DNA from: Methyloceanibacter caenitepidi
GTDB lineage: Bacteria; Pseudomonadota; Alphaproteobacteria; Rhizobiales; Methyloligellaceae
DNA length: 64,000 nucleotides
Assembly: GCF_000828475.1 (NCBI RefSeq)
Contig: NZ_AP014648.1
Location: 3,111,400-3,175,399 of the forward strand
Reading direction: 5' to 3'
This document shows positions 1-64,000 of this stretch, piece after piece (positions within the stretch are counted from its first letter, which is position 1; each line of letters begins with the position of its first letter). The notes below the pieces were generated by a model. It was not told the origin of the DNA, made no database searches, and was given only the letters and a program-made list of their open reading frames with translations. Position numbers and translations under genes: made by a program.

Positions 1-944
1 TAGCGGTGGGACAGCTTCGGGTAGGCGTCGCGCACGGCCGCCACCAGCGCATCGACCACCTCCCGCTCCACACGGTTGGAGAGGTGGCGGCTGTCGGCCA
101 CGTCCTCGAACCCGCGCCAACGATCGGAGATTTCCTTGTCCTTCGCGAGCGTGTTGGTAATCAGCGTGAAGAGCCGGACATTGTCCTTGAACACTTTCGC
201 GAGCGCCTTGGCAGCATGCTTGCGGTTCTTCTCTTTCGGATCGAGAAGAAGGTTGAGTGTCGGTTCGAGGCTCAGTTCCTGGCCATCCACATCGAAGCGC
301 AGATTGGCCATGGTCTCGTTGAACAGCCGGTCCCAGGCGCCCCGCCCGGTAACTGCCTTCTCGTGGAAGAGCTGCTCCAGCTTGTCTTCGAGCTGGTAGG
401 GCTTTTCTTTGCGTAGATCCTCGATCCAAGGCCGGTAATGCCCGAAGGACGGCGTGGCGAGCGCCGTCTCGATCGCCGCGTCGTCGAGACGGTTCAGCTC
501 CAACGGAAAGAACAGAAGCTGCGATGAGATCGCGGTGATCGTCTCCTGGATGTCGCCGTAGAACTTCTGGCGCCGCGGATCGGTCGTGTCGGCGGCGTAG
601 AGCAGGCTGGCATAGGAGGCGACCCGCCCCAGCACGTCGTTCAAGGCCTCGAAGCTGCGAACGGCCTCCGCAAGCGCCTCGCCGCCCGCGCCACCGTCGA
701 GCAGCCCTTCGAGCTTGCCCGCATAGCGCTCATGCATGGCCTCGGCGTCGTGCCGGGCTTTTTCCAGATCGGCCTTGAGCGCGGGCGCCTCCGGGGCGTC
801 GTAGAGATCGCCGAGATTCCATTCCGGCAAATCGCCGAGCGCGGCGCCCTCTCCCGGCTTGGCGCCGGCCTTTTCGAGCGCCTTGGGCGAGAACGTTGCG
901 GAGAAATGGGGAAACAGGCCGGGAGCAAAGCAGGGGGGCAGCAT
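1..944 (-). CDS. pepF: Oligoendopeptidase F family (M3B) metallopeptidase, N-terminal part
   Basis: About 314 codons are present, and the gene runs off the left edge, so the HExxH zinc site of the M3 family lies outside the window. What is visible is the helical N-terminal region typical of PepF/M3 oligoendopeptidases. It includes WNLGDLYD near the start and the segments FNETMANLRF and EPTLNLLLDPKEKNRKHAAK, which match the family in this region. These enzymes are cytoplasmic zinc peptidases that cut short peptides. The start is the ATG at 944, with GAGGA about 12 bases upstream. The gene is divergent from the sigma-54 regulator at 1254. Family assignment is by recognition of sequence pattern; catalytic residues could not be checked. 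Confidence 0.8.
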   Translation of the reverse strand, partial: MLPPCFAPGLFPHFSATFSPKALEKAGAKPGEGAALGDLPEWNLGDLYDAPEAPALKADLEKARHDAEAMHERYAGKLEGLLDGGAGGEALAEAVRSFEALNDVLGRVASYASLLYAADTTDPRRQKFYGDIQETITAISSQLLFFPLELNRLDDAAIETALATPSFGHYRPWIEDLRKEKPYQLEDKLEQLFHEKAVTGRGAWDRLFNETMANLRFDVDGQELSLEPTLNLLLDPKEKNRKHAAKALAKVFKDNVRLFTLITNTLAKDKEISDRWRGFEDVADSRHLSNRVEREVVDALVAAVRDAYPKLSHR

Positions 945-1253
945 CAGTCTTGAAAATCCTCTCTGACGGGGTGCGAGTTGTGCCGGAGGCGATTCGCTAT
1001 CACCCGAATGCGTCGATTCCTTACGCCTAGTTTGGGTAGCGTCCGCGCGGCCCGCAAGGCCCTAAGAACGCTTTGTTGTGGGACGCAAAATTACGCATTC
1101 GCAACAGTTTCCCCAAAATCGAACTGCGATAAAGAACATGTTTACCCTTCGAGTGCACTGTTTTGGCACAGCAGGGGTCACGTAGCCTCAAGTGTATCGG
1201 CCTCATCGGCGCCTGCTCCAGTAGTTGTTTGCGTAACCAGTGAGTTTTGCGTC
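945..1253. other. Intergenic region between pepF and the sigma-54 regulator
   Basis: This 309-base divergent spacer should carry promoters for both flanking genes. The + strand reading frame of the regulator stays open back to 978, but the extra 92 residues match nothing in the response-regulator family, so it is treated as non-coding. A TGGCAC near 1163 resembles a sigma-54 minus-24 element, but no TTGC follows at the right distance. No confident sigma-70 hexamers, terminator or RNA structure were seen. Confidence 0.5.
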
Positions 1254-2762
1254 ATGCCCAAGTGCGTCTTGGTCGTCGATGACGACCCTACCCATCGCCG
1301 TATTCTTGAAGAGATTACGAGGCGGTTCGGCTACGAGGTTCAATCCGCCGATGGCGGCGAGGCCGCACTCGCTCAACTGCAGGCCGGCAATGCCGGCGAT
1401 ATCTCCCTGGTCCTTCTCGACCTGGTGATGCCCGGAACGGACGGCATGGCCGTCCTGAGCGCCATGCGCTCCCTCCCGAAAAAACCGCCGGTCATCGTGC
1501 AGACGGCCAATGGCAGTATCGACGCCGCGATCGCGGCCATGCGCGCCGGCGCGGTCGACTTCGTGGTCAAGCCCGTGAGCCCCGAGCGGCTCGAAGTCTC
1601 CATCAAGAACGCCCTCAAGATCGAAGCGCTGGCGGGCGAGATCAGTCGCATGAAGGCGTCCGCCGACGGGAAGCTCGGCTTTTCCGATCTCATCGCCGGC
1701 AGCGAGGCCATGGAGCGTGTCATCGAAATCGGACAGCGCGCCGCCTCATCGAATATCCCCGTCCTGATCGAAGGCGAGTCGGGCGTGGGCAAGGAGCTGA
1801 TTGCCCGCGCGATCCAGGGCGAAGGCGCGCGGAAGACAAAGCCCTTCGTGACCGTGAACTGCGGCGCCATTCCGGAGAACCTGGTCGAAAGCATTCTCTT
1901 CGGCCATGAGCGCGGCGCGTTCACCGGCGCAACCGAAAAGCGGGTTGGCAAATTCGTCGAGGCCGACGGCGGCACCCTGTTTCTCGACGAAATCGGCGAA
2001 CTGCCGCTGGATGCGCAGGTCAAACTGCTCCGCGCACTTCAGGAAGGCGAAATCGATCCCGTCGGCAGCAAGCAATCGGTGAAAGTCGACATCCGGCTCA
2101 TCTCGGCCACCAATCAGAACCTGATCAAGCTGGTGCAAGAGGGCCGCTTCCGCGAGGACCTCTATTACCGCCTCAACGTCTTCCCCATCTGGGTGCCGCC
2201 CTTGCGCGAGCGGCTGGCGGACGTTCCCGAGCTCATTCGTCACTTCACGGCGCGCTTCGCCGCCGAGGAAGGCAAGCGCATCGACGGACCCGATGCGGAG
2301 GCCGAAGCCATGCTCCAGCGTTACAGCTGGCCCGGCAATATCCGCCAGCTCGAGAATGCGGTGTTCCGCGCCGTGGTGCTCGCGGACTCGCCCACGCTGA
2401 CGGTCAGCGAGTTCCCGCAGATCGCCGCACACGTGGAAGGCTATGCGGTGACCGTGCCGCCTGCCCCCGCGCCGAGGGATCTCACTCCCCACATCGATGG
2501 GCCGGTCGTGCTCGGCCAGTCCGCCGACACGCCGAAGACCATTCACGTTCCGACTCGTAACGGCAAGGACTCGGTCGGCATCCCGGCCCTCAGCGCGAAC
2601 GGTGACATCCGATCTCTCGAGGATGTCGAGGCGGACATGATCCGGCTTGCCTTCGGACGCTACCGCGGCCGCATGACGGAGATCGCCAAGAGGCTCGGCA
2701 TTGGACGGTCCACGCTCTACCGCAAGATGCGGGAGATCGGACTCGAAGCGCGGCCGAACTAG
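1254..2762 (+). CDS. NtrC-family sigma-54-dependent response regulator
   Basis: A 502-residue, three-domain activator. The receiver domain (about residues 1-120) begins [11 protein letters not shown] and has the phospho-acceptor Asp56 in LLDLVMPG. The AAA+ domain (about 140-385) has Walker A GESGVGKE, the sigma-54 contact loop GAFTGA, Walker [12 protein letters not shown] and the arginine-rich [13 protein letters not shown] Fis-type helix-turn-helix closes the protein ([19 protein letters not shown]). It would bind upstream elements and drive RNA polymerase-sigma-54 when phosphorylated. The ATG at 1254 is chosen because the receiver domain begins there. No histidine kinase lies beside it. It sits 23 bases upstream of the L,D-transpeptidase gene in the same direction, which suggests co-transcription and a role in cell-wall or envelope control; the signal it senses is unknown. 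Confidence 0.9.
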
Positions 2763-2785
2763 GACGGAAAGGGGGAACAAGAGCC

Positions 2786-4708
2786 ATGAAGGCTACTTAC
2801 GCAACTGCACTGACGCTTCTTTGCGCGACTCTTCCGGTCCTGCCCGCGGCCGCCGCACAGGACGGGACGACCAGCACCGCGATGCTTGGCGCCGATCCGC
2901 GCAGCACCGAGTTCCTCCGCATGCAGATGTTCGATGCGAGCGCGAGCCCCGTCACGCCCGGCGCCGTGATGCAGACGCCAGCCATCGAAATACCGGCGAC
3001 CCGCGATCCGGTAGCGGTTAGCGCCGGGCCGGCCAAGCCCGCCGATCCTCTGCGCAAGGCAGTGCAGGCGCAGCTATCGCAAGGCGGTGCGGCTACGGAT
3101 AGCCTTCGAGCCGACGAGAAGACCGCGCTCGTTGACTACTACGCCGATCCGGACCTGCCCCTTCTGTGGGTGGACGGGCGCGGGCTGACGGCCCGCGGTA
3201 AGTCCGCGATGGAAGAGATCGCCCGCGCGGATGATTACGGCCTGGATGCGGCAGACTACAAACTGCCGGACCTGAGCAAACTCGACGAGGCCACACCGGA
3301 GGCGCTCGCGAAAGCGGAAATTCAGATCAGCCACGCGGTGCTCGAGTACGCCCGCGATGCCCGCGGCGGCCGTATCGATCCCCGGCGCATCTCGCGCAAT
3401 CTCGATCCGACCCTCGCCCTGCCGAAGCCCGCCGAGGTCATCCAGTCGATCGCCTACCGCCCGGATGCAGGCACGTATTTGCGCAGCTTCCAGCCGCAGC
3501 ATCCGCAATTTGAAGCCTTGCGCCAGAAGCTCCTCGCCTTGCGCGGCGGCAATACGGACACGGACGCCAAGGAACCCGAGATTCAGATTCCGAGCGGCCC
3601 CCTGCTACGGCTCGGCGACACCGACCCGCAAGTGACGCTGCTGCGGACGCGGCTCGGCGTGCCGCAGGGGAGCGACCCCGAACTCTATGACGAAACGGTC
3701 AGCGAGGCGGTGAAGCGCTTCCAGAAGACGCACAACACCGCGGCCGACGGCGTCGTCGGCCCCGGCACGCGGCGGCTCCTGAACAATCCGCACCTGCGCA
3801 ACGCCGGAAGCGCAACGGACATCAAGAAAATCCTCCTGAACATGGAGCGCTGGCGCTGGCTGCCCCAGGATCAGGGCCGGTTCTACGTCACCGTGAACGT
3901 GCCGGAGTTCATGCTGCGCGTGGTGAAAGAGGACGAGACGGTCTACACGACCCGCGTCGTGGTCGGAAAAACGAAGACGCCGACGCCGATCTTCTCCGAC
4001 GACATGAAGTCGGTGGTGTTTGGCCCGTATTGGAATGTGCCGAACTCCATCAAGACCGGCGAGATCCGGCCCTATATCCGCCCCTATGGCGGGGGCTGGT
4101 ACGGCCGCCGCTGGGACACCCGCGTGCTGCAGCAGCATGAACTGCGCATCAAGTACAACGGTCAGGAGATCGACCCGCAGGCCATCGACTGGGGCCGCGT
4201 GGATGTTCGCAAGCTGCACTTCTACCAGCCGCCGAGCCCCAAGAACGTGCTCGGACGCGTCAAGTTCGTGTTCCCCAACAAGCATGACGTCTACATGCAC
4301 GACACGCAGGACAAGCACTTCTTCAACAAGTCGGTCCGTGCGGAGAGCCATGGCTGCATGCGCGTGCAGAACCCGGACGAGTTCGCCGCCGTCCTTCTGA
4401 AGTACGACCGGAACTGGGGCGCGGATAAAACGCAACACGCCTTCAACACCGGCTACGACAAGCGCGTGGCGCTGAACAACGACATCCCCGTCTACATCAC
4501 CTACTTCACGCTTTGGGTGAACGACGATGGCTCGGTGACGACCTATGGGGACCTGTATGGCCACGATCGCCGCATGAGCGCCGCCCTGCTCAAGAACGGC
4601 CGGGACTATGCGGCGGTGAAGCGCCCCGCCGCAACGGCCGAGAATGAGCGGCAGACGGAAATGGCGCCGAGACGCGACGGCACGCGCTTCGCACGGACCG
4701 GATACTGA
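2786..4708 (+). CDS. L,D-transpeptidase (YcbB/LdtD-like) with peptidoglycan-binding domain
   Basis: A 640-residue exported enzyme. It has a clear signal peptide (MKATYATALTLLCATLPVLP, cleaved near AAA-AQ), then a low-complexity linker and a YcbB-type scaffold region around residues 90-250. A PG_binding_1 domain follows at about 270-335 (LRTRLGVPQ to GVVGPGTRRLL), then a YkuD catalytic domain at about 365-560. The catalytic motif is SHGCMRVQNPDEF, with nucleophile Cys near residue 523 and an upstream HDVYMHDT. Such enzymes form 3-3 meso-diaminopimelate crosslinks or attach proteins to peptidoglycan in the periplasm; 3-3 crosslinks are common in Hyphomicrobiales. It follows the sigma-54 regulator by 23 bases with GGAAC upstream. 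A hairpin lies just after the stop. Confidence 0.92.
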   Translation: MKATYATALTLLCATLPVLPAAAAQDGTTSTAMLGADPRSTEFLRMQMFDASASPVTPGAVMQTPAIEIPATRDPVAVSAGPAKPADPLRKAVQAQLSQGGAATDSLRADEKTALVDYYADPDLPLLWVDGRGLTARGKSAMEEIARADDYGLDAADYKLPDLSKLDEATPEALAKAEIQISHAVLEYARDARGGRIDPRRISRNLDPTLALPKPAEVIQSIAYRPDAGTYLRSFQPQHPQFEALRQKLLALRGGNTDTDAKEPEIQIPSGPLLRLGDTDPQVTLLRTRLGVPQGSDPELYDETVSEAVKRFQKTHNTAADGVVGPGTRRLLNNPHLRNAGSATDIKKILLNMERWRWLPQDQGRFYVTVNVPEFMLRVVKEDETVYTTRVVVGKTKTPTPIFSDDMKSVVFGPYWNVPNSIKTGEIRPYIRPYGGGWYGRRWDTRVLQQHELRIKYNGQEIDPQAIDWGRVDVRKLHFYQPPSPKNVLGRVKFVFPNKHDVYMHDTQDKHFFNKSVRAESHGCMRVQNPDEFAAVLLKYDRNWGADKTQHAFNTGYDKRVALNNDIPVYITYFTLWVNDDGSVTTYGDLYGHDRRMSAALLKNGRDYAAVKRPAATAENERQTEMAPRRDGTRFARTGY

Positions 4709-4734
4709 CCGATCTCGCCTGACCTTTAAGACTC

Positions 4735-4758
4735 GCTCCGCCCATTGGGGGGCGGAGC
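4735..4758 (+). terminator. Hairpin after the L,D-transpeptidase gene
   Basis: A perfect 9-bp stem, GCTCCGCCC pairing with GGGCGGAGC, around a 6-base loop, 26 bases after the stop codon. There is no T-run after it, so it may be a weak or Rho-assisted terminator or a 3'-end stabiliser. Confidence 0.5.
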
Positions 4759-5019
4759 ACGCTTGGCCGCCAACACCGGCGGCCACGCACCCTCCCGAAA
4801 AACCGCGCAATTTGGCCGATCAGAAATCGTTAACTACGCTCGGAAGTGCGTGTTTACGGTTAAGGGCTTTGCCTTGTTTTTCGCTCATTTTATTTGTTTA
4901 CTGTTGCTTATAGGTCGCAGTGGGGCACACGCGACTCCGGCACAGGATGGCCGCAAAGGCCTGGTGTCATTGGGGAAAGTCGGCTGATAACGCCGGCGAG
5001 GGTATACGGAAAGACGGGG
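4759..5019. other. AT-rich leader upstream of the DUF882 gene
   Basis: The stretch 4820-4915 is clearly AT-richer than its surroundings, with runs of T and repeated GTTAA/GTTTA words, as expected for a promoter. The best minus-10 candidate is TATAGG near 4909, but no convincing minus-35 partner stands at 16-18 bases. The downstream frame is open from 4894, but those 42 extra codons precede a good signal peptide and are not counted as coding. Confidence 0.4.
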
Positions 5020-6384
5020 ATGCGTTTTCGGGGGAGTCTTGTACGCCGCGCCATGCTGCGCGCTGCAATCGTGACGATGGGCGCCGCGGGCCTCATCGGT
5101 CAGATCACGGTTGCTTCCGCTGAAGACCGCACCCTTTCCATGTATGAGATCCACACCAAGGAGACGATCACCGTCACCTACAAGCGCAACGGCGTGTGGG
5201 ACGAAGAAGCCCTCAAGAAGCTCAACTGGTTCATGCGCGATTGGCGCGCGAACGAGCCGACCAAGATGGACCGGGAACTGATCGATCTCATCTGGACCTT
5301 GCACACAAGGCTGGGCTCCAAGGAACCCATCCACCTGATTTCCGCCTACCGCAGTCCTAAGACCAACGAAAAGCTTCGGCGCGCCGGCGGCGGCCAAGCG
5401 CGGCGCAGCCAGCACTGTTTGGGCAAGGCCTCCGACATTCACTTCCCGGACGTACCCGTGGCGAAACTCCGGGCTTCCGCCCTCATCCAGGAGGTGGGCG
5501 GCGTGGGCTACTACCCGAGGTCCGGCATCCCCTTCGTCCACGTTGATGTTGGCAACGTTCGCATGTGGCCGCGCATGCCGCGACTCGAACTCGCGGCTCT
5601 GTTTCCGGACGGCAAGACCGACTACGTGCCGTCCGATGGACGGCGGATCACCAAGGCGGACTATGACCGCGCCGAGTCCAAGGGCATGGTCGACCACGTC
5701 CTGATCGCGCAGGCGCAAGGGCTGGGCGGCACGGCCGTCGCTACCTTCACGCCGCCGCCAACGCCGAACCCGGTCCGGGTCATGGCGCAGCTCTCAGAGC
5801 CGCCGGCGGCCATGCCGGTGGTCGCGTCCGCGGCGGACACCCAATTCAAGCCCACCGACTTCAAACCCATGGCGCTCGCACCGGCAAACGCGGAGATTCC
5901 GGAGCCGGACAAGCCGTCTAACAATTTCGCGCTGGCAAGCCTTGGCGGGACCCTGCCCTGGGCGCGCGAGAGACCCCGTCCGATCGAGGCCAGCCAGGCC
6001 ATTCCGCCTCAGAGCCAGCAGCCGGGCGCCGGCGCTGTCACGGCCCAGGCCAAGGTGCCGAGCTATCAGGAAGCCAAGCCGGTCGATGCCCCCGCTTTCG
6101 ACGATGACCATCCGGACGACCTGACCTATGTCGCGGTCGAGACCGCGCGACTGATGGCCGTCCCCTCGATGGCGCACGACCGCGAGGTCGCCCCGATGTC
6201 CCATCCCGAACAGGGCAATGTCGACTACATGTTCCGTGATATGGACGGTTCAAGCCACTTCGGCCTGCGCCCCAGCTCGGGCTACCTGGGCCTCGCCAGC
6301 ATTCAGACACTGACGGGGCCGGCCGTCCCGAGCCTCTATGCCGCCGCCCCGAAAGACGGCCCGACGCGCCTCGCCGCCCGCTAG
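5020..6384 (+). CDS. DUF882 family protein (YcbK/peptidase M15-like), exported
   Basis: A 454-residue protein. An N-terminal signal or anchor segment (MRFRGSLVRRAMLRAAIVTM...ASA) precedes a DUF882/M15-like domain at about residues 40-195. The expected zinc-site pattern is visible: SAYRSPKTNEKLRR, then SQHCLGKASDIHFPD, then IPFVHVDVGNVR. This matches the His-Asp-His ligands of D,D-carboxypeptidase-like M15 folds. The remaining 250 residues are Pro/Ala-rich, low in complexity and probably disordered. The ATG at 5020 is preceded by GGGGA and begins the signal peptide; an ATG at 5053 is also possible. The gene follows the L,D-transpeptidase gene, in keeping with peptidoglycan trimming. Peptidase activity is inferred. 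Confidence 0.85.
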   Translation: MRFRGSLVRRAMLRAAIVTMGAAGLIGQITVASAEDRTLSMYEIHTKETITVTYKRNGVWDEEALKKLNWFMRDWRANEPTKMDRELIDLIWTLHTRLGSKEPIHLISAYRSPKTNEKLRRAGGGQARRSQHCLGKASDIHFPDVPVAKLRASALIQEVGGVGYYPRSGIPFVHVDVGNVRMWPRMPRLELAALFPDGKTDYVPSDGRRITKADYDRAESKGMVDHVLIAQAQGLGGTAVATFTPPPTPNPVRVMAQLSEPPAAMPVVASAADTQFKPTDFKPMALAPANAEIPEPDKPSNNFALASLGGTLPWARERPRPIEASQAIPPQSQQPGAGAVTAQAKVPSYQEAKPVDAPAFDDDHPDDLTYVAVETARLMAVPSMAHDREVAPMSHPEQGNVDYMFRDMDGSSHFGLRPSSGYLGLASIQTLTGPAVPSLYAAAPKDGPTRLAAR

Positions 6385-6432
6385 CCGAGGCCGCATGAAG
6401 GGCTGACTCGTCGGCCCCGCAGCACCATCGAA

Positions 6433-6696
6433 CTACGCCGCCTCGGACTCCTCCTCGTCCATGCCGAGCGCATGAAGATAGGTCGCAAGGATCATTTCTT
6501 CTTCCCGGCGCTTGTTGTCGTCCTGCTTCCTGATGCTGATGAGCTTGCGCAGCGCCTTGACGTCGAATCCATTGCCCTTGGCTTCCGCGTAGACCTCTTT
6601 CAGATCCGCGGAAAGCGCCGCCTTTTCTTCCTCCAGCCGCTCGATACGGGATACGAAGGCACGAAGCTGATCTTTGGCCGATGTCTGAAGCTGCAC
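6433..6696 (-). CDS. gapR: DUF2312 protein, GapR-like nucleoid-associated protein
   Basis: An 87-residue cytoplasmic protein that spans the full DUF2312 family length. It carries the hallmark segments [20 protein letters not shown] and [19 protein letters not shown]. In Caulobacter, GapR is a dimeric coiled-coil DNA clamp that binds overtwisted, AT-rich DNA ahead of polymerases and is needed for chromosome replication. The frame is open further upstream to 6801, but the GTG at 6696 is preferred: GAGGA lies 7 bases before it, and the upstream residues are unlike the family. The 184-base upstream spacer contains an A/T-rich stretch near 6840-6860 that may hold its promoter. Confidence 0.88.
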
Positions 6697-6880
6697 GGTT
6701 TGTTCCTCAAGGCTTTTATGATGGTTCGATGAAGTCGCGAGCTTGGGGCCGAATCGGAACGGGCGGCAAGGCGCAACACCCGGCTTTTCCCGCTTATCCA
6801 AAGCCGCGCGCCACCCGGCGCGCTGCCGCCGCCCTAACTACTTATTTTTATTGATAATACCGGCTGGGGTCAGAAGTCGC

Positions 6881-7126
6881 TTACGTCTGGTACTTAGCCT
6901 TCCATTCCTCGTAAGGCATGCCGTAGACGATCTCCCGGGCTTCGTCCTTGTCGAGCGGCACGCCCCGCTCGTCCGCCGCCTCCAAGTACCACCTGGACAG
7001 GCAGTTCCGGCAAAAGCCTGCAAGATTCATCAAATCGATATTCTGGACATCGGTCCGCTCTTGCAGGTGCTCCACCAGCCGCCGGAAGGCCGCGGCCTCG
7101 ATCTCCGTTCTCGTCGTCTCGTCCAT
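6881..7126 (-). CDS. DUF1244 domain-containing protein
   Basis: An 81-residue small cytoplasmic protein. It matches the DUF1244 pattern: FRRLVEHLQERTDVQNIDLM, then NLAGFCRNCLSRWY with two conserved Cys in CRNC, then GMPYEEWKAKYQ at the end. No function is established for the family. The CxxC-like pair and the small size would fit metal binding, but that is speculation. AGAGGCAGG stands upstream of the chosen ATG, and the longer open frame upstream overlaps the preceding gene's stop. It follows the N-formylglutamate amidohydrolase gene by 14 bases, so the two are likely co-transcribed. Confidence 0.85.
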   Translation of the reverse strand: MDETTRTEIEAAAFRRLVEHLQERTDVQNIDLMNLAGFCRNCLSRWYLEAADERGVPLDKDEAREIVYGMPYEEWKAKYQT

Positions 7127-7140
7127 CGCGCACCTGCCTC

Positions 7141-8001
7141 TCAGTCGCCTGTGTGGGATCCGTGGTTCTCGATCCGATGCAGCCCTTCCGCAGACTGGAG
7201 CACGTCCGAAACCGCGCGCGCAAGATGCGCGGCCCACTCCGCCTGCCCCTCTTCGCCCAGAATCAGATCCTGGCGCACCTCGATCAGCGCGTGGGCAAGC
7301 CCGCGTGCCGTGGCATGCCGGTAGAGCGTATCGCCCTTGAGCTGACCGGAATACGGCACGTTGTCGCCAATCACCGCATCAGGGATCGTCCCCAGCTTCT
7401 CGAGCAGCGGCAGCGGCACCCGTGGGTCTTTGTCCCAAAGGACCGAGGCGTGCCAGGGTCTCGGATGCCCCTTCCAGGCCTGGGTAAAGCTGTGGATCGA
7501 TAGGATCACCGGCGGCTTGCCCGCCTCGATCCCGGCGTCGACGGCCCGGCCGATGGCGGCATCGTAAGGGCGATAAAAGCGGTCGAGCCGCTCTTCACGC
7601 GCCTCCGGGCTCAGCCGCACATTGCCGGGCACCACGAGCCCGTCAGCGACCTCCATGATGAGCGTCGGGTCGTCCAGGCCACGGTTCGGATCGATGAGGA
7701 GACGGGAGAACTGGCTGATGACCGCCGGCGCGCCCAGCATCTCGGCCAGGAACCGCGTGACGCCCTCTGCGCCGAGGTCGAAGGCGATATGCCGGTGAAG
7801 GTCCTCGGGCCGCAGTCCGAGGGTGTGCAAGTCCTCGGGCACGCGATTCTGGGCATGATCACAAAGGAGCAAAAGACCAAGCTTTACATCCCCTTCGATG
7901 GTCCGGTATGGCTTCTCGCTCAAATCTTCTTGTATCAAAGTATCCAGACTGAACTCCTGAAAGCGGTAGGGCCCAACGATACGACGATAGGCCCGCGACA
8001 C
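7141..8001 (-). CDS. N-formylglutamate amidohydrolase family protein
   Basis: A 286-residue member of the FGase family, metal-dependent hydrolases that release formate from N-formyl amino acids. Family landmarks are LLCDHAQNRVPEDL near residue 48, DLGAEGVTRFLAE, SRLLIDPNRGLDD and ILSIHSFTQAWKG. The start is GTG at 8001, with GAGG six bases upstream. A second, more canonical paralog is encoded at 35701. This copy belongs to the branch often seen outside histidine-degradation operons, and no hut genes are nearby, so the true substrate is open. DUF1244 follows in the same direction. The gene is divergent from DUF1036-pyk. Confidence 0.85.
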   Translation of the reverse strand: MSRAYRRIVGPYRFQEFSLDTLIQEDLSEKPYRTIEGDVKLGLLLLCDHAQNRVPEDLHTLGLRPEDLHRHIAFDLGAEGVTRFLAEMLGAPAVISQFSRLLIDPNRGLDDPTLIMEVADGLVVPGNVRLSPEAREERLDRFYRPYDAAIGRAVDAGIEAGKPPVILSIHSFTQAWKGHPRPWHASVLWDKDPRVPLPLLEKLGTIPDAVIGDNVPYSGQLKGDTLYRHATARGLAHALIEVRQDLILGEEGQAEWAAHLARAVSDVLQSAEGLHRIENHGSHTGD

Positions 8002-8138
8002 ATTTACCTCAAAGTGGGGTGGTGTTTTATGGCTATTGCCCCAGCTTTATAATCGAGCCCTGCCAGTCAGTGAAATGCAACCTATTCGAGGCTACTGTTC
8101 GGAGTTGGTCCAACGCCACTCCAGACCCTGAGATTTCG

Positions 8139-8636
8139 ATGTTTACTTCTAACGTGATACGAAACGCCACGCCCGTTTGGGCCACCCTACGCCGCTGGTC
8201 CGCCGCGGCCACGATGGCGGCCGTCCTCACCGCGCTTGGCATCGTGACGGGGACCGGCGTTTCATCCGCGAAGGCAGACCTGAAGTTGTGCAACACGACC
8301 GCGAGCCGTGTCGGCGTCGCGATCGGCTACAAGGACACCGAGGGCTGGGCCAGCGAGGGCTGGTGGAACATTGCTTCGCACACCTGCGAGACTTTGCTCA
8401 AGGGTGTGCTGATAGGCCGCTATTACTACATCCACGCAGTGGACTATGACCGGGGCGGTGAATGGGCGGGCGGCCTCTATATGTGCACGGACGACAAGTC
8501 CTTCACCATCCGCAACACAACCGACTGCGAAAAGCGCGGGCATAAACGCACCGGCTTCTTCGAGGTCGATACGGGCGAAGAGAGGGATTGGACAGTGCGT
8601 CTGACGGACCCAGAAGGCGAAGCAAAGAACCAATGA
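8139..8636 (+). CDS. DUF1036 family exported protein
   Basis: A 165-residue protein with a long signal peptide (about residues 1-47, ending in SSAKA). A DUF1036 domain follows, recognised from DLKLCNTTASRVGVAIGYKD and the paired aromatic strands ASEGWWNIASHTC, YYYIHAVDYDRGGEW and GFFEVDTGEERDWTVRL. The three Cys after the signal peptide (in LCNTT, SHTCET and TDCEKRG) could form disulfides. Its function is unknown; it probably sits in the periplasm. Its stop overlaps the pyruvate kinase start by four bases (ATGA), so the two are translationally coupled. This pairing is familiar in Hyphomicrobiales genomes, although no functional link is known. Confidence 0.82.
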   Translation: MFTSNVIRNATPVWATLRRWSAAATMAAVLTALGIVTGTGVSSAKADLKLCNTTASRVGVAIGYKDTEGWASEGWWNIASHTCETLLKGVLIGRYYYIHAVDYDRGGEWAGGLYMCTDDKSFTIRNTTDCEKRGHKRTGFFEVDTGEERDWTVRLTDPEGEAKNQ

Positions 8637-10072
8637 GGCGAAACCGACGAGTCAAGATCGTCGCCACGCTCGGTCCTGCCTCCACCAACGAAGATACGAT
8701 GCGGCGCCTGTTCGAAGCGGGCGCCGATGTGTTTCGTGTGAACATGAGCCACGCGACTCATGACGGCTTGCGCGAAGTGCATGGCATCGTCCGCAAGCTG
8801 GAGTCGGAGTTCTCGCGCCCTATCGGAATTCTCGTGGATCTTCAGGGTCCGAAGCTTCGCATCGGCAAGATTGAATCCGGGACGATGCGTCTGACCAAAG
8901 GCGATGTCGTGAGCTTTGTCCGCCGCGAGGATGTCGGCGGACTGGGCCGCATTCACCTGCCCCATCCGGAAATCTTCGAGTCCGTCGAAGCCGGCCATAC
9001 GATGCTGCTCGACGACGGCAAGCTCAAGCTGCGCGTGGTGGAAGCGTCCGACGTGCGCATCGACGCCGAGGTTTTGACTTCGGGTCTTCTCGGCAGCCGC
9101 AAGGGCATCAGCATGCCCGATACCGTCCTTCCGTTCGGCGCGCTGACCGACAAGGACCGGTCCGACATCGAATGCGCCAATTCGATCGGCGTGTCTTGGC
9201 TCGCGCTCTCGTTCGTGCAGCGCCCCGCCGACATCGAAGAGGCGCGCGAACTGAGCCGCGGACGCACCGCCATCATGGCGAAGATCGAGAAGCCGACCGC
9301 GGTCCATTACCTCAAGGAAATCGTCGACCTGGCCGACGGGATCATGGTCGCGCGCGGCGATCTTGGCGTCGAAATGCCGGTCGAGAAGGTTCCTGGCCTG
9401 CAAAAGCAGATCAGCCGGGCCGCGCGCAATGCGGGCAAGCCGGTGGTTGTCGCAACGCAGATGCTGGAATCGATGATCTACGCCCCCGTTCCGACCAGGG
9501 CCGAGGTCTCCGACGTCGCCACGGCCGTGTTCGAAGGCGCCGACGCCGTGATGCTGTCGGCGGAATCGGCGGTCGGCAAATATCCGGTCGATGCCGTGGC
9601 CACCATGAACAGGATCGCCATCGAGGTCGAGCACGATCCGTTGCATGCAGCCATCATCCATGCTCAACGCATCGATCCGCAGGCGACAGGCGCGGATGCG
9701 ATTTCGGCGGCGGCCCGGACCGTCGCGGAGACGCTCAATCTGGCCGCCATCGTTTGCTACACTGCCACGGGCGCTACAGCGTTGCGCGCCGCGCGCGAGC
9801 GGCCGCAGCAGCCGATCCTGGCCTTGACGCCGATCCCTCGAACGGCGCGGAAGCTGACCATTGTGTGGGGGCAGCATTGCGTCCTTGCGGACGATCCGAT
9901 CAGCCTCGACGATATGGTCGCCAAGGCCTGCCGCATTGCATATCAGGAAGGCTTCGCCAAAGCCGGCGAGCAAGTGATCGTGACCGCCGGCGTCCCGCTC
10001 GGAAAGTCGGGGGCGACCAATCTCTTGCGCATCGCCGAGGTCGATCCCACTGAAGACATCGATATCCCGTAG
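8633..10072 (+). CDS. pyk: Pyruvate kinase
   Basis: A 479-residue enzyme, the usual length. It converts phosphoenolpyruvate and ADP to pyruvate and ATP in the last step of lower glycolysis. Visible landmarks are TLGPAS at the N-terminus, FRVNMSHATHDG (K+/phosphate site), DLQGPKLRIGKI, the active-site signature IMAKIEKPTAV with the catalytic Lys, GVEMPVEKVPGLQK, VATQMLESMI and MLSAESAVGKYP. The ATG at 8633 overlaps the stop of the DUF1036 gene, so it is preferred to the open frame upstream. The C-terminal allosteric domain is intact (TATGATALRAARERPQ). Confidence 0.95.
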   Translation: MRRNRRVKIVATLGPASTNEDTMRRLFEAGADVFRVNMSHATHDGLREVHGIVRKLESEFSRPIGILVDLQGPKLRIGKIESGTMRLTKGDVVSFVRREDVGGLGRIHLPHPEIFESVEAGHTMLLDDGKLKLRVVEASDVRIDAEVLTSGLLGSRKGISMPDTVLPFGALTDKDRSDIECANSIGVSWLALSFVQRPADIEEARELSRGRTAIMAKIEKPTAVHYLKEIVDLADGIMVARGDLGVEMPVEKVPGLQKQISRAARNAGKPVVVATQMLESMIYAPVPTRAEVSDVATAVFEGADAVMLSAESAVGKYPVDAVATMNRIAIEVEHDPLHAAIIHAQRIDPQATGADAISAAARTVAETLNLAAIVCYTATGATALRAARERPQQPILALTPIPRTARKLTIVWGQHCVLADDPISLDDMVAKACRIAYQEGFAKAGEQVIVTAGVPLGKSGATNLLRIAEVDPTEDIDIP

Positions 10073-10181
10073 CGCGGGCGGAAGGACCTATCGCGGCGAA
10101 CCGCGCGGCTCGGCAACGCAGCTGGGATAGAGAGATGTTCCGGCAGAAGTCGTGGGCAGGCGCGGCTGTTGGGCGGCTCGG

Positions 10182-10964
10182 CTAGATATCCTGACCTTCG
10201 ACTTCGCGCGAGAGCGCATCGACCCCAGCCTGGGCATCATCCAAGTAGGGATTGACCGCCAGCGCCTGGCGGTAGGCCTTCAGCGCTTCTTTCTTCGCAC
10301 CGAGCTGTTCCAAGACCAGCCCGAGATCCGTAATCGCCCTGTAGTGCTTCTCGTCCAGATTCAGCGCCCGTCGGAGATCGGACAGCGCGCGCTCGGGCTT
10401 GCCTGCGAGCACATTGACCTTGGCGCGCAGGTACCATGCTTCCGCCTCGTCTGGCGCGATGTCCACGACGGCATCCAGAACCGCGAGCGACAGGTCCACA
10501 TCCGAGTCGTTGGCGAATTGTGTTGCGCGGCTCATCAGAAGATCGACCGTGTCGCTGCCGCTCATGGCCCACAGCTCTTCGATCGCCTCGGTGATCGGCT
10601 CGGCTTCGGTCGAACTCTTGGCCTGTGCAAGGCGCTCGTAAAGCCCCTCCAGCAAGACCGGCCGTTCGGCGGGGTCGAACGCAGGCGGGACAGCGCCCGC
10701 GATGGCCTCTTCCCCTTCGCCTGGGGCTTCGCCCGACGCCCAGCCCGGTACGCGTTCCGGCCCGGCGCCGAGATCGCTCTCTTCCATGTCCTCGAAGTCG
10801 AGACCCCCGAGCCCCGGATCCTCCGAAGGCGGAGGCCCAGCCTCGTCATCGAACTGTTCGAAGAACTGCGCGAGCACGGTGGGCGGCCCGGCGAAAACCG
10901 GCGCAGGCACGAGCAGCGCCACGCCCAGCAAACACAGACCTAGTTTCTGACCCGGAAGTCTCAT
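10182..10964 (-). CDS. Exported tetratricopeptide repeat protein
   Basis: A 260-residue protein with a signal peptide (MRLPGQKLGLCLLGVALLVP, cleaved near VFAGP). An acidic, Gly/Pro-rich spacer of about 80 residues follows, then a tetratricopeptide domain in the last 130 residues. Repeat units can be read as DEAEAWYLRAKVNVLAGKPE, EKHYRAITDLGLVLEQLGAK and KEALKAYRQALAVNPYLDDA. Such domains scaffold protein complexes in the periplasm; the partner is unknown. The ATG at 10964 has no Shine-Dalgarno sequence: the bases just upstream are the T-run of a transcription terminator. Confidence 0.78.
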   Translation of the reverse strand: MRLPGQKLGLCLLGVALLVPAPVFAGPPTVLAQFFEQFDDEAGPPPSEDPGLGGLDFEDMEESDLGAGPERVPGWASGEAPGEGEEAIAGAVPPAFDPAERPVLLEGLYERLAQAKSSTEAEPITEAIEELWAMSGSDTVDLLMSRATQFANDSDVDLSLAVLDAVVDIAPDEAEAWYLRAKVNVLAGKPERALSDLRRALNLDEKHYRAITDLGLVLEQLGAKKEALKAYRQALAVNPYLDDAQAGVDALSREVEGQDI

Positions 10965-10968
10965 GGGC

Positions 10969-10998
10969 AAAAAATTACGGGGCCCGATAGGGCCCCGT
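10969..10998 (-). terminator. Rho-independent terminator after rpmJ
   Basis: On the minus strand a perfect 9-bp stem (ACGGGGCCC / GGGCCCCGT) with a TATC loop is followed by AATTTTTT. It lies 85 bases downstream of the rpmJ stop. The T-run ends four bases before the start codon of the TPR gene. Confidence 0.8.
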
Positions 10999-11083
10999 CA
11001 AAGCTTTTCCGCATCGGCGCCCCCGAACCGCGAGGAAAGGGGGCAAATCCATGAAGGTCGCAGCCTCAGGTTCGCCTCGAAGG

Positions 11084-11209
11084 CTAGCCTTGGCGCGCCT
11101 TGAAGCGGCGGTTGGTCTTGTTGATCACATAGAGCCGGCCACGGCGGCGGACCACCCGGTTGTCCCGGTGGCGCTTGACCAGGGCCTTCAAAGAATTCTT
11201 GATTTTCAT
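11084..11209 (-). CDS. rpmJ: 50S ribosomal protein L36
   Basis: A 41-residue protein of the longer, zinc-independent (C-minus) L36 type common in alphaproteobacteria. It begins [20 protein letters not shown] and ends [11 protein letters not shown]. It lacks the CxxC...H zinc ligands of the short form. It binds 23S rRNA late in assembly of the large subunit. The frame continues upstream to 11311, but the family starts at the ATG at 11209. The strong terminator at 10969-10998 ends the transcript. Confidence 0.93.
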
Positions 11210-11337
11210 CTCACGCCATCCATTTCGGCTGAAAAACAGTCCGGGCGGCCCTTGGTTAAGAGCCGCCCGAAAATTGAGCCGGACCATAAGAACACGCCGC
11301 CCTGCTGTCAACTTGCCGGCAGCGCCTGGGCAACGGC

Positions 11338-11367
11338 AAAAGAACCCCGGCCCTGTTGGGGCCGGGG
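11338..11367 (-). terminator. Rho-independent terminator after the small exported protein gene
   Basis: On the minus strand CCCCGGCCC pairs with GGGCCGGGG around a CAACA loop and is followed by TTCTTTT. It lies 25 bases after the stop of the gene at 11393-11653. Confidence 0.8.
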
Positions 11368-11392
11368 TCTTCCACTCAAATGGTCTGGAAGA

Positions 11393-11653
11393 CTAGTCTT
11401 CCTTGACCTTGTTCGTGACCTTGAAGTCCTTGTCGAGATAGACGTCGTACTGCACGTCGTCCTCGCAGACGACATCCTCGGCCTCGTAGCCGCTCTTCTC
11501 CATCTCGATATCGGTATCCTCGACGGTGCAGCCCATGGCCTTGATCGCCGTCTGAACGCCCTCGACCTGCTCCTCGGTGAGCGCCTCGTCGGTGGCGAAG
11601 GACGCCGTCGTCATGGCAAACATCAAAGCAAACGCCGTAATTAAAATCCGCAT
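11393..11653 (-). CDS. Small acidic exported protein, PepSY-like
   Basis: An 86-residue protein with a signal peptide (MRILITAFALMFAMTTASFA) and a mature part of about 65 residues rich in Asp and Glu. Two cysteines (MGCTVED and VVCEDD) could form a disulfide. The order of helix, then YEAEDVVCEDDVQYDVYLD, then KVTNKVKED resembles one half of a PepSY-type fold, but no family can be named with certainty. AGGAGGAACGAACT upstream of the ATG is an excellent ribosome-binding site. The gene stands alone with its own terminator. Confidence 0.7.
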   Translation of the reverse strand: MRILITAFALMFAMTTASFATDEALTEEQVEGVQTAIKAMGCTVEDTDIEMEKSGYEAEDVVCEDDVQYDVYLDKDFKVTNKVKED

Positions 11654-11832
11654 AGTTCGTTCCTCCTGTTGGCCAGTCCCGGATATAGGGATCGCGCCCT
11701 CTTAGTAGAAGACTTTCCTAAAACAACGCTGAATATTTCCAGGACAACATGTATGCATTAACGTCAGCGGCATCGCAGTGTTCCAGCATAGTCGACATAC
11801 TTTTTTGTACGGCATTGGAGAATATCGAAGTC

Positions 11833-12360
11833 ATGACTGAGACGACGACTGGCGAACAAGCCGCCAACGACACCTGCGCGATGCCCACGCCGCAGAAGGA
11901 GCACGATTGGCTACATCGGCTGATCGGCGACTGGAACTTCGAAGGCGAATGCATCATGGGCCCCGGCGAGCCTCCGATGAAGAGCATCGGCGAAACGTCG
12001 GTCCAGTCGCTCGGCGGGCTGTGGATCTTGTGCGATGGATCCGGCGACGCCCCGGACGGGACGCCCGTCAACAGTCTCATCACGCTCGGCTACGATCCGC
12101 AGAAGCAACGCTTCGTCGGCAGCTTCGTCGCGTCCTGCATGACCCATTTATGGATTTATGACGGCTCTCTGGACGCCGCCGGCAAGGTTCTCACGCTCGA
12201 CACGGAAGGCCCGAGCTTCTCAGGCGACGGCTCCTTGGTCCCCTATCAGGACATCATCGAGATCGAGAGCGACGATCATTGGACCCTGAAGTCGCGCATG
12301 CCCGGCGAAGGCGGGGCGTGGTTCGAATTCATGACGGCTCACTACCGCCGCAAAAAATAG
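11833..12360 (+). CDS. DUF1579 domain-containing protein
   Basis: A 175-residue cytoplasmic protein with the DUF1579 pattern: HDWLHRLIGDWNFEGEC, then GGLWILCDGSGD, then LITLGYDPQKQRFVGSF, LWIYDGSLD and FEFMTAHYRRKK. These proteins are predicted to be beta-barrel, lipocalin-like folds with no proven activity. The ATG at 11833 begins the conserved part. The frame is open from 11749, but that stretch is unlike the family. The stop is directly followed by the converging AsmA-like gene, one base apart. Confidence 0.82.
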   Translation: MTETTTGEQAANDTCAMPTPQKEHDWLHRLIGDWNFEGECIMGPGEPPMKSIGETSVQSLGGLWILCDGSGDAPDGTPVNSLITLGYDPQKQRFVGSFVASCMTHLWIYDGSLDAAGKVLTLDTEGPSFSGDGSLVPYQDIIEIESDDHWTLKSRMPGEGGAWFEFMTAHYRRKK

Positions 12361-12361
12361 C

Positions 12362-15154
12362 CTAGCGCCGCTCGCGCCCGAACAGCCCCTCGCGGGGAGC
12401 CTCGCGTCCGCGGCCCTGCTCGCGCGCACGGCTGGCTGGCCCCTCGCCTCCCAGGATCCCGAGACCGAGCGGGCCGCGGCCGCCCTGGCGGCGCTCTCTA
12501 CCGCCCTCTTCGGGCATCGCCGTGTGAATCACCTGGCAAGGCTTGTGACGAACCTCCCCAAGCCGCGGCTGAATGATGTGGTCGAGCGCGTTGAACGGAA
12601 AGGCGATCGATCCGGCTAGCGCGTTCAACACCGGTACGCCTTTGAGATGGACCGTCGGATGGTAGAGGTTCCCCTGGATCGCGAAGGGCTGGGTGACCTG
12701 GATGAGTTCCCGCCGCAAGGGCTGCGGCTTGAACCGCAGATCGATAGTTTCCCGCCGCAGGTTCACATAGCCCACGCCCGCGATCTGAACCTCGCGCGTT
12801 TCGAGCACCAGACCGCGCGTGGTGCCCCGGCCCTCGTTGAAGGCAAACGGCGCTACGACGCAAACAAGCTCGGTACCACCGCCGCGTTCGCGCGACAGAA
12901 GCCAGGCCGGCAGGCTCATGCCGGTCAGATTGATCAAGTCTGATCCCATCCAGCCGTCGCGCAAAGACGAACGCGCCGATCCGCCGAGTGAGCCGGGAAT
13001 CTCGGCGATGGTATTGCCCGCGCCTGTCAGGTCGTAGTCGACAAAGAGCGTACCGCGCACCGGGAAATTCACCTTCATCTCTTTCAGGATCGTGCCGATC
13101 GCCAAACTGTCCACGTTGCCTTTCAGGGCGAAACTGGTCGGCTTCTTGACCGTGTCGATCTTGCCCGATGTCGTCGCCCGACCGCCGAGATAGGTGAGAG
13201 CCAGCGGGTCGAGCCCCACGATCCCCGAAAGATACGTCACCTGTCCCTTGATATTGCTCGCATCGGTTCCGCCGCCCGCGATCTCGGCGACGTCGATCTC
13301 CAGGTCGACCGGGAGGTCATTCCACATGTCGCTGTAGTCGACGACATCGAGATCCTTGTCATCGACGTTCTGCAGATAGGTCGTACCGACCGCGTGAAGT
13401 CTCTTCACGTCCGACAGATGCAGCAGCGGCGAGGACAGACTGCCCGAAAGCGACGGCTTGCCGTCTTTGACGACCCCGCTGAGCACGCCCTTGATCGTTG
13501 TCTCGCCCGCGAGCGCCGTCCCGGCCAGGTTGAGCCTGTTCTTGCCGCCCGACACGGTGCCGTCGAACTTGACCTGCCCCACATCGGCCGCGTCCGATCC
13601 GAGAGCGGCGGCCAAGGCTTCGAAGCTCGGAATGTCGAGTTGCGTGGCAAGGTCGAAGTCGTCTCCCGCCTTCACGTCGTCGTAGGAGAGATCGAGCGAC
13701 AGCGACAGCAGTTTGCTGTCCGTCACTCTTGCCGAAAGCGCCTCAAGTCCCAACGATCCATCCGCATCGGAGACCTCGAAGTCACCGGAAAAGTGGCCGA
13801 GCCCGGCAACGTCCTTGTTCACAGCGAGATCCAAGAACTCCGTGGTCGGAATATCGAAAACGCCTTTGAGGTCCACGCCTTTGAAGTCGATGATGTCCTT
13901 CACGTCGCCGGTGATGCGGAGACCCGGATGTTCCGTATCGCCGGCGAGAATGACAACATCGTAGATTCCGAGACGACCATCTTTATCCTTGTACAGACGC
14001 TCCGCGGTGATCGGTCCCAGCGTGCTGAGCGTCGTGTCAATGGCCGTGGTGTCGATGGTAAGATCCCGCACCATAACGCCGTCCAGAGAGCCCTTCAGCT
14101 TGCCCGAGAAACCAGAGATGCCGACTTTCAGGAACGGCCAGACCTGGCTGTCGGGTGGATCATGCTTCTTGATCTTACCGTCCAAGGTCAGGTCGAGACC
14201 GCTCATGGCGGTCAGATCGTCAATGCCGCCGGAGAGCGTGTAGGCGTCGCCGGACTCGAAGCTGGTCGTGAATTCCACGTCCGATAGCTTCAGGGCCTCA
14301 AGCGGTCCGGATATCCGGCCGGAGAAGTCGCTGGAGCCGTCCAGCTCGCCCTTGATGCCGTAGAGCTCGAGGGATTGCTGCAGCGAGGGCACCTCTGCCG
14401 TCACCTTCACATCGACCACATCACCAGCAGAACCGAAGACGTAGTCGCCAGACAGAGCTCCCACGAGGCCTGGATGGTCGACGGAGAAGTCGAATGTCCG
14501 CTTCTGTCCATCCATCCGCGGCTTCACATCACCGCTGAACTTCCAGGGCTCTCCATTCATGCGTCCCTTCGCGTCGACGACGATCGACCCGTCGTCTCTT
14601 GCCTTACTGACGACCGCATCGAACGCATAGGTGATCTTGAACCCGGTCTCCTGATCGGTGATGTCGATCAAGGTGTCGCGCATCTCGAAATCGCTGGAGG
14701 AGCCCGAATGCACGACGTTGCCGACAAATCCGGCAATCGCTTGGATGCCCTGCACTCCGGTGCCGCGTCCTTGCGGGATGTCGATCGCAACCTTGAGGCC
14801 ATCGACAGTCAACCCGCTCAAATCCAGGTGACCCGTCAACAACGGCAGTAGCGGGATCTCTACAACGACGGCCTTGACCGACAAATCCTTCATGTCCGCC
14901 GGCAAGCGGTTCTCAACGGCCACGATATCGCGAAGAGAAACTTTCGGCTCGAGGCTGATGCCGATTTCGACAGGTCCTTTGACCTCGACCGGCACATCGA
15001 TCGCCTCGCTGATGAAGTGCTGGGCCGCCTTGCGCCGCACCTCTTCGAAGGGGCCGGCCGAAATCAACATAAGTCCCGCCACTGGAATGGCGAGGATCAG
15101 AAGCAAAACAAATCCGACTTGGAGGATCGTCCGGAGAAAAGATGAAAGGCTCAT
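12362..15154 (-). CDS. AsmA family protein
   Basis: A 930-residue envelope protein. One N-terminal membrane anchor (about residues 10-33, FVLLLILAIPVAGLMLI) is followed by a long beta-rich periplasmic body. The body has repeated LDLSGLTVDGLKVAID-type strands and a conserved AsmA_2 region near residues 640-840 (FPVRGTLFVDYDLTGAGNT, LRDGWMGSDLINLTGM). It is related to the AsmA/YhdP/TamB group, which forms lipid-transfer bridges or assists outer-membrane assembly. The last 60 residues are Arg/Gly-rich and low in complexity. The exact role is unknown; transport of phospholipid or other lipid to the outer membrane is a reasonable guess. Confidence 0.85.
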   Translation of the reverse strand: MSLSSFLRTILQVGFVLLLILAIPVAGLMLISAGPFEEVRRKAAQHFISEAIDVPVEVKGPVEIGISLEPKVSLRDIVAVENRLPADMKDLSVKAVVVEIPLLPLLTGHLDLSGLTVDGLKVAIDIPQGRGTGVQGIQAIAGFVGNVVHSGSSSDFEMRDTLIDITDQETGFKITYAFDAVVSKARDDGSIVVDAKGRMNGEPWKFSGDVKPRMDGQKRTFDFSVDHPGLVGALSGDYVFGSAGDVVDVKVTAEVPSLQQSLELYGIKGELDGSSDFSGRISGPLEALKLSDVEFTTSFESGDAYTLSGGIDDLTAMSGLDLTLDGKIKKHDPPDSQVWPFLKVGISGFSGKLKGSLDGVMVRDLTIDTTAIDTTLSTLGPITAERLYKDKDGRLGIYDVVILAGDTEHPGLRITGDVKDIIDFKGVDLKGVFDIPTTEFLDLAVNKDVAGLGHFSGDFEVSDADGSLGLEALSARVTDSKLLSLSLDLSYDDVKAGDDFDLATQLDIPSFEALAAALGSDAADVGQVKFDGTVSGGKNRLNLAGTALAGETTIKGVLSGVVKDGKPSLSGSLSSPLLHLSDVKRLHAVGTTYLQNVDDKDLDVVDYSDMWNDLPVDLEIDVAEIAGGGTDASNIKGQVTYLSGIVGLDPLALTYLGGRATTSGKIDTVKKPTSFALKGNVDSLAIGTILKEMKVNFPVRGTLFVDYDLTGAGNTIAEIPGSLGGSARSSLRDGWMGSDLINLTGMSLPAWLLSRERGGGTELVCVVAPFAFNEGRGTTRGLVLETREVQIAGVGYVNLRRETIDLRFKPQPLRRELIQVTQPFAIQGNLYHPTVHLKGVPVLNALAGSIAFPFNALDHIIQPRLGEVRHKPCQVIHTAMPEEGGRERRQGGRGPLGLGILGGEGPASRAREQGRGREAPREGLFGRERR

Positions 15155-15371
15155 GGGAAGAAGGCGCCACGGTTCAAGAGCGGCGAGCCTATCCCAATAC
15201 CATGGGCGCGCAAGGCCATTGGCCTTGCGCCATCAGAACCGGGGGCCGGCCCGCCGCCGTCACGGCGAAGGCTGTGGACGGATCGCCTCGGCGTTAACAC
15301 CTCGTTAACAATTGAGGGGCTAGCGTTTTAGGGCTCAAAACCGAACGGGAAGTTAACAATAAAGGCGTTTC

Positions 15372-15403
15372 GGCCCGGACAGGAATGGGCTCCTGGCCGG
15401 GCC
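15372..15403 (-). terminator. Possible terminator hairpin after the DASS transporter gene
   Basis: GGCCCGGACAGGA pairs with TCCTGGCCGGGCC with one mismatch around a short loop, 17 bases after the stop of the minus-strand gene. It lacks a clear T-run, so termination is only suggested. Confidence 0.35.
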
Positions 15404-15419
15404 ACTTCCCGCCATCTCG

Positions 15420-16880
15420 CTAAAGGAACCGCGCGGCCAGCGTCACGGCGGCCGCGATGATCGCCGTTCCGAACAAATTCAGCAGCGCGCCGGCGCGCAT
15501 CATCTGAGGCAGGGTGACGTAGCCCGTACCGAAAACAAGCGTGTTCGGCGGGGTCGCGACCGGCAGCATGAAGGCCGATGACGCCGCGAGGGCAATCGGC
15601 ATCACGAACAGAAGCGGCGCCACGTCCGTCCCGAGCGCAAGACTGCCGGCGATCGGCAGAAAGGCCGCGACAGTCGCCGTGTTGCTCATCAACTCCGTCA
15701 ATAAGACCACGAGCAGCGTCACGCCGAAGATCAGTACAAACAGCGGCATGGCATCCAAGAAGGACAGGCCGTTCCCGATCCACGCCGCAAGACCAGTCGT
15801 GTCGATAGCCTTGGCAAGGCTCAGCCCGCCACCGAACAGGATCAGAACCTCCCAGGGAATTCGGCGTACCGCCGTTGCATCCAAAAGGAAGGTCCGGTCG
15901 GGCCAATGCGCCGGGATGGCGAAGAGTGCGATCGCGCCGATGATCGCGATGCCCGTGTCGGAGATATCGAATCCGAGCCGGTCTTCGACCAACGGTGAAA
16001 CGATCCAGCACAGCGCGACCGTGGAGAATACGGCACAGACGCGCTTTTCAGGACCCGTCATCGGCCCCATTGCGTGCAACATCCCTTGGACAAGCCCCGG
16101 ATCGACCCTACCGAGGCGGTTGGACACGGGAAACGCGAGCCGCGTCAGGATGAGATAGGCGCACACGAGAAGCATGGCGGAGATCGGCAGCGCGAACAGC
16201 ATCCAGTCGAGGAACGTCATCTCGATGCCGAAGACCTCCTCCAGATAGCTGGCGGCCAGCAAGTTTGTCGGTGAGCCCACGAGCGAGGCCATGCCACCGA
16301 TGGAGGCCGCATAGGCGATGCCGAGCATCATGGCGGTGCCGAAATTAGCCGCCTCGCCATGCGCACGTTTCCCGTCCGGTGCGACGACGGCGATGAGCGA
16401 CATCGCAATGGGTAGCACCATGATGGTCGTCGCCGTATTCGTGATCCACATGCTCAGGAAGGCTGTCGCAAGCATCTTGCCCGCGATGAGGTTGAGCGGA
16501 CGGCTACCGACCGCGAGAATAATGTGGAAGGCGATACGCCGATGCAGATTCCATTTCTCGAGCGCGAGGCCGATCAGAAAGCCGCCCAGCAGCAAGAACA
16601 CGACGGGATGTGCGAACGGCGCCGCGGCCCCGTCGATGCCCTCGACACCGAGAAGCGGCAAGACGGCCAGCGGCAGAAGCGCCGTCACGAAGAGCGGGAC
16701 CGCCTCCGTGGCCCACCATATGGCCATCCATAAGGCCAGAGCCGCAACGGACCAGCCCGCGGCCGACAATCCCTCCGGCGCGGAGCTGATGACACAGGCC
16801 GTAAAGACGACCGGGCCAAGTACCAGCCCCACCAGTTGATGCAGTTTGCGGCCGGCACCGCCGTCATCGGGCTCAAGCAT
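15420..16880 (-). CDS. DASS (SLC13) family anion:sodium symporter
   Basis: A 486-residue inner-membrane transporter with about 11-12 hydrophobic segments. Both signature Ser-Asn-Thr-type sodium/substrate loops are present: ITNTATTIMVLP in the first half (with Thr for Ser) and LMSNTATVAAFLP in the second, plus SLVGSPTNLLAASYL and LPVATPPNTLVFG. DASS proteins carry di- and tricarboxylates such as succinate or citrate, or sulfate, with sodium. The substrate cannot be told from sequence; the family is often annotated as anion permease. It stands alone. AAAGGCGG lies about 10 bases before the ATG. Confidence 0.88.
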   Translation of the reverse strand: MLEPDDGGAGRKLHQLVGLVLGPVVFTACVISSAPEGLSAAGWSVAALALWMAIWWATEAVPLFVTALLPLAVLPLLGVEGIDGAAAPFAHPVVFLLLGGFLIGLALEKWNLHRRIAFHIILAVGSRPLNLIAGKMLATAFLSMWITNTATTIMVLPIAMSLIAVVAPDGKRAHGEAANFGTAMMLGIAYAASIGGMASLVGSPTNLLAASYLEEVFGIEMTFLDWMLFALPISAMLLVCAYLILTRLAFPVSNRLGRVDPGLVQGMLHAMGPMTGPEKRVCAVFSTVALCWIVSPLVEDRLGFDISDTGIAIIGAIALFAIPAHWPDRTFLLDATAVRRIPWEVLILFGGGLSLAKAIDTTGLAAWIGNGLSFLDAMPLFVLIFGVTLLVVLLTELMSNTATVAAFLPIAGSLALGTDVAPLLFVMPIALAASSAFMLPVATPPNTLVFGTGYVTLPQMMRAGALLNLFGTAIIAAAVTLAARFL

Positions 16881-17001
16881 GTTTCGCGACCGCCTTTCGC
16901 TCAGGTGCCGCGAAACGTTTTCGGGCCACAGCTGAAATCGTCCGTACCCGCTTTGGGCACGGATCGTGGCCGGATGTCAATTTAGGGCGTGAGGGCCAGA
17001 C

Positions 17002-17694
17002 CTAGGACGTCCCGTCCATCACCTTTTGCTTGTACTCGTCCTCGGTGATTGTGCCGCCGTTCTCGGCGACCCGGCCGGCGTCGGCTTCAGGAAGAGCCTC
17101 CTGAATCAGATCGATCCGCTTCCAGGCGGGCAGCGGCGCCTCTCCCGTCGCATCCGGCACGTAGCGGTTCGTGGCCTCCACGCGCTCATGCTTGTGGATG
17201 TAGCGGGCGCAATTGATGAAGGCCTTGTCGACCCTGACCTCGACCACGAACTCGGCGCCGGGAAAGAGCTTCATGTGGTCTTCGTTCTGGGACAGCGCCG
17301 CGGTGCCCTGCACCCTCACGCGATGGGGCGTGCACATGTCGATGAACAGCATACCGACCTTCCCCGTGGCGGAGATATTGCCCGCCGAAAAGTACATGCC
17401 GTTACCATTGTAACTCGGGAACACAATCGTCTTGTTGTCCACCACATGGGCGACGCCCACATTGCCGCCCTTGTATGAGACCGTCGGCTCTCCGTCCTCG
17501 TTTACCGTGGAAAGGAAGAAGTAGTCGCGGCTGGAGATGAAGCCGGCCATCTCCGGGTCAAGCTCGTCGCGAACCACGGCAAAGACCACGGCGTTGGCGA
17601 GCGGCCGGCTCTGCATCTCGTCTTGGAGCGCGCGCTGCTGAGGCGAGTAGAACGCGTCCGGATTGGGGATAGATACGTCTTCTTCCGTCGCCAT
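17002..17694 (-). CDS. Pyridoxamine 5'-phosphate oxidase-fold flavoprotein
   Basis: A 230-residue protein with a split-barrel flavin-binding domain at about residues 45-175. Recognisable segments are DYFFLSTVNEDGEPTVSYKG, IVFPSYNGNGMYFSAGNI, VGMLFIDM and VRVQGTAAL. This is the pattern of PNPOx-like proteins that bind FMN or F420 and act on small molecules. A C-terminal SHOCT-like tail (GGTITEDEYKQKVMDG) is added. It is not the PdxH enzyme of vitamin B6 synthesis. GGGAGGGACATC precedes the ATG. It is a single gene; the next gene on the same strand, cbiM, ends with its own terminator upstream. Confidence 0.8.
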   Translation of the reverse strand: MATEEDVSIPNPDAFYSPQQRALQDEMQSRPLANAVVFAVVRDELDPEMAGFISSRDYFFLSTVNEDGEPTVSYKGGNVGVAHVVDNKTIVFPSYNGNGMYFSAGNISATGKVGMLFIDMCTPHRVRVQGTAALSQNEDHMKLFPGAEFVVEVRVDKAFINCARYIHKHERVEATNRYVPDATGEAPLPAWKRIDLIQEALPEADAGRVAENGGTITEDEYKQKVMDGTS

Positions 17695-17853
17695 GATGTC
17701 CCTCCCGTGTGCCGTTGTTCGTGCTGTTGTCCGCGAAGACCTTCGCGGGCTCGCCTCTAATTGGACGAGCGTCCCCTTCTAGCAGAGCAGGCAATCCTCG
17801 GCTTTGCAAAACCCGCTGCCTATCCGCCCGGACGTTCCGTATCTCCACACAGC

Positions 17854-17887
17854 AAAAAAACGGCGGTGCGACTGAACGCACCGCCGT
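17854..17887 (-). terminator. Rho-independent terminator after cbiM
   Basis: A perfect 11-bp stem, ACGGCGGTGCG / CGCACCGCCGT on the minus strand, with a 6-base loop is followed by seven T. It lies 27 bases after the cbiM stop codon. Confidence 0.88.
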
Positions 17888-17914
17888 CTTGAACCGTCGT
17901 TTTGCCAGTTCCGA

Positions 17915-18592
17915 CTAGGCCGGATTGTAGAGCCGGTCTCCGACCAGGACGCTGCCCCGCAAGGCATTGATCGCCTTGGCACCGGCGAGCACGGCGAGAT
18001 CCGCCAGCGGCTCCACAATGATCACCAACATGTAGGCGCCGCCGAAGGTCGCGATCGACTGGACGTTCTCAACGCCGAAGCCATGGCCGTACAGCGCCCA
18101 GAACGTCACCCAGGCGACGATCCCCGCCTGATAGGCCGTCGAAAGCGCCAGAGCTTGACGGTACTTCAAATCCACATAGGGCGTGCCGGGCTCGATGACC
18201 TTGCCGGCGAGGTAGCGCAGACCGAACAGCGGCACTAGCAGCGTCGTGACGTTCATGCCGTATTGCGGCAGGTCGAAAGGCGCGAAGAAGAGGCCCTGCA
18301 GGAAAAGGCCCAAGGCCAAACCGATAGCTGCGGGCGCACCGCCGAAGATCAGGAACAGCGTCGAGCCGAAAATAAGGTGAACCTCGGAGACCCCGACCGG
18401 GTAGTGCGGGAACACTTCGAAAAAGCAGAAGACGAGCGATGTGGCGCCCGCGGCCCGAGCGAGCAGCGACACCGGCCCCCGCTCCTTCACGTCTTCCCAA
18501 GCGAGCTTCAGGCCGTAGGCGCCTGCGCCGGCGGCGGTGGCGTAACTCAGCCAAATCTTACTGTCGGCAACAAGGCCAGGTTCAATATGCAT
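17915..18592 (-). CDS. cbiM: Energy-coupling-factor transporter permease, CbiM-like
   Basis: A 225-residue membrane protein with the typical start MHIEPG; the N-terminal Met-His pair is a metal ligand in CbiM and NikM. About six or seven transmembrane segments follow, with SEVHLIFGSTLFLIFGG and NVTTLLVPLFGLRYL as family landmarks. CbiM is the substrate-specific component for cobalt uptake. No CbiN, CbiQ or CbiO gene accompanies it here, so it either works alone or shares distant ECF parts. The ATG at 18592 has AAAGGAA upstream and begins the family pattern. A cobalamin riboswitch in the leader ties expression to B12 status, in line with cobalt import for B12 synthesis. Confidence 0.85.
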   Translation of the reverse strand: MHIEPGLVADSKIWLSYATAAGAGAYGLKLAWEDVKERGPVSLLARAAGATSLVFCFFEVFPHYPVGVSEVHLIFGSTLFLIFGGAPAAIGLALGLFLQGLFFAPFDLPQYGMNVTTLLVPLFGLRYLAGKVIEPGTPYVDLKYRQALALSTAYQAGIVAWVTFWALYGHGFGVENVQSIATFGGAYMLVIIVEPLADLAVLAGAKAINALRGSVLVGDRLYNPA

Positions 18593-18644
18593 GTTGTGGT
18601 TCCTTTGCCGTCTCACCCGACGGCGCATGGGTTGGTCCGTTTGC

Positions 18645-18840
18645 CGAATGGCCGGTCTCCTGGCTCGCGGGTCGCGGCCGGCTTCCGTCTTCCCAGCCCT
18701 TGCCTTGGGTGACAGTTGGGCCAGTGACATCGGTGGAAGGCGGCTCACCGCATACAGTCGCGGGGGCGGCTAGGCTTCGGGCCGCGGACGGCCCCACCTA
18801 TTCCCGTTTCATCCGGCCGCGTTTCCGCGCCCGGACACCA
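18645..18840 (-). promoter_or_regulatory. Cobalamin (adenosylcobalamin) riboswitch
   Basis: On the minus strand, upstream of cbiM, the conserved elements come in order: CGGGAATAGGTGGG, GCCGCCCCCGCGACTGTATG, GTCACTGG, GGGAAGACGG, and the B12 box AGCCAGGAGACCGGCC (18650-18665). This matches the known consensus order closely. The B12 box ends about 55 bases before the cbiM start, so ligand binding could mask translation or end transcription. Confidence 0.93.
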
Positions 18841-18900
18841 TAGGCGGGCGAACTTTTGGCCGACTCGGGGCGCCGGTCAAGCAGTGCGGTCTGATTTTTC

Positions 18901-19533
18901 CTATTTCTTGTCTTTCTCGTAGACGTCGCCGGCCTCGACGCGCTTGGAAAACTCGGTCGTGCGGCCTTCCGCCAGCAGCTTGGCCTGCGCGACCCAGTCG
19001 TCGCGCGTGACCCGTCCTTTGAAGCCTTCGAGGTTGGCGTCGACCCAGGCCACTTCAGCGTCGGTCCAATTGGCGATCTGGTCGAAATGCCAAAAGCCCA
19101 AACGGTTGCAGAGCTTTTCGAGCTTCGGGCCTACACCTTTGATTTTCTTCAGGTTATCCGCCTTGCCCTCCAGCGGCGCATCGAGCGTCTTGGGTTTGAC
19201 GCCCTCGCTGGCGCGCTCGGCAACCGGTGCATTCATGACTGCAAGATTGGCAGGGGCCGCAGCCATCGCCGGCGTGGCTGGACGAGCCTCCTTCGAGGTT
19301 CCGCGGCCTTCGAGCCGCCCCTCGAGGCGACCGATCAGATCGTCCTTCTCCCGGCAGCTCGCGCGGCAATCTTCAAGTTGGGCGCGCAATGTCCCTGCCT
19401 CGTCGCCGGAGCTCTTGTAGGAGGTCTTGCGACGGCCGCCCCACAGGAGCCATCCCACGAACAGTCCCAGAAGGGCTGCGAGCACGATGAGGAACCAGAT
19501 TTCTGCGAGCAGGAAGCCCCAATTCTTGAACAT
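18901..19533 (-). CDS. Membrane-anchored helix-hairpin-helix domain protein
   Basis: A 210-residue protein. An N-terminal transmembrane helix (about residues 8-32, EIWFLIVLAALLGLFVGWLL) is followed by a short coiled region (LRAQLEDCRASCREKDDLIG) and an Ala/Pro-rich linker. A C-terminal domain of about 75 residues starts LKKIKGVGPKLEKLCNRLGF. The IKGVGPKLE motif is a helix-hairpin-helix of the type called flap endonuclease-1-like 5' DNA nuclease in databases; related domains also occur in ribosomal L21-like proteins. No nuclease active site is visible. It may bind nucleic acid or protein at the membrane. The downstream gene encodes an OmpA protein; the function is unknown. Confidence 0.75.
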   Translation of the reverse strand: MFKNWGFLLAEIWFLIVLAALLGLFVGWLLWGGRRKTSYKSSGDEAGTLRAQLEDCRASCREKDDLIGRLEGRLEGRGTSKEARPATPAMAAAPANLAVMNAPVAERASEGVKPKTLDAPLEGKADNLKKIKGVGPKLEKLCNRLGFWHFDQIANWTDAEVAWVDANLEGFKGRVTRDDWVAQAKLLAEGRTTEFSKRVEAGDVYEKDKK

Positions 19534-19566
19534 CGAACAATCCCCCTTGTAGGCCTTCCGGGCCGC

Positions 19567-21051
19567 TTATTGAGTGAACGCCAAGGTGACGCGTCGGTTC
19601 GCCGCCCGGCCCTCTTCCGTGTCGTTTTCGGCCAGCGGCTTCGTGTCGCCATAGCCCGCCGCCGTGATCGCATCCCCCGGGATGCCGCGCTTCTTGAGGG
19701 CTTCGACGACCGCGTCGGCACGCTTCTGGCTCAGGTCCATGTTGAAGTCGCTATCGCCCTGGCTGTCCGTATGGCCACCGACCTCCACGCGCAGATTGCC
19801 GGACTGGACGCACTTCATAACGAGCGCCGTCATCGCGTTGATGACCTGCAAGGAGCGCGCGTCGAGCCGCGCGGAGCCGGTCACGAAATTGACGTCGCGC
19901 TTGGACAGAAGGGCGTTGGCCTTGTCGCGGCACTGACCGTAGCCGGCCACGAAGTCCATTTGCGGCAGCCAATAGCCGGCCGTCATCACCTCGGTCTCGC
20001 CTGTCGCCGCGTTCTTGCGGCTTGTGCCGTCTGGCGGCAGATCGGTCGCCGCCTCCACACGCACGGCGACTGCATCCCCGAGATCCTTTGACAGACCCGT
20101 CTCGAGAAGTTCGATATCCGCGCCCGGGCTTGCGTTTCCGGCGAACGGAAAACCGTTGTCACCCCCCGACAGCGCCGCATTGCCGGAGTCACCGAGCGTC
20201 AATTTCAGCGAGTCGAACTCGGGCAGCCAAGAGCCGAGCTTCTTAAGAATGGCGAGCGCAGGCTCGGGGTCGCCTGAAATCGCGATGCTTGGCTCCCCGG
20301 AAACTTGATCGAGACCAAGCGCCGCGGCGATGGCCTCGGTGGTGAGGCCGGCCGGAAGCTTACCGCTGACGGATGCCCCATCGGCGGCGGAATAGACCAG
20401 CTCGAACTCTATCGGCTTGCCGTCGTCGAGATAGCTGAGCGACGTGTCCACCATATAGCCCGGCGGCACGTCCTTGAGTTCGGCCAGCGCCGCCTCCCCG
20501 GCGGTAGGCGTCGTCGCCTCGCCCTCTAGGGTCAACGACTTGTCCTTCATGGTGAGCGTGCCCTTGTTGAGCTTGATGAGCGCGCTGAGTCCGTCCTGCG
20601 CGACCATCGTCCAGCCGCCCGGCGCACCGGAGGCCAGTTTCAGCGACGATGCATCGTGATCGAGAACGACGGCGATACCTGCCCGCGCAGCCTCGGTCGG
20701 CACATGCCCGGAAACCGTGATGCCTTTGTCCGACTTCACCGCCGAGAACGTATAGGGAGCGACCGACTCAAGAACCTTGATCTTGTCACGAACGACGCGC
20801 CGCCCCTGGACGATATCGAGAGTCTCGAGGATCCGTTTCTGTTCCGCGGCGCTGTCGGCGAGGCCGTTGACCTCGATGTCGCGGCCCGTGACAGTGGTCG
20901 TCAGGCCGTGCACCGATGCGGCGACGGCCCCGTTGGCGCCATCGGCAACGGTCTGCTCGATTCGCTTGGCATGATGCTTGGTGCCATACCAGCACAGCGC
21001 CGCGACGCCCAAGACGAGCACCAAGATTCCCAAGACCTTCCGCACCGGCAT
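19567..21051 (-). CDS. OmpA family protein with BON domains
   Basis: A 494-residue envelope protein. It has an N-terminal membrane anchor (VRKVLGILVLVLGVAALCWY). Two BON-like modules follow in the first 150 residues (TVTGRDIEVNGLADSAAEQ and KSDKGITVSGHVPTEA), then more repeats, and a C-terminal OmpA peptidoglycan-binding domain (about 385-494). The OmpA landmarks are NFVTGSARLD, VEVGGHTDSQGDSDFNMDLS, KRADAVVEALKKRGI and EEGRAANRRVTLAF. It probably tethers the membrane to peptidoglycan. The ATG at 21051 has GAGGGAGG unusually close (2 bases), so the start could lie slightly elsewhere. It lies 88 bases after the cusA stop and may be read from the same transcript. Confidence 0.85.
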   Translation of the reverse strand: MPVRKVLGILVLVLGVAALCWYGTKHHAKRIEQTVADGANGAVAASVHGLTTTVTGRDIEVNGLADSAAEQKRILETLDIVQGRRVVRDKIKVLESVAPYTFSAVKSDKGITVSGHVPTEAARAGIAVVLDHDASSLKLASGAPGGWTMVAQDGLSALIKLNKGTLTMKDKSLTLEGEATTPTAGEAALAELKDVPPGYMVDTSLSYLDDGKPIEFELVYSAADGASVSGKLPAGLTTEAIAAALGLDQVSGEPSIAISGDPEPALAILKKLGSWLPEFDSLKLTLGDSGNAALSGGDNGFPFAGNASPGADIELLETGLSKDLGDAVAVRVEAATDLPPDGTSRKNAATGETEVMTAGYWLPQMDFVAGYGQCRDKANALLSKRDVNFVTGSARLDARSLQVINAMTALVMKCVQSGNLRVEVGGHTDSQGDSDFNMDLSQKRADAVVEALKKRGIPGDAITAAGYGDTKPLAENDTEEGRAANRRVTLAFTQ

Positions 21052-21139
21052 CCTCCCTCGATGGCCCCAAATCGCTGCGAGGGGAACAATGCGCCAAACG
21101 CCTTGGCCGGACCTCACACAACGACCGACAACATGCCGC

Positions 21140-24100
21140 CTAGACGCCGTGCGACGCAACCTCGGAATGGTGTGACTTTGGGCTCGTCATTTTCCGCCGC
21201 AGTTCGAAGCCCTTCACCAGGCTGTAGATGGCCGGAATCACCGCCAAGGTAAGAAGCGTCGACGAGGCCATGCCGCCGATCATCGGTACTGCAATCCGCT
21301 GCATGACTTCGCTGCCGGCACCATGCGCCCAGAGTATGGGGAGCAAGCCCGCCATGATCGCGGCCACGGTCATGATCTTGGGGCGCACGCGGCCCACCGC
21401 GCCGGAAACGATTGCGGCGTGGAGATCGCCCGGTCCAAACGGTCTGCCCTCATCTTCGCAAGCGGCCATCCGCTCCTTCAGCGCGTTCTCGAGATAGATC
21501 AGCATCACGACTCCCGTCTCGGCGGCGACGCCGGCCAGAGCGATAAAGCCGGTAACGGCGGCCACCGAGAAATTGAAATCGAGCCACCACATGAACCAAA
21601 CGCCGCCGACCAGGGCAAACGGTACGGACAACATGACGATCACTGTCTCGGTCAGCCGGCCGAAATTGAGATAGAGCAGCACGAAGATCACGAGCGCAGT
21701 AAGCGGCACGACGATCTGCAAGCGTTTTTCGGCGCGCTGCAGATACTCGAACTGACCGCTCCAGGCCACGTAATAGCCCGGCGGGAAGTTGACGGTCTCG
21801 GCCACCGCTTTCTGCGCGTCCGCAACGTAGCTGCCGATGTCCCGGTCACGAAAATCGACGAAGATGTAGAGCGCGAGTTGCGCATTCTCCGTGCGGATCA
21901 TCGTGGGGCCTTGAGCTACCGTGACCGTCGCGACCTCGCTCAAGGGCACGGTGCCACCCGCCGGCGTCGGGATCAGCACTTCGTTCGCAATGGCCTGCGG
22001 GTCGTTGCGATAGTCGCGCGGATAGCGGACCGCGACCTTGTACCGCTCGCGCCCCTCGACCGTCGTCGTGACCGCATTCGCGCCCAGCGCCGTCGCGATC
22101 ACGTCCTGCACATCGCCGACCATGAGCCCATAGCGGGCAAGCCGCGCGCGGTCGGGGTCGATGTTGATGTAATAGCCGCCGGTCGCCCTTTCCGCATAGG
22201 CACTCGTCGTGCCCGGCACGTCCCGCACCGCCGCCTCGATCTTACGGGCGAGATCTTCCATCTCACCGAGATCGCGCCCGATCACCTTGATACCGACCGG
22301 CGTCCGGATGCCGGTCGACAGCATGTCGGTGCGCGCCTTGATCGGCATGGTCCAGGAATTCGAAACACCCGGAAACTGCAGCGCCTTATCCATCTCGGCC
22401 GTCAGTGCATCGATGGTCATGCCGTCGCGCCATTCGCTTTCCGGCTTCAGGTTGATGACCGTCTCGAACATTTCCATAGGGGCCGGGTCAGTGGCCGTCG
22501 CTGCGCGCCCTGCCTTGCCCCACACGGACTCCACTTCCGGAAAGCTCTTGATGATCTTGTTCTGGGTCTGCAGCAACTTGCCCGCCTCTGTGACCGAGAC
22601 GCCGGGCAACGTCGTCGGCATATAGAACAGCGTGCCCTCGTTGAGGGCCGGCATGAACTCGCTGCCGATCTTCGATGCGGGCCAGACAGTCACCCCGAGC
22701 GCGGCGATAGCGACCACGACGGCAAGGACCCTGAAGCGCAGGACGAATTCGATAACGGGCCGGTAGATCCAGATCAGCGCCCGATTCAGCGGATTCTTGT
22801 GCTCGGGAATAATCCGCCCCCTCACGAACAAGATCATCAGCGCTGGCACCACGAAGATCGACAGAAGCGCGGCTGCCGCCATGGAGAACGTTTTTGTGTA
22901 GGCCAGCGGCTTGAACAAACGCCCTTCTTGCGCCTCTAGCGCGAAGATCGGCAAGAACGAAACCGTTATGATCAGCAGGCTGAAGAAGAGCGCGGGCCCG
23001 ACTTCGACCGCGGCCTCGATGATGGTCTCGCTGCGGGACTCGCCAGGTGGCGCGTGCTCGAGCCGCTTGTGCGCGTTCTCGATCATAACGATCGAGGCGT
23101 CCACCATGGCGCCGATGGCAATGGCGATACCGCCGAGACTCATGATGTTCGAGGACAGGCCCAAGGCCCACATGCAGATATATGCCATCAGGACGCCCAA
23201 CGGCAGCGTGATGATCGCCACGAGCGCACTGCGCGCGTGCATGAGAAAGATCACGCAGACCAAAGCCACGATGAGGCTTTCCTCGATGAGCGTGCGCTTC
23301 AGCGTATCGATGGCCCGATAGATCAGGGCCGACCGGTCATAGACGGTCTCGACGCTCACGCCCTCCGGAAGGCTGGGCGCGATCTGAGCAAGACGCTTCT
23401 TCACACTGTCGATGACGGACAAAGCGTTCTCGCCGTAGCGCTGCAGAACGATCCCCGAGACGGCTTCGCCATTGCCGTTCACTTCGGACAGACCCCGGCG
23501 TTCGTCCGGAACCAGTTCGACGCGCGCGACATCTTTGAGGAGGACCGGAACGCCCGTGTCGTTCTTCAGCACGATGGACTCGATGTCCTCAAGGCTCGTG
23601 ATGTAGCCGCGGCCGCGCACCATGTATTCTCGCTCGGACAGTTCGAGCGTGCGCCCGCCGACATCCATGTTGCTGTCGCGGATGGCGCTTGTGACCTTGG
23701 ACAACGGGATGCCGAGTGCCTGCAGCCGGCGCGGATCGACGACGACGCTGTATTGTTTGACGAAGCCGCCAACGCTCGCGACCTCGGCGACGCCGGACGC
23801 CTGGGATAAGCCGTAGCGGACATACCAGTCTTGGAGGGTCCGCAGGTCGGCCAGACTTTGATCGCCGCCTTTCAGGACATATTGGTAGACCCAGCCAACG
23901 CCCGTCGCGTCCGGGCCGAGCTCCGGCGTTACGTCGGCGGGCAGATCCCCGGCGGCCGCGCTCAGCGATTCCATGACCCGCGAGCGCGCCCAGTAGACGT
24001 CGGTGCCGTCGTCGAAGATCACATAGACGAACGACACGCCGAAGAACGAGAACCCGCGCACGGTGCGCGCCTTGGGCACGGTCAACATGGCGGTGGTCAG

Positions 24101-24304
24101 CGGATAGGTGACCTGATCCTCCACGACCTGCGGCGCCTGCCCCGGATACTCGGTGTAGACGATCACCTGCACGTCGGACAGATCGGGGATCGCATCCAGC
24201 GGCACCTTCTGAACCGCATAGAGACCGAGCAGCGTCACAAACGCAGTGGCGATGCTCACCAGGACGACGTTGCGCGCCGACCAGCGGATGATGCCAGCGA
24301 TCAT
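21140..24304 (-). CDS. cusA: CusA/CzcA-type heavy-metal efflux RND pump
   Basis: A 1054-residue inner-membrane RND pump of normal length with two halves of six transmembrane helices. Landmarks are PDLSDVQVIVYTEYPGQAP, GFSFFGVSFVYVIFDDGTD, and the helix-4 segment LGGIAIAIGAMVDASIVMIE with an acidic proton-relay residue. A Met-rich stretch (PAPMEMFETVI, SWTMPIKARTDM) resembles the methionine ligands of CusA, so copper or silver is a more likely substrate than cobalt, zinc or cadmium. It overlaps the cusB stop by four bases, so the two are translationally coupled. No CusC-type outer-membrane channel gene is in the window. Confidence 0.9.
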   Translation of the reverse strand: MIAGIIRWSARNVVLVSIATAFVTLLGLYAVQKVPLDAIPDLSDVQVIVYTEYPGQAPQVVEDQVTYPLTTAMLTVPKARTVRGFSFFGVSFVYVIFDDGTDVYWARSRVMESLSAAAGDLPADVTPELGPDATGVGWVYQYVLKGGDQSLADLRTLQDWYVRYGLSQASGVAEVASVGGFVKQYSVVVDPRRLQALGIPLSKVTSAIRDSNMDVGGRTLELSEREYMVRGRGYITSLEDIESIVLKNDTGVPVLLKDVARVELVPDERRGLSEVNGNGEAVSGIVLQRYGENALSVIDSVKKRLAQIAPSLPEGVSVETVYDRSALIYRAIDTLKRTLIEESLIVALVCVIFLMHARSALVAIITLPLGVLMAYICMWALGLSSNIMSLGGIAIAIGAMVDASIVMIENAHKRLEHAPPGESRSETIIEAAVEVGPALFFSLLIITVSFLPIFALEAQEGRLFKPLAYTKTFSMAAAALLSIFVVPALMILFVRGRIIPEHKNPLNRALIWIYRPVIEFVLRFRVLAVVVAIAALGVTVWPASKIGSEFMPALNEGTLFYMPTTLPGVSVTEAGKLLQTQNKIIKSFPEVESVWGKAGRAATATDPAPMEMFETVINLKPESEWRDGMTIDALTAEMDKALQFPGVSNSWTMPIKARTDMLSTGIRTPVGIKVIGRDLGEMEDLARKIEAAVRDVPGTTSAYAERATGGYYINIDPDRARLARYGLMVGDVQDVIATALGANAVTTTVEGRERYKVAVRYPRDYRNDPQAIANEVLIPTPAGGTVPLSEVATVTVAQGPTMIRTENAQLALYIFVDFRDRDIGSYVADAQKAVAETVNFPPGYYVAWSGQFEYLQRAEKRLQIVVPLTALVIFVLLYLNFGRLTETVIVMLSVPFALVGGVWFMWWLDFNFSVAAVTGFIALAGVAAETGVVMLIYLENALKERMAACEDEGRPFGPGDLHAAIVSGAVGRVRPKIMTVAAIMAGLLPILWAHGAGSEVMQRIAVPMIGGMASSTLLTLAVIPAIYSLVKGFELRRKMTSPKSHHSEVASHGV

Positions 24305-25557
24305 TGTCCCGCCTCCTCAGTCTCGAGGTTGCGAAGTGCCGCTTTGAGATTGCTTTCGGAGTCGATCAGAAAGGTTGCGGAAGTGACGACTTCGTCCCCA
24401 TCGGCGAGTCCATCGAGAACTTCGACATAGCCGTCGCCGCGCCGCCCGATCTTTACCGCGCGCGGCTCGAATTTCCCGTCGCCCTTGGCGATCAGGACCG
24501 TCTTTCTGGTCCCGCTATCGATCACGGCGCTTGCAGGAACGGCGGTGACCGGGCTCGTCTTCTCGCCGGGGTGAAACACGACGTCAGCGTACATGCCGGG
24601 TCTGATATGCCCGTCCTCGTTGGGCAACACGATCCGAACCGGGATCGTCCGCGTCTCGAGCTTCCGCATCTCCGGGTAGATGAACCCGACTTTCGCCTCG
24701 ATGGGATCGTTGGGAAAGGCGCGCAAGGTGACGGTCACCGGCGTCCCGGTTGCGATGTCGCCGATATCCGCTTCGGCGACCTCCGCAATCACCCACATGC
24801 GCGTGTGATCGGCGATGCGGAACAGTTCCTCGCCCGCCTCGACGAATTGACCGTTAATGGCGCTCTTGGAGGTCACGTCTCCCGTCGCGGGCGACGGCCA
24901 ATCGAGGGTGCGCGGGTTGTCCTTGGACTGCAGCACCTCGTCGATACGGCTCTGGGGCACGCCGAGATTGCGCATCTTCTGGATGGCACCATCGAGATCG
25001 CGGCGGCCGCGTCCTTGCGCGCGCAAGGCGACGAGAAGGTCCGCCTGGGCGAGCTGAATTTGCGGACTGTAGAAGCGGAAGAGAGGTTCCCCCTTCTTCA
25101 CTTCTTGGCCGGTCTTGTCGACGAACAAATCCTCGATATAGCCGTCCGACCGGACGGTCACGATGGTTAGCAGAGACTCGTCATGCTCCACGGTCCCGGC
25201 GGCGCGAACGTCGCGCGAGACAACACGCTTTTCCGCCTTTGCCGTGCGCACGCCGCTGCGCTGCACCTTGCCCGGACTGATCGAGACCGTGCCGTCGTCG
25301 GACTCTTCATCCGCGTAGACCGGAATGTAGTCCATGCCCATCGAGTCCTTCTTCGGCACCGGCGAGGTGTCGGGAAGGCCCATCGGGTTGCGGTAGTAGA
25401 GCACTTTGCGCTCGGCGCTGTCGCCTGCGCCGGCGGACATCGCCATCTCGCCCGGCGCGGCGTGCTCTCCGGCCGTTGTGTGAAAGTACCAATAGGCACT
25501 CCCGGCTCCTGCCAGGAGTCCCGCCGCAAGCATCGCGGCGTTCGTCAGACGCGTCAT
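24301..25557 (-). CDS. cusB: CusB-type periplasmic adaptor of an RND metal pump
   Basis: A 418-residue membrane-fusion protein. An N-terminal signal or anchor (MTRLTNAAMLAAGLLAGAGS) is followed by a short heavy-metal-binding domain (YRNPMG...DSMGMDYIPVY) around residues 50-85. Barrel-sandwich (lipoyl) and beta-barrel segments come next (RDVRAAGTVEHDESLLTIVTV, GYIEDLFVDKTGQEVKKGEP) with an alpha-hairpin between. The metal-binding domain is a mark of CusB-like adaptors that pass Cu(I) to CusA. The ATG at 25557 follows GGAGAGG; a TTG five codons upstream is less likely. The stop overlaps the cusA start. Confidence 0.9.
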   Translation of the reverse strand: MTRLTNAAMLAAGLLAGAGSAYWYFHTTAGEHAAPGEMAMSAGAGDSAERKVLYYRNPMGLPDTSPVPKKDSMGMDYIPVYADEESDDGTVSISPGKVQRSGVRTAKAEKRVVSRDVRAAGTVEHDESLLTIVTVRSDGYIEDLFVDKTGQEVKKGEPLFRFYSPQIQLAQADLLVALRAQGRGRRDLDGAIQKMRNLGVPQSRIDEVLQSKDNPRTLDWPSPATGDVTSKSAINGQFVEAGEELFRIADHTRMWVIAEVAEADIGDIATGTPVTVTLRAFPNDPIEAKVGFIYPEMRKLETRTIPVRIVLPNEDGHIRPGMYADVVFHPGEKTSPVTAVPASAVIDSGTRKTVLIAKGDGKFEPRAVKIGRRGDGYVEVLDGLADGDEVVTSATFLIDSESNLKAALRNLETEEAGQ

Positions 25558-25682
25558 GATGCGCCTCTCCAATAATTCGTTGCGTCGTCCCCGCGGTTCA
25601 ATTGCAGAGGACCTCGTTGCACGGGCTCACGCGCAGGCGGATTCCGGGCGCGGAGCGGGCGTGCGGTTGGTGCTGTGGAGAG

Positions 25683-26090
25683 TTAGACGCGTGGAGGCGG
25701 CGACGGCAGGCGAATGGCGGGCGCCTGCAGGCTCGGCGTTGCCCAGCCGGTGGGGATGGCTGCAAAGGCAAAGGACGGCGTGGCGGGTCCGATCGACAGC
25801 ACACCGGTCACGGCAAGACCGAGACAAAGGCACTTGGAGCAGCCACTATCGGGGCATCGACCGCGATCGTCCGCTGTCGGCGCGGACGCAGCGTCCGTTT
25901 CGACCGATGCCATCGCCGCATGGTTCTCGCAGTCGCCATGCATCGATGCCGGCTCGCCCCCGTCATGTTCGACGGATGCAGGCGATCCCATCGTGGCGGC
26001 CATGCGCATGGCCGCGCTGGCGCTTGTCGCAGGCAAGACCGCGAGCGCGCATACGATGAGAGCCGTAACGATGGTTCTGAACTCGGCCAT
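25683..26090 (-). CDS. Small Cys/His/Met-rich exported protein next to cusBA
   Basis: A 135-residue protein with a signal peptide (MAEFRTIVTALIVCALAVLP, cleaved near ASA). The next 60 residues are rich in Met and His (MRMAATMG, EHDGGEPASMHGDCENHAAM). A CPDSGCSKCLCLG motif with four Cys leads into a hydrophobic C-terminal part. The family is not recognised with confidence; it resembles the small DUF2946-like proteins found beside copper efflux genes. It probably binds copper in the periplasm. The ATG at 26090 has AGGTG just upstream. It precedes cusB by about 125 bases on the same strand and may be the first gene of the copper operon. Confidence 0.65.
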   Translation of the reverse strand: MAEFRTIVTALIVCALAVLPATSASAAMRMAATMGSPASVEHDGGEPASMHGDCENHAAMASVETDAASAPTADDRGRCPDSGCSKCLCLGLAVTGVLSIGPATPSFAFAAIPTGWATPSLQAPAIRLPSPPPRV

Positions 26091-26200
26091 ATGCACCTGA
26101 ATTTCGTCCTGGCCGCTCCTTACGTCAAGTGACGAGGCCGTGAGGTTGGTTAAGGGCGCCTTTCTGGGTGTCGGTGCTTGGCGCCACCAGACAACACCGT

Positions 26201-26740
26201 TCAGCCAGAAGTCTCCGGCACGGCGCGCCTGACCGGCCATTCGGCCATCAGATATTTGCGGAACCAGGCGGTGTATCGCTCGGGCGCGACCAATGCATCG
26301 GCCTGGACGTCGTCCACGGCCGCCCAGCGATAGGCCTGAGCCTCGTCCGGGTTCGGCACGATTGCTCCGTCATGGACGCCGTGAAAGACGTGGACAATTT
26401 CGTGTTCGATCATGTCGTGGTCGAGTTCCGCCCGGTAGCGGATCGTACCGAGCCCCTCCAACGGGCAGACAAATCCCATTTCCTGTTGCAAACGCCGCCG
26501 TGCGGCTGCATCGGACGCCTCGCCGGGGCGCGGGTGCCCGCAGCAGGCGTTGGTCCAAAGACCGCCGGAATGGTACTTCTCGGAACTTCGCTGCTGCAGC
26601 AGCATCCGGTCTGCATCGTCCCAGATGATCACCGAGAATGCGCGGTGCAGAGAGCCCTGTCTGTGCACCTCGTGCTTCTCGCCGGTGCCGATCTGGCGAT
26701 CGGAATCGTCAACGAGAATGACTTTCTCCAAAGTCTGCAT
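26201..26740 (-). CDS. idi: Isopentenyl-diphosphate delta-isomerase, type I
   Basis: A 179-residue Nudix-fold enzyme that interconverts isopentenyl and dimethylallyl diphosphate, using Mg2+ or Mn2+. The catalytic Cys lies in LWTNACCGHPRPGE, the catalytic Glu region is MIEHEIVHVFHG, and GEKHEVHRQGSLHRAFSV gives metal-ligand histidines. The longer open frame upstream to 26833 overlaps the squalene synthase stop; the ATG at 26740 begins the family pattern. It is the last gene of the sterol-type block, 73 bases after the squalene synthase gene. Bacteria using the MEP route do not strictly need Idi, so its place here suggests a higher supply of farnesyl diphosphate for squalene. Confidence 0.9.
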   Translation of the reverse strand: MQTLEKVILVDDSDRQIGTGEKHEVHRQGSLHRAFSVIIWDDADRMLLQQRSSEKYHSGGLWTNACCGHPRPGEASDAAARRRLQQEMGFVCPLEGLGTIRYRAELDHDMIEHEIVHVFHGVHDGAIVPNPDEAQAYRWAAVDDVQADALVAPERYTAWFRKYLMAEWPVRRAVPETSG

Positions 26741-26813
26741 GGCGCAAAACTCTTGAATCGGCAGGACACTGTCAAGGGCCCGAGAAATCGAGGGCGCGGT
26801 CGCCTCCGCTCCG

Positions 26814-27905
26814 TCAGGACTGGCGAATGGCATTCGCCTCGCACAGGCTGGCCATGCCGGACATGGTCCAGCGCGTCAGCGAATCGCTTCGGCAAATAAC
26901 CGGCGCCGCAAGCATCACGCTCTTGACCGTCGAACGTGAGATTTTCGGCCGATAGTCCGACGAGAACTGCAACACCTGCACGATACGATTGAGGGTGGCA
27001 TAGGCCATACCGATGGCAAGCAAGCAGAATTGCCGAATGCCGGTGTGCCGGCGCGGTATCGTCAGCGTGTAGTCGACGGCATTGGCCAAATGGTCCAGCG
27101 CAATCCTTGCAAGCCGGTGGATCGTCGGCCGGAAAGCGGGCTTTCGTGCGGCGCCGTCGAGATCGCGCAGATCCAGGCTCGCTGAACAGAAGAGGCTTTG
27201 CGGCAGGTAGCAGCGCCCTTGCCGGCGGTCATCCCAGATGTCTTTCAGAATGTTCGTCATCTGCAGACCTTGGCCAAAGCTCGCGGCGAGCTTCTCGAGC
27301 TTCTCCCGGTGCGCGTCGATGTCCGCAGCATGGTCGCAGAAAAGCTCGGTGAGCATCTCGCCGACGACGCCTGCCACCACATAGCAATAGTCGTCCAGCT
27401 CGGCCATGTCGGCCAGCCCTGTCGGACGGTTGACGAAGGACTTCATGCCCGACGCCATCTTCTTGAGACAGGTGCGAACGGCTTCCTGCTGTCTTACAGG
27501 ACGGGTCTTCAGGATATCGATCAGGCCGGGCAGACTCTCGATGAGCTCGAGCTCCTCCGGGCCCACTTCTCCCGACAAATCAGCGGCAAGGCGCCTGGAA
27601 ACCTCATCCCAGGACTCCGTGCGTTCGACCCCAGCAAGGAACAGGTCGAGTTGAGCGATCTTCCGGTCGCAATCCGGAAGCTGAGAATCCTCGATCGTGT
27701 CCGCGGCGCGGCATAGCAGGTAAGCGGTCCCCACCGTAGACCGCAGATCCGATGGCAGTTTTGGAATCGTCAGCGCGAAGGTGCGCGACAGCTGGGGCAC
27801 CAGCAGTAGCGGAAGCTCTTCATTGCCGACTGTCCGATCCAACACGTTTGCTCTAAGCCCCCACAATTTTGACACGCCGCTTCGAAAACCGGTTAGCCGA
27901 TCCAA
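26814..27905 (-). CDS. Squalene synthase-like (squalene/phytoene synthase family) protein
   Basis: A 363-residue prenyl-head-to-head synthase. Substrate-binding motifs are visible: LSRTFALTIPKLP, the first aspartate-rich motif CRAADTIEDS, DYCYVVAGVVGEMLTELF, and the second motif LQMTNILKDIWDDRRQGRCY. The YCYVVAG form and GRCYLP after the second motif fit eukaryote-like squalene synthases better than phytoene synthase or the HpnC/HpnD pair. It would join two farnesyl diphosphates to squalene using NADPH. The start is uncertain: the frame opens with TTG at 27905 and an in-frame GTG lies 23 codons downstream, with no strong ribosome-binding site at either. Genomic context with the epoxidase and cyclase supports squalene as product. 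Confidence 0.78.
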   Translation of the reverse strand: MDRLTGFRSGVSKLWGLRANVLDRTVGNEELPLLLVPQLSRTFALTIPKLPSDLRSTVGTAYLLCRAADTIEDSQLPDCDRKIAQLDLFLAGVERTESWDEVSRRLAADLSGEVGPEELELIESLPGLIDILKTRPVRQQEAVRTCLKKMASGMKSFVNRPTGLADMAELDDYCYVVAGVVGEMLTELFCDHAADIDAHREKLEKLAASFGQGLQMTNILKDIWDDRRQGRCYLPQSLFCSASLDLRDLDGAARKPAFRPTIHRLARIALDHLANAVDYTLTIPRRHTGIRQFCLLAIGMAYATLNRIVQVLQFSSDYRPKISRSTVKSVMLAAPVICRSDSLTRWTMSGMASLCEANAIRQS

Positions 27906-28143
27906 CCGACCCAGGATAGCCGCCCTAAGCCACAGGCGTCAGGCGAGGAATCACGCGGCGCCCTCGACAGCATATCCGCCAATCTCTGGACGATTGTGGC
28001 TGCTGCCCGATTTCATGCACAGAAAGCCCGCGCAAAACGCCTGGAATTGCCGTCGGCGGCGATTGAAATCCCTCAGGTCACGCCCACAAAGCCACGAGCG
28101 GCTGGATACCGCCTCATCCTAACACACAGGCCACCCCGCCGGT

Positions 28144-28533
28144 TCACGACTTTGTCAGGGTGACGCTTCCATTGGCGCGGGAACTCTTGAACGACATGGT
28201 CTGGACATCTTCGTCGATAACGACCCGCACGCGTCCGGAGATATCGTAGGAGGCGACATGGAATTCCCCGACATACACCCCCGGATTGACCTTCAATAGC
28301 TGACCGGTCTGGTTGATCGCCGTAGAGATGGTCACGCATTTCGCTGCGAGTTTGTAGACCTTCTCGGTCTCGCGCTTGTACTTGATGCGGCACGTCAGCT
28401 TCTGGGGCGGATTGTCCATGGCCTGCATCGTGCCGCTGCCGCTCCACGTCCCTTCTAGCGGCAGTGGTTCCGCCTGGAGGGGCGAGACCGTCGCCGCCAA
28501 CAGTACGGCGCATAGCGATATCAGGCTTCTCAT
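28144..28533 (-). CDS. Small exported beta-rich protein in the sterol-type operon
   Basis: A 129-residue protein with a signal peptide (MRSLISLCAVLLAATVSPLQ, cleaved near A-EPLPL). The mature part starts EGTWSGSGTMQ, followed by KLTCRIKYKRETEKVYKLAA, KCVTISTAI, VYVGEFHVASYDISGRVRVV and VQTMSFKSSR. Two Cys probably form a disulfide. The alternating strands suggest a lipocalin-like beta barrel. It resembles a widespread Hyphomicrobiales exported family of unknown function, so it need not be sterol-specific. It starts 26 bases after the RND gene with a strong AGGGAGGATCTT site. A periplasmic lipid carrier partner to the RND pump is a testable idea. Confidence 0.72.
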   Translation of the reverse strand: MRSLISLCAVLLAATVSPLQAEPLPLEGTWSGSGTMQAMDNPPQKLTCRIKYKRETEKVYKLAAKCVTISTAINQTGQLLKVNPGVYVGEFHVASYDISGRVRVVIDEDVQTMSFKSSRANGSVTLTKS

Positions 28534-28559
28534 TAAGATCCTCCCTGGCAGCATCTTGC

Positions 28560-30860
28560 CTAGCTGCTTTTGACCGTCGGCCTCGGCGCGCCCGTCCGCC
28601 AGGCCCGCCCTTCAACAAACGCGATCAACGCCGGCAGTACCAAAAGGTTCGCCAGCAGCGCCGTTGCCAAAAGCATTATCACGACTTCTCCAAACAGGCG
28701 CAGGCTGGGAAGCTCGCTGAGAACCGTGCCTCCAAACCCGACGATCAACACCAGGCACCCGACGGCAAGCGCCGGACCGATAGTGGCGATGGTCTCCTCG
28801 AGGGCCGGCGTCACGGCTTCGCCGTTGGTCCGCATCAAACGATAGTAGTTCAGGATGTGAATGGCATTGTCCACCGCGATGCCGAAACCGATGGTGAAAG
28901 CGACCACACAGGTGAATTGCAGGCCTGCGCCCGTGAGATGGAGGATTGCACCGGCAACGGCGATGGGCAGGACGTTGGTCACCATGCTGTAGAGCCCTGC
29001 TCGCAACGACCAGAAGACGAGGCCGATCAGGAGAATATTGAGCCCGATTGCGATCAACAGACTGCGGTTGAGCTCGACGATCATGTCGTAGCTGGCCCGC
29101 GCGGAATGAGGGGCGATCCCGGTGGCGATGAAACGCACGCCCGGATGCGCCGCCCGCAACGCTTCGAGATCGGTCTCGAGCGCGTCTAGAACGGGCACGA
29201 GTTCGGAGGCGTCCACCGCTGGAAAATAGCCGGACACCAGCGCCGAATGCTCGTCCACCGACATCATGCGCTCCACGAACGGCGACTGCGACTCCTCCAG
29301 GAAGTCCAGGACTTGCTCCTGCTTGAGGCCGCCCTCCAGCATCCAGGATTCGATGCTGTGCAGGGACACCGCGCGCGTCACGAGTGGCAGCGTCTCCAGG
29401 GTCTCATGCGCGTCCCCGACCACGGCAAGAACCTGCGCAGGATCGAGAGGCTTGTCTTTCGGCCATTGGATATGGAGGAGGATGGCCTCGGTACCGCCAA
29501 ACTCTTTGTCGACCACGTCCATGACCCGCGAAGACTGGCTGTTGGCCGGCAAATAGTCCCTGTACTGATAGCTTGGGCTGATTGTGGCGTAGAGAATGCC
29601 TGCACCGATCGCAACGATGAGCCCGGCGACAAGAAAGGCGGTGGGGTTGCCGAGTATGGTGCGGCCCAACCGCCTGCAGATCGCGCTCGTGGCTGTGAAG
29701 ATGCGGTCGAGTGTACGATCCGAATTTTCCTTTCTCCCGCGCCGGCCCAGGAGCAGCGTCCCCAGCGCCGGAAGGACCGTGATCGTCGTCAGGAAGGCGA
29801 CGGCCGTGCCGATGGCGGCGGTGAGACCGAAGCCGGACACAAGCGTATGCGGCACAAGCGTAAGGGACAGCAGTGCGATTGCGGTCGTCATCGCTGCGAG
29901 GACGCAAGCCGGGCCGATGTCCCGCACGGACGATACGATCGCCTCGCGCGCGCCCTCCCCCGCAACAACTTTGCGTTTGATGCCGAACAGCAGATGCAGC
30001 GAGCTTGCAAAGACCAGCACTGTGACCAGCCCCGGCACCACGCCTGTCAGCACGGTGATCTCCTGCCCGCGCAACTCCGTGATCCCCAGGGTCCACAGAA
30101 CCGCGATGCCTGCCGGCACGCCGGCGAGCAAGGCGTAGATGGGGCTGCGGAAGAACAGTAGGCAGATAATAAGCGACACCGCGAAGCCCGCCCCGATCAG
30201 GAGACGCTGATCGCGGATCAAGGCGCCGACGATCTCGAGACGGAAGAACGCTACGCCGCTGAGCTCGGGCTTCATGTCCGTGCCCGCCAGCGCTTCGTCG
30301 GTCACCTGCCGCATATCGTCCGCGACGACGCGAAGATCGTCGATTTTCGGCCGGGGCTCGATCGCGACCACGAACAGCGCCGTCGTCGCATCCGCCGATA
30401 GAAGCTTGCCGGAAACAAAGGGGTGGGCCAGCAGCGTGTCGCGCAAGTTCAGAATATCCACGCCGTCGAGTTCCATCGGGAAGACCGCCTCGGCATTACC
30501 TGAGGCATCCGGCGCGTCGTGCGCCGAAAACATCGACGTGACGTGTTTCACGCCTTCGGCGAAGTGAAGGTTCAGGTGGAGGTCGCGCAGATGCTCGAGA
30601 TTTTTGCGGCTGAAGAGATCCGGCGCCTGCACCAGCAGCAGCACATCCTCCCCGGTCTGCGGATACTGCTTCTCCACCATTTGGAGATTGCGGAACTCCT
30701 CCGTCCCGGAACGGAAGATCTCGCGAATGTCGCTGGAGAACTCGACCTTTGCAGCGGCAAAGGCCAGCGGAATGGTCAGCACGGCGACAATCAGCAGAGT
30801 GATTCGCGGGAAGCGCTGCGCCAGCAGTCCCAGCTTTTCGATGCCGAAGCCCGCCGTCAT
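28560..30860 (-). CDS. RND/MMPL superfamily transporter, candidate sterol exporter
   Basis: A 766-residue inner-membrane protein with two MMPL halves, each with one helix, a large periplasmic loop and five more helices. Landmarks are VEFSSDIREIF after the first helix, ALLAGVPAGIAVLWTLGITE, VLTGVVPGLVTVLVFASSLH, and in the second half FTIGFGIAVDNAIHILNYYR. It is of the HpnN type, exporters of hopanoids and other lipids, and also resembles in type the RND protein BstA reported for sterol transport in Methylococcus. It starts at the ATG at 30860, which overlaps the cyclase stop by four bases, so it is translationally coupled to the cyclase. That coupling is the main reason for proposing sterol or triterpenoid export. 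Confidence 0.85.
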   Translation of the reverse strand: MTAGFGIEKLGLLAQRFPRITLLIVAVLTIPLAFAAAKVEFSSDIREIFRSGTEEFRNLQMVEKQYPQTGEDVLLLVQAPDLFSRKNLEHLRDLHLNLHFAEGVKHVTSMFSAHDAPDASGNAEAVFPMELDGVDILNLRDTLLAHPFVSGKLLSADATTALFVVAIEPRPKIDDLRVVADDMRQVTDEALAGTDMKPELSGVAFFRLEIVGALIRDQRLLIGAGFAVSLIICLLFFRSPIYALLAGVPAGIAVLWTLGITELRGQEITVLTGVVPGLVTVLVFASSLHLLFGIKRKVVAGEGAREAIVSSVRDIGPACVLAAMTTAIALLSLTLVPHTLVSGFGLTAAIGTAVAFLTTITVLPALGTLLLGRRGRKENSDRTLDRIFTATSAICRRLGRTILGNPTAFLVAGLIVAIGAGILYATISPSYQYRDYLPANSQSSRVMDVVDKEFGGTEAILLHIQWPKDKPLDPAQVLAVVGDAHETLETLPLVTRAVSLHSIESWMLEGGLKQEQVLDFLEESQSPFVERMMSVDEHSALVSGYFPAVDASELVPVLDALETDLEALRAAHPGVRFIATGIAPHSARASYDMIVELNRSLLIAIGLNILLIGLVFWSLRAGLYSMVTNVLPIAVAGAILHLTGAGLQFTCVVAFTIGFGIAVDNAIHILNYYRLMRTNGEAVTPALEETIATIGPALAVGCLVLIVGFGGTVLSELPSLRLFGEVVIMLLATALLANLLVLPALIAFVEGRAWRTGAPRPTVKSS

Positions 30861-32845
30861 CGCGGCAATCCCTGGACGGTCATGTCCGCGTTGACGCGCA
30901 CATCCGCGGCGCCCAACGCCCACAGTCCGAAAATCTTGCGGTAATTGTCGTAGGTGATCGCGCAGGTGCGATTGAACACACCGGCGATGGCCTCATCTGG
31001 CCAACTGCCGTCGGCGCGCTGCCGGTCCTGTAGGAAGCGCAGTCCGGCGCGTACCGGCTCGCTGTCGGCCATCTCGGTCTGAAGCAGGCTGAGCACGGCC
31101 CACGACGTCATCACGACCTGGCCCTCCGGGGTGCTCGCATACGTCCCGCGCCGGCAGCTTTCAATGGTCTCGCCCCAGCCGCCATCGGGCAACTGATGCG
31201 AGACGAGAAACGCCGCGGCCCGGCGAAGGGCGGCGCTATCGGCGGGCAGCCCGGCCGCCCGCAGGGCCGAGACCGCGAACCAGGTCCCGTAGGTGAAGCA
31301 GATGCCCCAGGCGCCCATCCAAGCGCCGTCGTCACGCTGCCGCGCCAGCAGAAAATCGCGGCCACGCGCGATCGCCTTATCAATGCACTGGGCACGCGCC
31401 GGATCGACGCCTTGGTCGCGATACCGGATGAGCGCCTGCACGCAGGCCGACGTGCACTCTACATAGGAGTGATCCACCATGATGTCGGCGAAGACCAGCG
31501 ACGGGTTCAGCGCTTCCATCCACGATGGCGTCCGCGCCTTTTCGTAGGTTGGCCAGCCTCCATCGGCATTCTGCCAGCCGAGGATCAACTCAGCCGCATC
31601 GTCGAGGCGCTCATCGTGGATGGGCTCGTCGACAATGGCGCGCAACGCGATCGCGGCTTTCAAACCCTCCGCGGTGCAGTCCGAAATCGGCCAGCCGTGC
31701 GTCCGGTTCGAGAACGGCCAGCCGCCCTGGGATGGATCGCGGAAATAGCGCTCCCGGTCCGGCGTGTCTTCGAGCACCTGGTTTGCTTCGATATAGGCAT
31801 GGGCCAACTCCAGCATGGGCTTCGCAGTTCCGGCGCGGCCGGACGCGCAGATGGCTTGCACAGCGAAGGCAGTGTCCCAAAGCCGCGAGGAATTGTAGCC
31901 CTGCATATGCGTGCCGTGCTCCCCCTTCCACAGATACTCCGGCAGCTGCCGCCGATGTGCGGCGACGCGTTTCCCGTCAGGCTCGGCAAAGTGCCAACAC
32001 AGCATGTTGAGCACCTTGTTGATGGGCCCGATGCAAATATTGTTCGTGTTCTCGTCCTCCTGGCGGACTTGATCCAATACGAAGTCGGTCGCCCGGGCCC
32101 GCAAGCGCTCGCCGGCGATGGCCTCGTAGCCGTTCAGCAGACCGTTCAGAAGGCGGTAGCCCCGCGACAGCGGGGCGTAGATGTCACCGGCCGCGCACTG
32201 CATCTGGCTGCCGCGGAAGTCCAATGCCTCGTAGGGCTCGCAAAAGATCTCGTCGCGCAGCGCGCGCACGACCGGCGTCAACGGCGCCTGAGCCCTGATC
32301 CCGTAGAGATAGCTCATGGGCAAAAAGATCATGCGGCTATGGCACCAGAAGCGGGACGGATGGGCGGGCAGCCACGTCGGGAGAAGCCATAGCTCCGGCG
32401 GAACGGGCATGACGCCGTCGTAGTCGTACAGATTGAGGAGCGCGAGCAGGAACTTGCCCCATGGTGGCAGGTTGGCCGCGCCGCCGCGCTCAAGCAGCCA
32501 GACGCGCGCGCGCTCCAAACCGGGATCGTCCGCCGGGACGCCCAGCAGCCGCTGCGCCACGTAGCACAGAGCCGTGGCATAGGCGTAGCTCTCGCCTTGG
32601 ATGTGGAGCGGCCAGCCGCCATCGGCATTCTGGTGATGCTTGAAGAAGCGGATGAAGTCCTGCTCGGTCTCGGGATCGAACGGCTCGCCGACGATATGCG
32701 TCGCGACGATCAGGGTCGGCAGCAGGAACACAGGTCCGCCGTAGTCGCCGTGCCAGCTCCCGTCGGGCGCTTGCGTGTCCTGCAGGTGCCGCCGCGCCAG
32801 ATCGACGGCCTGCGACAGGTCCTTCTGCGCCGCCCAGTGGTTCAA
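30857..32845 (-). CDS. Oxidosqualene cyclase, cycloartenol synthase-like
   Basis: A 662-residue triterpene cyclase. It has several QW repeats (QAPDGSWHGDYGG, QNADGGWPTYE, QLPDGGWGE, QRADGSWPDE). The catalytic motif is ISDCTAE with Asp389, the form of oxidosqualene cyclases; squalene-hopene cyclases have DxDD there. ICIGPINKVLNMLCW and MQGYNSSRLWDTAFA are also OSC-type. Tyr317, His383 and Ile387 align with Tyr410, His477 and Ile481 of Arabidopsis cycloartenol synthase, so cycloartenol is the predicted product. The frame is open to 33106, but those residues overlap the upstream gene. A TTG at 32845 overlapping that gene's TGA gives the usual N-terminus (LNHWAAQKDLSQAV). It is a peripheral inner-membrane enzyme acting on 2,3-oxidosqualene. 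Confidence 0.9.
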   Translation of the reverse strand: MNHWAAQKDLSQAVDLARRHLQDTQAPDGSWHGDYGGPVFLLPTLIVATHIVGEPFDPETEQDFIRFFKHHQNADGGWPLHIQGESYAYATALCYVAQRLLGVPADDPGLERARVWLLERGGAANLPPWGKFLLALLNLYDYDGVMPVPPELWLLPTWLPAHPSRFWCHSRMIFLPMSYLYGIRAQAPLTPVVRALRDEIFCEPYEALDFRGSQMQCAAGDIYAPLSRGYRLLNGLLNGYEAIAGERLRARATDFVLDQVRQEDENTNNICIGPINKVLNMLCWHFAEPDGKRVAAHRRQLPEYLWKGEHGTHMQGYNSSRLWDTAFAVQAICASGRAGTAKPMLELAHAYIEANQVLEDTPDRERYFRDPSQGGWPFSNRTHGWPISDCTAEGLKAAIALRAIVDEPIHDERLDDAAELILGWQNADGGWPTYEKARTPSWMEALNPSLVFADIMVDHSYVECTSACVQALIRYRDQGVDPARAQCIDKAIARGRDFLLARQRDDGAWMGAWGICFTYGTWFAVSALRAAGLPADSAALRRAAAFLVSHQLPDGGWGETIESCRRGTYASTPEGQVVMTSWAVLSLLQTEMADSEPVRAGLRFLQDRQRADGSWPDEAIAGVFNRTCAITYDNYRKIFGLWALGAADVRVNADMTVQGLPR

Positions 32846-34164
32846 TGTCCCGCGGCCTTGAGATGGGCCGGTATCTTCCGGTAGCCCGGAAGTAGACCGG
32901 CGATCGGCCACGTGCTCCACGACGCGAACCGCGCCAGTGTTTGCCGCGTGCGGCTCCAGTGCCCCTCGCGCATCTCCGTACCGACCGTCTTGCGTGCGGC
33001 GCGGAAACCGATCCTGAAGAACGACGTCGCGAACGTACTCCCGCGCACATCCGTCGCGGCGAGCAGGGCCATCGTGCGGCGGCGCTCTGCGGCGCTCGTG
33101 CGCCACGTATCGAACATCGATTGCCGGATGGCGCGGGCATCGTACCGGGGATCGGAAAAGACCTGATAGAGCGCGTTCGAAAGCATCTCCGGCACCCGCG
33201 CTCGCGCTTTCTGCCGACGCGCGTAGTCCGCCGTATCGGCGCTTTCGACCAAGGCCTCCACGTCCTTCAACCCCAGCGAAATGCCGACCGCCGTGAGCGG
33301 ATGGGTACAGCCGACCGCGTCGCCGACCAACGCCACGTTGCCGCGCCCGTAGGCGGTCCGGGTCTGAAACCGCGTTTCCATCCAGGCGGGCTTACGGGTC
33401 TTCAAGGACACGGCAAGCGCCGTTGCCATCGGCGCCGGCAGCGCCGGCGCGACCGCCGCATAGAGCGCGTTCGTATCGTGCCGGAGCTCCGTCGCCGATG
33501 CGGGCACGTCGAGACACAAACGCACCTGATTAGCGCCGATCCGGTACGACAGGATGGGGCCGGCCAGACCGCTCAGGACGTGGCCATAGCCTTCAACGGG
33601 CAGTTCCACGTCGTCGAGAACGATACCGGCCATGAAGGAGATGCCGACCGAACCGTCGGGCAGACCGAGAAGACGGCGCGTTCCCGAGCGGCGGCCGTCG
33701 GCCGCCACGATCCGCTTCGCTTTGATCGCAATCTCTGCGCCCGTATCTCCGTCCACATAGGCCGGCGCCGGCTCGAGCTTGCTCAGCTTCGCCGGCGCGA
33801 CATAGTCGATCTCGGGCATCGAGACGGCCCTTCGGCGCAGTTCGTCAACGAGCTTGTGATGCTCGAAGCTGACGCCCGTCATGCCGTCCGGATAGGACAA
33901 GACAATCGGTTCCGAGCCGTCGCCGGGATGGGCGACGAAACCCCGCCGCGGTCCGTTCTCCGTCAGCGCCGCAAGATCACTTAGTCCAAGCTTCTCGAGG
34001 ATCCTGACGCCGGACGGGTGGATCCACTCGCCCGCGAATCTCTCAGAAGCGCGCGGGTTGGCCTCGAGGAGCAGGACGGTCTCCCCGCGCTGGGCAAACG
34101 CGATGGCCGCGGCGCATCCGATCGGACCCGCACCAATCACCGCAACGTCATGATCCGTTCGCAC
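32842..34164 (-). CDS. Squalene monooxygenase-like FAD-dependent enzyme
   Basis: A 440-residue flavoprotein of the UbiH/squalene epoxidase superfamily. The FAD-binding GxGxxG is in VAVIGAGPIGCAAAIAFAQR. The second FAD motif is VALVGDAVGCTHPLTAVGIS, where HPLT followed by a Gly-rich turn is typical of squalene epoxidases. RFAGEWIHPSG matches the conserved R-x-x-GE-x-x-P-G stretch of that family. It would add oxygen to squalene to give 2,3-oxidosqualene, needing O2 and an unknown reductase. The start chosen is GTG at 34164, with GGTGGA upstream; the frame extends to another GTG at 34236. It is the first gene of the operon and overlaps the cyclase by four bases. Without its neighbours it could be called only a FAD-dependent monooxygenase. 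Confidence 0.78.
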   Translation of the reverse strand: MRTDHDVAVIGAGPIGCAAAIAFAQRGETVLLLEANPRASERFAGEWIHPSGVRILEKLGLSDLAALTENGPRRGFVAHPGDGSEPIVLSYPDGMTGVSFEHHKLVDELRRRAVSMPEIDYVAPAKLSKLEPAPAYVDGDTGAEIAIKAKRIVAADGRRSGTRRLLGLPDGSVGISFMAGIVLDDVELPVEGYGHVLSGLAGPILSYRIGANQVRLCLDVPASATELRHDTNALYAAVAPALPAPMATALAVSLKTRKPAWMETRFQTRTAYGRGNVALVGDAVGCTHPLTAVGISLGLKDVEALVESADTADYARRQKARARVPEMLSNALYQVFSDPRYDARAIRQSMFDTWRTSAAERRRTMALLAATDVRGSTFATSFFRIGFRAARKTVGTEMREGHWSRTRQTLARFASWSTWPIAGLLPGYRKIPAHLKAAGH

Positions 34165-34462
34165 CTGGGTTCCACCGGCTGTCGTAAGCACGCAAAGACA
34201 GGCGGGAATCCGCCCTGTCCTGTCCAGCGCCGACACGATCGCCGAGCCGGACTCTCATATGAATCGTAACGGGTTGGGGCCGACTTGGCCATCCCGCCAA
34301 CCCGCGAAAACGGAACGGCCTCAGCAGGCTAGGTGATCCGCAATCGCATAACGCTCGTACTTCCGAACTGTGGCAAGCAGATGCCACCTTCCCACATCCT
34401 GAATGACCGGTACGAGGCGACGGCGACTGGTCACCACGGTAGGTTTCGGCGGACGATAGGTC

Positions 34463-34840
34463 ATGAAAAGTTTCTTGGCGGCCCTCCTCATCGGATGCGC
34501 CCTCCTTCCAGCGCCCGTTTTCGCGGATTCCGAAAACGAGCACCTGTCGTGTGTGAAGGAGTTGCCGGACCCTTATAGCCTTGCCACCCGGCGAAACTAC
34601 GTTCTGACCTGCCGGACGAAAGTTCCCGGCCTCACCGTGTCGAAGATCACGGCCAACGAGGACAAGTGCGAATGCCGGCCCGTATTGCCCACCGAAAACA
34701 TGAAACAGGGCGCACGGATCATGTCGATCTGCCGCGATGCCGGACATCCCTGCGACTTCACCGAAGTCACATTCGAGACGAGCGCGGGCGACTTCACCTT
34801 TACATGGTCTGAGGACGACGACGCCCTGGACATTCCGTAA
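34463..34840 (+). CDS. Small Cys-rich exported protein
   Basis: A 125-residue protein with a signal peptide (MKSFLAALLIGCALLPAPVF, cleaved near A-DSE). After the signal the mature chain has six Cys (SCVKE, LTCRT, DKCECRP, SICRDA, HPCDF), enough for three disulfides. It ends with an acidic tail (WSEDDDALDIP). No family is recognised. GATAGGTC precedes the ATG. The gene is divergent from the sterol-type operon, with 298 bases between the two start codons that must contain both promoters. No link in function is implied by this alone. Confidence 0.65.
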   Translation: MKSFLAALLIGCALLPAPVFADSENEHLSCVKELPDPYSLATRRNYVLTCRTKVPGLTVSKITANEDKCECRPVLPTENMKQGARIMSICRDAGHPCDFTEVTFETSAGDFTFTWSEDDDALDIP

Positions 34841-34918
34841 GAGCGCCCCAACCCGGCGACACAGCGTTTGCCCAGCTCGACGCAGGCATGTCGGCCATCT
34901 CGGGATTTTGGAGAGGAA

Positions 34919-34993
<75 letters not shown>

Positions 34994-35014
34994 GGTCTGT
35001 GTGGCAAGGCGCCT

Positions 35015-35043
35015 TCTATATGGGTGGCGGCGCCAGAAGGCAA
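35015..35043 (-). promoter_or_regulatory. Sigma-70 promoter for tRNA-Val
   Basis: TTGCCT (35043-35038) and TATAGA (35020-35015) on the minus strand are separated by exactly 17 bases. The expected start point near 35008 is about 15 bases upstream of the mature tRNA 5' end. Confidence 0.7.
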
Positions 35044-35066
35044 GCGGCGGATTTCGGTGCTTTTCC

Positions 35067-35456
35067 CTAAGCCGCCAGCATGCGCTCCACCTGGTCGACC
35101 AAATCGCGCAGGTGGAAGGGCTTGGACAGGATCTTGGCGTCTTTCGGCGCGTTGTTGTCCGGATTGAGCGCCACAGCCGCGAAACCGGTGATGAACATGA
35201 TCTTCAGGTCCGGATCGAGTTCGGCGGCTTTGCGGGCCAGCTCGATTCCGTCCATCTCGGGCATCACGATATCGGTCAGAAGTAGCATGAAGGGCTCTTC
35301 CTGGAGCCGCTCGTAAGCCTCCATGCCATTGCCGAACGAGACCACGTCGTAACCGGCCTTCTCCAGCGCCTTCACCAGGAACCGGCGCATATCGTCATCG
35401 TCTTCGGCAAGAAGAATACGCTGAACGCTGCGCACGCGCGGGTCGTTCGCCTCCAT
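35067..35456 (-). CDS. cpdR: CpdR-type single-domain response regulator
   Basis: A 129-residue stand-alone receiver domain. It has RILLAEDDDDMRRFL (acidic pocket), the phospho-acceptor Asp62 in LLLTDIVMPEMDG, IMFITGFAAVAL and the conserved ILSKPFHLRDLVDQV. In Caulobacter, unphosphorylated CpdR localises ClpXP protease to the pole and primes it to degrade cell-cycle proteins; phosphorylation comes through CckA-ChpT. Compared with Caulobacter CpdR there is an N-terminal extension of about 11 residues (MEANDPRVRSV). GAGGATT precedes the ATG. It is divergent from an N-formylglutamate amidohydrolase gene, an arrangement I know from other Hyphomicrobiales. Confidence 0.88.
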   Translation of the reverse strand: MEANDPRVRSVQRILLAEDDDDMRRFLVKALEKAGYDVVSFGNGMEAYERLQEEPFMLLLTDIVMPEMDGIELARKAAELDPDLKIMFITGFAAVALNPDNNAPKDAKILSKPFHLRDLVDQVERMLAA

Positions 35457-35700
35457 AATCCTCGTCCCCCTCAACACACACCCTGTATCGCCTACACGAA
35501 TATGGTAAACGACCGCTTGCCTTATTCTTGAATGATTGGCGCGGTCCCAACCCGTGGGCCCCCAGATCATTGCCGCTATTGAGCCCCGGCACAAGCCGGA
35601 ACACGCCTGGACAGTCCCCCCTGTCATTGGCAGAGTTAACGCCGGTGCGCTGTCACACGGCCGGCGCCGCTCCCGGAACCGAAGAACCCAGGTTTGGCGT

Positions 35701-36600
35701 ATGAAGCAACTAGAGGCTGAGGCGATCGAGCGGGAACTGTCACCGCCCTTCACCGTGGTGCGACCCGCGAAACTGTCGCTTCCCCTCGTCTTCAACTCGC
35801 CCCACTCGGGCCGGGTCTATCCCAGCACCTTCCTGGCCGCCTCCAAACTCGACGCGCTGACCTTGCGGCGATCGGAAGACGCGTATGTGGATGAACTCTT
35901 TTCTTTCGCCGCCGCGCTCGGGGCCCCGCTCCTTCATGCTCATTTTCCGCGCGCCTATCTCGACGTGAACCGGGAGCCTTATGAGCTCGATCCGATCCTG
36001 TTCCGCGACGGGCTCCCGCACTATGCCAACACCCAATCGGTCAGGGTCGTCGGAGGGCTCGGGACGATCGCGCGGATCGTTTCGGAGTCCGAGGAGATCT
36101 ACCGGGAGCCCCTTTCGGTCGAGACGGCCCTTGAACGGATCAACCGTCTCTACGTTCCCTATCACGAGACTCTCGCGGCACTCCTGATGGAAGCGAAGCG
36201 GGAGTTCGGCTTCGCCGTGCTGATCGACTGCCATTCCATGCCCTCGAGCCCGAACGCCGACAAACGATCGACCCGCGCCGACTTCGTACTGGGCGACCGC
36301 TTCGGGACCTCGTGCAGCAGCGAGCTGACGCGCATGGCCGCGCGCTCCCTCGAGGCACAGGGTTTCGGCGTAGCGCTCAACAAGCCCTACGCAGGCGGGT
36401 ACATCACCGAGCACTACGGACGCCCGCACAAGGCCCAGCACGTGCTGCAGATCGAGATCAACCGGGCCCTTTACATGGATGAGACGACGTTCGAACGAAC
36501 CGAGCGTTTCGACGTCTTGAGGAAGAAGCTGGAAACGGTGATCCGCGGCCTGATGCCCGGCATTTCCGACCTCATCGTCCCCCGCGCCGCAGCCGAATAG
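35701..36600 (+). CDS. N-formylglutamate amidohydrolase family protein
   Basis: A 299-residue hydrolase. FGase landmarks are LPLVFNSPHSGRVYP, RRSEDAYVDELF, LHAHFPRAYLDVNREPYELD, FAVLIDCHSMPS and GGYITEHYGRP. These carry the conserved His and acidic residues of the family. Such enzymes release formate from N-formyl-L-glutamate in the five-step histidine degradation route, but no hut genes are nearby. The frame extends upstream to 35536, but the conserved part begins soon after the ATG at 35701. It is a paralog of the gene at 7141-8001, and the two differ considerably. A minus-strand sRNA terminator lies 14 bases beyond its stop. Confidence 0.88.
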   Translation: MKQLEAEAIERELSPPFTVVRPAKLSLPLVFNSPHSGRVYPSTFLAASKLDALTLRRSEDAYVDELFSFAAALGAPLLHAHFPRAYLDVNREPYELDPILFRDGLPHYANTQSVRVVGGLGTIARIVSESEEIYREPLSVETALERINRLYVPYHETLAALLMEAKREFGFAVLIDCHSMPSSPNADKRSTRADFVLGDRFGTSCSSELTRMAARSLEAQGFGVALNKPYAGGYITEHYGRPHKAQHVLQIEINRALYMDETTFERTERFDVLRKKLETVIRGLMPGISDLIVPRAAAE

Positions 36601-36613
36601 GCCCAGCCAATCC

Positions 36614-36707
36614 AAAAAAAAGGGCCGTCCGATTGAACGAACGGCCCAAGTCTAGGGAGGAAACGCCCAAGGAGGGCAGCGATATGGCCTGGAGAGCCAT
36701 ATCGCAT
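36614..36707 (-). ncRNA. Candidate small RNA with anti-Shine-Dalgarno loops
   Basis: About 94 bases on the minus strand with three features of a regulatory RNA. A perfect 8-bp hairpin (36681-36703) has loop UCUCCAG. A 4-bp hairpin GCCC/GGGC (36665-36677) has loop UCCUU and is followed by single-stranded GUUUCCUCCCUAG. A terminator stem GGGCCGU/ACGGCCC (36622-36647) is followed by eight U. A promoter lies at the right distance upstream. No open reading frame fits. C/U-rich loops able to pair with ribosome-binding sites recall the alphaproteobacterial anti-SD sRNAs (such as the ar14 type), but membership of a known family is not proven. Confidence 0.65.
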
Positions 36708-36742
36708 TGCAACAATATGTCATTGCAATGCACAAAAATCAA
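36704..36742 (-). promoter_or_regulatory. Promoter with overlapping inverted repeat for the candidate sRNA
   Basis: On the minus strand TTGATT (36742-36737) and CATATT (36719-36714) are 17 bases apart. A perfect 9-bp inverted repeat, GCATTGCAA (36704-36712) and TTGCAATGC (36723-36731), brackets the minus-10 element with a 10-base spacer. That is where a repressor would be expected to bind. The regulator is unknown. Confidence 0.55.
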
Positions 36743-36917
36743 GGTGTAGACGGCAATTGGCGACAGAACTGAAACAGTGATGCCGCAAAGTCACGTTACC
36801 TGGGCTTTGTCCGCCATACCCGCATACGCCGGACAATCCCGCGACCAGACATCGAGCCTGACCTTCAAGGCTCGGAGGCCTTGACTCTCAACGGCAAACA
36901 CCGCCAAGCCTTGTATC

Positions 36918-37715
36918 GTGACCGAAACCGTTCAACTTGATTTCCAGAGCTATATAGCGACAGCGCACGCTCTCGCCGAGAGGGCTGGCGAGGTCATATT
37001 GCCGCATTTTCGGACGAACCTGGCCGTCGACGACAAGGGCGCCGCCGGGTTCGACCCGGTCACCGCGGCGGACCGGGACGCCGAAGCCGCCATCCGCGAG
37101 ATCCTGTCGGAGACCCATCCCGGGCACGGCGTCGTGGGCGAGGAGTTCGCCGATACCCAGGCCGACGCCGAGTTCTGCTGGATCATCGATCCGATCGACG
37201 GGACGCGCGCCTTCATCATGGGCCAGCCGCTCTGGGGCACGTTGATCGGCCTGACCGCACACGGCGCACCGGTGCTTGGGATGATGAACCAGCCGTACAC
37301 GGGCGAACGCTTCTGGTGCGGTGAAACGGAAAGCTATTTCACGCGCGCCGGCGAGACGCGGCCCATTCGCGTCCGTCCGTGCCCCGTGCTCGACAATGCC
37401 ATACTTGCAAGCACGGCGCCGGAACTGTTCGACGCCGCCGAGGGCATGCGGTTCGAGGCGCTGTCCCGTGCGGTACGACTGCGACGCTTCGGCGGCGACT
37501 GCTATAATTACTGTCTGCTCGCGATGGGCCAGATCGACCTCGTGGTCGAGTCGGGGCTCAAGCCGTTCGACATCCTGCCGCTCGTGCCGATCATCGAACG
37601 CGCCGGCGGCATCGTCACGACCTGGGACGGCGGCGACCCGGGCAACGGTGGACGCATCGTGGCCGCCGGCGATCGCGCCCTGCACGCGGCCGCTTTGGAG
37701 ATCCTCTCTGCTTAA
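36918..37715 (+). CDS. hisN: Histidinol-phosphatase (inositol monophosphatase family)
   Basis: A 265-residue Mg2+-dependent phosphatase. Metal-site motifs are DPVTAADRDAE, GEEFAD, WIIDPIDGTRAFIMG and KPFDILPLVPIIERAGG. The form DGTRAFI...WGTLIGL fits the HisN group, which dephosphorylates histidinol phosphate, better than SuhB-type inositol monophosphatase. The start is GTG at 36918, chosen because it gives a normal N-terminus; there is no strong ribosome-binding site. It stands alone between the candidate sRNA and a convergent hydrolase gene. The substrate is inferred from family resemblance only. Confidence 0.82.
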   Translation: MTETVQLDFQSYIATAHALAERAGEVILPHFRTNLAVDDKGAAGFDPVTAADRDAEAAIREILSETHPGHGVVGEEFADTQADAEFCWIIDPIDGTRAFIMGQPLWGTLIGLTAHGAPVLGMMNQPYTGERFWCGETESYFTRAGETRPIRVRPCPVLDNAILASTAPELFDAAEGMRFEALSRAVRLRRFGGDCYNYCLLAMGQIDLVVESGLKPFDILPLVPIIERAGGIVTTWDGGDPGNGGRIVAAGDRALHAAALEILSA

Positions 37716-37743
37716 GGTCGATTGCTCCTAAGCCGTCTGGCCG

Positions 37744-38700
37744 CTATGCGGACTTGCGCACCGTGACGCCGGGCGCGAAGGCGTCGAACGCCGCCCAGAA
37801 CTGCTCGCGGATGGAATCCCGCTCTTGCAGGATTTCGTGCCGGGAGCCGCGCAGCACGATTTGCGTGCCGGCCCGCAGCCGAGACGACAACGCCTCGATC
37901 GCCTTGTTGGAGACGATCTTGTCGTCGCCGGCGACGACCAACAGCGACGGCACGCGGATCTTCGGCGCATATTTCTCGCCTTCCAAGCGCGACATGGCAT
38001 CGAACGCCGCGTGCAGCCAGCCGATGGTCGGCGGACCGGCCGCGAGCCCCGGCGCCGCGTTGAGCACTTCGACGTTCCGATAGAACCTCTCCCGGTCCGA
38101 GGTGAGCGGATTGCCTTCGAAGACGTCGCTCGTCCACACGGACTGATCGCCCGGCACGGCTTGCTTGCCGAGCCCCATCCAGGAAAGCCCGGTCGCGAGC
38201 CCGGCGCAAACGTTCTGGGGCAGCGGCAGCCCCGCGAGTTCGACCATCGGCGACGTCGTAATCAGACGATGGAACCAGCACCCGCGCTTGGTGGCGGCGT
38301 TGAAGAGGATCGGCGCCGACATGGAATGGGCCAGCGCGTAATAAGGCATCGGACAGTCGGGAAGCACGACACCCTTCATGAAGTGATGGATGTCCTGCTC
38401 GTAGTCGACGAAGTTACGGATGTGTCCGCGCGAGGATCCGCGCACCAACCGGGTCGACCCGCCCTGCCCGCGCCAATCGATAATGGCGACGGCGAAACCG
38501 CGGCGGCGCAACTCGCCGACCACCTCGAAGTATTTCTCGATGTACTCGTTCCGGCCCGGAAAGATGCAAACCGTGCCGCCACGCTGCTGCAGGGCCGACT
38601 GCCAGCTCGCATAGCGGACTTTCACTCCTTTGCGCACCTCGAGATAGCCCGCGTTCGCGCCGAGAGGGACAGGGTTCTTGGGTGTCGAAACGAGAGTCAT
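37744..38700 (-). CDS. Alpha/beta hydrolase (lysophospholipase-like)
   Basis: A 318-residue serine hydrolase of the lysophospholipase L2/PldB group. Expected elements are CIFPGRNEYIEKYFEV, AIIDWRGQGGSTRL (as in PldB-like proteins), the nucleophile elbow YALAHSMSAP with Ser in HSMS (the usual GxSxG is altered to AxSxS), SLLVVAGDDKIVS (acid) and LRGSRHEIL (His). No signal peptide is visible. The substrate is unknown; a lysophospholipid or monoacylglycerol is the usual proposal. The stop lies close to the hisN stop (convergent). The upstream spacer is shared with the heat-shock gene. Confidence 0.82.
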   Translation of the reverse strand: MTLVSTPKNPVPLGANAGYLEVRKGVKVRYASWQSALQQRGGTVCIFPGRNEYIEKYFEVVGELRRRGFAVAIIDWRGQGGSTRLVRGSSRGHIRNFVDYEQDIHHFMKGVVLPDCPMPYYALAHSMSAPILFNAATKRGCWFHRLITTSPMVELAGLPLPQNVCAGLATGLSWMGLGKQAVPGDQSVWTSDVFEGNPLTSDRERFYRNVEVLNAAPGLAAGPPTIGWLHAAFDAMSRLEGEKYAPKIRVPSLLVVAGDDKIVSNKAIEALSSRLRAGTQIVLRGSRHEILQERDSIREQFWAAFDAFAPGVTVRKSA

Positions 38701-38873
38701 CGAGATTCAGAATGTTCTGCGACCCCGCAAGGGGGGAGGATTGGTCCGCCGGTCTTTCTTACAGCCGCTATGCCGCCGCCGACAACAGAACATGCAGCTT
38801 GGCCGCCGCCGCAGGCAGGGCACTGGGCTGATAGATTCTTGAATTTATTGTTATAATTCAGCGCCCTACACCT

Positions 38874-38902
38874 CTTGAAGCCCCCAGAAAGCAATCCTAT
38901 AT
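38874..38902 (+). promoter_or_regulatory. RpoH (sigma-32) type promoter of hsp20
   Basis: CTTGAA (38874-38879) and CCTATAT (38896-38902) are 16 bases apart. This fits the alphaproteobacterial RpoH pattern (CTTG, then about 17 bases, then CYTATNT). The predicted start near 38910 coincides with the beginning of the structured leader. Confidence 0.75.
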
Positions 38903-38910
38903 GCGATTTT

Positions 38911-39003
38911 GCGCAAAGGCCTTCTGGCTTTGCGTCTCAAAGCCCGGCTCCGCATGAGGAGCGGGCTAACTACCATATCGCTTCATAAGGAGGATGTGAC
39001 ATG
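38911..39003 (+). promoter_or_regulatory. ROSE-type RNA thermometer in the hsp20 leader
   Basis: Three hairpins lie in series: 38912-38934 (CGCAAAG/CTTTGCG), 38941-38967 (AGCCCG-CTCC/GGAG-CGGGCT) and 38974-38998. The last pairs CAUAUC-G-CUUC with GGAG-GAUGUG, loop AUAA, with G38980 bulged. It hides the GGAGG ribosome-binding site. The UCGCU opposite the site with a bulged G is the hallmark of ROSE elements, which melt on heating to allow translation of small heat-shock proteins in rhizobia. Confidence 0.85.
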
Positions 39004-39492
39004 AGGCATTTCGATTTGACCCCGCTGTATCGCTCCACTGTCGGTTTCGACCGGCTCGGCTCGTTGCTCGACACGTTGAACACGTATGAGGGCGACGCCC
39101 CGGCTTACCCGCCCTACAACATCGAGCGGGTGAGCGAGAACGACTATCGCATCAGCATGGCCGTGGCCGGCTTCAGCGATGCCGATCTTGAGATCGAGGT
39201 CAAGGAGCACACGCTGTCCGTTCGCGGCGAGAAGCGCGTCGAGCAGGAAAACTCGACCTACCTGCATCGCGGCATCGCCGCCCGCAGCTTCGAGCGTCGT
39301 TTCCAGCTCGCGGACCATGTTGTCGTGAAGGGCGCGAGCCTTGAGAACGGGCTGCTGCACGTTGATCTCGAGCGCGTGCTGCCCGAGGCTATGAAGCCGC
39401 GCACCATCGAGATCACGACCAAGTCGGACGCCCCCAAGTCGATCGGCGACAAGACGGCCGACGACAAGACGATCGACAGCGAGGCGGCGTAA
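39001..39492 (+). CDS. hsp20: Small heat-shock protein, Hsp20/alpha-crystallin family
   Basis: A 163-residue class A rhizobial-type small heat-shock protein, an ATP-independent chaperone. The N-terminus MRHFDLTPLYRSTVGFDRL is typical of this class. The alpha-crystallin domain runs from about residue 38 to 130 (NIERVSENDYRISMAVAGFS, KEHTLSVRGEK, GIAARSFERRFQLADHV). The oligomerisation motif appears in the usual I-x-I position (RTIEIT), followed by a Lys/Asp-rich tail. The ATG at 39001 has GGAGG seven bases upstream, buried in the thermometer stem. Expression is probably controlled twice, by RpoH at the promoter and by RNA melting in the leader. Confidence 0.95.
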   Translation: MRHFDLTPLYRSTVGFDRLGSLLDTLNTYEGDAPAYPPYNIERVSENDYRISMAVAGFSDADLEIEVKEHTLSVRGEKRVEQENSTYLHRGIAARSFERRFQLADHVVVKGASLENGLLHVDLERVLPEAMKPRTIEITTKSDAPKSIGDKTADDKTIDSEAA

Positions 39493-39530
39493 CCCGCACG
39501 CGGGCCAATACCGCCCCTGCAAGGACTAAG

Positions 39531-39560
39531 AAGGGCGCTCCTCACACGAGGGGCGCCCTT
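39531..39560 (+). terminator. Terminator hairpin after hsp20
   Basis: GGGCGC-T-CCTC pairs with GAGG-G-GCGCCC around an ACAC loop, 40 bases after the stop, then TTCCCC. The stem is strong and the T-run is short. Confidence 0.65.
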
Positions 39561-39654
39561 CCCCGTTTCGCACTCGGTCACGCCGGATGGGAGAGTCGAG
39601 GCGCGGGAGTCTTGCGAAGTAAGCAGTCTACCCCGCAAACAACTTAAAGTAGCT

Positions 39655-40419
39655 TTACCGAGCTGCTGCTAATGCGCTGCTGCGCATGAGGCCGCCGAGA
39701 TTGGCGGCAAGGTCGAAGGCGGGGTCCAGTTCCAACGCAATGCGAGCCGCGGCCGGTAGCTTCTCCCCCGCCATGAGCGCTTCCGCGAAGGCAGCGCCGC
39801 CAGGTGGCAACCGGCGCACCGTCACTTGAAGCACGGGACGCAGCACGAGCGCGTCTTCCCCGCCGGCAGGCAAGCGTCCCGGTTCATCTTCGCCGTCCCG
39901 CATCGTGAGCTCCCAGATGGTGATCACCGGATACGCGGATCGGACAAGACGGGACGAGGGATGAAACACGAAGCCGATATCCTCTGCGCGTGGACCGAGC
40001 GCCGTCAGCGCGTCTTGCGACAACGGCTCGGCGTCGGCGGCGTGATAGGCCTCGTGCCAGGCCCATTCGAGCCGCGCCACGTCGGCGAGATAGGGGACCG
40101 CCGAAGCCGGGGGAAAGGCGTCGATGAAATCGGGGACGTCGCCGCCATACCGCAGCAAGACGGCCGACCGCGGTGGTGTCTTCTCCACGTACTCCCGCGC
40201 CATCGCTCGGAAGAACTCTTCTCCCACGAGCTTCGCCGTCGCCGGAAAGCGGCCGGCAAGCATGTCAATGAGGCTCGCGTAGACATTGTTCCGATACACC
40301 GCGAAACGCCGCGTAGGACGCCTGCCGTCGCGCCCTTTCAAAGTATCCGGGATGCCCACGTCGGAATCGAGAAGCGCCTGCGCAAAGACGCTCTCCCGCT
40401 GGCCCGCGCCGCTCGTCAT
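39655..40419 (-). CDS. bufC: BufC/HvfC-type bufferin partner (DUF2063)
   Basis: A 254-residue protein with an N-terminal DUF2063 (putative DNA-binding) domain: [30 protein letters not shown] and [20 protein letters not shown]. An HvfC-like C-terminal part follows, with [17 protein letters not shown]. In bufferin and methanobactin-like systems this protein is the partner of the DUF692 enzyme and recruits the precursor peptide. The ATG at 40419 overlaps the bufB stop by four bases. It is the third gene of a bufA-bufB-bufC operon. Confidence 0.88.
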
Positions 40420-41306
40420 GGCGCCGCCGCGAGCTCGGGAACGGCAGACGCCGAGCAAGCCACCAGAAAATCATCGGCCCGCTTGGCCTCGGCAAACAGC
40501 ACGGACCAGGCTGGAACTTCGTTGTCCCATTCGATCAGGGTCGGCACCGGTCCCGTTCGCGCGAGGGCCCGCGCGTACAAAGTCCAGACAGGATCGGCTA
40601 CCGCGCGCCCGTGATCGTCGATAAGCAGGAGCGATCCGTCCTCGTCCGCATCCTCGGCATGGCCGCCGAGGTGAATCTCACCCACGTGCTCGACCGGAAA
40701 CGCGTCGAGATAGTCGCAGGCCGCAAAGCCGTGATTGGCGGCCTGAACGAAGACGTTGTTCACGTCGAGCAAGAGCCCGCAGCCTGTGCGCCGCACCACC
40801 TCGCGCAGGAAATCGACCTCTTCCATCGTCGTCTCGGCATAGGCGATATAGGTGGACGGGTTCTCAAGCAGCATTGGCCGCTTCATGGCGTTCTGCACTT
40901 CATCGATGTGCTCGCAGACGCAGGTAAGCGTTTCTTGCGTATAGGGCAGCGGCAGGAGGTCGTTGAGATAGACCGTGTCGTGGCTGGACCAGGCCAGATG
41001 TTCGGAAAAAAGAGCGGGTTGGTAGCGATCGGCAAGCGCGCGCAAGCGCTGAAGGTGATCCGTGTCGAGCGGCCCGGCGCCGCCAATGGAAAGGCCCACA
41101 CCGTGGAGCGACAGGGGATAGCGCTCGCGGATCGCCGTCAAATAGGCATGAGGCGGCCCGCCCGCGCCCATATAGTTCTCGGCATGGATCTCGAACCAGC
41201 CGATATCAGGAGCGCCGTCAAGAATGTCGCGATAATGCTCAGGCTTGAGCCCGACCCCGCCCTTGCGCGGGATCGAGCTCTCGCCAAAGTTCGCCGGACG
41301 TCCCAT
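40416..41306 (-). CDS. bufB: DUF692 multinuclear iron oxidase, BufB type
   Basis: A 296-residue TIM-barrel enzyme of the MNIO (DUF692, MbnB-like) family, which oxidatively modifies cysteines of precursor peptides to copper-chelating groups. Metal ligands can be read in [64 protein letters not shown] and [11 protein letters not shown]. The ATG at 41306 lies five bases after the bufA stop. The frame runs on upstream through bufA, but only the shorter form matches the family. In Caulobacter the related enzyme turns bufferin cysteines into thiooxazoles that bind copper. Confidence 0.92.
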
Positions 41307-41311
41307 CGGCT

Positions 41312-41620
41312 TTATGCAGGCGGGTTGTCGCGCTCGAGAGCCTCGAGGCTGCCGGTGCGGCCCCCGGGCAGTTCCATCGTGGTGCACGTGCCCTTGGGCA
41401 CGAGCTTCCAGGAATTGCCCTGGTAGTCGATTGTGGACGTCCCCGCGCAGGTCGTACCGGGACCTGCGGCGCAGTCGTTCTCGCCGGCCTTGGCCACGCC
41501 GAAGCACTTCTCCTGCTCGTCTTCGGCTGCAGCGGGTGCGGTGGTTGCGGCAATACCAAGGGCGGCGGCAAAGGCGCTGGCCACGGCAACGCCGGAGAGA
41601 GACTTGGAATGATGGGTCAT
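41312..41620 (-). CDS. bufA: Bufferin precursor peptide, BufA1 type (DUF2282)
   Basis: A 102-residue exported precursor. A long signal peptide of about 32 residues ends TAPAAA-ED. The mature peptide has four Cys in the DUF2282 order: [10 protein letters not shown] (Cys39), [11 protein letters not shown] (Cys50, Cys58) and PKGTC (Cys79). The segment between includes [13 protein letters not shown]. Bufferins are RiPPs whose core cysteines are modified by BufB before export and then buffer copper in the periplasm. Their signal peptides double as leader peptides. AGAAGGACCC precedes the ATG. A strong hairpin lies 42 bases upstream of the start codon. Confidence 0.92.
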
Positions 41621-41661
41621 ATTGGGTCCTTCTAAGGGCTCACGTCAGTGTTGGAAGCGAC

Positions 41662-41692
41662 GGCTGGCGGCGGGTTTTTCCCCGCGCCAGCC
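41662..41692 (-). promoter_or_regulatory. Strong hairpin in the bufA leader or promoter region
   Basis: GGCTGGCG pairs with CGCCAGCC, with an inner CGGG/CCCG pairing and an A-rich loop on the minus strand. On the minus strand no T-run follows it, so it is not a typical terminator. It lies between the likely promoter and the bufA ribosome-binding site. Confidence 0.45.
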
Positions 41693-41989
41693 AACGAATT
41701 TGCGGGGCCAAGTGGGCCGCGAATTCCCGCTCCGGTCAAATCACGCCTCCGCCAGCCCTTTGTGATCCGGGGACCTCTAGCCAGACGGCCGTGATTGGTG
41801 CGAAATACTCCTGACGCGCGCGTCCTAGCGCCAGCCTCATCGTGAATCTTGCGCTTGTGCACGCCTCGGAAATCTGGCACTTTGGGGCGAAATAGGACAG
41901 GCTTGCTGACCTTTGTACTAGAGTCTGCGGCGCGGAGCTCTTCACCCCGCCTTTGGTAAGGTGGGCTGCTGCCAAGAATCGCCGCGCAC

Positions 41990-42011
41990 GCTAGCGCAGA
42001 GGCGCGCTAGC
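41990..42011. repeat. Inverted repeat upstream of gltB
   Basis: A perfect 8-bp inverted repeat, GCTAGCGC and GCGCTAGC, with a 6-base spacer, about 105 bases before gltB. It could be a protein-binding site or a stem in the leader. Confidence 0.45.
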
Positions 42012-42116
42012 CTACCATGGCCCGATCCTCACTACTGCCTGACGGTCACACTGGTGAGGTAGACGGCTTTTGGCCCAACCCCAACATGCTCGCCCGAGAG
42101 GTGAGGTCGAGAGTTC

Positions 42117-45100
42117 ATGCAGAAGATGGCACCCCGTGCGCTCATACCTGGACCTTTCAACGTGGCTGCGAATGGCATGCCGCGCGCGGAAGGACTCTAC
42201 GATCCGGCCAACGAACACGATGCCTGTGGTGTCGGCTTTATCGCAGACCTGAAAGGGACCAAGAGCCACAAGATCATCGAGCATGGCCTCGAGATTTTGG
42301 TGAACCTGACGCATCGCGGTGCGGCGGGCGCCGACCCGCGCGACGGCGATGGCGCCGGCATGCTTATTCAGATCCCTCACGACTTCTTCGTGGAGGTCTG
42401 TGCCCCACTCGGGTTCACGCTGCCGGAGCCGGGCGAATACGCCGTCGGCCAAATCTTCATGCCCTCCAATCAAGCGCAGCGCATCTATTGCGAGTCCGCG
42501 ATCGAACGCGTGATCGAATCCGAAGGCCTGACCCTCCTGGGCTGGCGCACGGTACCCACGGACAACGCCACGCTCTCGCCTGAGGTTATCGAAACGGAGC
42601 CGGTCCATCGGCAGGTCTTCATCGGACGCGGCCCCAGCATCAAGGACGAGACGGACTTTGAGCGTCACCTCTACCTGCTGCGCAAGGTGATCTCCAACAC
42701 GATCAATGGCGAGACGGGCGGTCGCGATATCGGCTTCTACATCGTGTCCCTGTCGTGCCGTACGGTGGTCTACAAGGGCATGTTCCTGGCCTACCAGCTA
42801 GGCGCCTACTACCAGGACCTCCATCATCCGAAATTCAGTTCGGCGCTGGCGCTGGTCCATCAGAGATTTTCGACGAACACATTCCCGTCCTGGAAGCTGT
42901 CGCATCCCTTCCGCATGGTCGCGCATAACGGCGAGATCAACACGCTGCGGGGCAATGTGAACTGGATGGCCGCGCGGCAGGCAAGCGTGTCCTCGCCGCT
43001 CTTCGGCGACGACATCTCGAAGCTGTGGCCGATCTCCTATGAAGGACAGTCGGACACGGCCTGCTTCGACAATGCGCTCGAGTTCCTGGTGCAAGGCGGG
43101 TACAGCCTCGCCCATGCCGCGATGATGCTCATCCCCGAAGCGTGGGCGGGCAACCCGCTGATGGATGCGAAGCGCCGCGCCTTCTACGAATATCACGCAT
43201 GCCTGATGGAACCGTGGGACGGTCCGGCCGCCATGGCCTTCACCGACGGGCGTCAGATCGGCGCGACGCTGGACCGGAACGGACTGCGCCCCGCGCGGTA
43301 CTTCGTGACGGACGACGGCCTCGTCGTGATGGCGTCGGAGACCGGCGTCCTGCCGATCCCGGAAGACAAGATCGTCGAGAAGTGGCGGCTGCAGCCCGGC
43401 AAGATGCTGCTCATCGACCTCGAAAAGGGCTGCATCATCTCCGACGAAGAGGTCAAAGCGGAGCTGACCAACTCGCATCCCTATCAAACCTGGCTCGACC
43501 GGACGCAAATCCAGGTCCACGAGTTGCCCGGCGCGACCGTGGCGCCCGCGCGTCCCAATGTCAGCCTGTTGGATCGCCAGCAAGCGTTCGGCTATTCGCA
43601 AGAGAGCTTGAAGTTCCTCATGCTCCCCATGGCTCAAACGGGCCAGGAGGCTATCGGGTCCATGGGCACGGACACGCCGATCTCGGCGCTGTCGAACAGG
43701 CCCAAGCTGTTGCACACCTATTTCAAGCAGAACTTCGCGCAAGTGACGAACCCGCCGATCGATCCGATCCGCGAGGAACTCGTCATGTCGCTGGTGACGT
43801 TCATCGGGCCGCGCCCCAACCTGCTCGACCTCGAAGGCACGTCGAAAGACAAGCGCCTGGAGGCCGCCCAGCCCATCCTCACGAACGAGAACCTGGAACG
43901 CATCCGCGGCATCGGCGAGGTCGCCGACAATCAGTTTCTGACCATCACGCTCGACATGACCTATCCCGCCGAGGACGGCGAAAAGGGCATGGCAGGCGCG
44001 CTCGAACAGCTTTGCAAGAAGGCGGAAGCCGCCGTTCTGGAAGGCGACAACATCATCATTCTGTCGGACCGGGCAACGGACAGCGACCGCATTCCGCTCC
44101 CGTCGCTGCTGGCGACGAGCGCTGTGCACCATCACCTGATCCGTTGCGGGCTGCGCACATCCGTGGGTCTCGTGGTCGAGACCGGCGAAGCCTGCGAAGT
44201 GAACCAGTTCTGCACGCTGGCGGGCTATGGCGCCGAAGCCATCAACCCGTATCTCGCATTCGAGACGCTCGAGACGCTGCTGCCGGAACTCGATGAGGAC
44301 ATCACCCTCGACGAGGCCATCACGCGCTACATCAAGGCTGTGAACAAGGGCATCCTGAAGGTCATGTCCAAGATGGGCATCTCGACCTATCAGTCCTATT
44401 GCGGCGCGCAGATTTTCGACGCGGTCGGCCTCAAGTCGGACTTCGTGGCCAAGTATTTCACTGGCACCAATACGCAGGTCGAAGGCGTGGGCCTCGCAGA
44501 GATCGCCAAGGAGACCGTCGAACGGCACAAGGCGGCTTTTGGTGACTCGCCTGTCCTGCGCAACGCGCTCGACGTCGGCGGCGAGTATGCCTTCCGCGTT
44601 CGCGGCGAGGCCCATTCGTGGCGGCCGCAAGTCGTGGCGGACCTCCAGCACGCGGTCCGCGGCAATCTACCTGAGAAGTACCGCACGTATGCCGAGGCCA
44701 TAAACCAGCAGGACAAGGAACTCCTGACTCTGCGTGGCATGTTCCGCATCAAGAATGCCGACGAACTCGGCCAGAAGCCGGTCCCGCTTGACGAGGTGGA
44801 GCCGGCCACCGAGATCGTGAAGCGCTTCGCGACCGGTGCCATGTCCTTCGGCTCGATCAGCCGCGAGGCCCATACGACGCTGGCGATTGCCATGAACCGG
44901 ATCGGCGGCAAGTCCAATACGGGCGAAGGCGGCGAGGAAGTGGACCGCTTCACGCCGTTGCCCAACGGCGATTCCATGCGTTCGGCGATCAAGCAGGTCG
45001 CCTCGGGCCGTTTTGGTGTGACCACGGAGTACCTGTCCAACGCGGACATGATCCAGATTAAGGTCGCGCAGGGTGCGAAGCCCGGCGAAGGCGGCCAGCT

Positions 45101-46835
45101 GCCGGGTCACAAGGTCGATGGGACGATCGCCAAGGTGCGGCACTCGACGCCGGGCGTCGGACTCATCTCGCCGCCCCCGCACCACGACATCTACTCGATC
45201 GAGGATCTCAAGCAGCTGATCTACGATCTCAAGAACGTCAATCCGAAGGCCGACATTTCGGTGAAGCTCGTGTCGGAAGTGGGCGTCGGCACCGTCGCCG
45301 CAGGCGTGGCCAAGGCCATGTCCGACCACGTGACGATCTCGGGCTTTGAGGGCGGCACGGGCGCTTCGCCCCTGACCTCGCTCAAGCATGCCGGATCGCC
45401 GTGGGAAATCGGACTTGCGGAAACGCAGCAGACGCTCGTGCTGAACCGTCTGCGCGGCCGTATCGCCGTGCAGGTCGATGGCGGGTTGCGCACCGGACGC
45501 GACGTGATCGTCGGCGCGCTGCTCGGCGCGGACGAGTTTGGTTTTTCGACGGCTCCGTTGATCGCGGCCGGCTGCATCATGATGCGCAAATGCCATCTGA
45601 ACACGTGCCCCGTGGGCATCGCCACCCAGGATCCCGTCTTGAGAGCGCGGTTCACCGGCACGCCCGAACACGTCATCAACTTCTTCTTCTATGTCGCCGA
45701 GGAAGTGCGCGAGTACATGGCTGCGCTTGGCTTCCGGAAGTTCGAGGAGATGATCGGCCGCACTGAGGTGTTGGATAAGGAAGTCGCCATCGATCACTGG
45801 AAGGCGCGCGGCCTCGACTTCACCAAGCTGTTCCACAAGCCCGACAACGCCGACTCGCACCCGATCCGGCATACGGAGCTGCAGGACCATGGCCTCGAGA
45901 GCGTTCTCGACACCAAGTTGATCGAGCTTTCACGGGCGGCCCTCGACGAGAAGGCACCGGTCAAGATCGAGCTGCCGATCAAGAATGTAGACCGCTCGAC
46001 CGGCGCGATGCTGTCCGGCGAGATCGCCAAGCGCTATGGCCATGCCGGTCTTCTGGACGACACGATTTGGGTCCGCTTCAACGGATCCGCCGGCCAGAGC
46101 TTCGGCGCCTGGCTCGCCCACGGCGTGACATTCGACCTCGTCGGTGAAGGCAACGACTATGTGGGCAAGGGCCTATCCGGCGGCCGCATCATCGTCCGTC
46201 CGCCCGAGGAATCGAAGATCGTTCCCGAGAAGTCGATCATCGTCGGCAACACGGTCCTGTACGGCGCTATTTCCGGCGAATGCTACTTCCACGGCATCGG
46301 CGGCGAACGCTTCGGCGTGCGTAACTCCGGCGCAACGGCGGTGATTGAAGGCACCGGCGATCACGGCTGCGAGTATATGACCGGTGGCGTGGTCGTCGTG
46401 ATCGGCCCCACGGGGCGCAACTTCGCGGCGGGCATGTCGGGCGGCATTGCCTACGTGCTCGACGAGTCCGGCGATTTCGAGCAGCGCTGCAACATGGCCA
46501 TGGTTGAGCTCGAACCTATTCCGAGCGAAGACCAAGCCATGGAGAAATATCTCCACGAAGGCGGCGACCTGGAGACCCACGGGCTCGTGGATCTCACGGA
46601 CATGACGCGCCACGATGCGTTGCGCTTGCGCAAGCTGATCGAGAACCATCTGCACTACACCGGCTCGGCACGCGCCCGGGAGATCTTGGACAATTGGGCC
46701 ACCTACCTGCCGAAATTCGTCAAGGTCATGCCGGTGGAGTATCGCCGCGCGCTGCAGGAAATGGCGCGTCAACAGGCTGCCGACCCGGATGGGCTCGACA
46801 CGATTGAAATCGGCCTGCGCGAGACCAGCAAATAA
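42117..46835 (+). CDS. gltB: Glutamate synthase (NADPH) large subunit
   Basis: A 1572-residue enzyme of normal length. A propeptide of 36 residues precedes the catalytic Cys37 of the glutaminase domain ([14 protein letters not shown]). A central domain follows, then the FMN-binding synthase domain ([40 protein letters not shown]). The 3Fe-4S cluster motif is [15 protein letters not shown]. The C-terminal GXGXG beta-helix domain includes [20 protein letters not shown]. It transfers the amide of glutamine to 2-oxoglutarate, giving two glutamates, in ammonia assimilation. gltD follows after 86 bases. Regulation by nitrogen status is expected, but no NtrC or sigma-54 site was seen. Confidence 0.97.
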
Positions 46836-46921
46836 GTCACAATGCGGGCATGAGGGCCGGGCTTCGGTACTGCCGAGGCGCCGGCAAGGATGAGATGAGT
46901 TAGGGCGGAGATCCTAATCGA

Positions 46922-48337
46922 ATGGGCAAAGTTACAGGATTTCTGGAAATCGAGCGGGAAGACCGGTCCTATCAGCCGGCCGCCGACCGTGTGCGCCACT
47001 TCAAGGAGTTCGTGATCGATCCAAGCGACGCGGACCTAAAGAAACAGGCTGCGCGCTGCATGGATTGCGGCATCCCCTATTGTCATACGGGCTGCCCGAT
47101 CAACAACCAGATCCCGGACTGGAACGACCTCGTCTACCATTCCGATTGGCAGGAAGCGGCGCAGAATCTCCACTCGACGAACAACTTCCCGGAAGTGACG
47201 GGACGCATCTGCCCGGCGCCCTGCGAGGCGGCGTGCACGTTGAACATCATCGACGAGCCGGTGACGATCAAATCCATCGAGCGCGCCATCGCGGACCGCG
47301 CCTTCGACGAAGGCTGGGTCGTGCCGCAGCCGCCGGAGAGGAAGACCGGCAAGCGCGTCGCGATTGTCGGATCGGGGCCCGCGGGGATCTCGGCCGCGCA
47401 ACAACTCGCGCGCGCCGGCCACGACGTGCACGTGTTCGAAAAGCACGCCCATCCCGGCGGACTGCTCCGCTACGGCATTCCCGACTTCAAGATGGAGAAG
47501 TTCATCATCGAGCGTCGCGTGACGCAGATGGAGGCCGAGGGCGTCACGTTCCACTGCAATGTCGAAGTGGGCAAGGACGTCGACATCCGTGACCTCGAGC
47601 GCAAGTACGATGCCGTGCTGCTAGCCGGCGGATCGGAGCATCCGCGCGACCTCCCCGTTCCGGGGCGCGAGCTCGACGGCGTCCACTTCGCGATGACTTT
47701 CTTGCCGCAGCAGAACCGCCGCGTGTCCGGGGAACCGCTGGGCGATGTCGAGTCCATCACCGCCGAAGGCAAGCGCGTAGTCGTGATCGGCGGCGGCGAC
47801 ACGGGCTCGGACTGCATCGGCACGTCGTTCCGCCAAGGCGCAACGGCCGTGACGCAGCTCGAGATCATGCCGGAGCCGCCGGCGCAGGAGAACAAGGCGC
47901 TGACCTGGCCGCACTGGCCTCTCAAGTTCCGCACGTCGTCGAGCCAGGCCGAGGGCGCCGTCCGCGACTTCAGCGTGGCGACGAACCGGATTCTCGGCGA
48001 CGGCAAGGTCGAGCAACTGGAATGCGTGCGCCTCGACGAGCAGATGAAGCCGATCGAGGGTAGCGAATTCACGATCCCGGCCGATCTGGTCTTTCTCGCC
48101 ATGGGCTTCCTGCACCCGGTGCACGAAGGCATGATCGAGGACCTCAAAGTCGAGCTCGACCAGCGCGGCAACGTCAAAGCCAACGACGTCGACTATCAGA
48201 CCTCGCGGAGCAAGATCTTCGCCGCCGGCGACATGCGCCGTGGCCAGTCGCTCGTGGTCTGGGCCATTCGCGAAGGACGGCAAGCCGCCCATTCGATCGA
48301 CAAATTCCTGATGGGATCGACGACGCTACCGCGCTAG
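46922..48337 (+). CDS. gltD: Glutamate synthase (NADPH) small subunit
   Basis: A 471-residue flavoprotein, the usual size. The N-terminal domain has two 4Fe-4S cysteine clusters ([17 protein letters not shown] and [15 protein letters not shown]). An FAD site follows ([19 protein letters not shown]), then the NADPH site ([20 protein letters not shown]) and the C-terminal FAD motif ([21 protein letters not shown]). It passes electrons from NADPH to GltB. The ATG at 46922 follows GGAGATCC. Stop codons of gltD and the next gene converge 12 bases apart. Confidence 0.96.
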
Positions 48338-48349
48338 ACGGCAACGTCT

Positions 48350-49564
48350 CTAGCTGGGCGGCCAGGCGAAGTCGTCGGCACGCCCGGACTTCGGCTCGAG
48401 CTGCTCGCCGCGCACAAGCACGCGGTAATAAGGCCTTTGCGCGAGCGGGAGCTGCGGCCGCGACGAGGACAGCGTGACGTCCGATACGGCCGAAATCGAA
48501 GAGATCGCAGTGTAGCCGCCGGGCAGACTGGATGTGATGACCTGCGGATCCAGAGCGCCGCCGGACCCCGTGTCGCCATCTGGATCGTCAACAGGCGCTG
48601 CCGCGCCCCTATTTGGGCGCACGACGCTGACATCGCCGACCTGGTCCTGCCGCAAGGCGTCGCCTTCCTCGCCGTCAGCCGGATCGCCTGAGACAGCCGT
48701 CTGGGTGGCAGGCTCCGGCGACGTCAGTCCCTTCGCCACCTTCTCCTGCTCCTCAGGATCGCCGGCGAGCGGAATGTCGCGTTCCTTCTTCGCAAGCTCG
48801 ATGTCCTGGCTCAGTTCCTTGCTCACGAGCTGGGCCAGTTTCAGATTGCCGCGCGAGGTGAAACCGTCGCTATCGCGCATACGTTGGCTCCGCCCTTCCT
48901 CGTCGGTACCGACCAGCGTGTATTGGCCGTTCTCGTCTGCGAACTCGCTCCAGGTATCGATGAACTTGGCCCCGTTCACAAAGGCCTTCTCGCGAAACAC
49001 GTCGTTGAGACGTTCCGCGGCGGTCCGCTGGCCGGCCGACCGCATCACCGGCAGTCCAACCCAGTAAACGCCGAGCCCCGCAGCCCGCAATTTCCGGATG
49101 AATGTCTCGACGCGGGCGCCATAGGCCTCGCGCCATTCTTCGGTCCCCACATTGAGGACCTTGTCGCCCTCCCGGATCGCCTTGTGCTCGCCAAGGCCGA
49201 ATTGAACCACGGCGACGTGATAGCTCCCGTCGTTCAAAATCTTGTCGATTTCGCCGTTCCAATCGTAGCGCTTCGGGTCGGTGAACCCGGTCCATTTCTT
49301 GGACTGGTTCAGCACATCCACGGTGAGATCTTCTTCGTATGTACGGTAGAGCCCGCTCCAAAGCCCGTCCGCCTCCCCGTCGCCGAGCACCACGACACGG
49401 TAGCGGTCGCCATTGGGGAACGGCGTGATGTAGCTGCGGTGCGACAGGGCATCTTGCGCGACCACGGGCGCCGACGCCGTGGACACGAGAAGCGCTGCCA
49501 AAAGCAGCGCGATCAAGCCGACCAAACGAGGCATGCGGGTGCAAATAATCCTTAGGCGGGACAT
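48350..49564 (-). CDS. DUF459 SGNH-like exported protein, catalytic residues apparently lost
   Basis: A 404-residue protein with a signal peptide or anchor (MPRLVGLIALLLAALLVSTA). An SGNH-like domain spans residues 55-265, and an acidic, repeat-poor tail contains a last short conserved stretch. The expected SGNH blocks are changed: block I reads VVVLGDGEADGL (Ser of GDS replaced by Gly), block III reads VVQFGLGEHKAI (Asn of GxND replaced by Gly), and block V reads RDSDGFTSRGNL (no His in DxxH). The frame is intact and codon use looks normal, so the gene seems to be under selection as a non-catalytic protein. DUF459 proteins are linked to the envelope. It follows the MltB gene by 18 bases and may be co-transcribed. 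Confidence 0.8.
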   Translation of the reverse strand: MSRLRIICTRMPRLVGLIALLLAALLVSTASAPVVAQDALSHRSYITPFPNGDRYRVVVLGDGEADGLWSGLYRTYEEDLTVDVLNQSKKWTGFTDPKRYDWNGEIDKILNDGSYHVAVVQFGLGEHKAIREGDKVLNVGTEEWREAYGARVETFIRKLRAAGLGVYWVGLPVMRSAGQRTAAERLNDVFREKAFVNGAKFIDTWSEFADENGQYTLVGTDEEGRSQRMRDSDGFTSRGNLKLAQLVSKELSQDIELAKKERDIPLAGDPEEQEKVAKGLTSPEPATQTAVSGDPADGEEGDALRQDQVGDVSVVRPNRGAAAPVDDPDGDTGSGGALDPQVITSSLPGGYTAISSISAVSDVTLSSSRPQLPLAQRPYYRVLVRGEQLEPKSGRADDFAWPPS

Positions 49565-49582
49565 CAGTCACCCATCATAGCA

Positions 49583-51271
49583 CTAATTCGCCTGTGCAGG
49601 TGGCACGTCGGACGCGCTACGCGAGTAGGACGACGCACCTGCCTGCCCGGGCAAGACCTGGGCCGGCTGCGCCTGTTGCGCAGGCTGCGGATGGATCGGA
49701 ATAATCGCGTAAGCATTCCGGTGGCCCGGCGGCGAGTATTCGGCCGCAACCTGCTGCTGAGGAGCTTGCGGCCGCGCGGGCTGAGGTTGCACGGCCTTCG
49801 GCTGAGTCGCTTGCGGCTGGGCCATTGGGGGCTGCGCCGGAGCCAGAAGCTGTTGCGTGTTAGGCTGCGGGACAGCCCCTTGAGGATGGATGTATTGCGG
49901 CTGCCCCGCGTTCGCCGGCCCGGGTTGAGCCGGTGCCACCGCTTGCTGCGGCACATACTGTGGCTGCGCTGCACTCGCAGGCGCGGCCTGTCCCGGAACA
50001 GTTTGAGCTGCCGGGATAGACGCCGTCGATCCGGGCGCCCCGGCCGGAGGCAATGCCGGCGCCTCGGCGCGTAGTGCCTTCAAAATCGTCTGCGTCGGGT
50101 AGCCGTCGACGGCCAGGCCCTTGGAGCGCTGATAGGACCGCACGCCCTCGAGCGTGCCGCTGCCGATGATGCCGTCCACTTCGCCTTCCAGGTGCCCGAG
50201 CGCGATCAGGTGGCGCTGCAACTCCATGCGCTGCTCCATGGAGAGCCGATTTTCGCTTGTGGGCCAGGACTGGACGAAGGGTCCGTAGCCGGCGAGCCGG
50301 TCCGCCAGATGGCCCACGGCGAGCGCATAGGAATCGGCGTTGTTGTAACGCAGGATCGACCGGAAATTATTCAGGACAAGGAAGGACGGCCCGTTGCGCC
50401 CGTCGGGAGACAAGAGTTGCGCCTTGTCGCCGGGACGCGGAAACGGCTGGCCGTTGGCGCGCGTGATCCCCGCGGCCTGCCAGCTCGCGATCGTGCGCAT
50501 GGTCCCGCGCTTGTAGCTCTTGGCGGTGTAGCTCTTGGGCAGCTTGACCTCGTACCCCCAGGTCTGCCCCGGAATCCAGTTCGACTTCCTCAAATAGGCG
50601 GCGGTCGAGCCCAAAGCGTCGGGAATGGTGTCCCAAATATCGCGGCGTCCGTCACCGTCGAAATCGACCGCGTAGGCCGAATAAGTGGTGGGGATAAACT
50701 GAGTGTGCCCCATGGCGCCGGCCCAGGACCCCATGAAATGCACCGGGTCCGTATCGCCGTGCTGCAGAATCTTCAGTGCCGAGACGATCTGGCCCCGGGC
50801 GAACTTCGACTTGACCCCCGAACAGGCCAAGGTCATCAGCGACTGGATGACCTGTTTGTCGCCCTTGTTGGTCCCGTAGTTCGACTCCACGCCCCAGATG
50901 GCGAGCACGATATGCTTGTCGACGCCGTACTTCGCCTCGACCTGCTCCAGCAGCGGCCCATACTCGATGAGCTTCTGCTGCCCCATTGAAAGCCGTTTTG
51001 GCGAGATCGCGCGCTCCACATACTCACCCATCGGCTTCTTGTATTCGGGCTGATACTTGGCGGATTCGATCACTTCTTGATCGTGCGCGATGCCGGCGGT
51101 CGCCCTTTCGAACGTGTCCCAGCTGACGCCGGCGCGCTTCGCGGCGGGCCAGAAGCTCTTCACGCAGGTCTGAAACTTGTCCGCATACGCCAAGCTCGGG
51201 AAGGCCGCGACTGAGACGCAGGCCAAACCAGCCGAAAAGGCGGACGATATCAATATCTTAGGACAGTTCAT
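49583..51271 (-). CDS. Lytic murein transglycosylase, MltB family, with PG-binding domain
   Basis: A 562-residue exported enzyme. A signal peptide (MNCPKILISSAFSAGLACVS, cleaved near AYA) precedes the MltB catalytic domain at about residues 35-325. The catalytic Glu is in IWGVESNYGT, with MGSWAGAMGHTQFIPTTY and VDFDGDGRRDIWDT. A PG_binding_1 domain lies at about 350-405 (LGHLEGEVDGIIGSGTLEGV). The last 160 residues are a Gln/Pro/Ala-rich disordered tail. It cleaves peptidoglycan glycan strands to 1,6-anhydro ends. The start could be the ATG at 51280 three codons upstream; 51271 has AGGA better spaced. A paralog lies directly upstream. Confidence 0.9.
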   Translation of the reverse strand: MNCPKILISSAFSAGLACVSVAAFPSLAYADKFQTCVKSFWPAAKRAGVSWDTFERATAGIAHDQEVIESAKYQPEYKKPMGEYVERAISPKRLSMGQQKLIEYGPLLEQVEAKYGVDKHIVLAIWGVESNYGTNKGDKQVIQSLMTLACSGVKSKFARGQIVSALKILQHGDTDPVHFMGSWAGAMGHTQFIPTTYSAYAVDFDGDGRRDIWDTIPDALGSTAAYLRKSNWIPGQTWGYEVKLPKSYTAKSYKRGTMRTIASWQAAGITRANGQPFPRPGDKAQLLSPDGRNGPSFLVLNNFRSILRYNNADSYALAVGHLADRLAGYGPFVQSWPTSENRLSMEQRMELQRHLIALGHLEGEVDGIIGSGTLEGVRSYQRSKGLAVDGYPTQTILKALRAEAPALPPAGAPGSTASIPAAQTVPGQAAPASAAQPQYVPQQAVAPAQPGPANAGQPQYIHPQGAVPQPNTQQLLAPAQPPMAQPQATQPKAVQPQPARPQAPQQQVAAEYSPPGHRNAYAIIPIHPQPAQQAQPAQVLPGQAGASSYSRSASDVPPAQAN

Positions 51272-51355
51272 GGATCGCATCCTGGGAATGTAACAAATGG
51301 GGCGGGCAAAACCGTGGCAAAGCCGCCGTTACGCATTTGCCTAGAATGACAGATC

Positions 51356-52663
51356 CTACTTTAGCACCTGGTTAATCAAAGCGTGGCTCGGGTAGCAGGT
51401 CAGGGGCAGCCCCCGCGCCTTCTCCTCCTTGCCGATCGTCTGCCGCGTCTTGAAGCCCACCAGACCGTCGACCTTACCGACGTCATGGCCTTGGGAAACA
51501 AGCACCTCCTGGAACTGCAGGATGCGATCGCGCGTAAAGCGCTCCACCGGCTGCCAAGTGCCGGCAAACTGGACGGGCGCGTTGTAGGCGATCATGTCGG
51601 CCACGTGTCCGACGAAAATCGCGTAGACATCAGAGTTGTTGTACAGCTTCAGGACCGAGAAATTGGTCGTGGCCAAAAAGGCGGGCCCCTTCATCCCGGC
51701 GGGAAGCACGAGGAAGGTCCAATCGCCGAGCCGGTCTTCCGGGAACGCGCGCCCGTTGACACGCCGCACCCCGAGCTCGATCCATTCCTTGATGGGTAGC
51801 GATTGGTCCGGCCCCTGCAGCGTGCAGTCGAAATTTTTGGGCAGCGTCACCTCGTACGCCCAAGGCTGCGTCCCGTCCCACCCTTGGCTTCGCAGGGAGT
51901 TGCCCGCGCTTGCCAGAGCGTCCGGAACCGACCGCCAAATATCCCGCCGTCCGTCGCCGTCGAAGTCCACGGCGTAGTCCTCGAAATCGCCCGGCAGAAA
52001 CTGAACATGCCCCATCGCGCCGGCCCAGGAGCTCTTCATCATCTGACGGGTCGCGTGACCGAGCTCGATGATCTGGAGCGCACCGATCAGTTGCGGACGG
52101 AACTCGTCGGCCCGCCGTCCCATGAAGGCCTGTGTTGCGATCGCGGTGATCGCATCATGCGGCAGAGCGGCGGCGCCATATCCGGTTTCGCGGCCCCAGA
52201 TGGCGAGCACGATACTGGCCGGGACGCCGTACTTCTCTTCGATGGCCTTCAGCGTGGGCGCGAGCTGCCGGTACTTGGCCCGGCCGCCATTGGCGAGCGC
52301 ATTCAGGCTGCTTGCTTTGAAATAGTTCTGAGGTACGCCGAACTCGGCCTGCGGCTGGGGCTTCGGCTTCATGGAGTCGGGCAAGGCCGGGCCGCCGGGA
52401 TAGGCGGGATCGGGCGGCGTCAACTGCGGCAACGACCAATCGAGCTTGAGCCCTTTCAGCTGCTTGTCGAACGTCGCGCGGGAAATGCCGGCGGCCTCCG
52501 CCTCGGGCCACAAGCCCTCGATCCACTGGGCGAAACTGGCATCGACCGCGCGCTTGTAGTCGGACGCGGCGTCGGCAACGCCGGTCCCCGGCAACGTAGT
52601 GAGCGCGAGTGCAAATAATAGTGCGAACGCCGAACGTGTAGGTGTGAGCCATGCGGCCGCCAT
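51356..52663 (-). CDS. Lytic murein transglycosylase, MltB family (second copy)
   Basis: A 435-residue exported enzyme. It has a signal peptide (about residues 10-33, ending GTGVADA) and a catalytic domain with the Glu in IWGRETGYGAA. MKSSWAGAMGHVQFLPGDFE and VDFDGDGRRDIWRS match the first copy. A C-terminal PG_binding_1 domain (VGKVDGLVGFKTRQTIGK) is present, but there is no Gln/Pro tail. The ATG at 52663 has GAAGGA upstream; longer frames lack family resemblance. It precedes the first copy by 84 bases on the same strand, so the two probably form a tandem duplication that has diverged. Confidence 0.9.
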   Translation of the reverse strand: MAAAWLTPTRSAFALLFALALTTLPGTGVADAASDYKRAVDASFAQWIEGLWPEAEAAGISRATFDKQLKGLKLDWSLPQLTPPDPAYPGGPALPDSMKPKPQPQAEFGVPQNYFKASSLNALANGGRAKYRQLAPTLKAIEEKYGVPASIVLAIWGRETGYGAAALPHDAITAIATQAFMGRRADEFRPQLIGALQIIELGHATRQMMKSSWAGAMGHVQFLPGDFEDYAVDFDGDGRRDIWRSVPDALASAGNSLRSQGWDGTQPWAYEVTLPKNFDCTLQGPDQSLPIKEWIELGVRRVNGRAFPEDRLGDWTFLVLPAGMKGPAFLATTNFSVLKLYNNSDVYAIFVGHVADMIAYNAPVQFAGTWQPVERFTRDRILQFQEVLVSQGHDVGKVDGLVGFKTRQTIGKEEKARGLPLTCYPSHALINQVLK

Positions 52664-52763
52664 AGACGATCCTTCAAGCTTCCAAACGAATCTCCGCGGA
52701 GAGTGTGGCGGGCCTCTATGACCTTGAAAAGGCGCGTTCGACGCCGAAGGTCCGCGCCGAACG

Positions 52764-53756
52764 CTAGGAAGCACCGCCTTTGGCCTTGAGATGCCGCTCC
52801 CAGGCAAGGGCATGGCCGACGATGGTATCGAGATCGTTCAGCTTCGGTTCCCAGCCGAGCACCTCGTGTATGCGGCCGGCGCCGGCGACGAGCGCGGGCG
52901 GATCGCCCGGGCGCCGGTCCACCTTTTTGACAGGAAAGTCGACGCCCGAAACCTGCTTCACCGCGTCCACGACTTCCAGCACCGAAAAACCCTTGCCGTA
53001 GCCGCAATTCAGGACCGTGCTCTGACCGCCGTCCCGCAGGTAGCGTAGCGCGTCGAGATGCGCCCGAACCAAATCGGTGACATGGATGTAGTCGCGTACG
53101 CAGGTTCCATCCGGTGTCGGATAATCCGTTCCGTACACGTCGAGCCCATGCCGGAGTCCCACCGCCGCCTCGGAGGCGACTTTGATCAGGTGTGTGGCCC
53201 GGGGCGTAGACTGTCCGGTCCTCCCTTGAGGATCCGCCCCGGCCACGTTGAAGTACCGCAAAGCCACGTAGCGCAAAGGGTGCGCCCGCGCCGTGTCGGC
53301 GAGCATTGTCTCTGTCATCAGCTTCGAACTGCCATAGGGCGAAATGGGCTGCAGCTGCGAATCTTCGCCGATGGGCGTCTTATCCGGTTCGCCGTAGACG
53401 GCCGCCGTGGAGGAGAAGATAAAATGCGGCACGCCGGCCTCGACCGCGCATGCCAGGAGATTTCGCGAGTTGCAGGTGTTGTTCCCGTAGTAGCCCAGCG
53501 GGTCGATGACCGAATCCGGCACGACGATCGATCCCGCAAAATGCAGGATCGCGTCGATGGAATGGTCGTGCAGAAGCTGACCGACCAGTTCCATGTCGCC
53601 GACATTGCCCTCCACGAACCGGGCCGCATCGGGAACTGCGGAGCGGAAGCCAGTCGACAGATTGTCGAGAACGACGACGTCCTCGCCGGCGCCCAACAGT
53701 TCCAAAACCATATGGCTGCCGATATATCCTGCGCCGCCTGTGACAAGTACACTCAT
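52764..53756 (-). CDS. galE: UDP-glucose 4-epimerase
   Basis: A 330-residue short-chain dehydrogenase of normal length that interconverts UDP-glucose and UDP-galactose. The NAD+ site is VLVTGGAGYIGSHMV. The catalytic pair is Ser-x(n)-YxxxK, seen as FSSTAAVYG and SPYGSSKLMTETML (YGSSK). DNLSTGFRSAV and RYFNVAGADPQGRTG are GalE-type. It supplies sugar nucleotides for envelope polysaccharides. It is divergent from galU, which makes its substrate, with 158 bases between the starts. Confidence 0.94.
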   Translation of the reverse strand: MSVLVTGGAGYIGSHMVLELLGAGEDVVVLDNLSTGFRSAVPDAARFVEGNVGDMELVGQLLHDHSIDAILHFAGSIVVPDSVIDPLGYYGNNTCNSRNLLACAVEAGVPHFIFSSTAAVYGEPDKTPIGEDSQLQPISPYGSSKLMTETMLADTARAHPLRYVALRYFNVAGADPQGRTGQSTPRATHLIKVASEAAVGLRHGLDVYGTDYPTPDGTCVRDYIHVTDLVRAHLDALRYLRDGGQSTVLNCGYGKGFSVLEVVDAVKQVSGVDFPVKKVDRRPGDPPALVAGAGRIHEVLGWEPKLNDLDTIVGHALAWERHLKAKGGAS

Positions 53757-53914
53757 TGGTTCGTTTCCCGAAAAACCGCGCTTCTCAGCCGCTATCTGTG
53801 CTATCGCAGGGTGGTTGAGAGACTGCTAAGCGCCATGGTTTGGTATGTCTCGCCTTCGCATTCCTGTACCCGATTCGCCCCCGGGTCCAGCCCACAGCTT
53901 CGAGAGAGGACTTG

Positions 53915-54787
53915 ATGCCTGCCCGCATTCGCAAAGCCGTGTTCCCCGTCGCCGGGCTCGGCACACGATTTCTACCCGCTACCAAGGCAATGCCGAAAGA
54001 AATGCTGACCGTGGTGGACCGGCCGTTGATCCAACATGTCGTGGACGAGGCGCGCGAAGCCGGCATCGAGCATTTGATCTTCGTCACCGGACGCAACAAA
54101 GGCGCGATCGAAGATCATTTCGACAGACAGCCCGAACTCGAGGAAACACTGGCCGCACGCGGAAAGACCGACGCACTGGAGATCCTCGCCGATTGCTTGC
54201 CCGACGCGGGCGAGGCAAGCTTTGTCCGGCAGCAAGCGCCGCTTGGATTGGGCCATGCGGTTTGGTGCGCCCGCGAAATCGTCGGAAACGAACCCTTCGC
54301 CGTGATCCTCCCGGATGTGCTGGTGCAGGCGCCGGGCAAGGGGTGCCTCGCGCAGATGCTCGACGTCTACAACAAGCATGGCGGAAACATTCTCGCCGTC
54401 GAACCTGTCCCCGAAGACCAGACCAAGAATTACGGCGTGGTCGCAACGGCTGAAGCGGAAGGCAATGTGTTCCCCGTCACCGGGATGGTGGAAAAGCCTG
54501 AACCTGGCACGGCGCCGTCAAATCTTACGATCCTTGGGCGCTACATCCTGCAGCCCGAGATCTTCGGCCTATTGTCGGAACAGGGAACAGGCTCGGGAGG
54601 CGAAATTCAGCTCACGGACTCGATGCTGACGCTACTTAAGACGCAGCCGTTTTATGCGGTCGAGTATGAGGGCCGCGCCTTCGATTGCGGCTCGAAGTCA
54701 GGATTCCTTGCGGCCAACATCGCCTACGCGCTTGAGCGGCCCGACCTGCGCGACGCCGTCGTCGCCGAGATCAAGACGCTGCTCTGA
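53915..54787 (+). CDS. galU: UTP-glucose-1-phosphate uridylyltransferase
   Basis: A 290-residue nucleotidyltransferase that makes UDP-glucose from UTP and glucose 1-phosphate. The nucleotide-binding signature is VFPVAGLGTRFLPATKAMPK. Other landmarks are LTVVDRPLIQHVVDEA, FVTGRNKGAIEDHFD, GLGHAVWCARE, VILPDVLVQAPGKG and AFDCGSKSGFLAAN. The ATG at 53915 follows GAGAGAGGACTTG; the frame upstream to 53840 has no family resemblance. Together with galE it feeds polysaccharide synthesis. Confidence 0.95.
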   Translation: MPARIRKAVFPVAGLGTRFLPATKAMPKEMLTVVDRPLIQHVVDEAREAGIEHLIFVTGRNKGAIEDHFDRQPELEETLAARGKTDALEILADCLPDAGEASFVRQQAPLGLGHAVWCAREIVGNEPFAVILPDVLVQAPGKGCLAQMLDVYNKHGGNILAVEPVPEDQTKNYGVVATAEAEGNVFPVTGMVEKPEPGTAPSNLTILGRYILQPEIFGLLSEQGTGSGGEIQLTDSMLTLLKTQPFYAVEYEGRAFDCGSKSGFLAANIAYALERPDLRDAVVAEIKTLL

Positions 54788-54824
54788 CCGTCCGGCGTAT
54801 CCCCGGCGCGCCTCTGGCCCGAGT

Positions 54825-56575
54825 TCAGTTTCGTATACTCAGACCGACGCGAATCTCATTTTCCGTGTATTCGCCAAACGGGTCCGTCGAAAAGAAATCC
54901 GTGTGCTCGTATCGGGTGTACACGGACATATTCGGGTTGAAGAAGTACTCCATGGTGAGGCCTTCGCGCAGCCGCTCGTCGACCAGCGGATTATCCGTGT
55001 AGTCCGCTGTTTCGTAGCTCAGATAGCCGCCGACAACGAGATAGCGCCAAAACGCATGCTGCAGGGAGAGACGGTAGCTCCGGGACACGGCACCAAGCGA
55101 GTCCACCGTATTGGCCGTTGCGATCTGCGAGTTGGCGAGGAACTCGACAAGAGTCATCGGCGTCGGCATCCAAACGATATCCGCATTGAACAGAAACCCT
55201 TCGATCGGCGCCGTGTCTGCGGCAATCGAGTTTTGTTCCCCCCATCCAAGGCTGATGTCGCCATAGAAGGCATCGCTGACTGCGAATGTCATGCCGACCA
55301 GTGTCGCGTAGCCGGTGGAATCTCGCGTTAAGCCGCTGACAGTGACGGGTTGCTTATAGACATCCTCGGAAATCTCCCCTCTTCCAAATAAAGCGAGAGG
55401 CCCGGGTTGAATTCATAGCTGCCGCGCATCGTGATCTCGTTTTCGCGATAGTCCCGTACATCGACTATCGGGATGAACTGCCCATCTACGATCTCCGCGA
55501 TCGCCTGCTGACCGCCGGTCAAGTCCTCGTAGTCGAAGGTCGAGATGCTGCCTTCGGCCCGGACGGTCAGCCGATTGAAATTGTGCTCGGCCGCGAGGGA
55601 AATCTGCTCTTCCTGCACGTTCGTCTGGAAGCCGGCGATATTGGTGATGTCGACCGCGTTCCGGCCGTCTTGGGTCTGCGCCTTACCCAATTCGAGCTGC
55701 ACATTGGTTCGCGCGCCGACATCGAGCCGGCCTCGGAGCAGCGCCGCGTAGATCTTGTCGTCCTCCACGGAGAACCTGTTGAACCAGCTTCGGTCGGCGG
55801 TGAACTCGGCTTCGAAGGCATGCCGCTCCCAATCCGATTCGAGGCGGACTTCCGGTGCGAGCTCGAAGGCGTAGGCCGAGTTGCCATTCGGCGTGCCCAG
55901 CACATTGTCCGTGAGGATCATGCCGACGTCGGCCTCGGCGAAGAGCAGAAAACTGCCGAGGCGCGTGCCGAGCGGCTCGTAGGGATCGAGCTCTCGCGCG
56001 CGCAGTCCAAGCGGGTCGTCGGCCGGGTCGATAGCCACGATGTCGTTCCGGAGCGGCGTTAAGACGGGATCGCCGAAGGGATCCGGTTCGCCCGGCGTTT
56101 CCGCCCTGCCCTCATCGATGCCGAAGCCCGGAACCGCCTCGTCCGCCACGACCGTGCCCCGAAGGCCAGGATCCACCGTCGAGGGTCTGAGCTGACGGCT
56201 GATGGTGACATCGGTACCTTGGGTTGTCCCTGCCGATGTGGCGTCGTCGCCAAGTCCGCCGAGGGGGTCCGTGTCACCGGCCTCGCTGCCGAGATCGGTC
56301 GAGGAGCCGTCTTCGCCCAAGTCGTCTCCGGCCGAATCCTCGACAAGGCCGCCCCTCAGCGGAAGCGCGCGCGAGCGGGCTGGCGGCGCGGCGGTCTCGG
56401 TATCGGTGGAAATGCCCGACGAAGGCGTGCCGATGCTGCCGCGCAAGCCCGGCGTGTCCTGCGCCACGGCCGGCACAAGAGAGGCGGCAAGCATAGTGGC
56501 AGCGAGCACGCCCGCTGCGCTGGACGTTTGGCGACGCGGCAAGGACGCACCTCGATCGGACTTGGGCTTGTGCAA
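54825..56575 (-). pseudogene. Outer-membrane beta-barrel protein gene with a one-base frameshift
   Basis: Two frames together would encode about 583 residues: an N-terminal signal, a low-complexity acidic/Gly linker of about 160 residues (with RGSIGTPSSGIS and DPLGGLGDDATSAG), then a beta-barrel of about 380 residues. The first frame (56575 to 55328) includes SFLLFAEADVGMILTDNVLG and ends early in ISNPSLSAA. The second carries on the barrel (SLGWGEQNSIAADTAP to ENEIRVGLSIRN) and ends in a hydrophobic C-terminal strand with terminal aromatic-like pattern. The frames differ by exactly one missing base, best placed in the four-G run at 55376-55379. This may be a real mutation, a slippery tract, or a sequencing error. 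The start is TTG at 56575 and is uncertain. Confidence 0.78.
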
Positions 56576-56768
56576 AAGGCTCTCGGCAGCGAGAGTTCCG
56601 CACCTGGACCCGTTGACCTATCGAGCCTAGGGGAAACAGGGTTAACGAGGCGTTTATCGGCGTCCCAAATCGGGCCAGGACAAAGGGTTTGGGAAAGAGG
56701 CTTGGCTTGACGTTTCAATGCCTTATTCCATGCTAGAATTGCGTGCCGCAGAGGGGGAATACGAGCCG

Positions 56769-57776
56769 ATGTCCGTTGGTTTGAAACAGGATCTAGCCAC
56801 AGCCGAAGACCACAGCGAGGCCGTCGCCTCGGCCACGCGAACGCTGCAGCTAGAAGCGCAGGGTCTGAGTGCCTTGCAGCAGGCGCTCTCTGGCGAACTT
56901 TCGGCGAACTTCGCCGCCGCGCTCGGCATTTTGCGCGGCTGCCGCGGGCGCGTGATCGTGACCGGCATGGGCAAGAGCGGCCATGTCGGCTTGAAGGTTT
57001 CCGCGACGCTGGCCTCCACGGGAACCCCCGCCTACTTCGTGCACCCGAGCGAGGCAAGCCACGGCGACCTCGGCATGATCACCCCGGACGATGCGGTTCT
57101 GGCGTTTTCCTGGTCGGGAGAGACGGTCGAGCTCGAGAATATCGTGTCCTACTCGCGCCGCTTCGCCGTGCCGCTGGTGGCCGTGACGTCCAACCCGGAA
57201 TCGACGCTCGCAAAAGCCGCGGAGGTGGTCCTCACGCTCCCGCGCTCCAAGGAGGCCTGTCCGCATGGGCTCGCTCCGACCACCTCGACCATGATGCAGT
57301 TGGCCCTCGGGGATTGCATCGCCATTGCGCTCCTGGAGAGCAAGGGCTTTACCGCGCTCGATTTCGGCGTGCTGCATCCCGGCGGTCAACTCGGCGCCCG
57401 TCTGAAGTTCGTCGACGATCTGATGCACCGGGACACCGATCTGCCTCTGACGGACGCGGACACGGTGATGTCCGAGGCCATCGTTGTCATGACTGAAAAG
57501 GCCCTTGGCTGCCTCGGGGTCGTGGATCGGAACGGCCAGTTGCAGGGCATCATCACCGACGGTGACCTGCGCCGGCATATGGGCAACGGGCTGCTGGACC
57601 GCCGCGCGGCCGAGATCATGACTCCTGCGCCGAAGACCGTGACGCGCGACATCATGGCGAGTGCTGCGCTGGAGATCATCAACGCCTCGGCCATCACGGC
57701 ACTGTTCGTCGTAGAGGACGGAAGGCCCGTCGGCCTCGTCCATATCCACGATCTGCTGCGCGCGGGCGTAGCTTAA
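56769..57776 (+). CDS. kdsD: Arabinose-5-phosphate isomerase (KpsF/GutQ family)
   Basis: A 335-residue enzyme. A SIS domain at about residues 40-175 has VIVTGMGKSGHVGLKVSATL, HPSEASHGDLGMI and SWSGETVELENIV. Two CBS domains (about 205-320) include LGCLGVVDRNGQLQGIITDG. It converts ribulose 5-phosphate to arabinose 5-phosphate, the first step to KDO for lipopolysaccharide. The metal-binding or active-site HGLAPTTSTMMQLALGD is intact. The ATG at 56769 begins the conserved part; an upstream ATG at 56718 would add 17 residues. GAGGGGG lies about 14 bases upstream. Confidence 0.92.
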   Translation: MSVGLKQDLATAEDHSEAVASATRTLQLEAQGLSALQQALSGELSANFAAALGILRGCRGRVIVTGMGKSGHVGLKVSATLASTGTPAYFVHPSEASHGDLGMITPDDAVLAFSWSGETVELENIVSYSRRFAVPLVAVTSNPESTLAKAAEVVLTLPRSKEACPHGLAPTTSTMMQLALGDCIAIALLESKGFTALDFGVLHPGGQLGARLKFVDDLMHRDTDLPLTDADTVMSEAIVVMTEKALGCLGVVDRNGQLQGIITDGDLRRHMGNGLLDRRAAEIMTPAPKTVTRDIMASAALEIINASAITALFVVEDGRPVGLVHIHDLLRAGVA

Positions 57777-57787
57777 GCAGCTGTCGC

Positions 57788-59437
57788 CTAGGCGGCGATC
57801 GCTTCCTTGTCTTTCTTCGGCGTCGCCGACTCGTCCTTGCGGACGCGCGAGAACGACCGGCCGGCGTTCGACATTGCCCCTGTCTCCGGATCCACATCGG
57901 CAATGGATTGCACGAGCTTCGCATAGTGATAATGCGTCGCCACCTTCACCCCGTAGATGAAAAGAATATGCGGTTCGCGCCAGCGCTTCTTCACCACTTT
58001 CGCCAATTGCTGACGGTAGCGGGCACGCAGTTCCGGATCTTCCACGGCGCTTAACAGCCGCGACGCAAGTACGCTGAAGCGCACATAGTTGTAGGACGCG
58101 CGCTTGGCCCAAGCCCAGCGCCAATTTGCCCAATACGGCAGCTCGTGCACCGTGAACTTGAAGTCCTGATCGAAGAACTGCGAATCGAGACGGCCGAAAT
58201 AGGAGTCCGCCGAATAGGACTCCTGCATCACCCGCACGAAGCCGTCCCGCAGTTCCTCGGACGACATGCCGAGCGGGATGACATTGGTGCCATACAGGTC
58301 CGCGTCATCTTCGCTGTTCAGGCGGCCGGCTTCTTTCAATCGCTTGAAGAGCGGCGTGGTCGGGATGGCGTGCAGCATGCCGACAAGCGCCGTCGAAATT
58401 CTGGCGCGGGATAGAAACTCCGGCACGGCGGGGAAAATTGTCGTGTCGTCGTGATCGAAGCCGACGATCATCCCGCACCACACATCGATGCCGTGATCCT
58501 GGATGCGGTGCACACGCTCGATCAGCGAGCCCGCATTTGGCCGCACGTTTTGCAGCTTCTTCGTCTCCCGCAGCGATTCCTCGTTCGGCGTTTCGATGCC
58601 GATAAAGACGTTCTGGAAGCCCGCGAGCCCCATGAGCTCCATCAGCTCATCGTCCTCGGCGAGATCGAGCGAGGCTTCCGTAAAGAGCGTCAGCGGATAG
58701 GCGCGCGCTTGCTGCCATTCCGCGATGTCGCGCAGAATAGGCTTGATGGCCTTCTTGTTGCCAATGAGGTTGTCGTCCACCACGAAAACGATCTTCAGGC
58801 CCACATTGAGGAACGATTCGAGCTCGGCAATGACCTGCTCGCTTTTCTTGAGACGCGGACGGCGTCCGAAGGTCACGATGATGTCGCAGAATTCGCAGGT
58901 GAACGGACAGCCGCGCGAGATCTGCATACTGCCGAACATGTAGCGTTCCGCCTTGAGCAGATCGGTGCGCGGCAGCGGCAGCGTTTCCAGGTTCGTCTTT
59001 TCGGGCTGTTCGTAGCGGGACTTGTGCTCGCCCTTCTCCCACTCTTCGAGGAACTGCGGCCAGGTCTCGTCCGCCTCACCCACAAAGATCACGTCCGTTA
59101 GCCCCTCCAGGACTTCGGGCTCGACCGTGGCCATGGGGCCGCCCACGACTGTCATCACACCGCGTGCGCGAACGGTTTCGAGAATCTCGAGGAGCCGGCT
59201 TCCTTGGATGCTCATGCCGGTCAGACAGACGAGGTCGGCGCGCGCCAGACGATCGAAATCGATGTCCTCGACATTTTCGTCCACCAGCGTCACGTCATGG
59301 TGGTCGGGCACCAGAGCGGCCAGGAGCGCCAGGCAGGCAACCGGCAAATTCGCTCTTTTGCCAAAGAGCGGCATGCAGTGCTCCATCCCCCAAAAAGAGA
59401 TGTCGAAACGCGGATTGACGATGACGATATCGGCCAT
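57788..59437 (-). CDS. B12-binding radical SAM protein (DUF4070)
   Basis: A 549-residue protein with three domains. An N-terminal cobalamin-binding Rossmann domain (about 1-140) lacks the usual DxHxxG (VNPRFDISFWGMEH, DVTLVDENVEDID). A radical SAM domain has the cluster motif CPFTCEFCD (SRGCPFTCEFCDIIVTFG). A C-terminal DUF4070-type region includes YGTNVIPLGMSSEELRDGF. Class B enzymes of this sort methylate or rearrange unactivated carbons; HpnP, a hopanoid C-2 methylase, shares this architecture, but the N-terminal sequence differs from what I know of HpnP. The substrate is unknown. It converges on kdsD and has its own start at 59437. Confidence 0.82.
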   Translation of the reverse strand: MADIVIVNPRFDISFWGMEHCMPLFGKRANLPVACLALLAALVPDHHDVTLVDENVEDIDFDRLARADLVCLTGMSIQGSRLLEILETVRARGVMTVVGGPMATVEPEVLEGLTDVIFVGEADETWPQFLEEWEKGEHKSRYEQPEKTNLETLPLPRTDLLKAERYMFGSMQISRGCPFTCEFCDIIVTFGRRPRLKKSEQVIAELESFLNVGLKIVFVVDDNLIGNKKAIKPILRDIAEWQQARAYPLTLFTEASLDLAEDDELMELMGLAGFQNVFIGIETPNEESLRETKKLQNVRPNAGSLIERVHRIQDHGIDVWCGMIVGFDHDDTTIFPAVPEFLSRARISTALVGMLHAIPTTPLFKRLKEAGRLNSEDDADLYGTNVIPLGMSSEELRDGFVRVMQESYSADSYFGRLDSQFFDQDFKFTVHELPYWANWRWAWAKRASYNYVRFSVLASRLLSAVEDPELRARYRQQLAKVVKKRWREPHILFIYGVKVATHYHYAKLVQSIADVDPETGAMSNAGRSFSRVRKDESATPKKDKEAIAA

Positions 59438-59583
59438 GATGTCCTTCTTAAGCGAGCGATTCTCGTTCCAATTCCTACTAGACTAGTGATACGGGTGAAC
59501 AACCGTCACCCCCCGCCAGCCAGTTCCCGAGACCTTAACCGATTTTCGACCAAGGCGCTGACCCAAATCAAGGCTAAGGGATA

Positions 59584-61083
59584 ATGCCTTCAACTTCCGT
59601 CGATATTGTGATCGTTGGTGGCGGAATTCATGGCGCCGCGATCGCGCGCGACGCCGCGGGCCGCGGCCTCAAGGTTATGTTGGCCGAACGCGAGGACTAC
59701 GCCAGCTTCACCTCGTCGGCCTCGTCGAAGCTGGCCCATGGTGGCTTGCGCTACCTCGAACACATGGAATTCGGACTCGTGCGCGAGTCCTTGAGCGAAC
59801 GAGCCGGTCTCTTGAAGACGGCGCCGCATTTGGTCTCGCCGCTGAAGTTCCTTCTGCCGGTTTTCGACTGGCAAAAACGTAGCGCCTGGTTCGTCCATAC
59901 GGGACTGGCGCTCTACGACCTGCTCTCGCTCGGCGGCGAAATGCCGGGAAGTGGACGCCTCTCGCAGGACGAGGTCGATGCTTTGCCGCATTTGCGGCGA
60001 GACCACCTCAAGGCCGTGCTGCACTATCACGATGCCCATGCGGACGACGCGAGGCTGACCCTGAGCGCAGCTTTGGACGCGCGAGCCCGAGGCGCCGACG
60101 TCGCCAATCGCCGCGCAGTGACGGCGATAGTGCCACGCGAGAACGGGTATACGGTGACCATCAGCGAAGGCGGCAAGACGAAAGAGATCGGCGCGCGCTT
60201 CATCGTCAACACGGCGGGCCCCTTCGTGGACGCGGTGGACGCCATGATCCCCAATGGCCCCTCACCAAAGAACATCCGCTTCGTCCGGGGCAGCCATATC
60301 GTACTGCCGATGCCGGATCCGCCCGAGACCTGCGCTTACACGCTGCAGGACGAAGGGGAACGCATCATTTTCACCATTCCCTGGCTTGCCGGGAACTTCC
60401 TCATGATCGGCACCACCGACATTCCCCAGGCTGGTGCTCCCGGCCACGCCGTCTGCTCCGCCGAGGAGAAGAAATATCTGCTCGACGCCTACAACCGCTA
60501 TTTCGCACGGGCGGGCGGAGCCGCAACGGAGAGCGACATCGTGTGCGACTGGGCGGGCTTGCGCACGCTGCATGGGAGCCCGGACGAAGCCCCGAGCCGC
60601 ATTACCCGCGAGGTGACGCTGGAGACGGCGACCCAAGGCACCGGGGGCTTCCTTTCGCTGGTGGGCGGCAAACTGACGACCCACCGCGCCACGGCCGAGC
60701 AGGTGCTCACCAAACTTCAAGCGATGGGACTCGACATGGGGCCGGCCTGGACCAAGGGCGTGCCCCAATACGGCGGCACGCTGGATCGCGACGCGTTGCG
60801 CACCCGCGCCGAGGAGGGACCGACAGAGGTGTCGCCGCAAACCCGGCGGCGCTGGGCATTCACCTATGGCGACAAGATCGAGTATCTATTTGCGCGGATG
60901 GAAAGCGACCCGGGCCTCGCCGAAGGGATAGTCCCCGGGGTCCCCCGCGTGGAATTGGAACACGCGGTGAGCGTCGAGGACGCAAGCACGGGCGAGGACT
61001 TTCTCTGGCGGCGGACCAAGCTTCAGCTGACTTTGGATGACGCTGCCCGCGAAACGATTGAAGACTGGTTCGTCAAGAACTAG
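59584..61083 (+). CDS. glpD: Aerobic glycerol-3-phosphate dehydrogenase
   Basis: A 499-residue membrane-associated flavoprotein that oxidises glycerol 3-phosphate to dihydroxyacetone phosphate and feeds electrons to ubiquinone. The FAD site is DIVIVGGGIHGAAIARDAAG. Other landmarks are SSASSKLAHGGLRYLEHMEF, NTAGPFVDAV, RGSHIVLP, IIFTIPWLAGNFLMIGTTD and LVGGKLTTHRATAEQVL. The length is normal. AAGGGATA stands before the ATG. It is followed by a small conserved gene, with no other glp genes nearby. Confidence 0.94.
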   Translation: MPSTSVDIVIVGGGIHGAAIARDAAGRGLKVMLAEREDYASFTSSASSKLAHGGLRYLEHMEFGLVRESLSERAGLLKTAPHLVSPLKFLLPVFDWQKRSAWFVHTGLALYDLLSLGGEMPGSGRLSQDEVDALPHLRRDHLKAVLHYHDAHADDARLTLSAALDARARGADVANRRAVTAIVPRENGYTVTISEGGKTKEIGARFIVNTAGPFVDAVDAMIPNGPSPKNIRFVRGSHIVLPMPDPPETCAYTLQDEGERIIFTIPWLAGNFLMIGTTDIPQAGAPGHAVCSAEEKKYLLDAYNRYFARAGGAATESDIVCDWAGLRTLHGSPDEAPSRITREVTLETATQGTGGFLSLVGGKLTTHRATAEQVLTKLQAMGLDMGPAWTKGVPQYGGTLDRDALRTRAEEGPTEVSPQTRRRWAFTYGDKIEYLFARMESDPGLAEGIVPGVPRVELEHAVSVEDASTGEDFLWRRTKLQLTLDDAARETIEDWFVKN

Positions 61084-61131
61084 GAGTTCAGCCAGGACTT
61101 GGCTTACGCGTCAGACGGCTTTGGGGAACGA

Positions 61132-61365
61132 ATGTCAGAGTTTACGGTCGAAAAAGGCAAGCGCTACCGCGCCACGATTACGCTCGGAATGCTGCAAAGC
61201 TTTGCCTCCAACGAGATGCTCGCCAGCCATTTGATTGAGGCAGGCTTCAGCGATGTGCACGTCACCGGTTCGGGCAGCACCCGGATCGCCACCGCGCTCT
61301 GGGACAAAGATACCGTCACAGGCCCGATCCCCGACGAAATATCAGAGATCTCTGCGTTGGCCTAG
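61132..61365 (+). CDS. Small conserved hypothetical protein downstream of glpD
   Basis: A 77-residue cytoplasmic protein, starting MSEFTVEKGKRYRATITLGM and continuing AGFSDVHVTGSGSTRIATAL. The pattern looks familiar as a short conserved protein of Hyphomicrobiales, but no function or named domain can be given. No signal peptide is visible. GGGGAACGA lies directly before the ATG at 61132. It follows glpD by 48 bases and its stop overlaps the nfeD stop on the other strand by four bases. Confidence 0.6.
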   Translation: MSEFTVEKGKRYRATITLGMLQSFASNEMLASHLIEAGFSDVHVTGSGSTRIATALWDKDTVTGPIPDEISEISALA

Positions 61366-61826
61366 GAGTTCGCGGCCTCGGCCTTCGCCGGCTCCACTTT
61401 CAGTATGGACCCGTCGGCGCCGACCACCGTGACCTGCGCACCCTTGGGCAATGCGGGGCCCTCCACGCGCCAGATCGTATCGCCCACGCGCACGCTGCCG
61501 CGGCCGTTCGCAATCGGGTCCACCAATTCGTGGGTCTCGCCGATGAGTTGCGCCGCACGCTGATTGAGCAGGGGCGCATCGCTCTCCAGCGGGTTCCTGC
61601 GCAAATAGCGGTTGACCAAAATCACCGTGACGAGTGACAGGCTGCAAAACCAGATGAGCTGCCATTGCCAGGCAATCTCGTAGCGGAGCGCAATGACGCC
61701 CGTCAAAATTGCGGCGAGCCCGAACCACATGAGGAAGATCCCTGGCGCGAGCATTTCGAGCACGAGCAGAACGGCCGCCAGGATTAGCCAAACCCAAGGA
61801 CCGAGACTGACAATCGTTTCCATCAT
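61362..61826 (-). CDS. nfeD: NfeD family membrane protein
   Basis: A 154-residue protein. Three or four transmembrane helices lie in the first 75 residues (LILAAVLLVLEMLAPGIFL, LTGVIALRYEIAW, LIWFCSLSLVTVILVNRYL). A C-terminal OB-fold domain ends TIWRVEGPALPKGAQVTVVG. NfeD proteins partner SPFH/stomatin proteins, and the SPFH gene lies 24 bases upstream, so the pair is probably co-transcribed. The short form lacks a protease domain. The exact biological role is uncertain; it is linked to membrane microdomains. Confidence 0.9.
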   Translation of the reverse strand: MMETIVSLGPWVWLILAAVLLVLEMLAPGIFLMWFGLAAILTGVIALRYEIAWQWQLIWFCSLSLVTVILVNRYLRRNPLESDAPLLNQRAAQLIGETHELVDPIANGRGSVRVGDTIWRVEGPALPKGAQVTVVGADGSILKVEPAKAEAANS

Positions 61827-61850
61827 CGTGGCGTGTCCTCAGCCTTGTTC

Positions 61851-62834
61851 TTAGACCGTGGGCACCGAACCACCGCGCCGCGGGCGCGGGCTGCCCGGCT
61901 CCGGCGTGGCGTCGGACGAGTCTCTTCCGAACGCTTCCCGCGCGATCTCGCCGATACCGGCGACCGAGCCAATCACGGAAGAAGCCTCGAGCGGCATGAG
62001 CATGACCTTCTGGTTCGGCGCCGCGGCCAACGCCTTCAGCGCGTCGACATAGTTGTTGGCGACGAAATAATTGATGGCCTGGACGTTTCCCGAGGCGATG
62101 GCCTCGCTCACCATGGCTGTCGCCCGCGCTTCGGCCTCGGCTTCGCGTTCGCGTGCCTCCGCGTCGCGATAGGCCGCTTCGCGACGGCCCTCGGCTGCGA
62201 GAATCTGTGCTTGCTTCGTGCCCTCGGCCTCCAGGATGGCCGCCTGACGCTCGCCCTCCGCTGTCAGGATCGCCGCACGCTTATCGCGCTCCGCCTTCAT
62301 CTGACGCGCCATGGCATCGACCAGATCGCGCGGTGGCTCGATGTCCTTTATTTCGATGCGGGTGACCTTGACGCCCCAGGAATGGGTGGCGTCGTCGACC
62401 ACCGTCAGCAGGCGGTGGTTGATCTCGTCGCGCTCGGACAGGAGCTTGTCCAGATCCATCGACCCCATCACCGTGCGGATATTCGTCATGGTGAGATTGA
62501 GAATGGCGCTTTCGAGGTTGGTCACCTCGTAGCTGGCCCGCGCGGCATCCAGCACCTGGAAGAAGGCCACGCCGTCGACGCGCACCATGGCGTTGTCGCG
62601 GGTAATCACCTCCTGGCTCGGCACATTGACCACCTGCTCCATCATGTTGAGCTTGCGGCCGACCCGGTCGATGAAGGGAATGATAAGGCCCAAGCCCGGC
62701 GTCAGGGTGCGCGTGTACCGCCCGAAGCGCTCGACGGTGTAATTGTAGCCTTGCGGCACGATCTTGACCGCCGACATCACGGTCACGACGAACAGGACGA
62801 GCAGCGCAATTGTGAAAATATCGAAACCGAACAT
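61851..62834 (-). CDS. SPFH/Band 7 (stomatin-like, QmcA type) protein
   Basis: A 327-residue protein. One N-terminal transmembrane helix (FTIALLVLFVVTVMSAVKIV) precedes the Band 7 domain at about residues 25-190 (YTRTLTPGLGLIIPFID, VDGVAFFQVLDAARASYEV, HSWGVKVTRIEIKDIEPP). A coiled-coil rich in Ala, Glu and Arg follows (MARQMKAERDKRAAILTAEG, ILAAEGRREAAYRDAEAR). Such proteins form large cage-like complexes with NfeD in bacterial membranes. The family assignment is firm; the function is inferred. Confidence 0.92.
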   Translation of the reverse strand: MFGFDIFTIALLVLFVVTVMSAVKIVPQGYNYTVERFGRYTRTLTPGLGLIIPFIDRVGRKLNMMEQVVNVPSQEVITRDNAMVRVDGVAFFQVLDAARASYEVTNLESAILNLTMTNIRTVMGSMDLDKLLSERDEINHRLLTVVDDATHSWGVKVTRIEIKDIEPPRDLVDAMARQMKAERDKRAAILTAEGERQAAILEAEGTKQAQILAAEGRREAAYRDAEAREREAEAEARATAMVSEAIASGNVQAINYFVANNYVDALKALAAAPNQKVMLMPLEASSVIGSVAGIGEIAREAFGRDSSDATPEPGSPRPRRGGSVPTV

Positions 62835-62973
62835 TCGGCATCCTCCCCCAGGGGTCCGGGCGTCGCTAGATCAGCGTGGCCACGATCTTTCCATAAATGG
62901 GGTGGCCATGGCGGTATTTAAGGGCTTTCGGGGGAAGATAACCACCGGTGTTTGCGTACACCAGGCGGCGCGC

Positions 62974-63402
62974 CTATTGGGCGATATACTGCATGATATC
63001 TTGCGCCGCCGCTGATGCCGCCGCCTCGGCGGCCTGGCCCCAGCGCCGGTCGAGCGATCCTTTCGGAATCACGTTGGTCTGAGTCACATTGCCGAGCCGG
63101 GTGCCTTCTGGGCCGAACACTGTCCAGTCGATGCGGATCGTCTGTTCGCCGCGACCTGCCGGGAACAGGCGCACCATGCCTTGAATCTCATAGGCATGCG
63201 CGGCGGGCGTTCCAGTGACCGTGAAGCCGCGATTGAGGAGCTGGTTCGACAGTGCGTTCTCGAGGGCCTCTTTCCCGTCACCCGGCGCACCGGCCACATC
63301 GATAAAAGCCCAGCGTTCCTCCGCCGCGCCGGCGAATTGGGCCATCGCGCCGGTGCTCACAAGCAGCGCGTATGCGATCCCCAAGAACGCAATACGAAAC
63401 AT
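62974..63402 (-). CDS. Small exported protein of unknown function
   Basis: A 142-residue protein with a signal peptide (MFRIAFLGIAYALLVSTGAM, cleaved near A-QFAGA). The mature part has WAFIDVAGAPGDGKEAL, NRGFTVTGTPAAHAYEIQGM and TIRIDWTVFGPEGTRLGNVT. This order of strands resembles other small periplasmic proteins of Hyphomicrobiales, but no named family can be given. Gly and Pro turns between beta strands suggest a compact domain. The ATG at 63402 is preferred over the in-frame TTG one codon before. It lies close behind hemH on the same strand and may be co-transcribed. Confidence 0.65.
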   Translation of the reverse strand: MFRIAFLGIAYALLVSTGAMAQFAGAAEERWAFIDVAGAPGDGKEALENALSNQLLNRGFTVTGTPAAHAYEIQGMVRLFPAGRGEQTIRIDWTVFGPEGTRLGNVTQTNVIPKGSLDRRWGQAAEAAASAAAQDIMQYIAQ

Positions 63403-63420
63403 CAACTTACGACCCCCTCT

Positions 63421-64000
63421 CTAGTCGACCCAACCCTTCAACTCACGCTCGACGAGATGAAGCAAGACGCGGATACCGCCCTCAGAGTCGTTCAAGCAAG
63501 GGATAAAGCTGAATCTCTCACCGCCGTGCTCGAGAAAGATCTCACGCGCCTCCCCATTGATCTCTTCCAACGTCTCGACGCAATCGGCGGCGAAGCCAGG
63601 CGTGAGGACGGCCATGCGCTTGACGCCCTGCCGCGCAAGCGCCTCGACTGTCTTGTCCGTATAAGGCTGCAGCCATTCCGCCCGGCCGAAGCGGGACTGG
63701 AACGTCGTCATCAGCTTGTTGCCGAGGGGCCCGAGCGCCGCTTGCAGCGCGTCGCTCGTATCCATGCACTGGCACTGATAAGGGTCGCCCTTCGTTACGT
63801 AATCCTTGGGGAGGCCGTGATAAGACGCGAGGATGACCTCGGGCTCGAAATCGAGGGTCGCAAGATGATCCCGAATCGACGCGGCAAGCGCCTCGATATA
63901 CACGGGATCGGACGGATAGGGCGGCACCGTGCGCAGCGCCGGTTGCCAACGCATCGATTTGAGCTTGTCGAAGACCGTATCGTTCACCGTCGCCGTGGTG
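63421..64000 (-). CDS. hemH: Ferrochelatase, C-terminal part
   Basis: About 193 codons of the C-terminal half are present; the gene runs off the right edge. The pattern is clear: EVILASYHGLPKDYVTKGDP (active-site His region), YQCQCMDTSDAL, TTFQSRFGRAEWLQPYT and VLTPGFAADCVETLEEI (conserved Glu). The enzyme inserts Fe2+ into protoporphyrin IX to make heme at the inner membrane. Its stop lies 18 bases before the start of the next gene on the same strand. Confidence 0.95.
   Translation of the reverse strand, partial: TTATVNDTVFDKLKSMRWQPALRTVPPYPSDPVYIEALAASIRDHLATLDFEPEVILASYHGLPKDYVTKGDPYQCQCMDTSDALQAALGPLGNKLMTTFQSRFGRAEWLQPYTDKTVEALARQGVKRMAVLTPGFAADCVETLEEINGEAREIFLEHGGERFSFIPCLNDSEGGIRVLLHLVERELKGWVD

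Follow-up and report, generated by a model that had tools for sequence, protein, structure and literature searches.

Closest described systems

The closest described system comes from the same strain. Wei, Yin and Welander (2016; PMC4919349) list Methyloceanibacter caenitepidi Gela4 as the only alphaproteobacterium with an oxidosqualene cyclase (OSC) and, in the sections covered here, assign to it a squalene epoxidase (SE; GL4_3111) and a cycloartenol-type Osc (GL4_3110) with neighbouring locus tags (their Table 4). Cycloartenol, a sterol of the plant type, is the only one reported there from the Gela4 culture (their Table 3), and no sterol genes were found downstream of osc, which is consistent with cycloartenol alone. 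The producer, a marine bacterium that lives on methanol, is therefore already known, and the cluster described below does not add a new sterol-producing species. Next door, however, are genes for an RND transporter, a small secreted protein, a squalene synthase (SQS) and an isopentenyl-diphosphate (IPP) isomerase (IDI), which are not discussed in the sections of PMC4919349 covered; the words 'transporter', 'operon' and 'neighborhood' do not occur in its main text. PMC4919349 was the only open-access paper found on Methyloceanibacter with cycloartenol, and the locus tags of the cluster that were tried are absent from the main text, in the part covered, of PMC6417678, which gives the closed Gela4 chromosome as 3,424,964 bp.

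Other relatives are known in part. BstABC of Methylococcus capsulatus (PMC10942540, sections covered) likewise includes an inner-membrane protein of the RND superfamily whose gene lies next to sterol genes; the hopanoid transporter HpnN shares the RND/MMPL family and the proposed role in lipid transport; and the myxobacterial cycloartenol synthase clade (Group 2c in the sections of PMC4919349 covered) carries the same tyrosine, histidine and isoleucine (Y/H/I) signature residues as the cyclase discussed here.

Organization of the cluster

The cluster lies in a window of 64,000 nucleotides (the whole stretch of DNA analyzed), to which all positions refer, and occupies positions 26201-34164 of the minus strand. 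In the 5' to 3' order of the presumed transcript, it encodes a squalene monooxygenase (epoxidase) at 32842-34164, with a likely GTG start at 34164 in an ORF open from 34236; an OSC of the cycloartenol-synthase type at 30857-32845 (662 residues from a TTG at 32845); an MMPL-family RND transporter, the candidate cycloartenol exporter, at 28560-30860 (766 residues from an ATG at 30860); its partner gene, encoding a small secreted protein whose family is unnamed and keeps two conserved cysteines, at 28144-28533 (ATG at 28533, preceded by GGGAGG); a squalene synthase of the SQS type at 26814-27905, where the start is uncertain and 27905 is an upper bound; and a type I IDI at 26201-26740, with a likely ATG at 26740 in an ORF open from 26833. 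The start codons of the cyclase, RND and small-protein genes are the ones suggested by the junction sequences, as read by eye. All six ORFs are confirmed at the place and on the strand given in the initial annotation. A tRNA-Val gene predicted by ARAGORN (34919-34993, minus strand) forms the edge of the locus.

The TTG of the cyclase overlaps the monooxygenase stop codon (TTGA) and the ATG of the RND gene overlaps the cyclase stop codon (ATGA), so the three genes are probably coupled in translation. The gap between the small-protein gene and the squalene-synthase gene is at least about 240 bases. A single transcript for all six genes is possible from this layout; a sigma-70 consensus scan of 25600-35200 gave 0 promoters against 1.8 expected by chance. 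That the ORFs arose by chance is excluded, because the same gene order recurs in five other carriers of the genus, as far as their contigs reach, at 72-95% protein identity.

The cyclase groups with oxidosqualene cyclases

With the oxidosqualene cyclase model TIGR03463 the protein reaches 789 bits, as against 267 bits with the hopene cyclase model TIGR01507. It falls short of the curated TIGR03463 cut-off of 851, which none of the 385 alphaproteobacterial genomes of a class sample (source genome included) passes, and it does pass the cut-off of the broader model TIGR01787. The catalytic motif is DCTAE (in HGWPISDCTAE), not the DxDD of squalene-hopene cyclases (SHCs). At the three positions that part lanosterol from cycloartenol synthases, the protein has Tyr381, His449 and Ile453 in human numbering; in the PDB it matches lanosterol synthase 1w6k best, and the alignment numbering fits the human numbering of PMC4919349. 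The same triplet is found in six of 95 related loci, three of them from Methyloceanibacter or the same genus and three from MAGs, of which two carry the label Myxococcales and one Bradyrhizobiaceae. In each of the nine SHC-type loci that were compared, an aspartate stands at the position of Ile453.

In a tree of 42 rows, which comprised a subset of the compared loci plus the cluster cyclase and left out the named Group 2c species of PMC4919349, the 34 OSC rows and the eight SHC-type rows separate with 100% support. The cluster cyclase falls on the OSC side, in a nine-row clade with the Myxococcales and Bradyrhizobiaceae MAGs, one Spirochaetes MAG and one Polyangiaceae MAG, and its nearest relatives outside the genus are one Bradyrhizobiaceae MAG and Myxococcales MAGs. 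The initial annotation had named placement with the SHCs as one result that would refute its reading; the cyclase groups with the OSCs, and an SHC identity is rejected on model scores, residue signature and tree position alike. The PF13243 (SQHop_cyclase_C) search returned two matches genome-wide, both inside the single cyclase frame; it found no second gene of the OSC/SHC family, so the genome has no SHC by this search. No relative of the cyclase was found among viral contigs.

Within the class sample, seven of the 385 genomes (source included) exceed 400 bits with the OSC model, and all remaining matches are at or below 272 bits. Five of the six other alphaproteobacterial OSCs are 37-38% identical to the cluster cyclase and have valine at position 453, which by the 453 rule makes these five lanosterol-type enzymes; the sixth OSC gene, at 410 bits, is partial and stayed outside that comparison.

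A rival reading would make this enzyme a lanosterol synthase or an SHC, with a product other than cycloartenol, since it misses the TIGR03463 cut-off and an SHC-type gene does occur in the genus (in G016). We regard this as highly improbable, given the DCTAE motif, the Y/H/I residues, the position in the OSC clade and the published GC-MS, which reports cycloartenol for this very strain (PMC4919349, sections covered).

Epoxidation and substrate supply

The monooxygenase matches the squalene epoxidase family PF08491 (6e-24; 85 bits, against 80 for FAD_binding_3), and in the PDB its top match bears the name squalene monooxygenase (93 bits, against 42 for the next). Its best NCBIfam match is a UbiH-type subfamily model, at 76 bits against a cut-off of 225. 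The evidence is mixed across models, and the flavoenzyme appears closer to squalene epoxidases than to UbiH-type hydroxylases. Placement with UbiH or carotenoid monooxygenases, another result that the initial annotation had named as refuting its reading, is not what the best PDB match points to, and a monooxygenase match accompanies the cyclase in 71 of the 80 OSC loci that ranked best among 197.

The squalene synthase matches SQS_PSY (PF00494, 4e-55), and its best PDB matches are squalene synthases; TIGR01559 (squalene synthase) is its best NCBIfam match, yet at 114 bits against a cut-off of 287. The genome has two SQS_PSY genes, and the cluster copy fits the squalene-synthase model better. 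The copy outside the cluster (a frame of 286 residues) is below the cut-offs of all three NCBIfam models that it matches, the best being HpnD (115 of 279 bits). The IDI passes both type I cut-offs, with 163 bits against 127 for NF002995 and 120 against 106 for TIGR02150.

Each step of the pathway can be provisionally assigned to its gene by homology. IDI would balance IPP and DMAPP; the squalene synthase would join two farnesyl diphosphates into squalene; the monooxygenase would use O2 to convert squalene to 2,3-oxidosqualene; and the cyclase would convert 2,3-oxidosqualene to cycloartenol. We infer that GL4_3111 and GL4_3110 correspond to the monooxygenase and cyclase ORFs. Leaving the export step aside, the locus is very probably the cycloartenol gene cluster of M. 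caenitepidi Gela4, because the published sterol, the Y/H/I signature, the OSC-side position in the tree and the kept gene order all point to it; no observation spoke against cycloartenol. The sterol synthesis that the initial annotation had proposed for an alphaproteobacterium is already in print for M. caenitepidi, with the sterol reported in cells; its suggestion of an unmodified C30 product agrees with cycloartenol as the only sterol reported, and the neutral-lipid analysis it called for has been published, again with cycloartenol (PMC4919349, sections covered).

Candidate tailoring enzymes

The search for genes elsewhere in the genome that might modify cycloartenol covered the P450 and FA_hydroxylase families. 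Two P450 genes lie outside the cluster. The best PDB match of the larger one is an unspecific 'putative cytochrome P450', and the titles of its best 60 of 464 PDB matches include neither CYP51 nor sterol 14-demethylase; the smaller one was compared with NCBIfam only. The sole NCBIfam match of the one FA_hydroxylase-family gene is OlsE, below cut-off. These three genes raise the alternative that cycloartenol is a mere intermediate, modified by either P450 or by the FA_hydroxylase-family protein, and cholesterol 24-hydroxylase does appear among the best 60 of 464 PDB matches of the larger P450, beside many other P450s. The alternative is nevertheless very unlikely, as those same 60 matches include no CYP51 or sterol 14-demethylase title, the FA_hydroxylase-family protein matches OlsE only and below cut-off, and cycloartenol alone is reported in the sections of PMC4919349 covered. 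Further tailoring of cycloartenol would thus not be expected, with no second OSC/SHC gene found and none of the genes found recognized as CYP51 or ERG25.

Distribution in the genus and an empty site

Seventeen genomes of the genus were surveyed, source included. Orthologous cyclases occur in six of them (the source genome G000, and G004, G006, G009, G013 and G014), the G006 cyclase being a 96-residue fragment at a contig end; the orthologous loci include those of Methyloceanibacter methanicus R-67174 and of the Methyloceanibacter MAG MO_226.B1. Two of the 17 have SHC-like matches at 31-32% (G016, plus a fragment in G011), and no cyclase match was found in the other nine, five of which are less than 90% complete. 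The tRNA-Val gene flanks the cluster on the same side in all three carriers with contigs that reach it (G004, G013 and G014); in M. methanicus the distance from cluster to tRNA flank is about 4 kb, against 0.7 kb in the source genome. In G006, the IDI gene adjoins DNA that matches window positions 20348-21058. The cyclase is spread over three frames in G004, and the RND gene over two frames in G004, G014 and G013 (L022, L019 and L021 being the loci of the G004/G014/G013 set); these multi-frame genes could be due either to decay of the sterol cluster or to sequencing error.

The congener G003, with an estimated completeness of 100%, gave no match to the cyclase. Window positions 21209-25710 and 34908-36768 align to its flanks, which are about 1.9 kb apart against 9.2 kb in the source genome, and the tRNA-Val gene is kept at this empty site. 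Among the six cluster proteins, only the RND transporter has a match there below E 0.1; this match is weak and lies within the stretch that aligns to the AcrB-type pump next door. In one flank tree, G003 lies outside the four OSC carriers included; in a second (five rows, midpoint root), it groups with the carrier G013 and the carrier G006 lies outside. Both gain and loss of the cluster are possible. Because one chromosomal site either carries the entire block or lacks it, close species can be compared to test what a bacterial sterol does, and substrate supply, cyclization and the candidate export pair stay together across congeners.

Two features adjoin the cluster on its downstream side. An AcrB-family pump and an HlyD/CusB-type membrane-fusion protein are encoded at 21140-25572 (minus strand), and an ORF at 25683-26240 (minus strand) has a weak CopL-family match, below cut-off, and a 38% relative at the G003 empty site.

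In the same family but another genus, G021 has a monooxygenase (61%) and a partial cyclase (45-47%) adjoining on a 3.4-kb contig (L023, C61), with a distant RND match (27%) on the other side of the two and a separate SHC-like match in the genome. It may represent a second sterol lineage nearby.

OSC loci outside the genus

The survey outside the genus covered 78 loci within the best 80 of 197, many of them incomplete. In this set, RND matches occur in eight of the 78 loci, all weak (22-31%); squalene-synthase matches in nine; IDI matches in three; and small-protein matches in none. Two gammaproteobacterial MAG loci (L070 and L091) have both squalene synthase and IDI. By comparison with the Gela4 cluster, L059-L061, from the Bradyrhizobiaceae and Myxococcales MAGs, have no match to the RND transporter, small protein, SQS or IDI in the stretches covered, and L059 and L060 have no monooxygenase match there either. 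The initial annotation had called the combination of supply, cyclization and export in one block unusual. As regards supply the combination is less rare than that, since supply genes recur near other bacterial cyclases, while among the best 80 of 197 loci the RND and small-protein pair was seen beside an OSC only in Methyloceanibacter.

A candidate export pair

The RND transporter matches the MMPL family (PF03176, 3e-40) and, weakly, the sterol-sensing domain. It differs from BstA and HpnN. Against the BstA model it scores 24 bits where the cut-off is 1400, no BstB or BstC match was found among the cluster proteins scanned, and the small secreted protein of the cluster is of another kind. Against HpnN it is below both cut-offs (66 of 752 bits for TIGR03480 and 38 of 1100 for a second model), and, as noted, no SHC was found in its genome.

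The small protein has a signal-peptide-like N terminus, as read by eye, and no Pfam or NCBIfam match. In an alignment of 15 family members, C55 and C73 are invariant. Neither Pfam nor the PDB offered a usable match to the protein or its family: three of the 15 members hit DUF3617 (best E 0.002) and three hit Inhibitor_I78 (best E 0.02), at most weak leads. A fold prediction from three sequences reached a mean pLDDT of 41.7.

In a protein search, relatives of the small protein occur in 56 of 249 genomes of the order, source included. Read with short flanks, 20 such loci include nine with an RND match upstream, three of which belong to the sterol cluster, and 11 in which none was found; two of the 20 are incomplete. 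With wide flanks, an RND match adjoins the small-protein gene in five of six further loci, the exception being G557. The source genome carries a second pair, with the small protein 43% and the RND transporter 55% identical to the cluster copies, and a pair in G003 is similarly close (46% and 56%); the RND proteins of the G018, G012 and G014 pairs are more distant, at about 28-35% identity. G003, G012 and G018 have the pair and no OSC match. The locus in the congener G012 (L189, 640-8570) also encodes a fatty-acid desaturase as well as a chalcone/type III polyketide synthase, and its RND gene is split over several frames.

A text search of the open-access literature, by words rather than by sequence, did not find the pair, which looks like an undescribed part of the cluster. 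With a paralogous pair elsewhere in the genome and further pairs in relatives that have no cyclase match, it has the look of a general exporter unit that was recruited here: an RND transporter with a secreted partner, one copy of which would have joined the sterol cluster.

Does this pair export cycloartenol? In the proposed mechanism, the RND transporter and its secreted partner would take the sterol out of the inner membrane, to the periplasm or the outer membrane. Such export is plausible; pairs of this kind are also present in genomes where no cyclase match was found. From gene position, we slightly favour movement of cycloartenol out of the inner membrane as the most likely role. The RND start codon overlaps the stop codon of the cyclase gene, and the pair directly follows the cyclase in all five other carrier congeners (G004, G006, G009, G013 and G014), which argues against the pair merely sharing an operon with the sterol genes while exporting a non-sterol substrate. 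That alternative is an appreciable possibility, if a doubtful one: the source genome has its paralogous pair (RND 55%, small protein 43%), relatives without an OSC match have pairs of their own, one of them close to a gene for a type III polyketide synthase, and no small-protein match was found in any of the 78 OSC loci outside the genus. Returning to cycloartenol as the substrate, a more specific proposal, which we hold tentatively and short of probable, is that an undescribed lipid-export unit, with paralogues for other substrates in Hyphomicrobiales, was recruited to export cycloartenol specifically, independently of BstABC and HpnN. Should cycloartenol indeed be its substrate, bacteria would possess two or more separate solutions to sterol export, and the family could be used to seek lipid exporters in other Hyphomicrobiales.

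Elsewhere in the window, on the minus strand at 39655-41507, an MbnB/TglH/ChrH-type RiPP modification enzyme (3.8e-111) is encoded together with a DUF2063 protein, possibly as a small RiPP locus.
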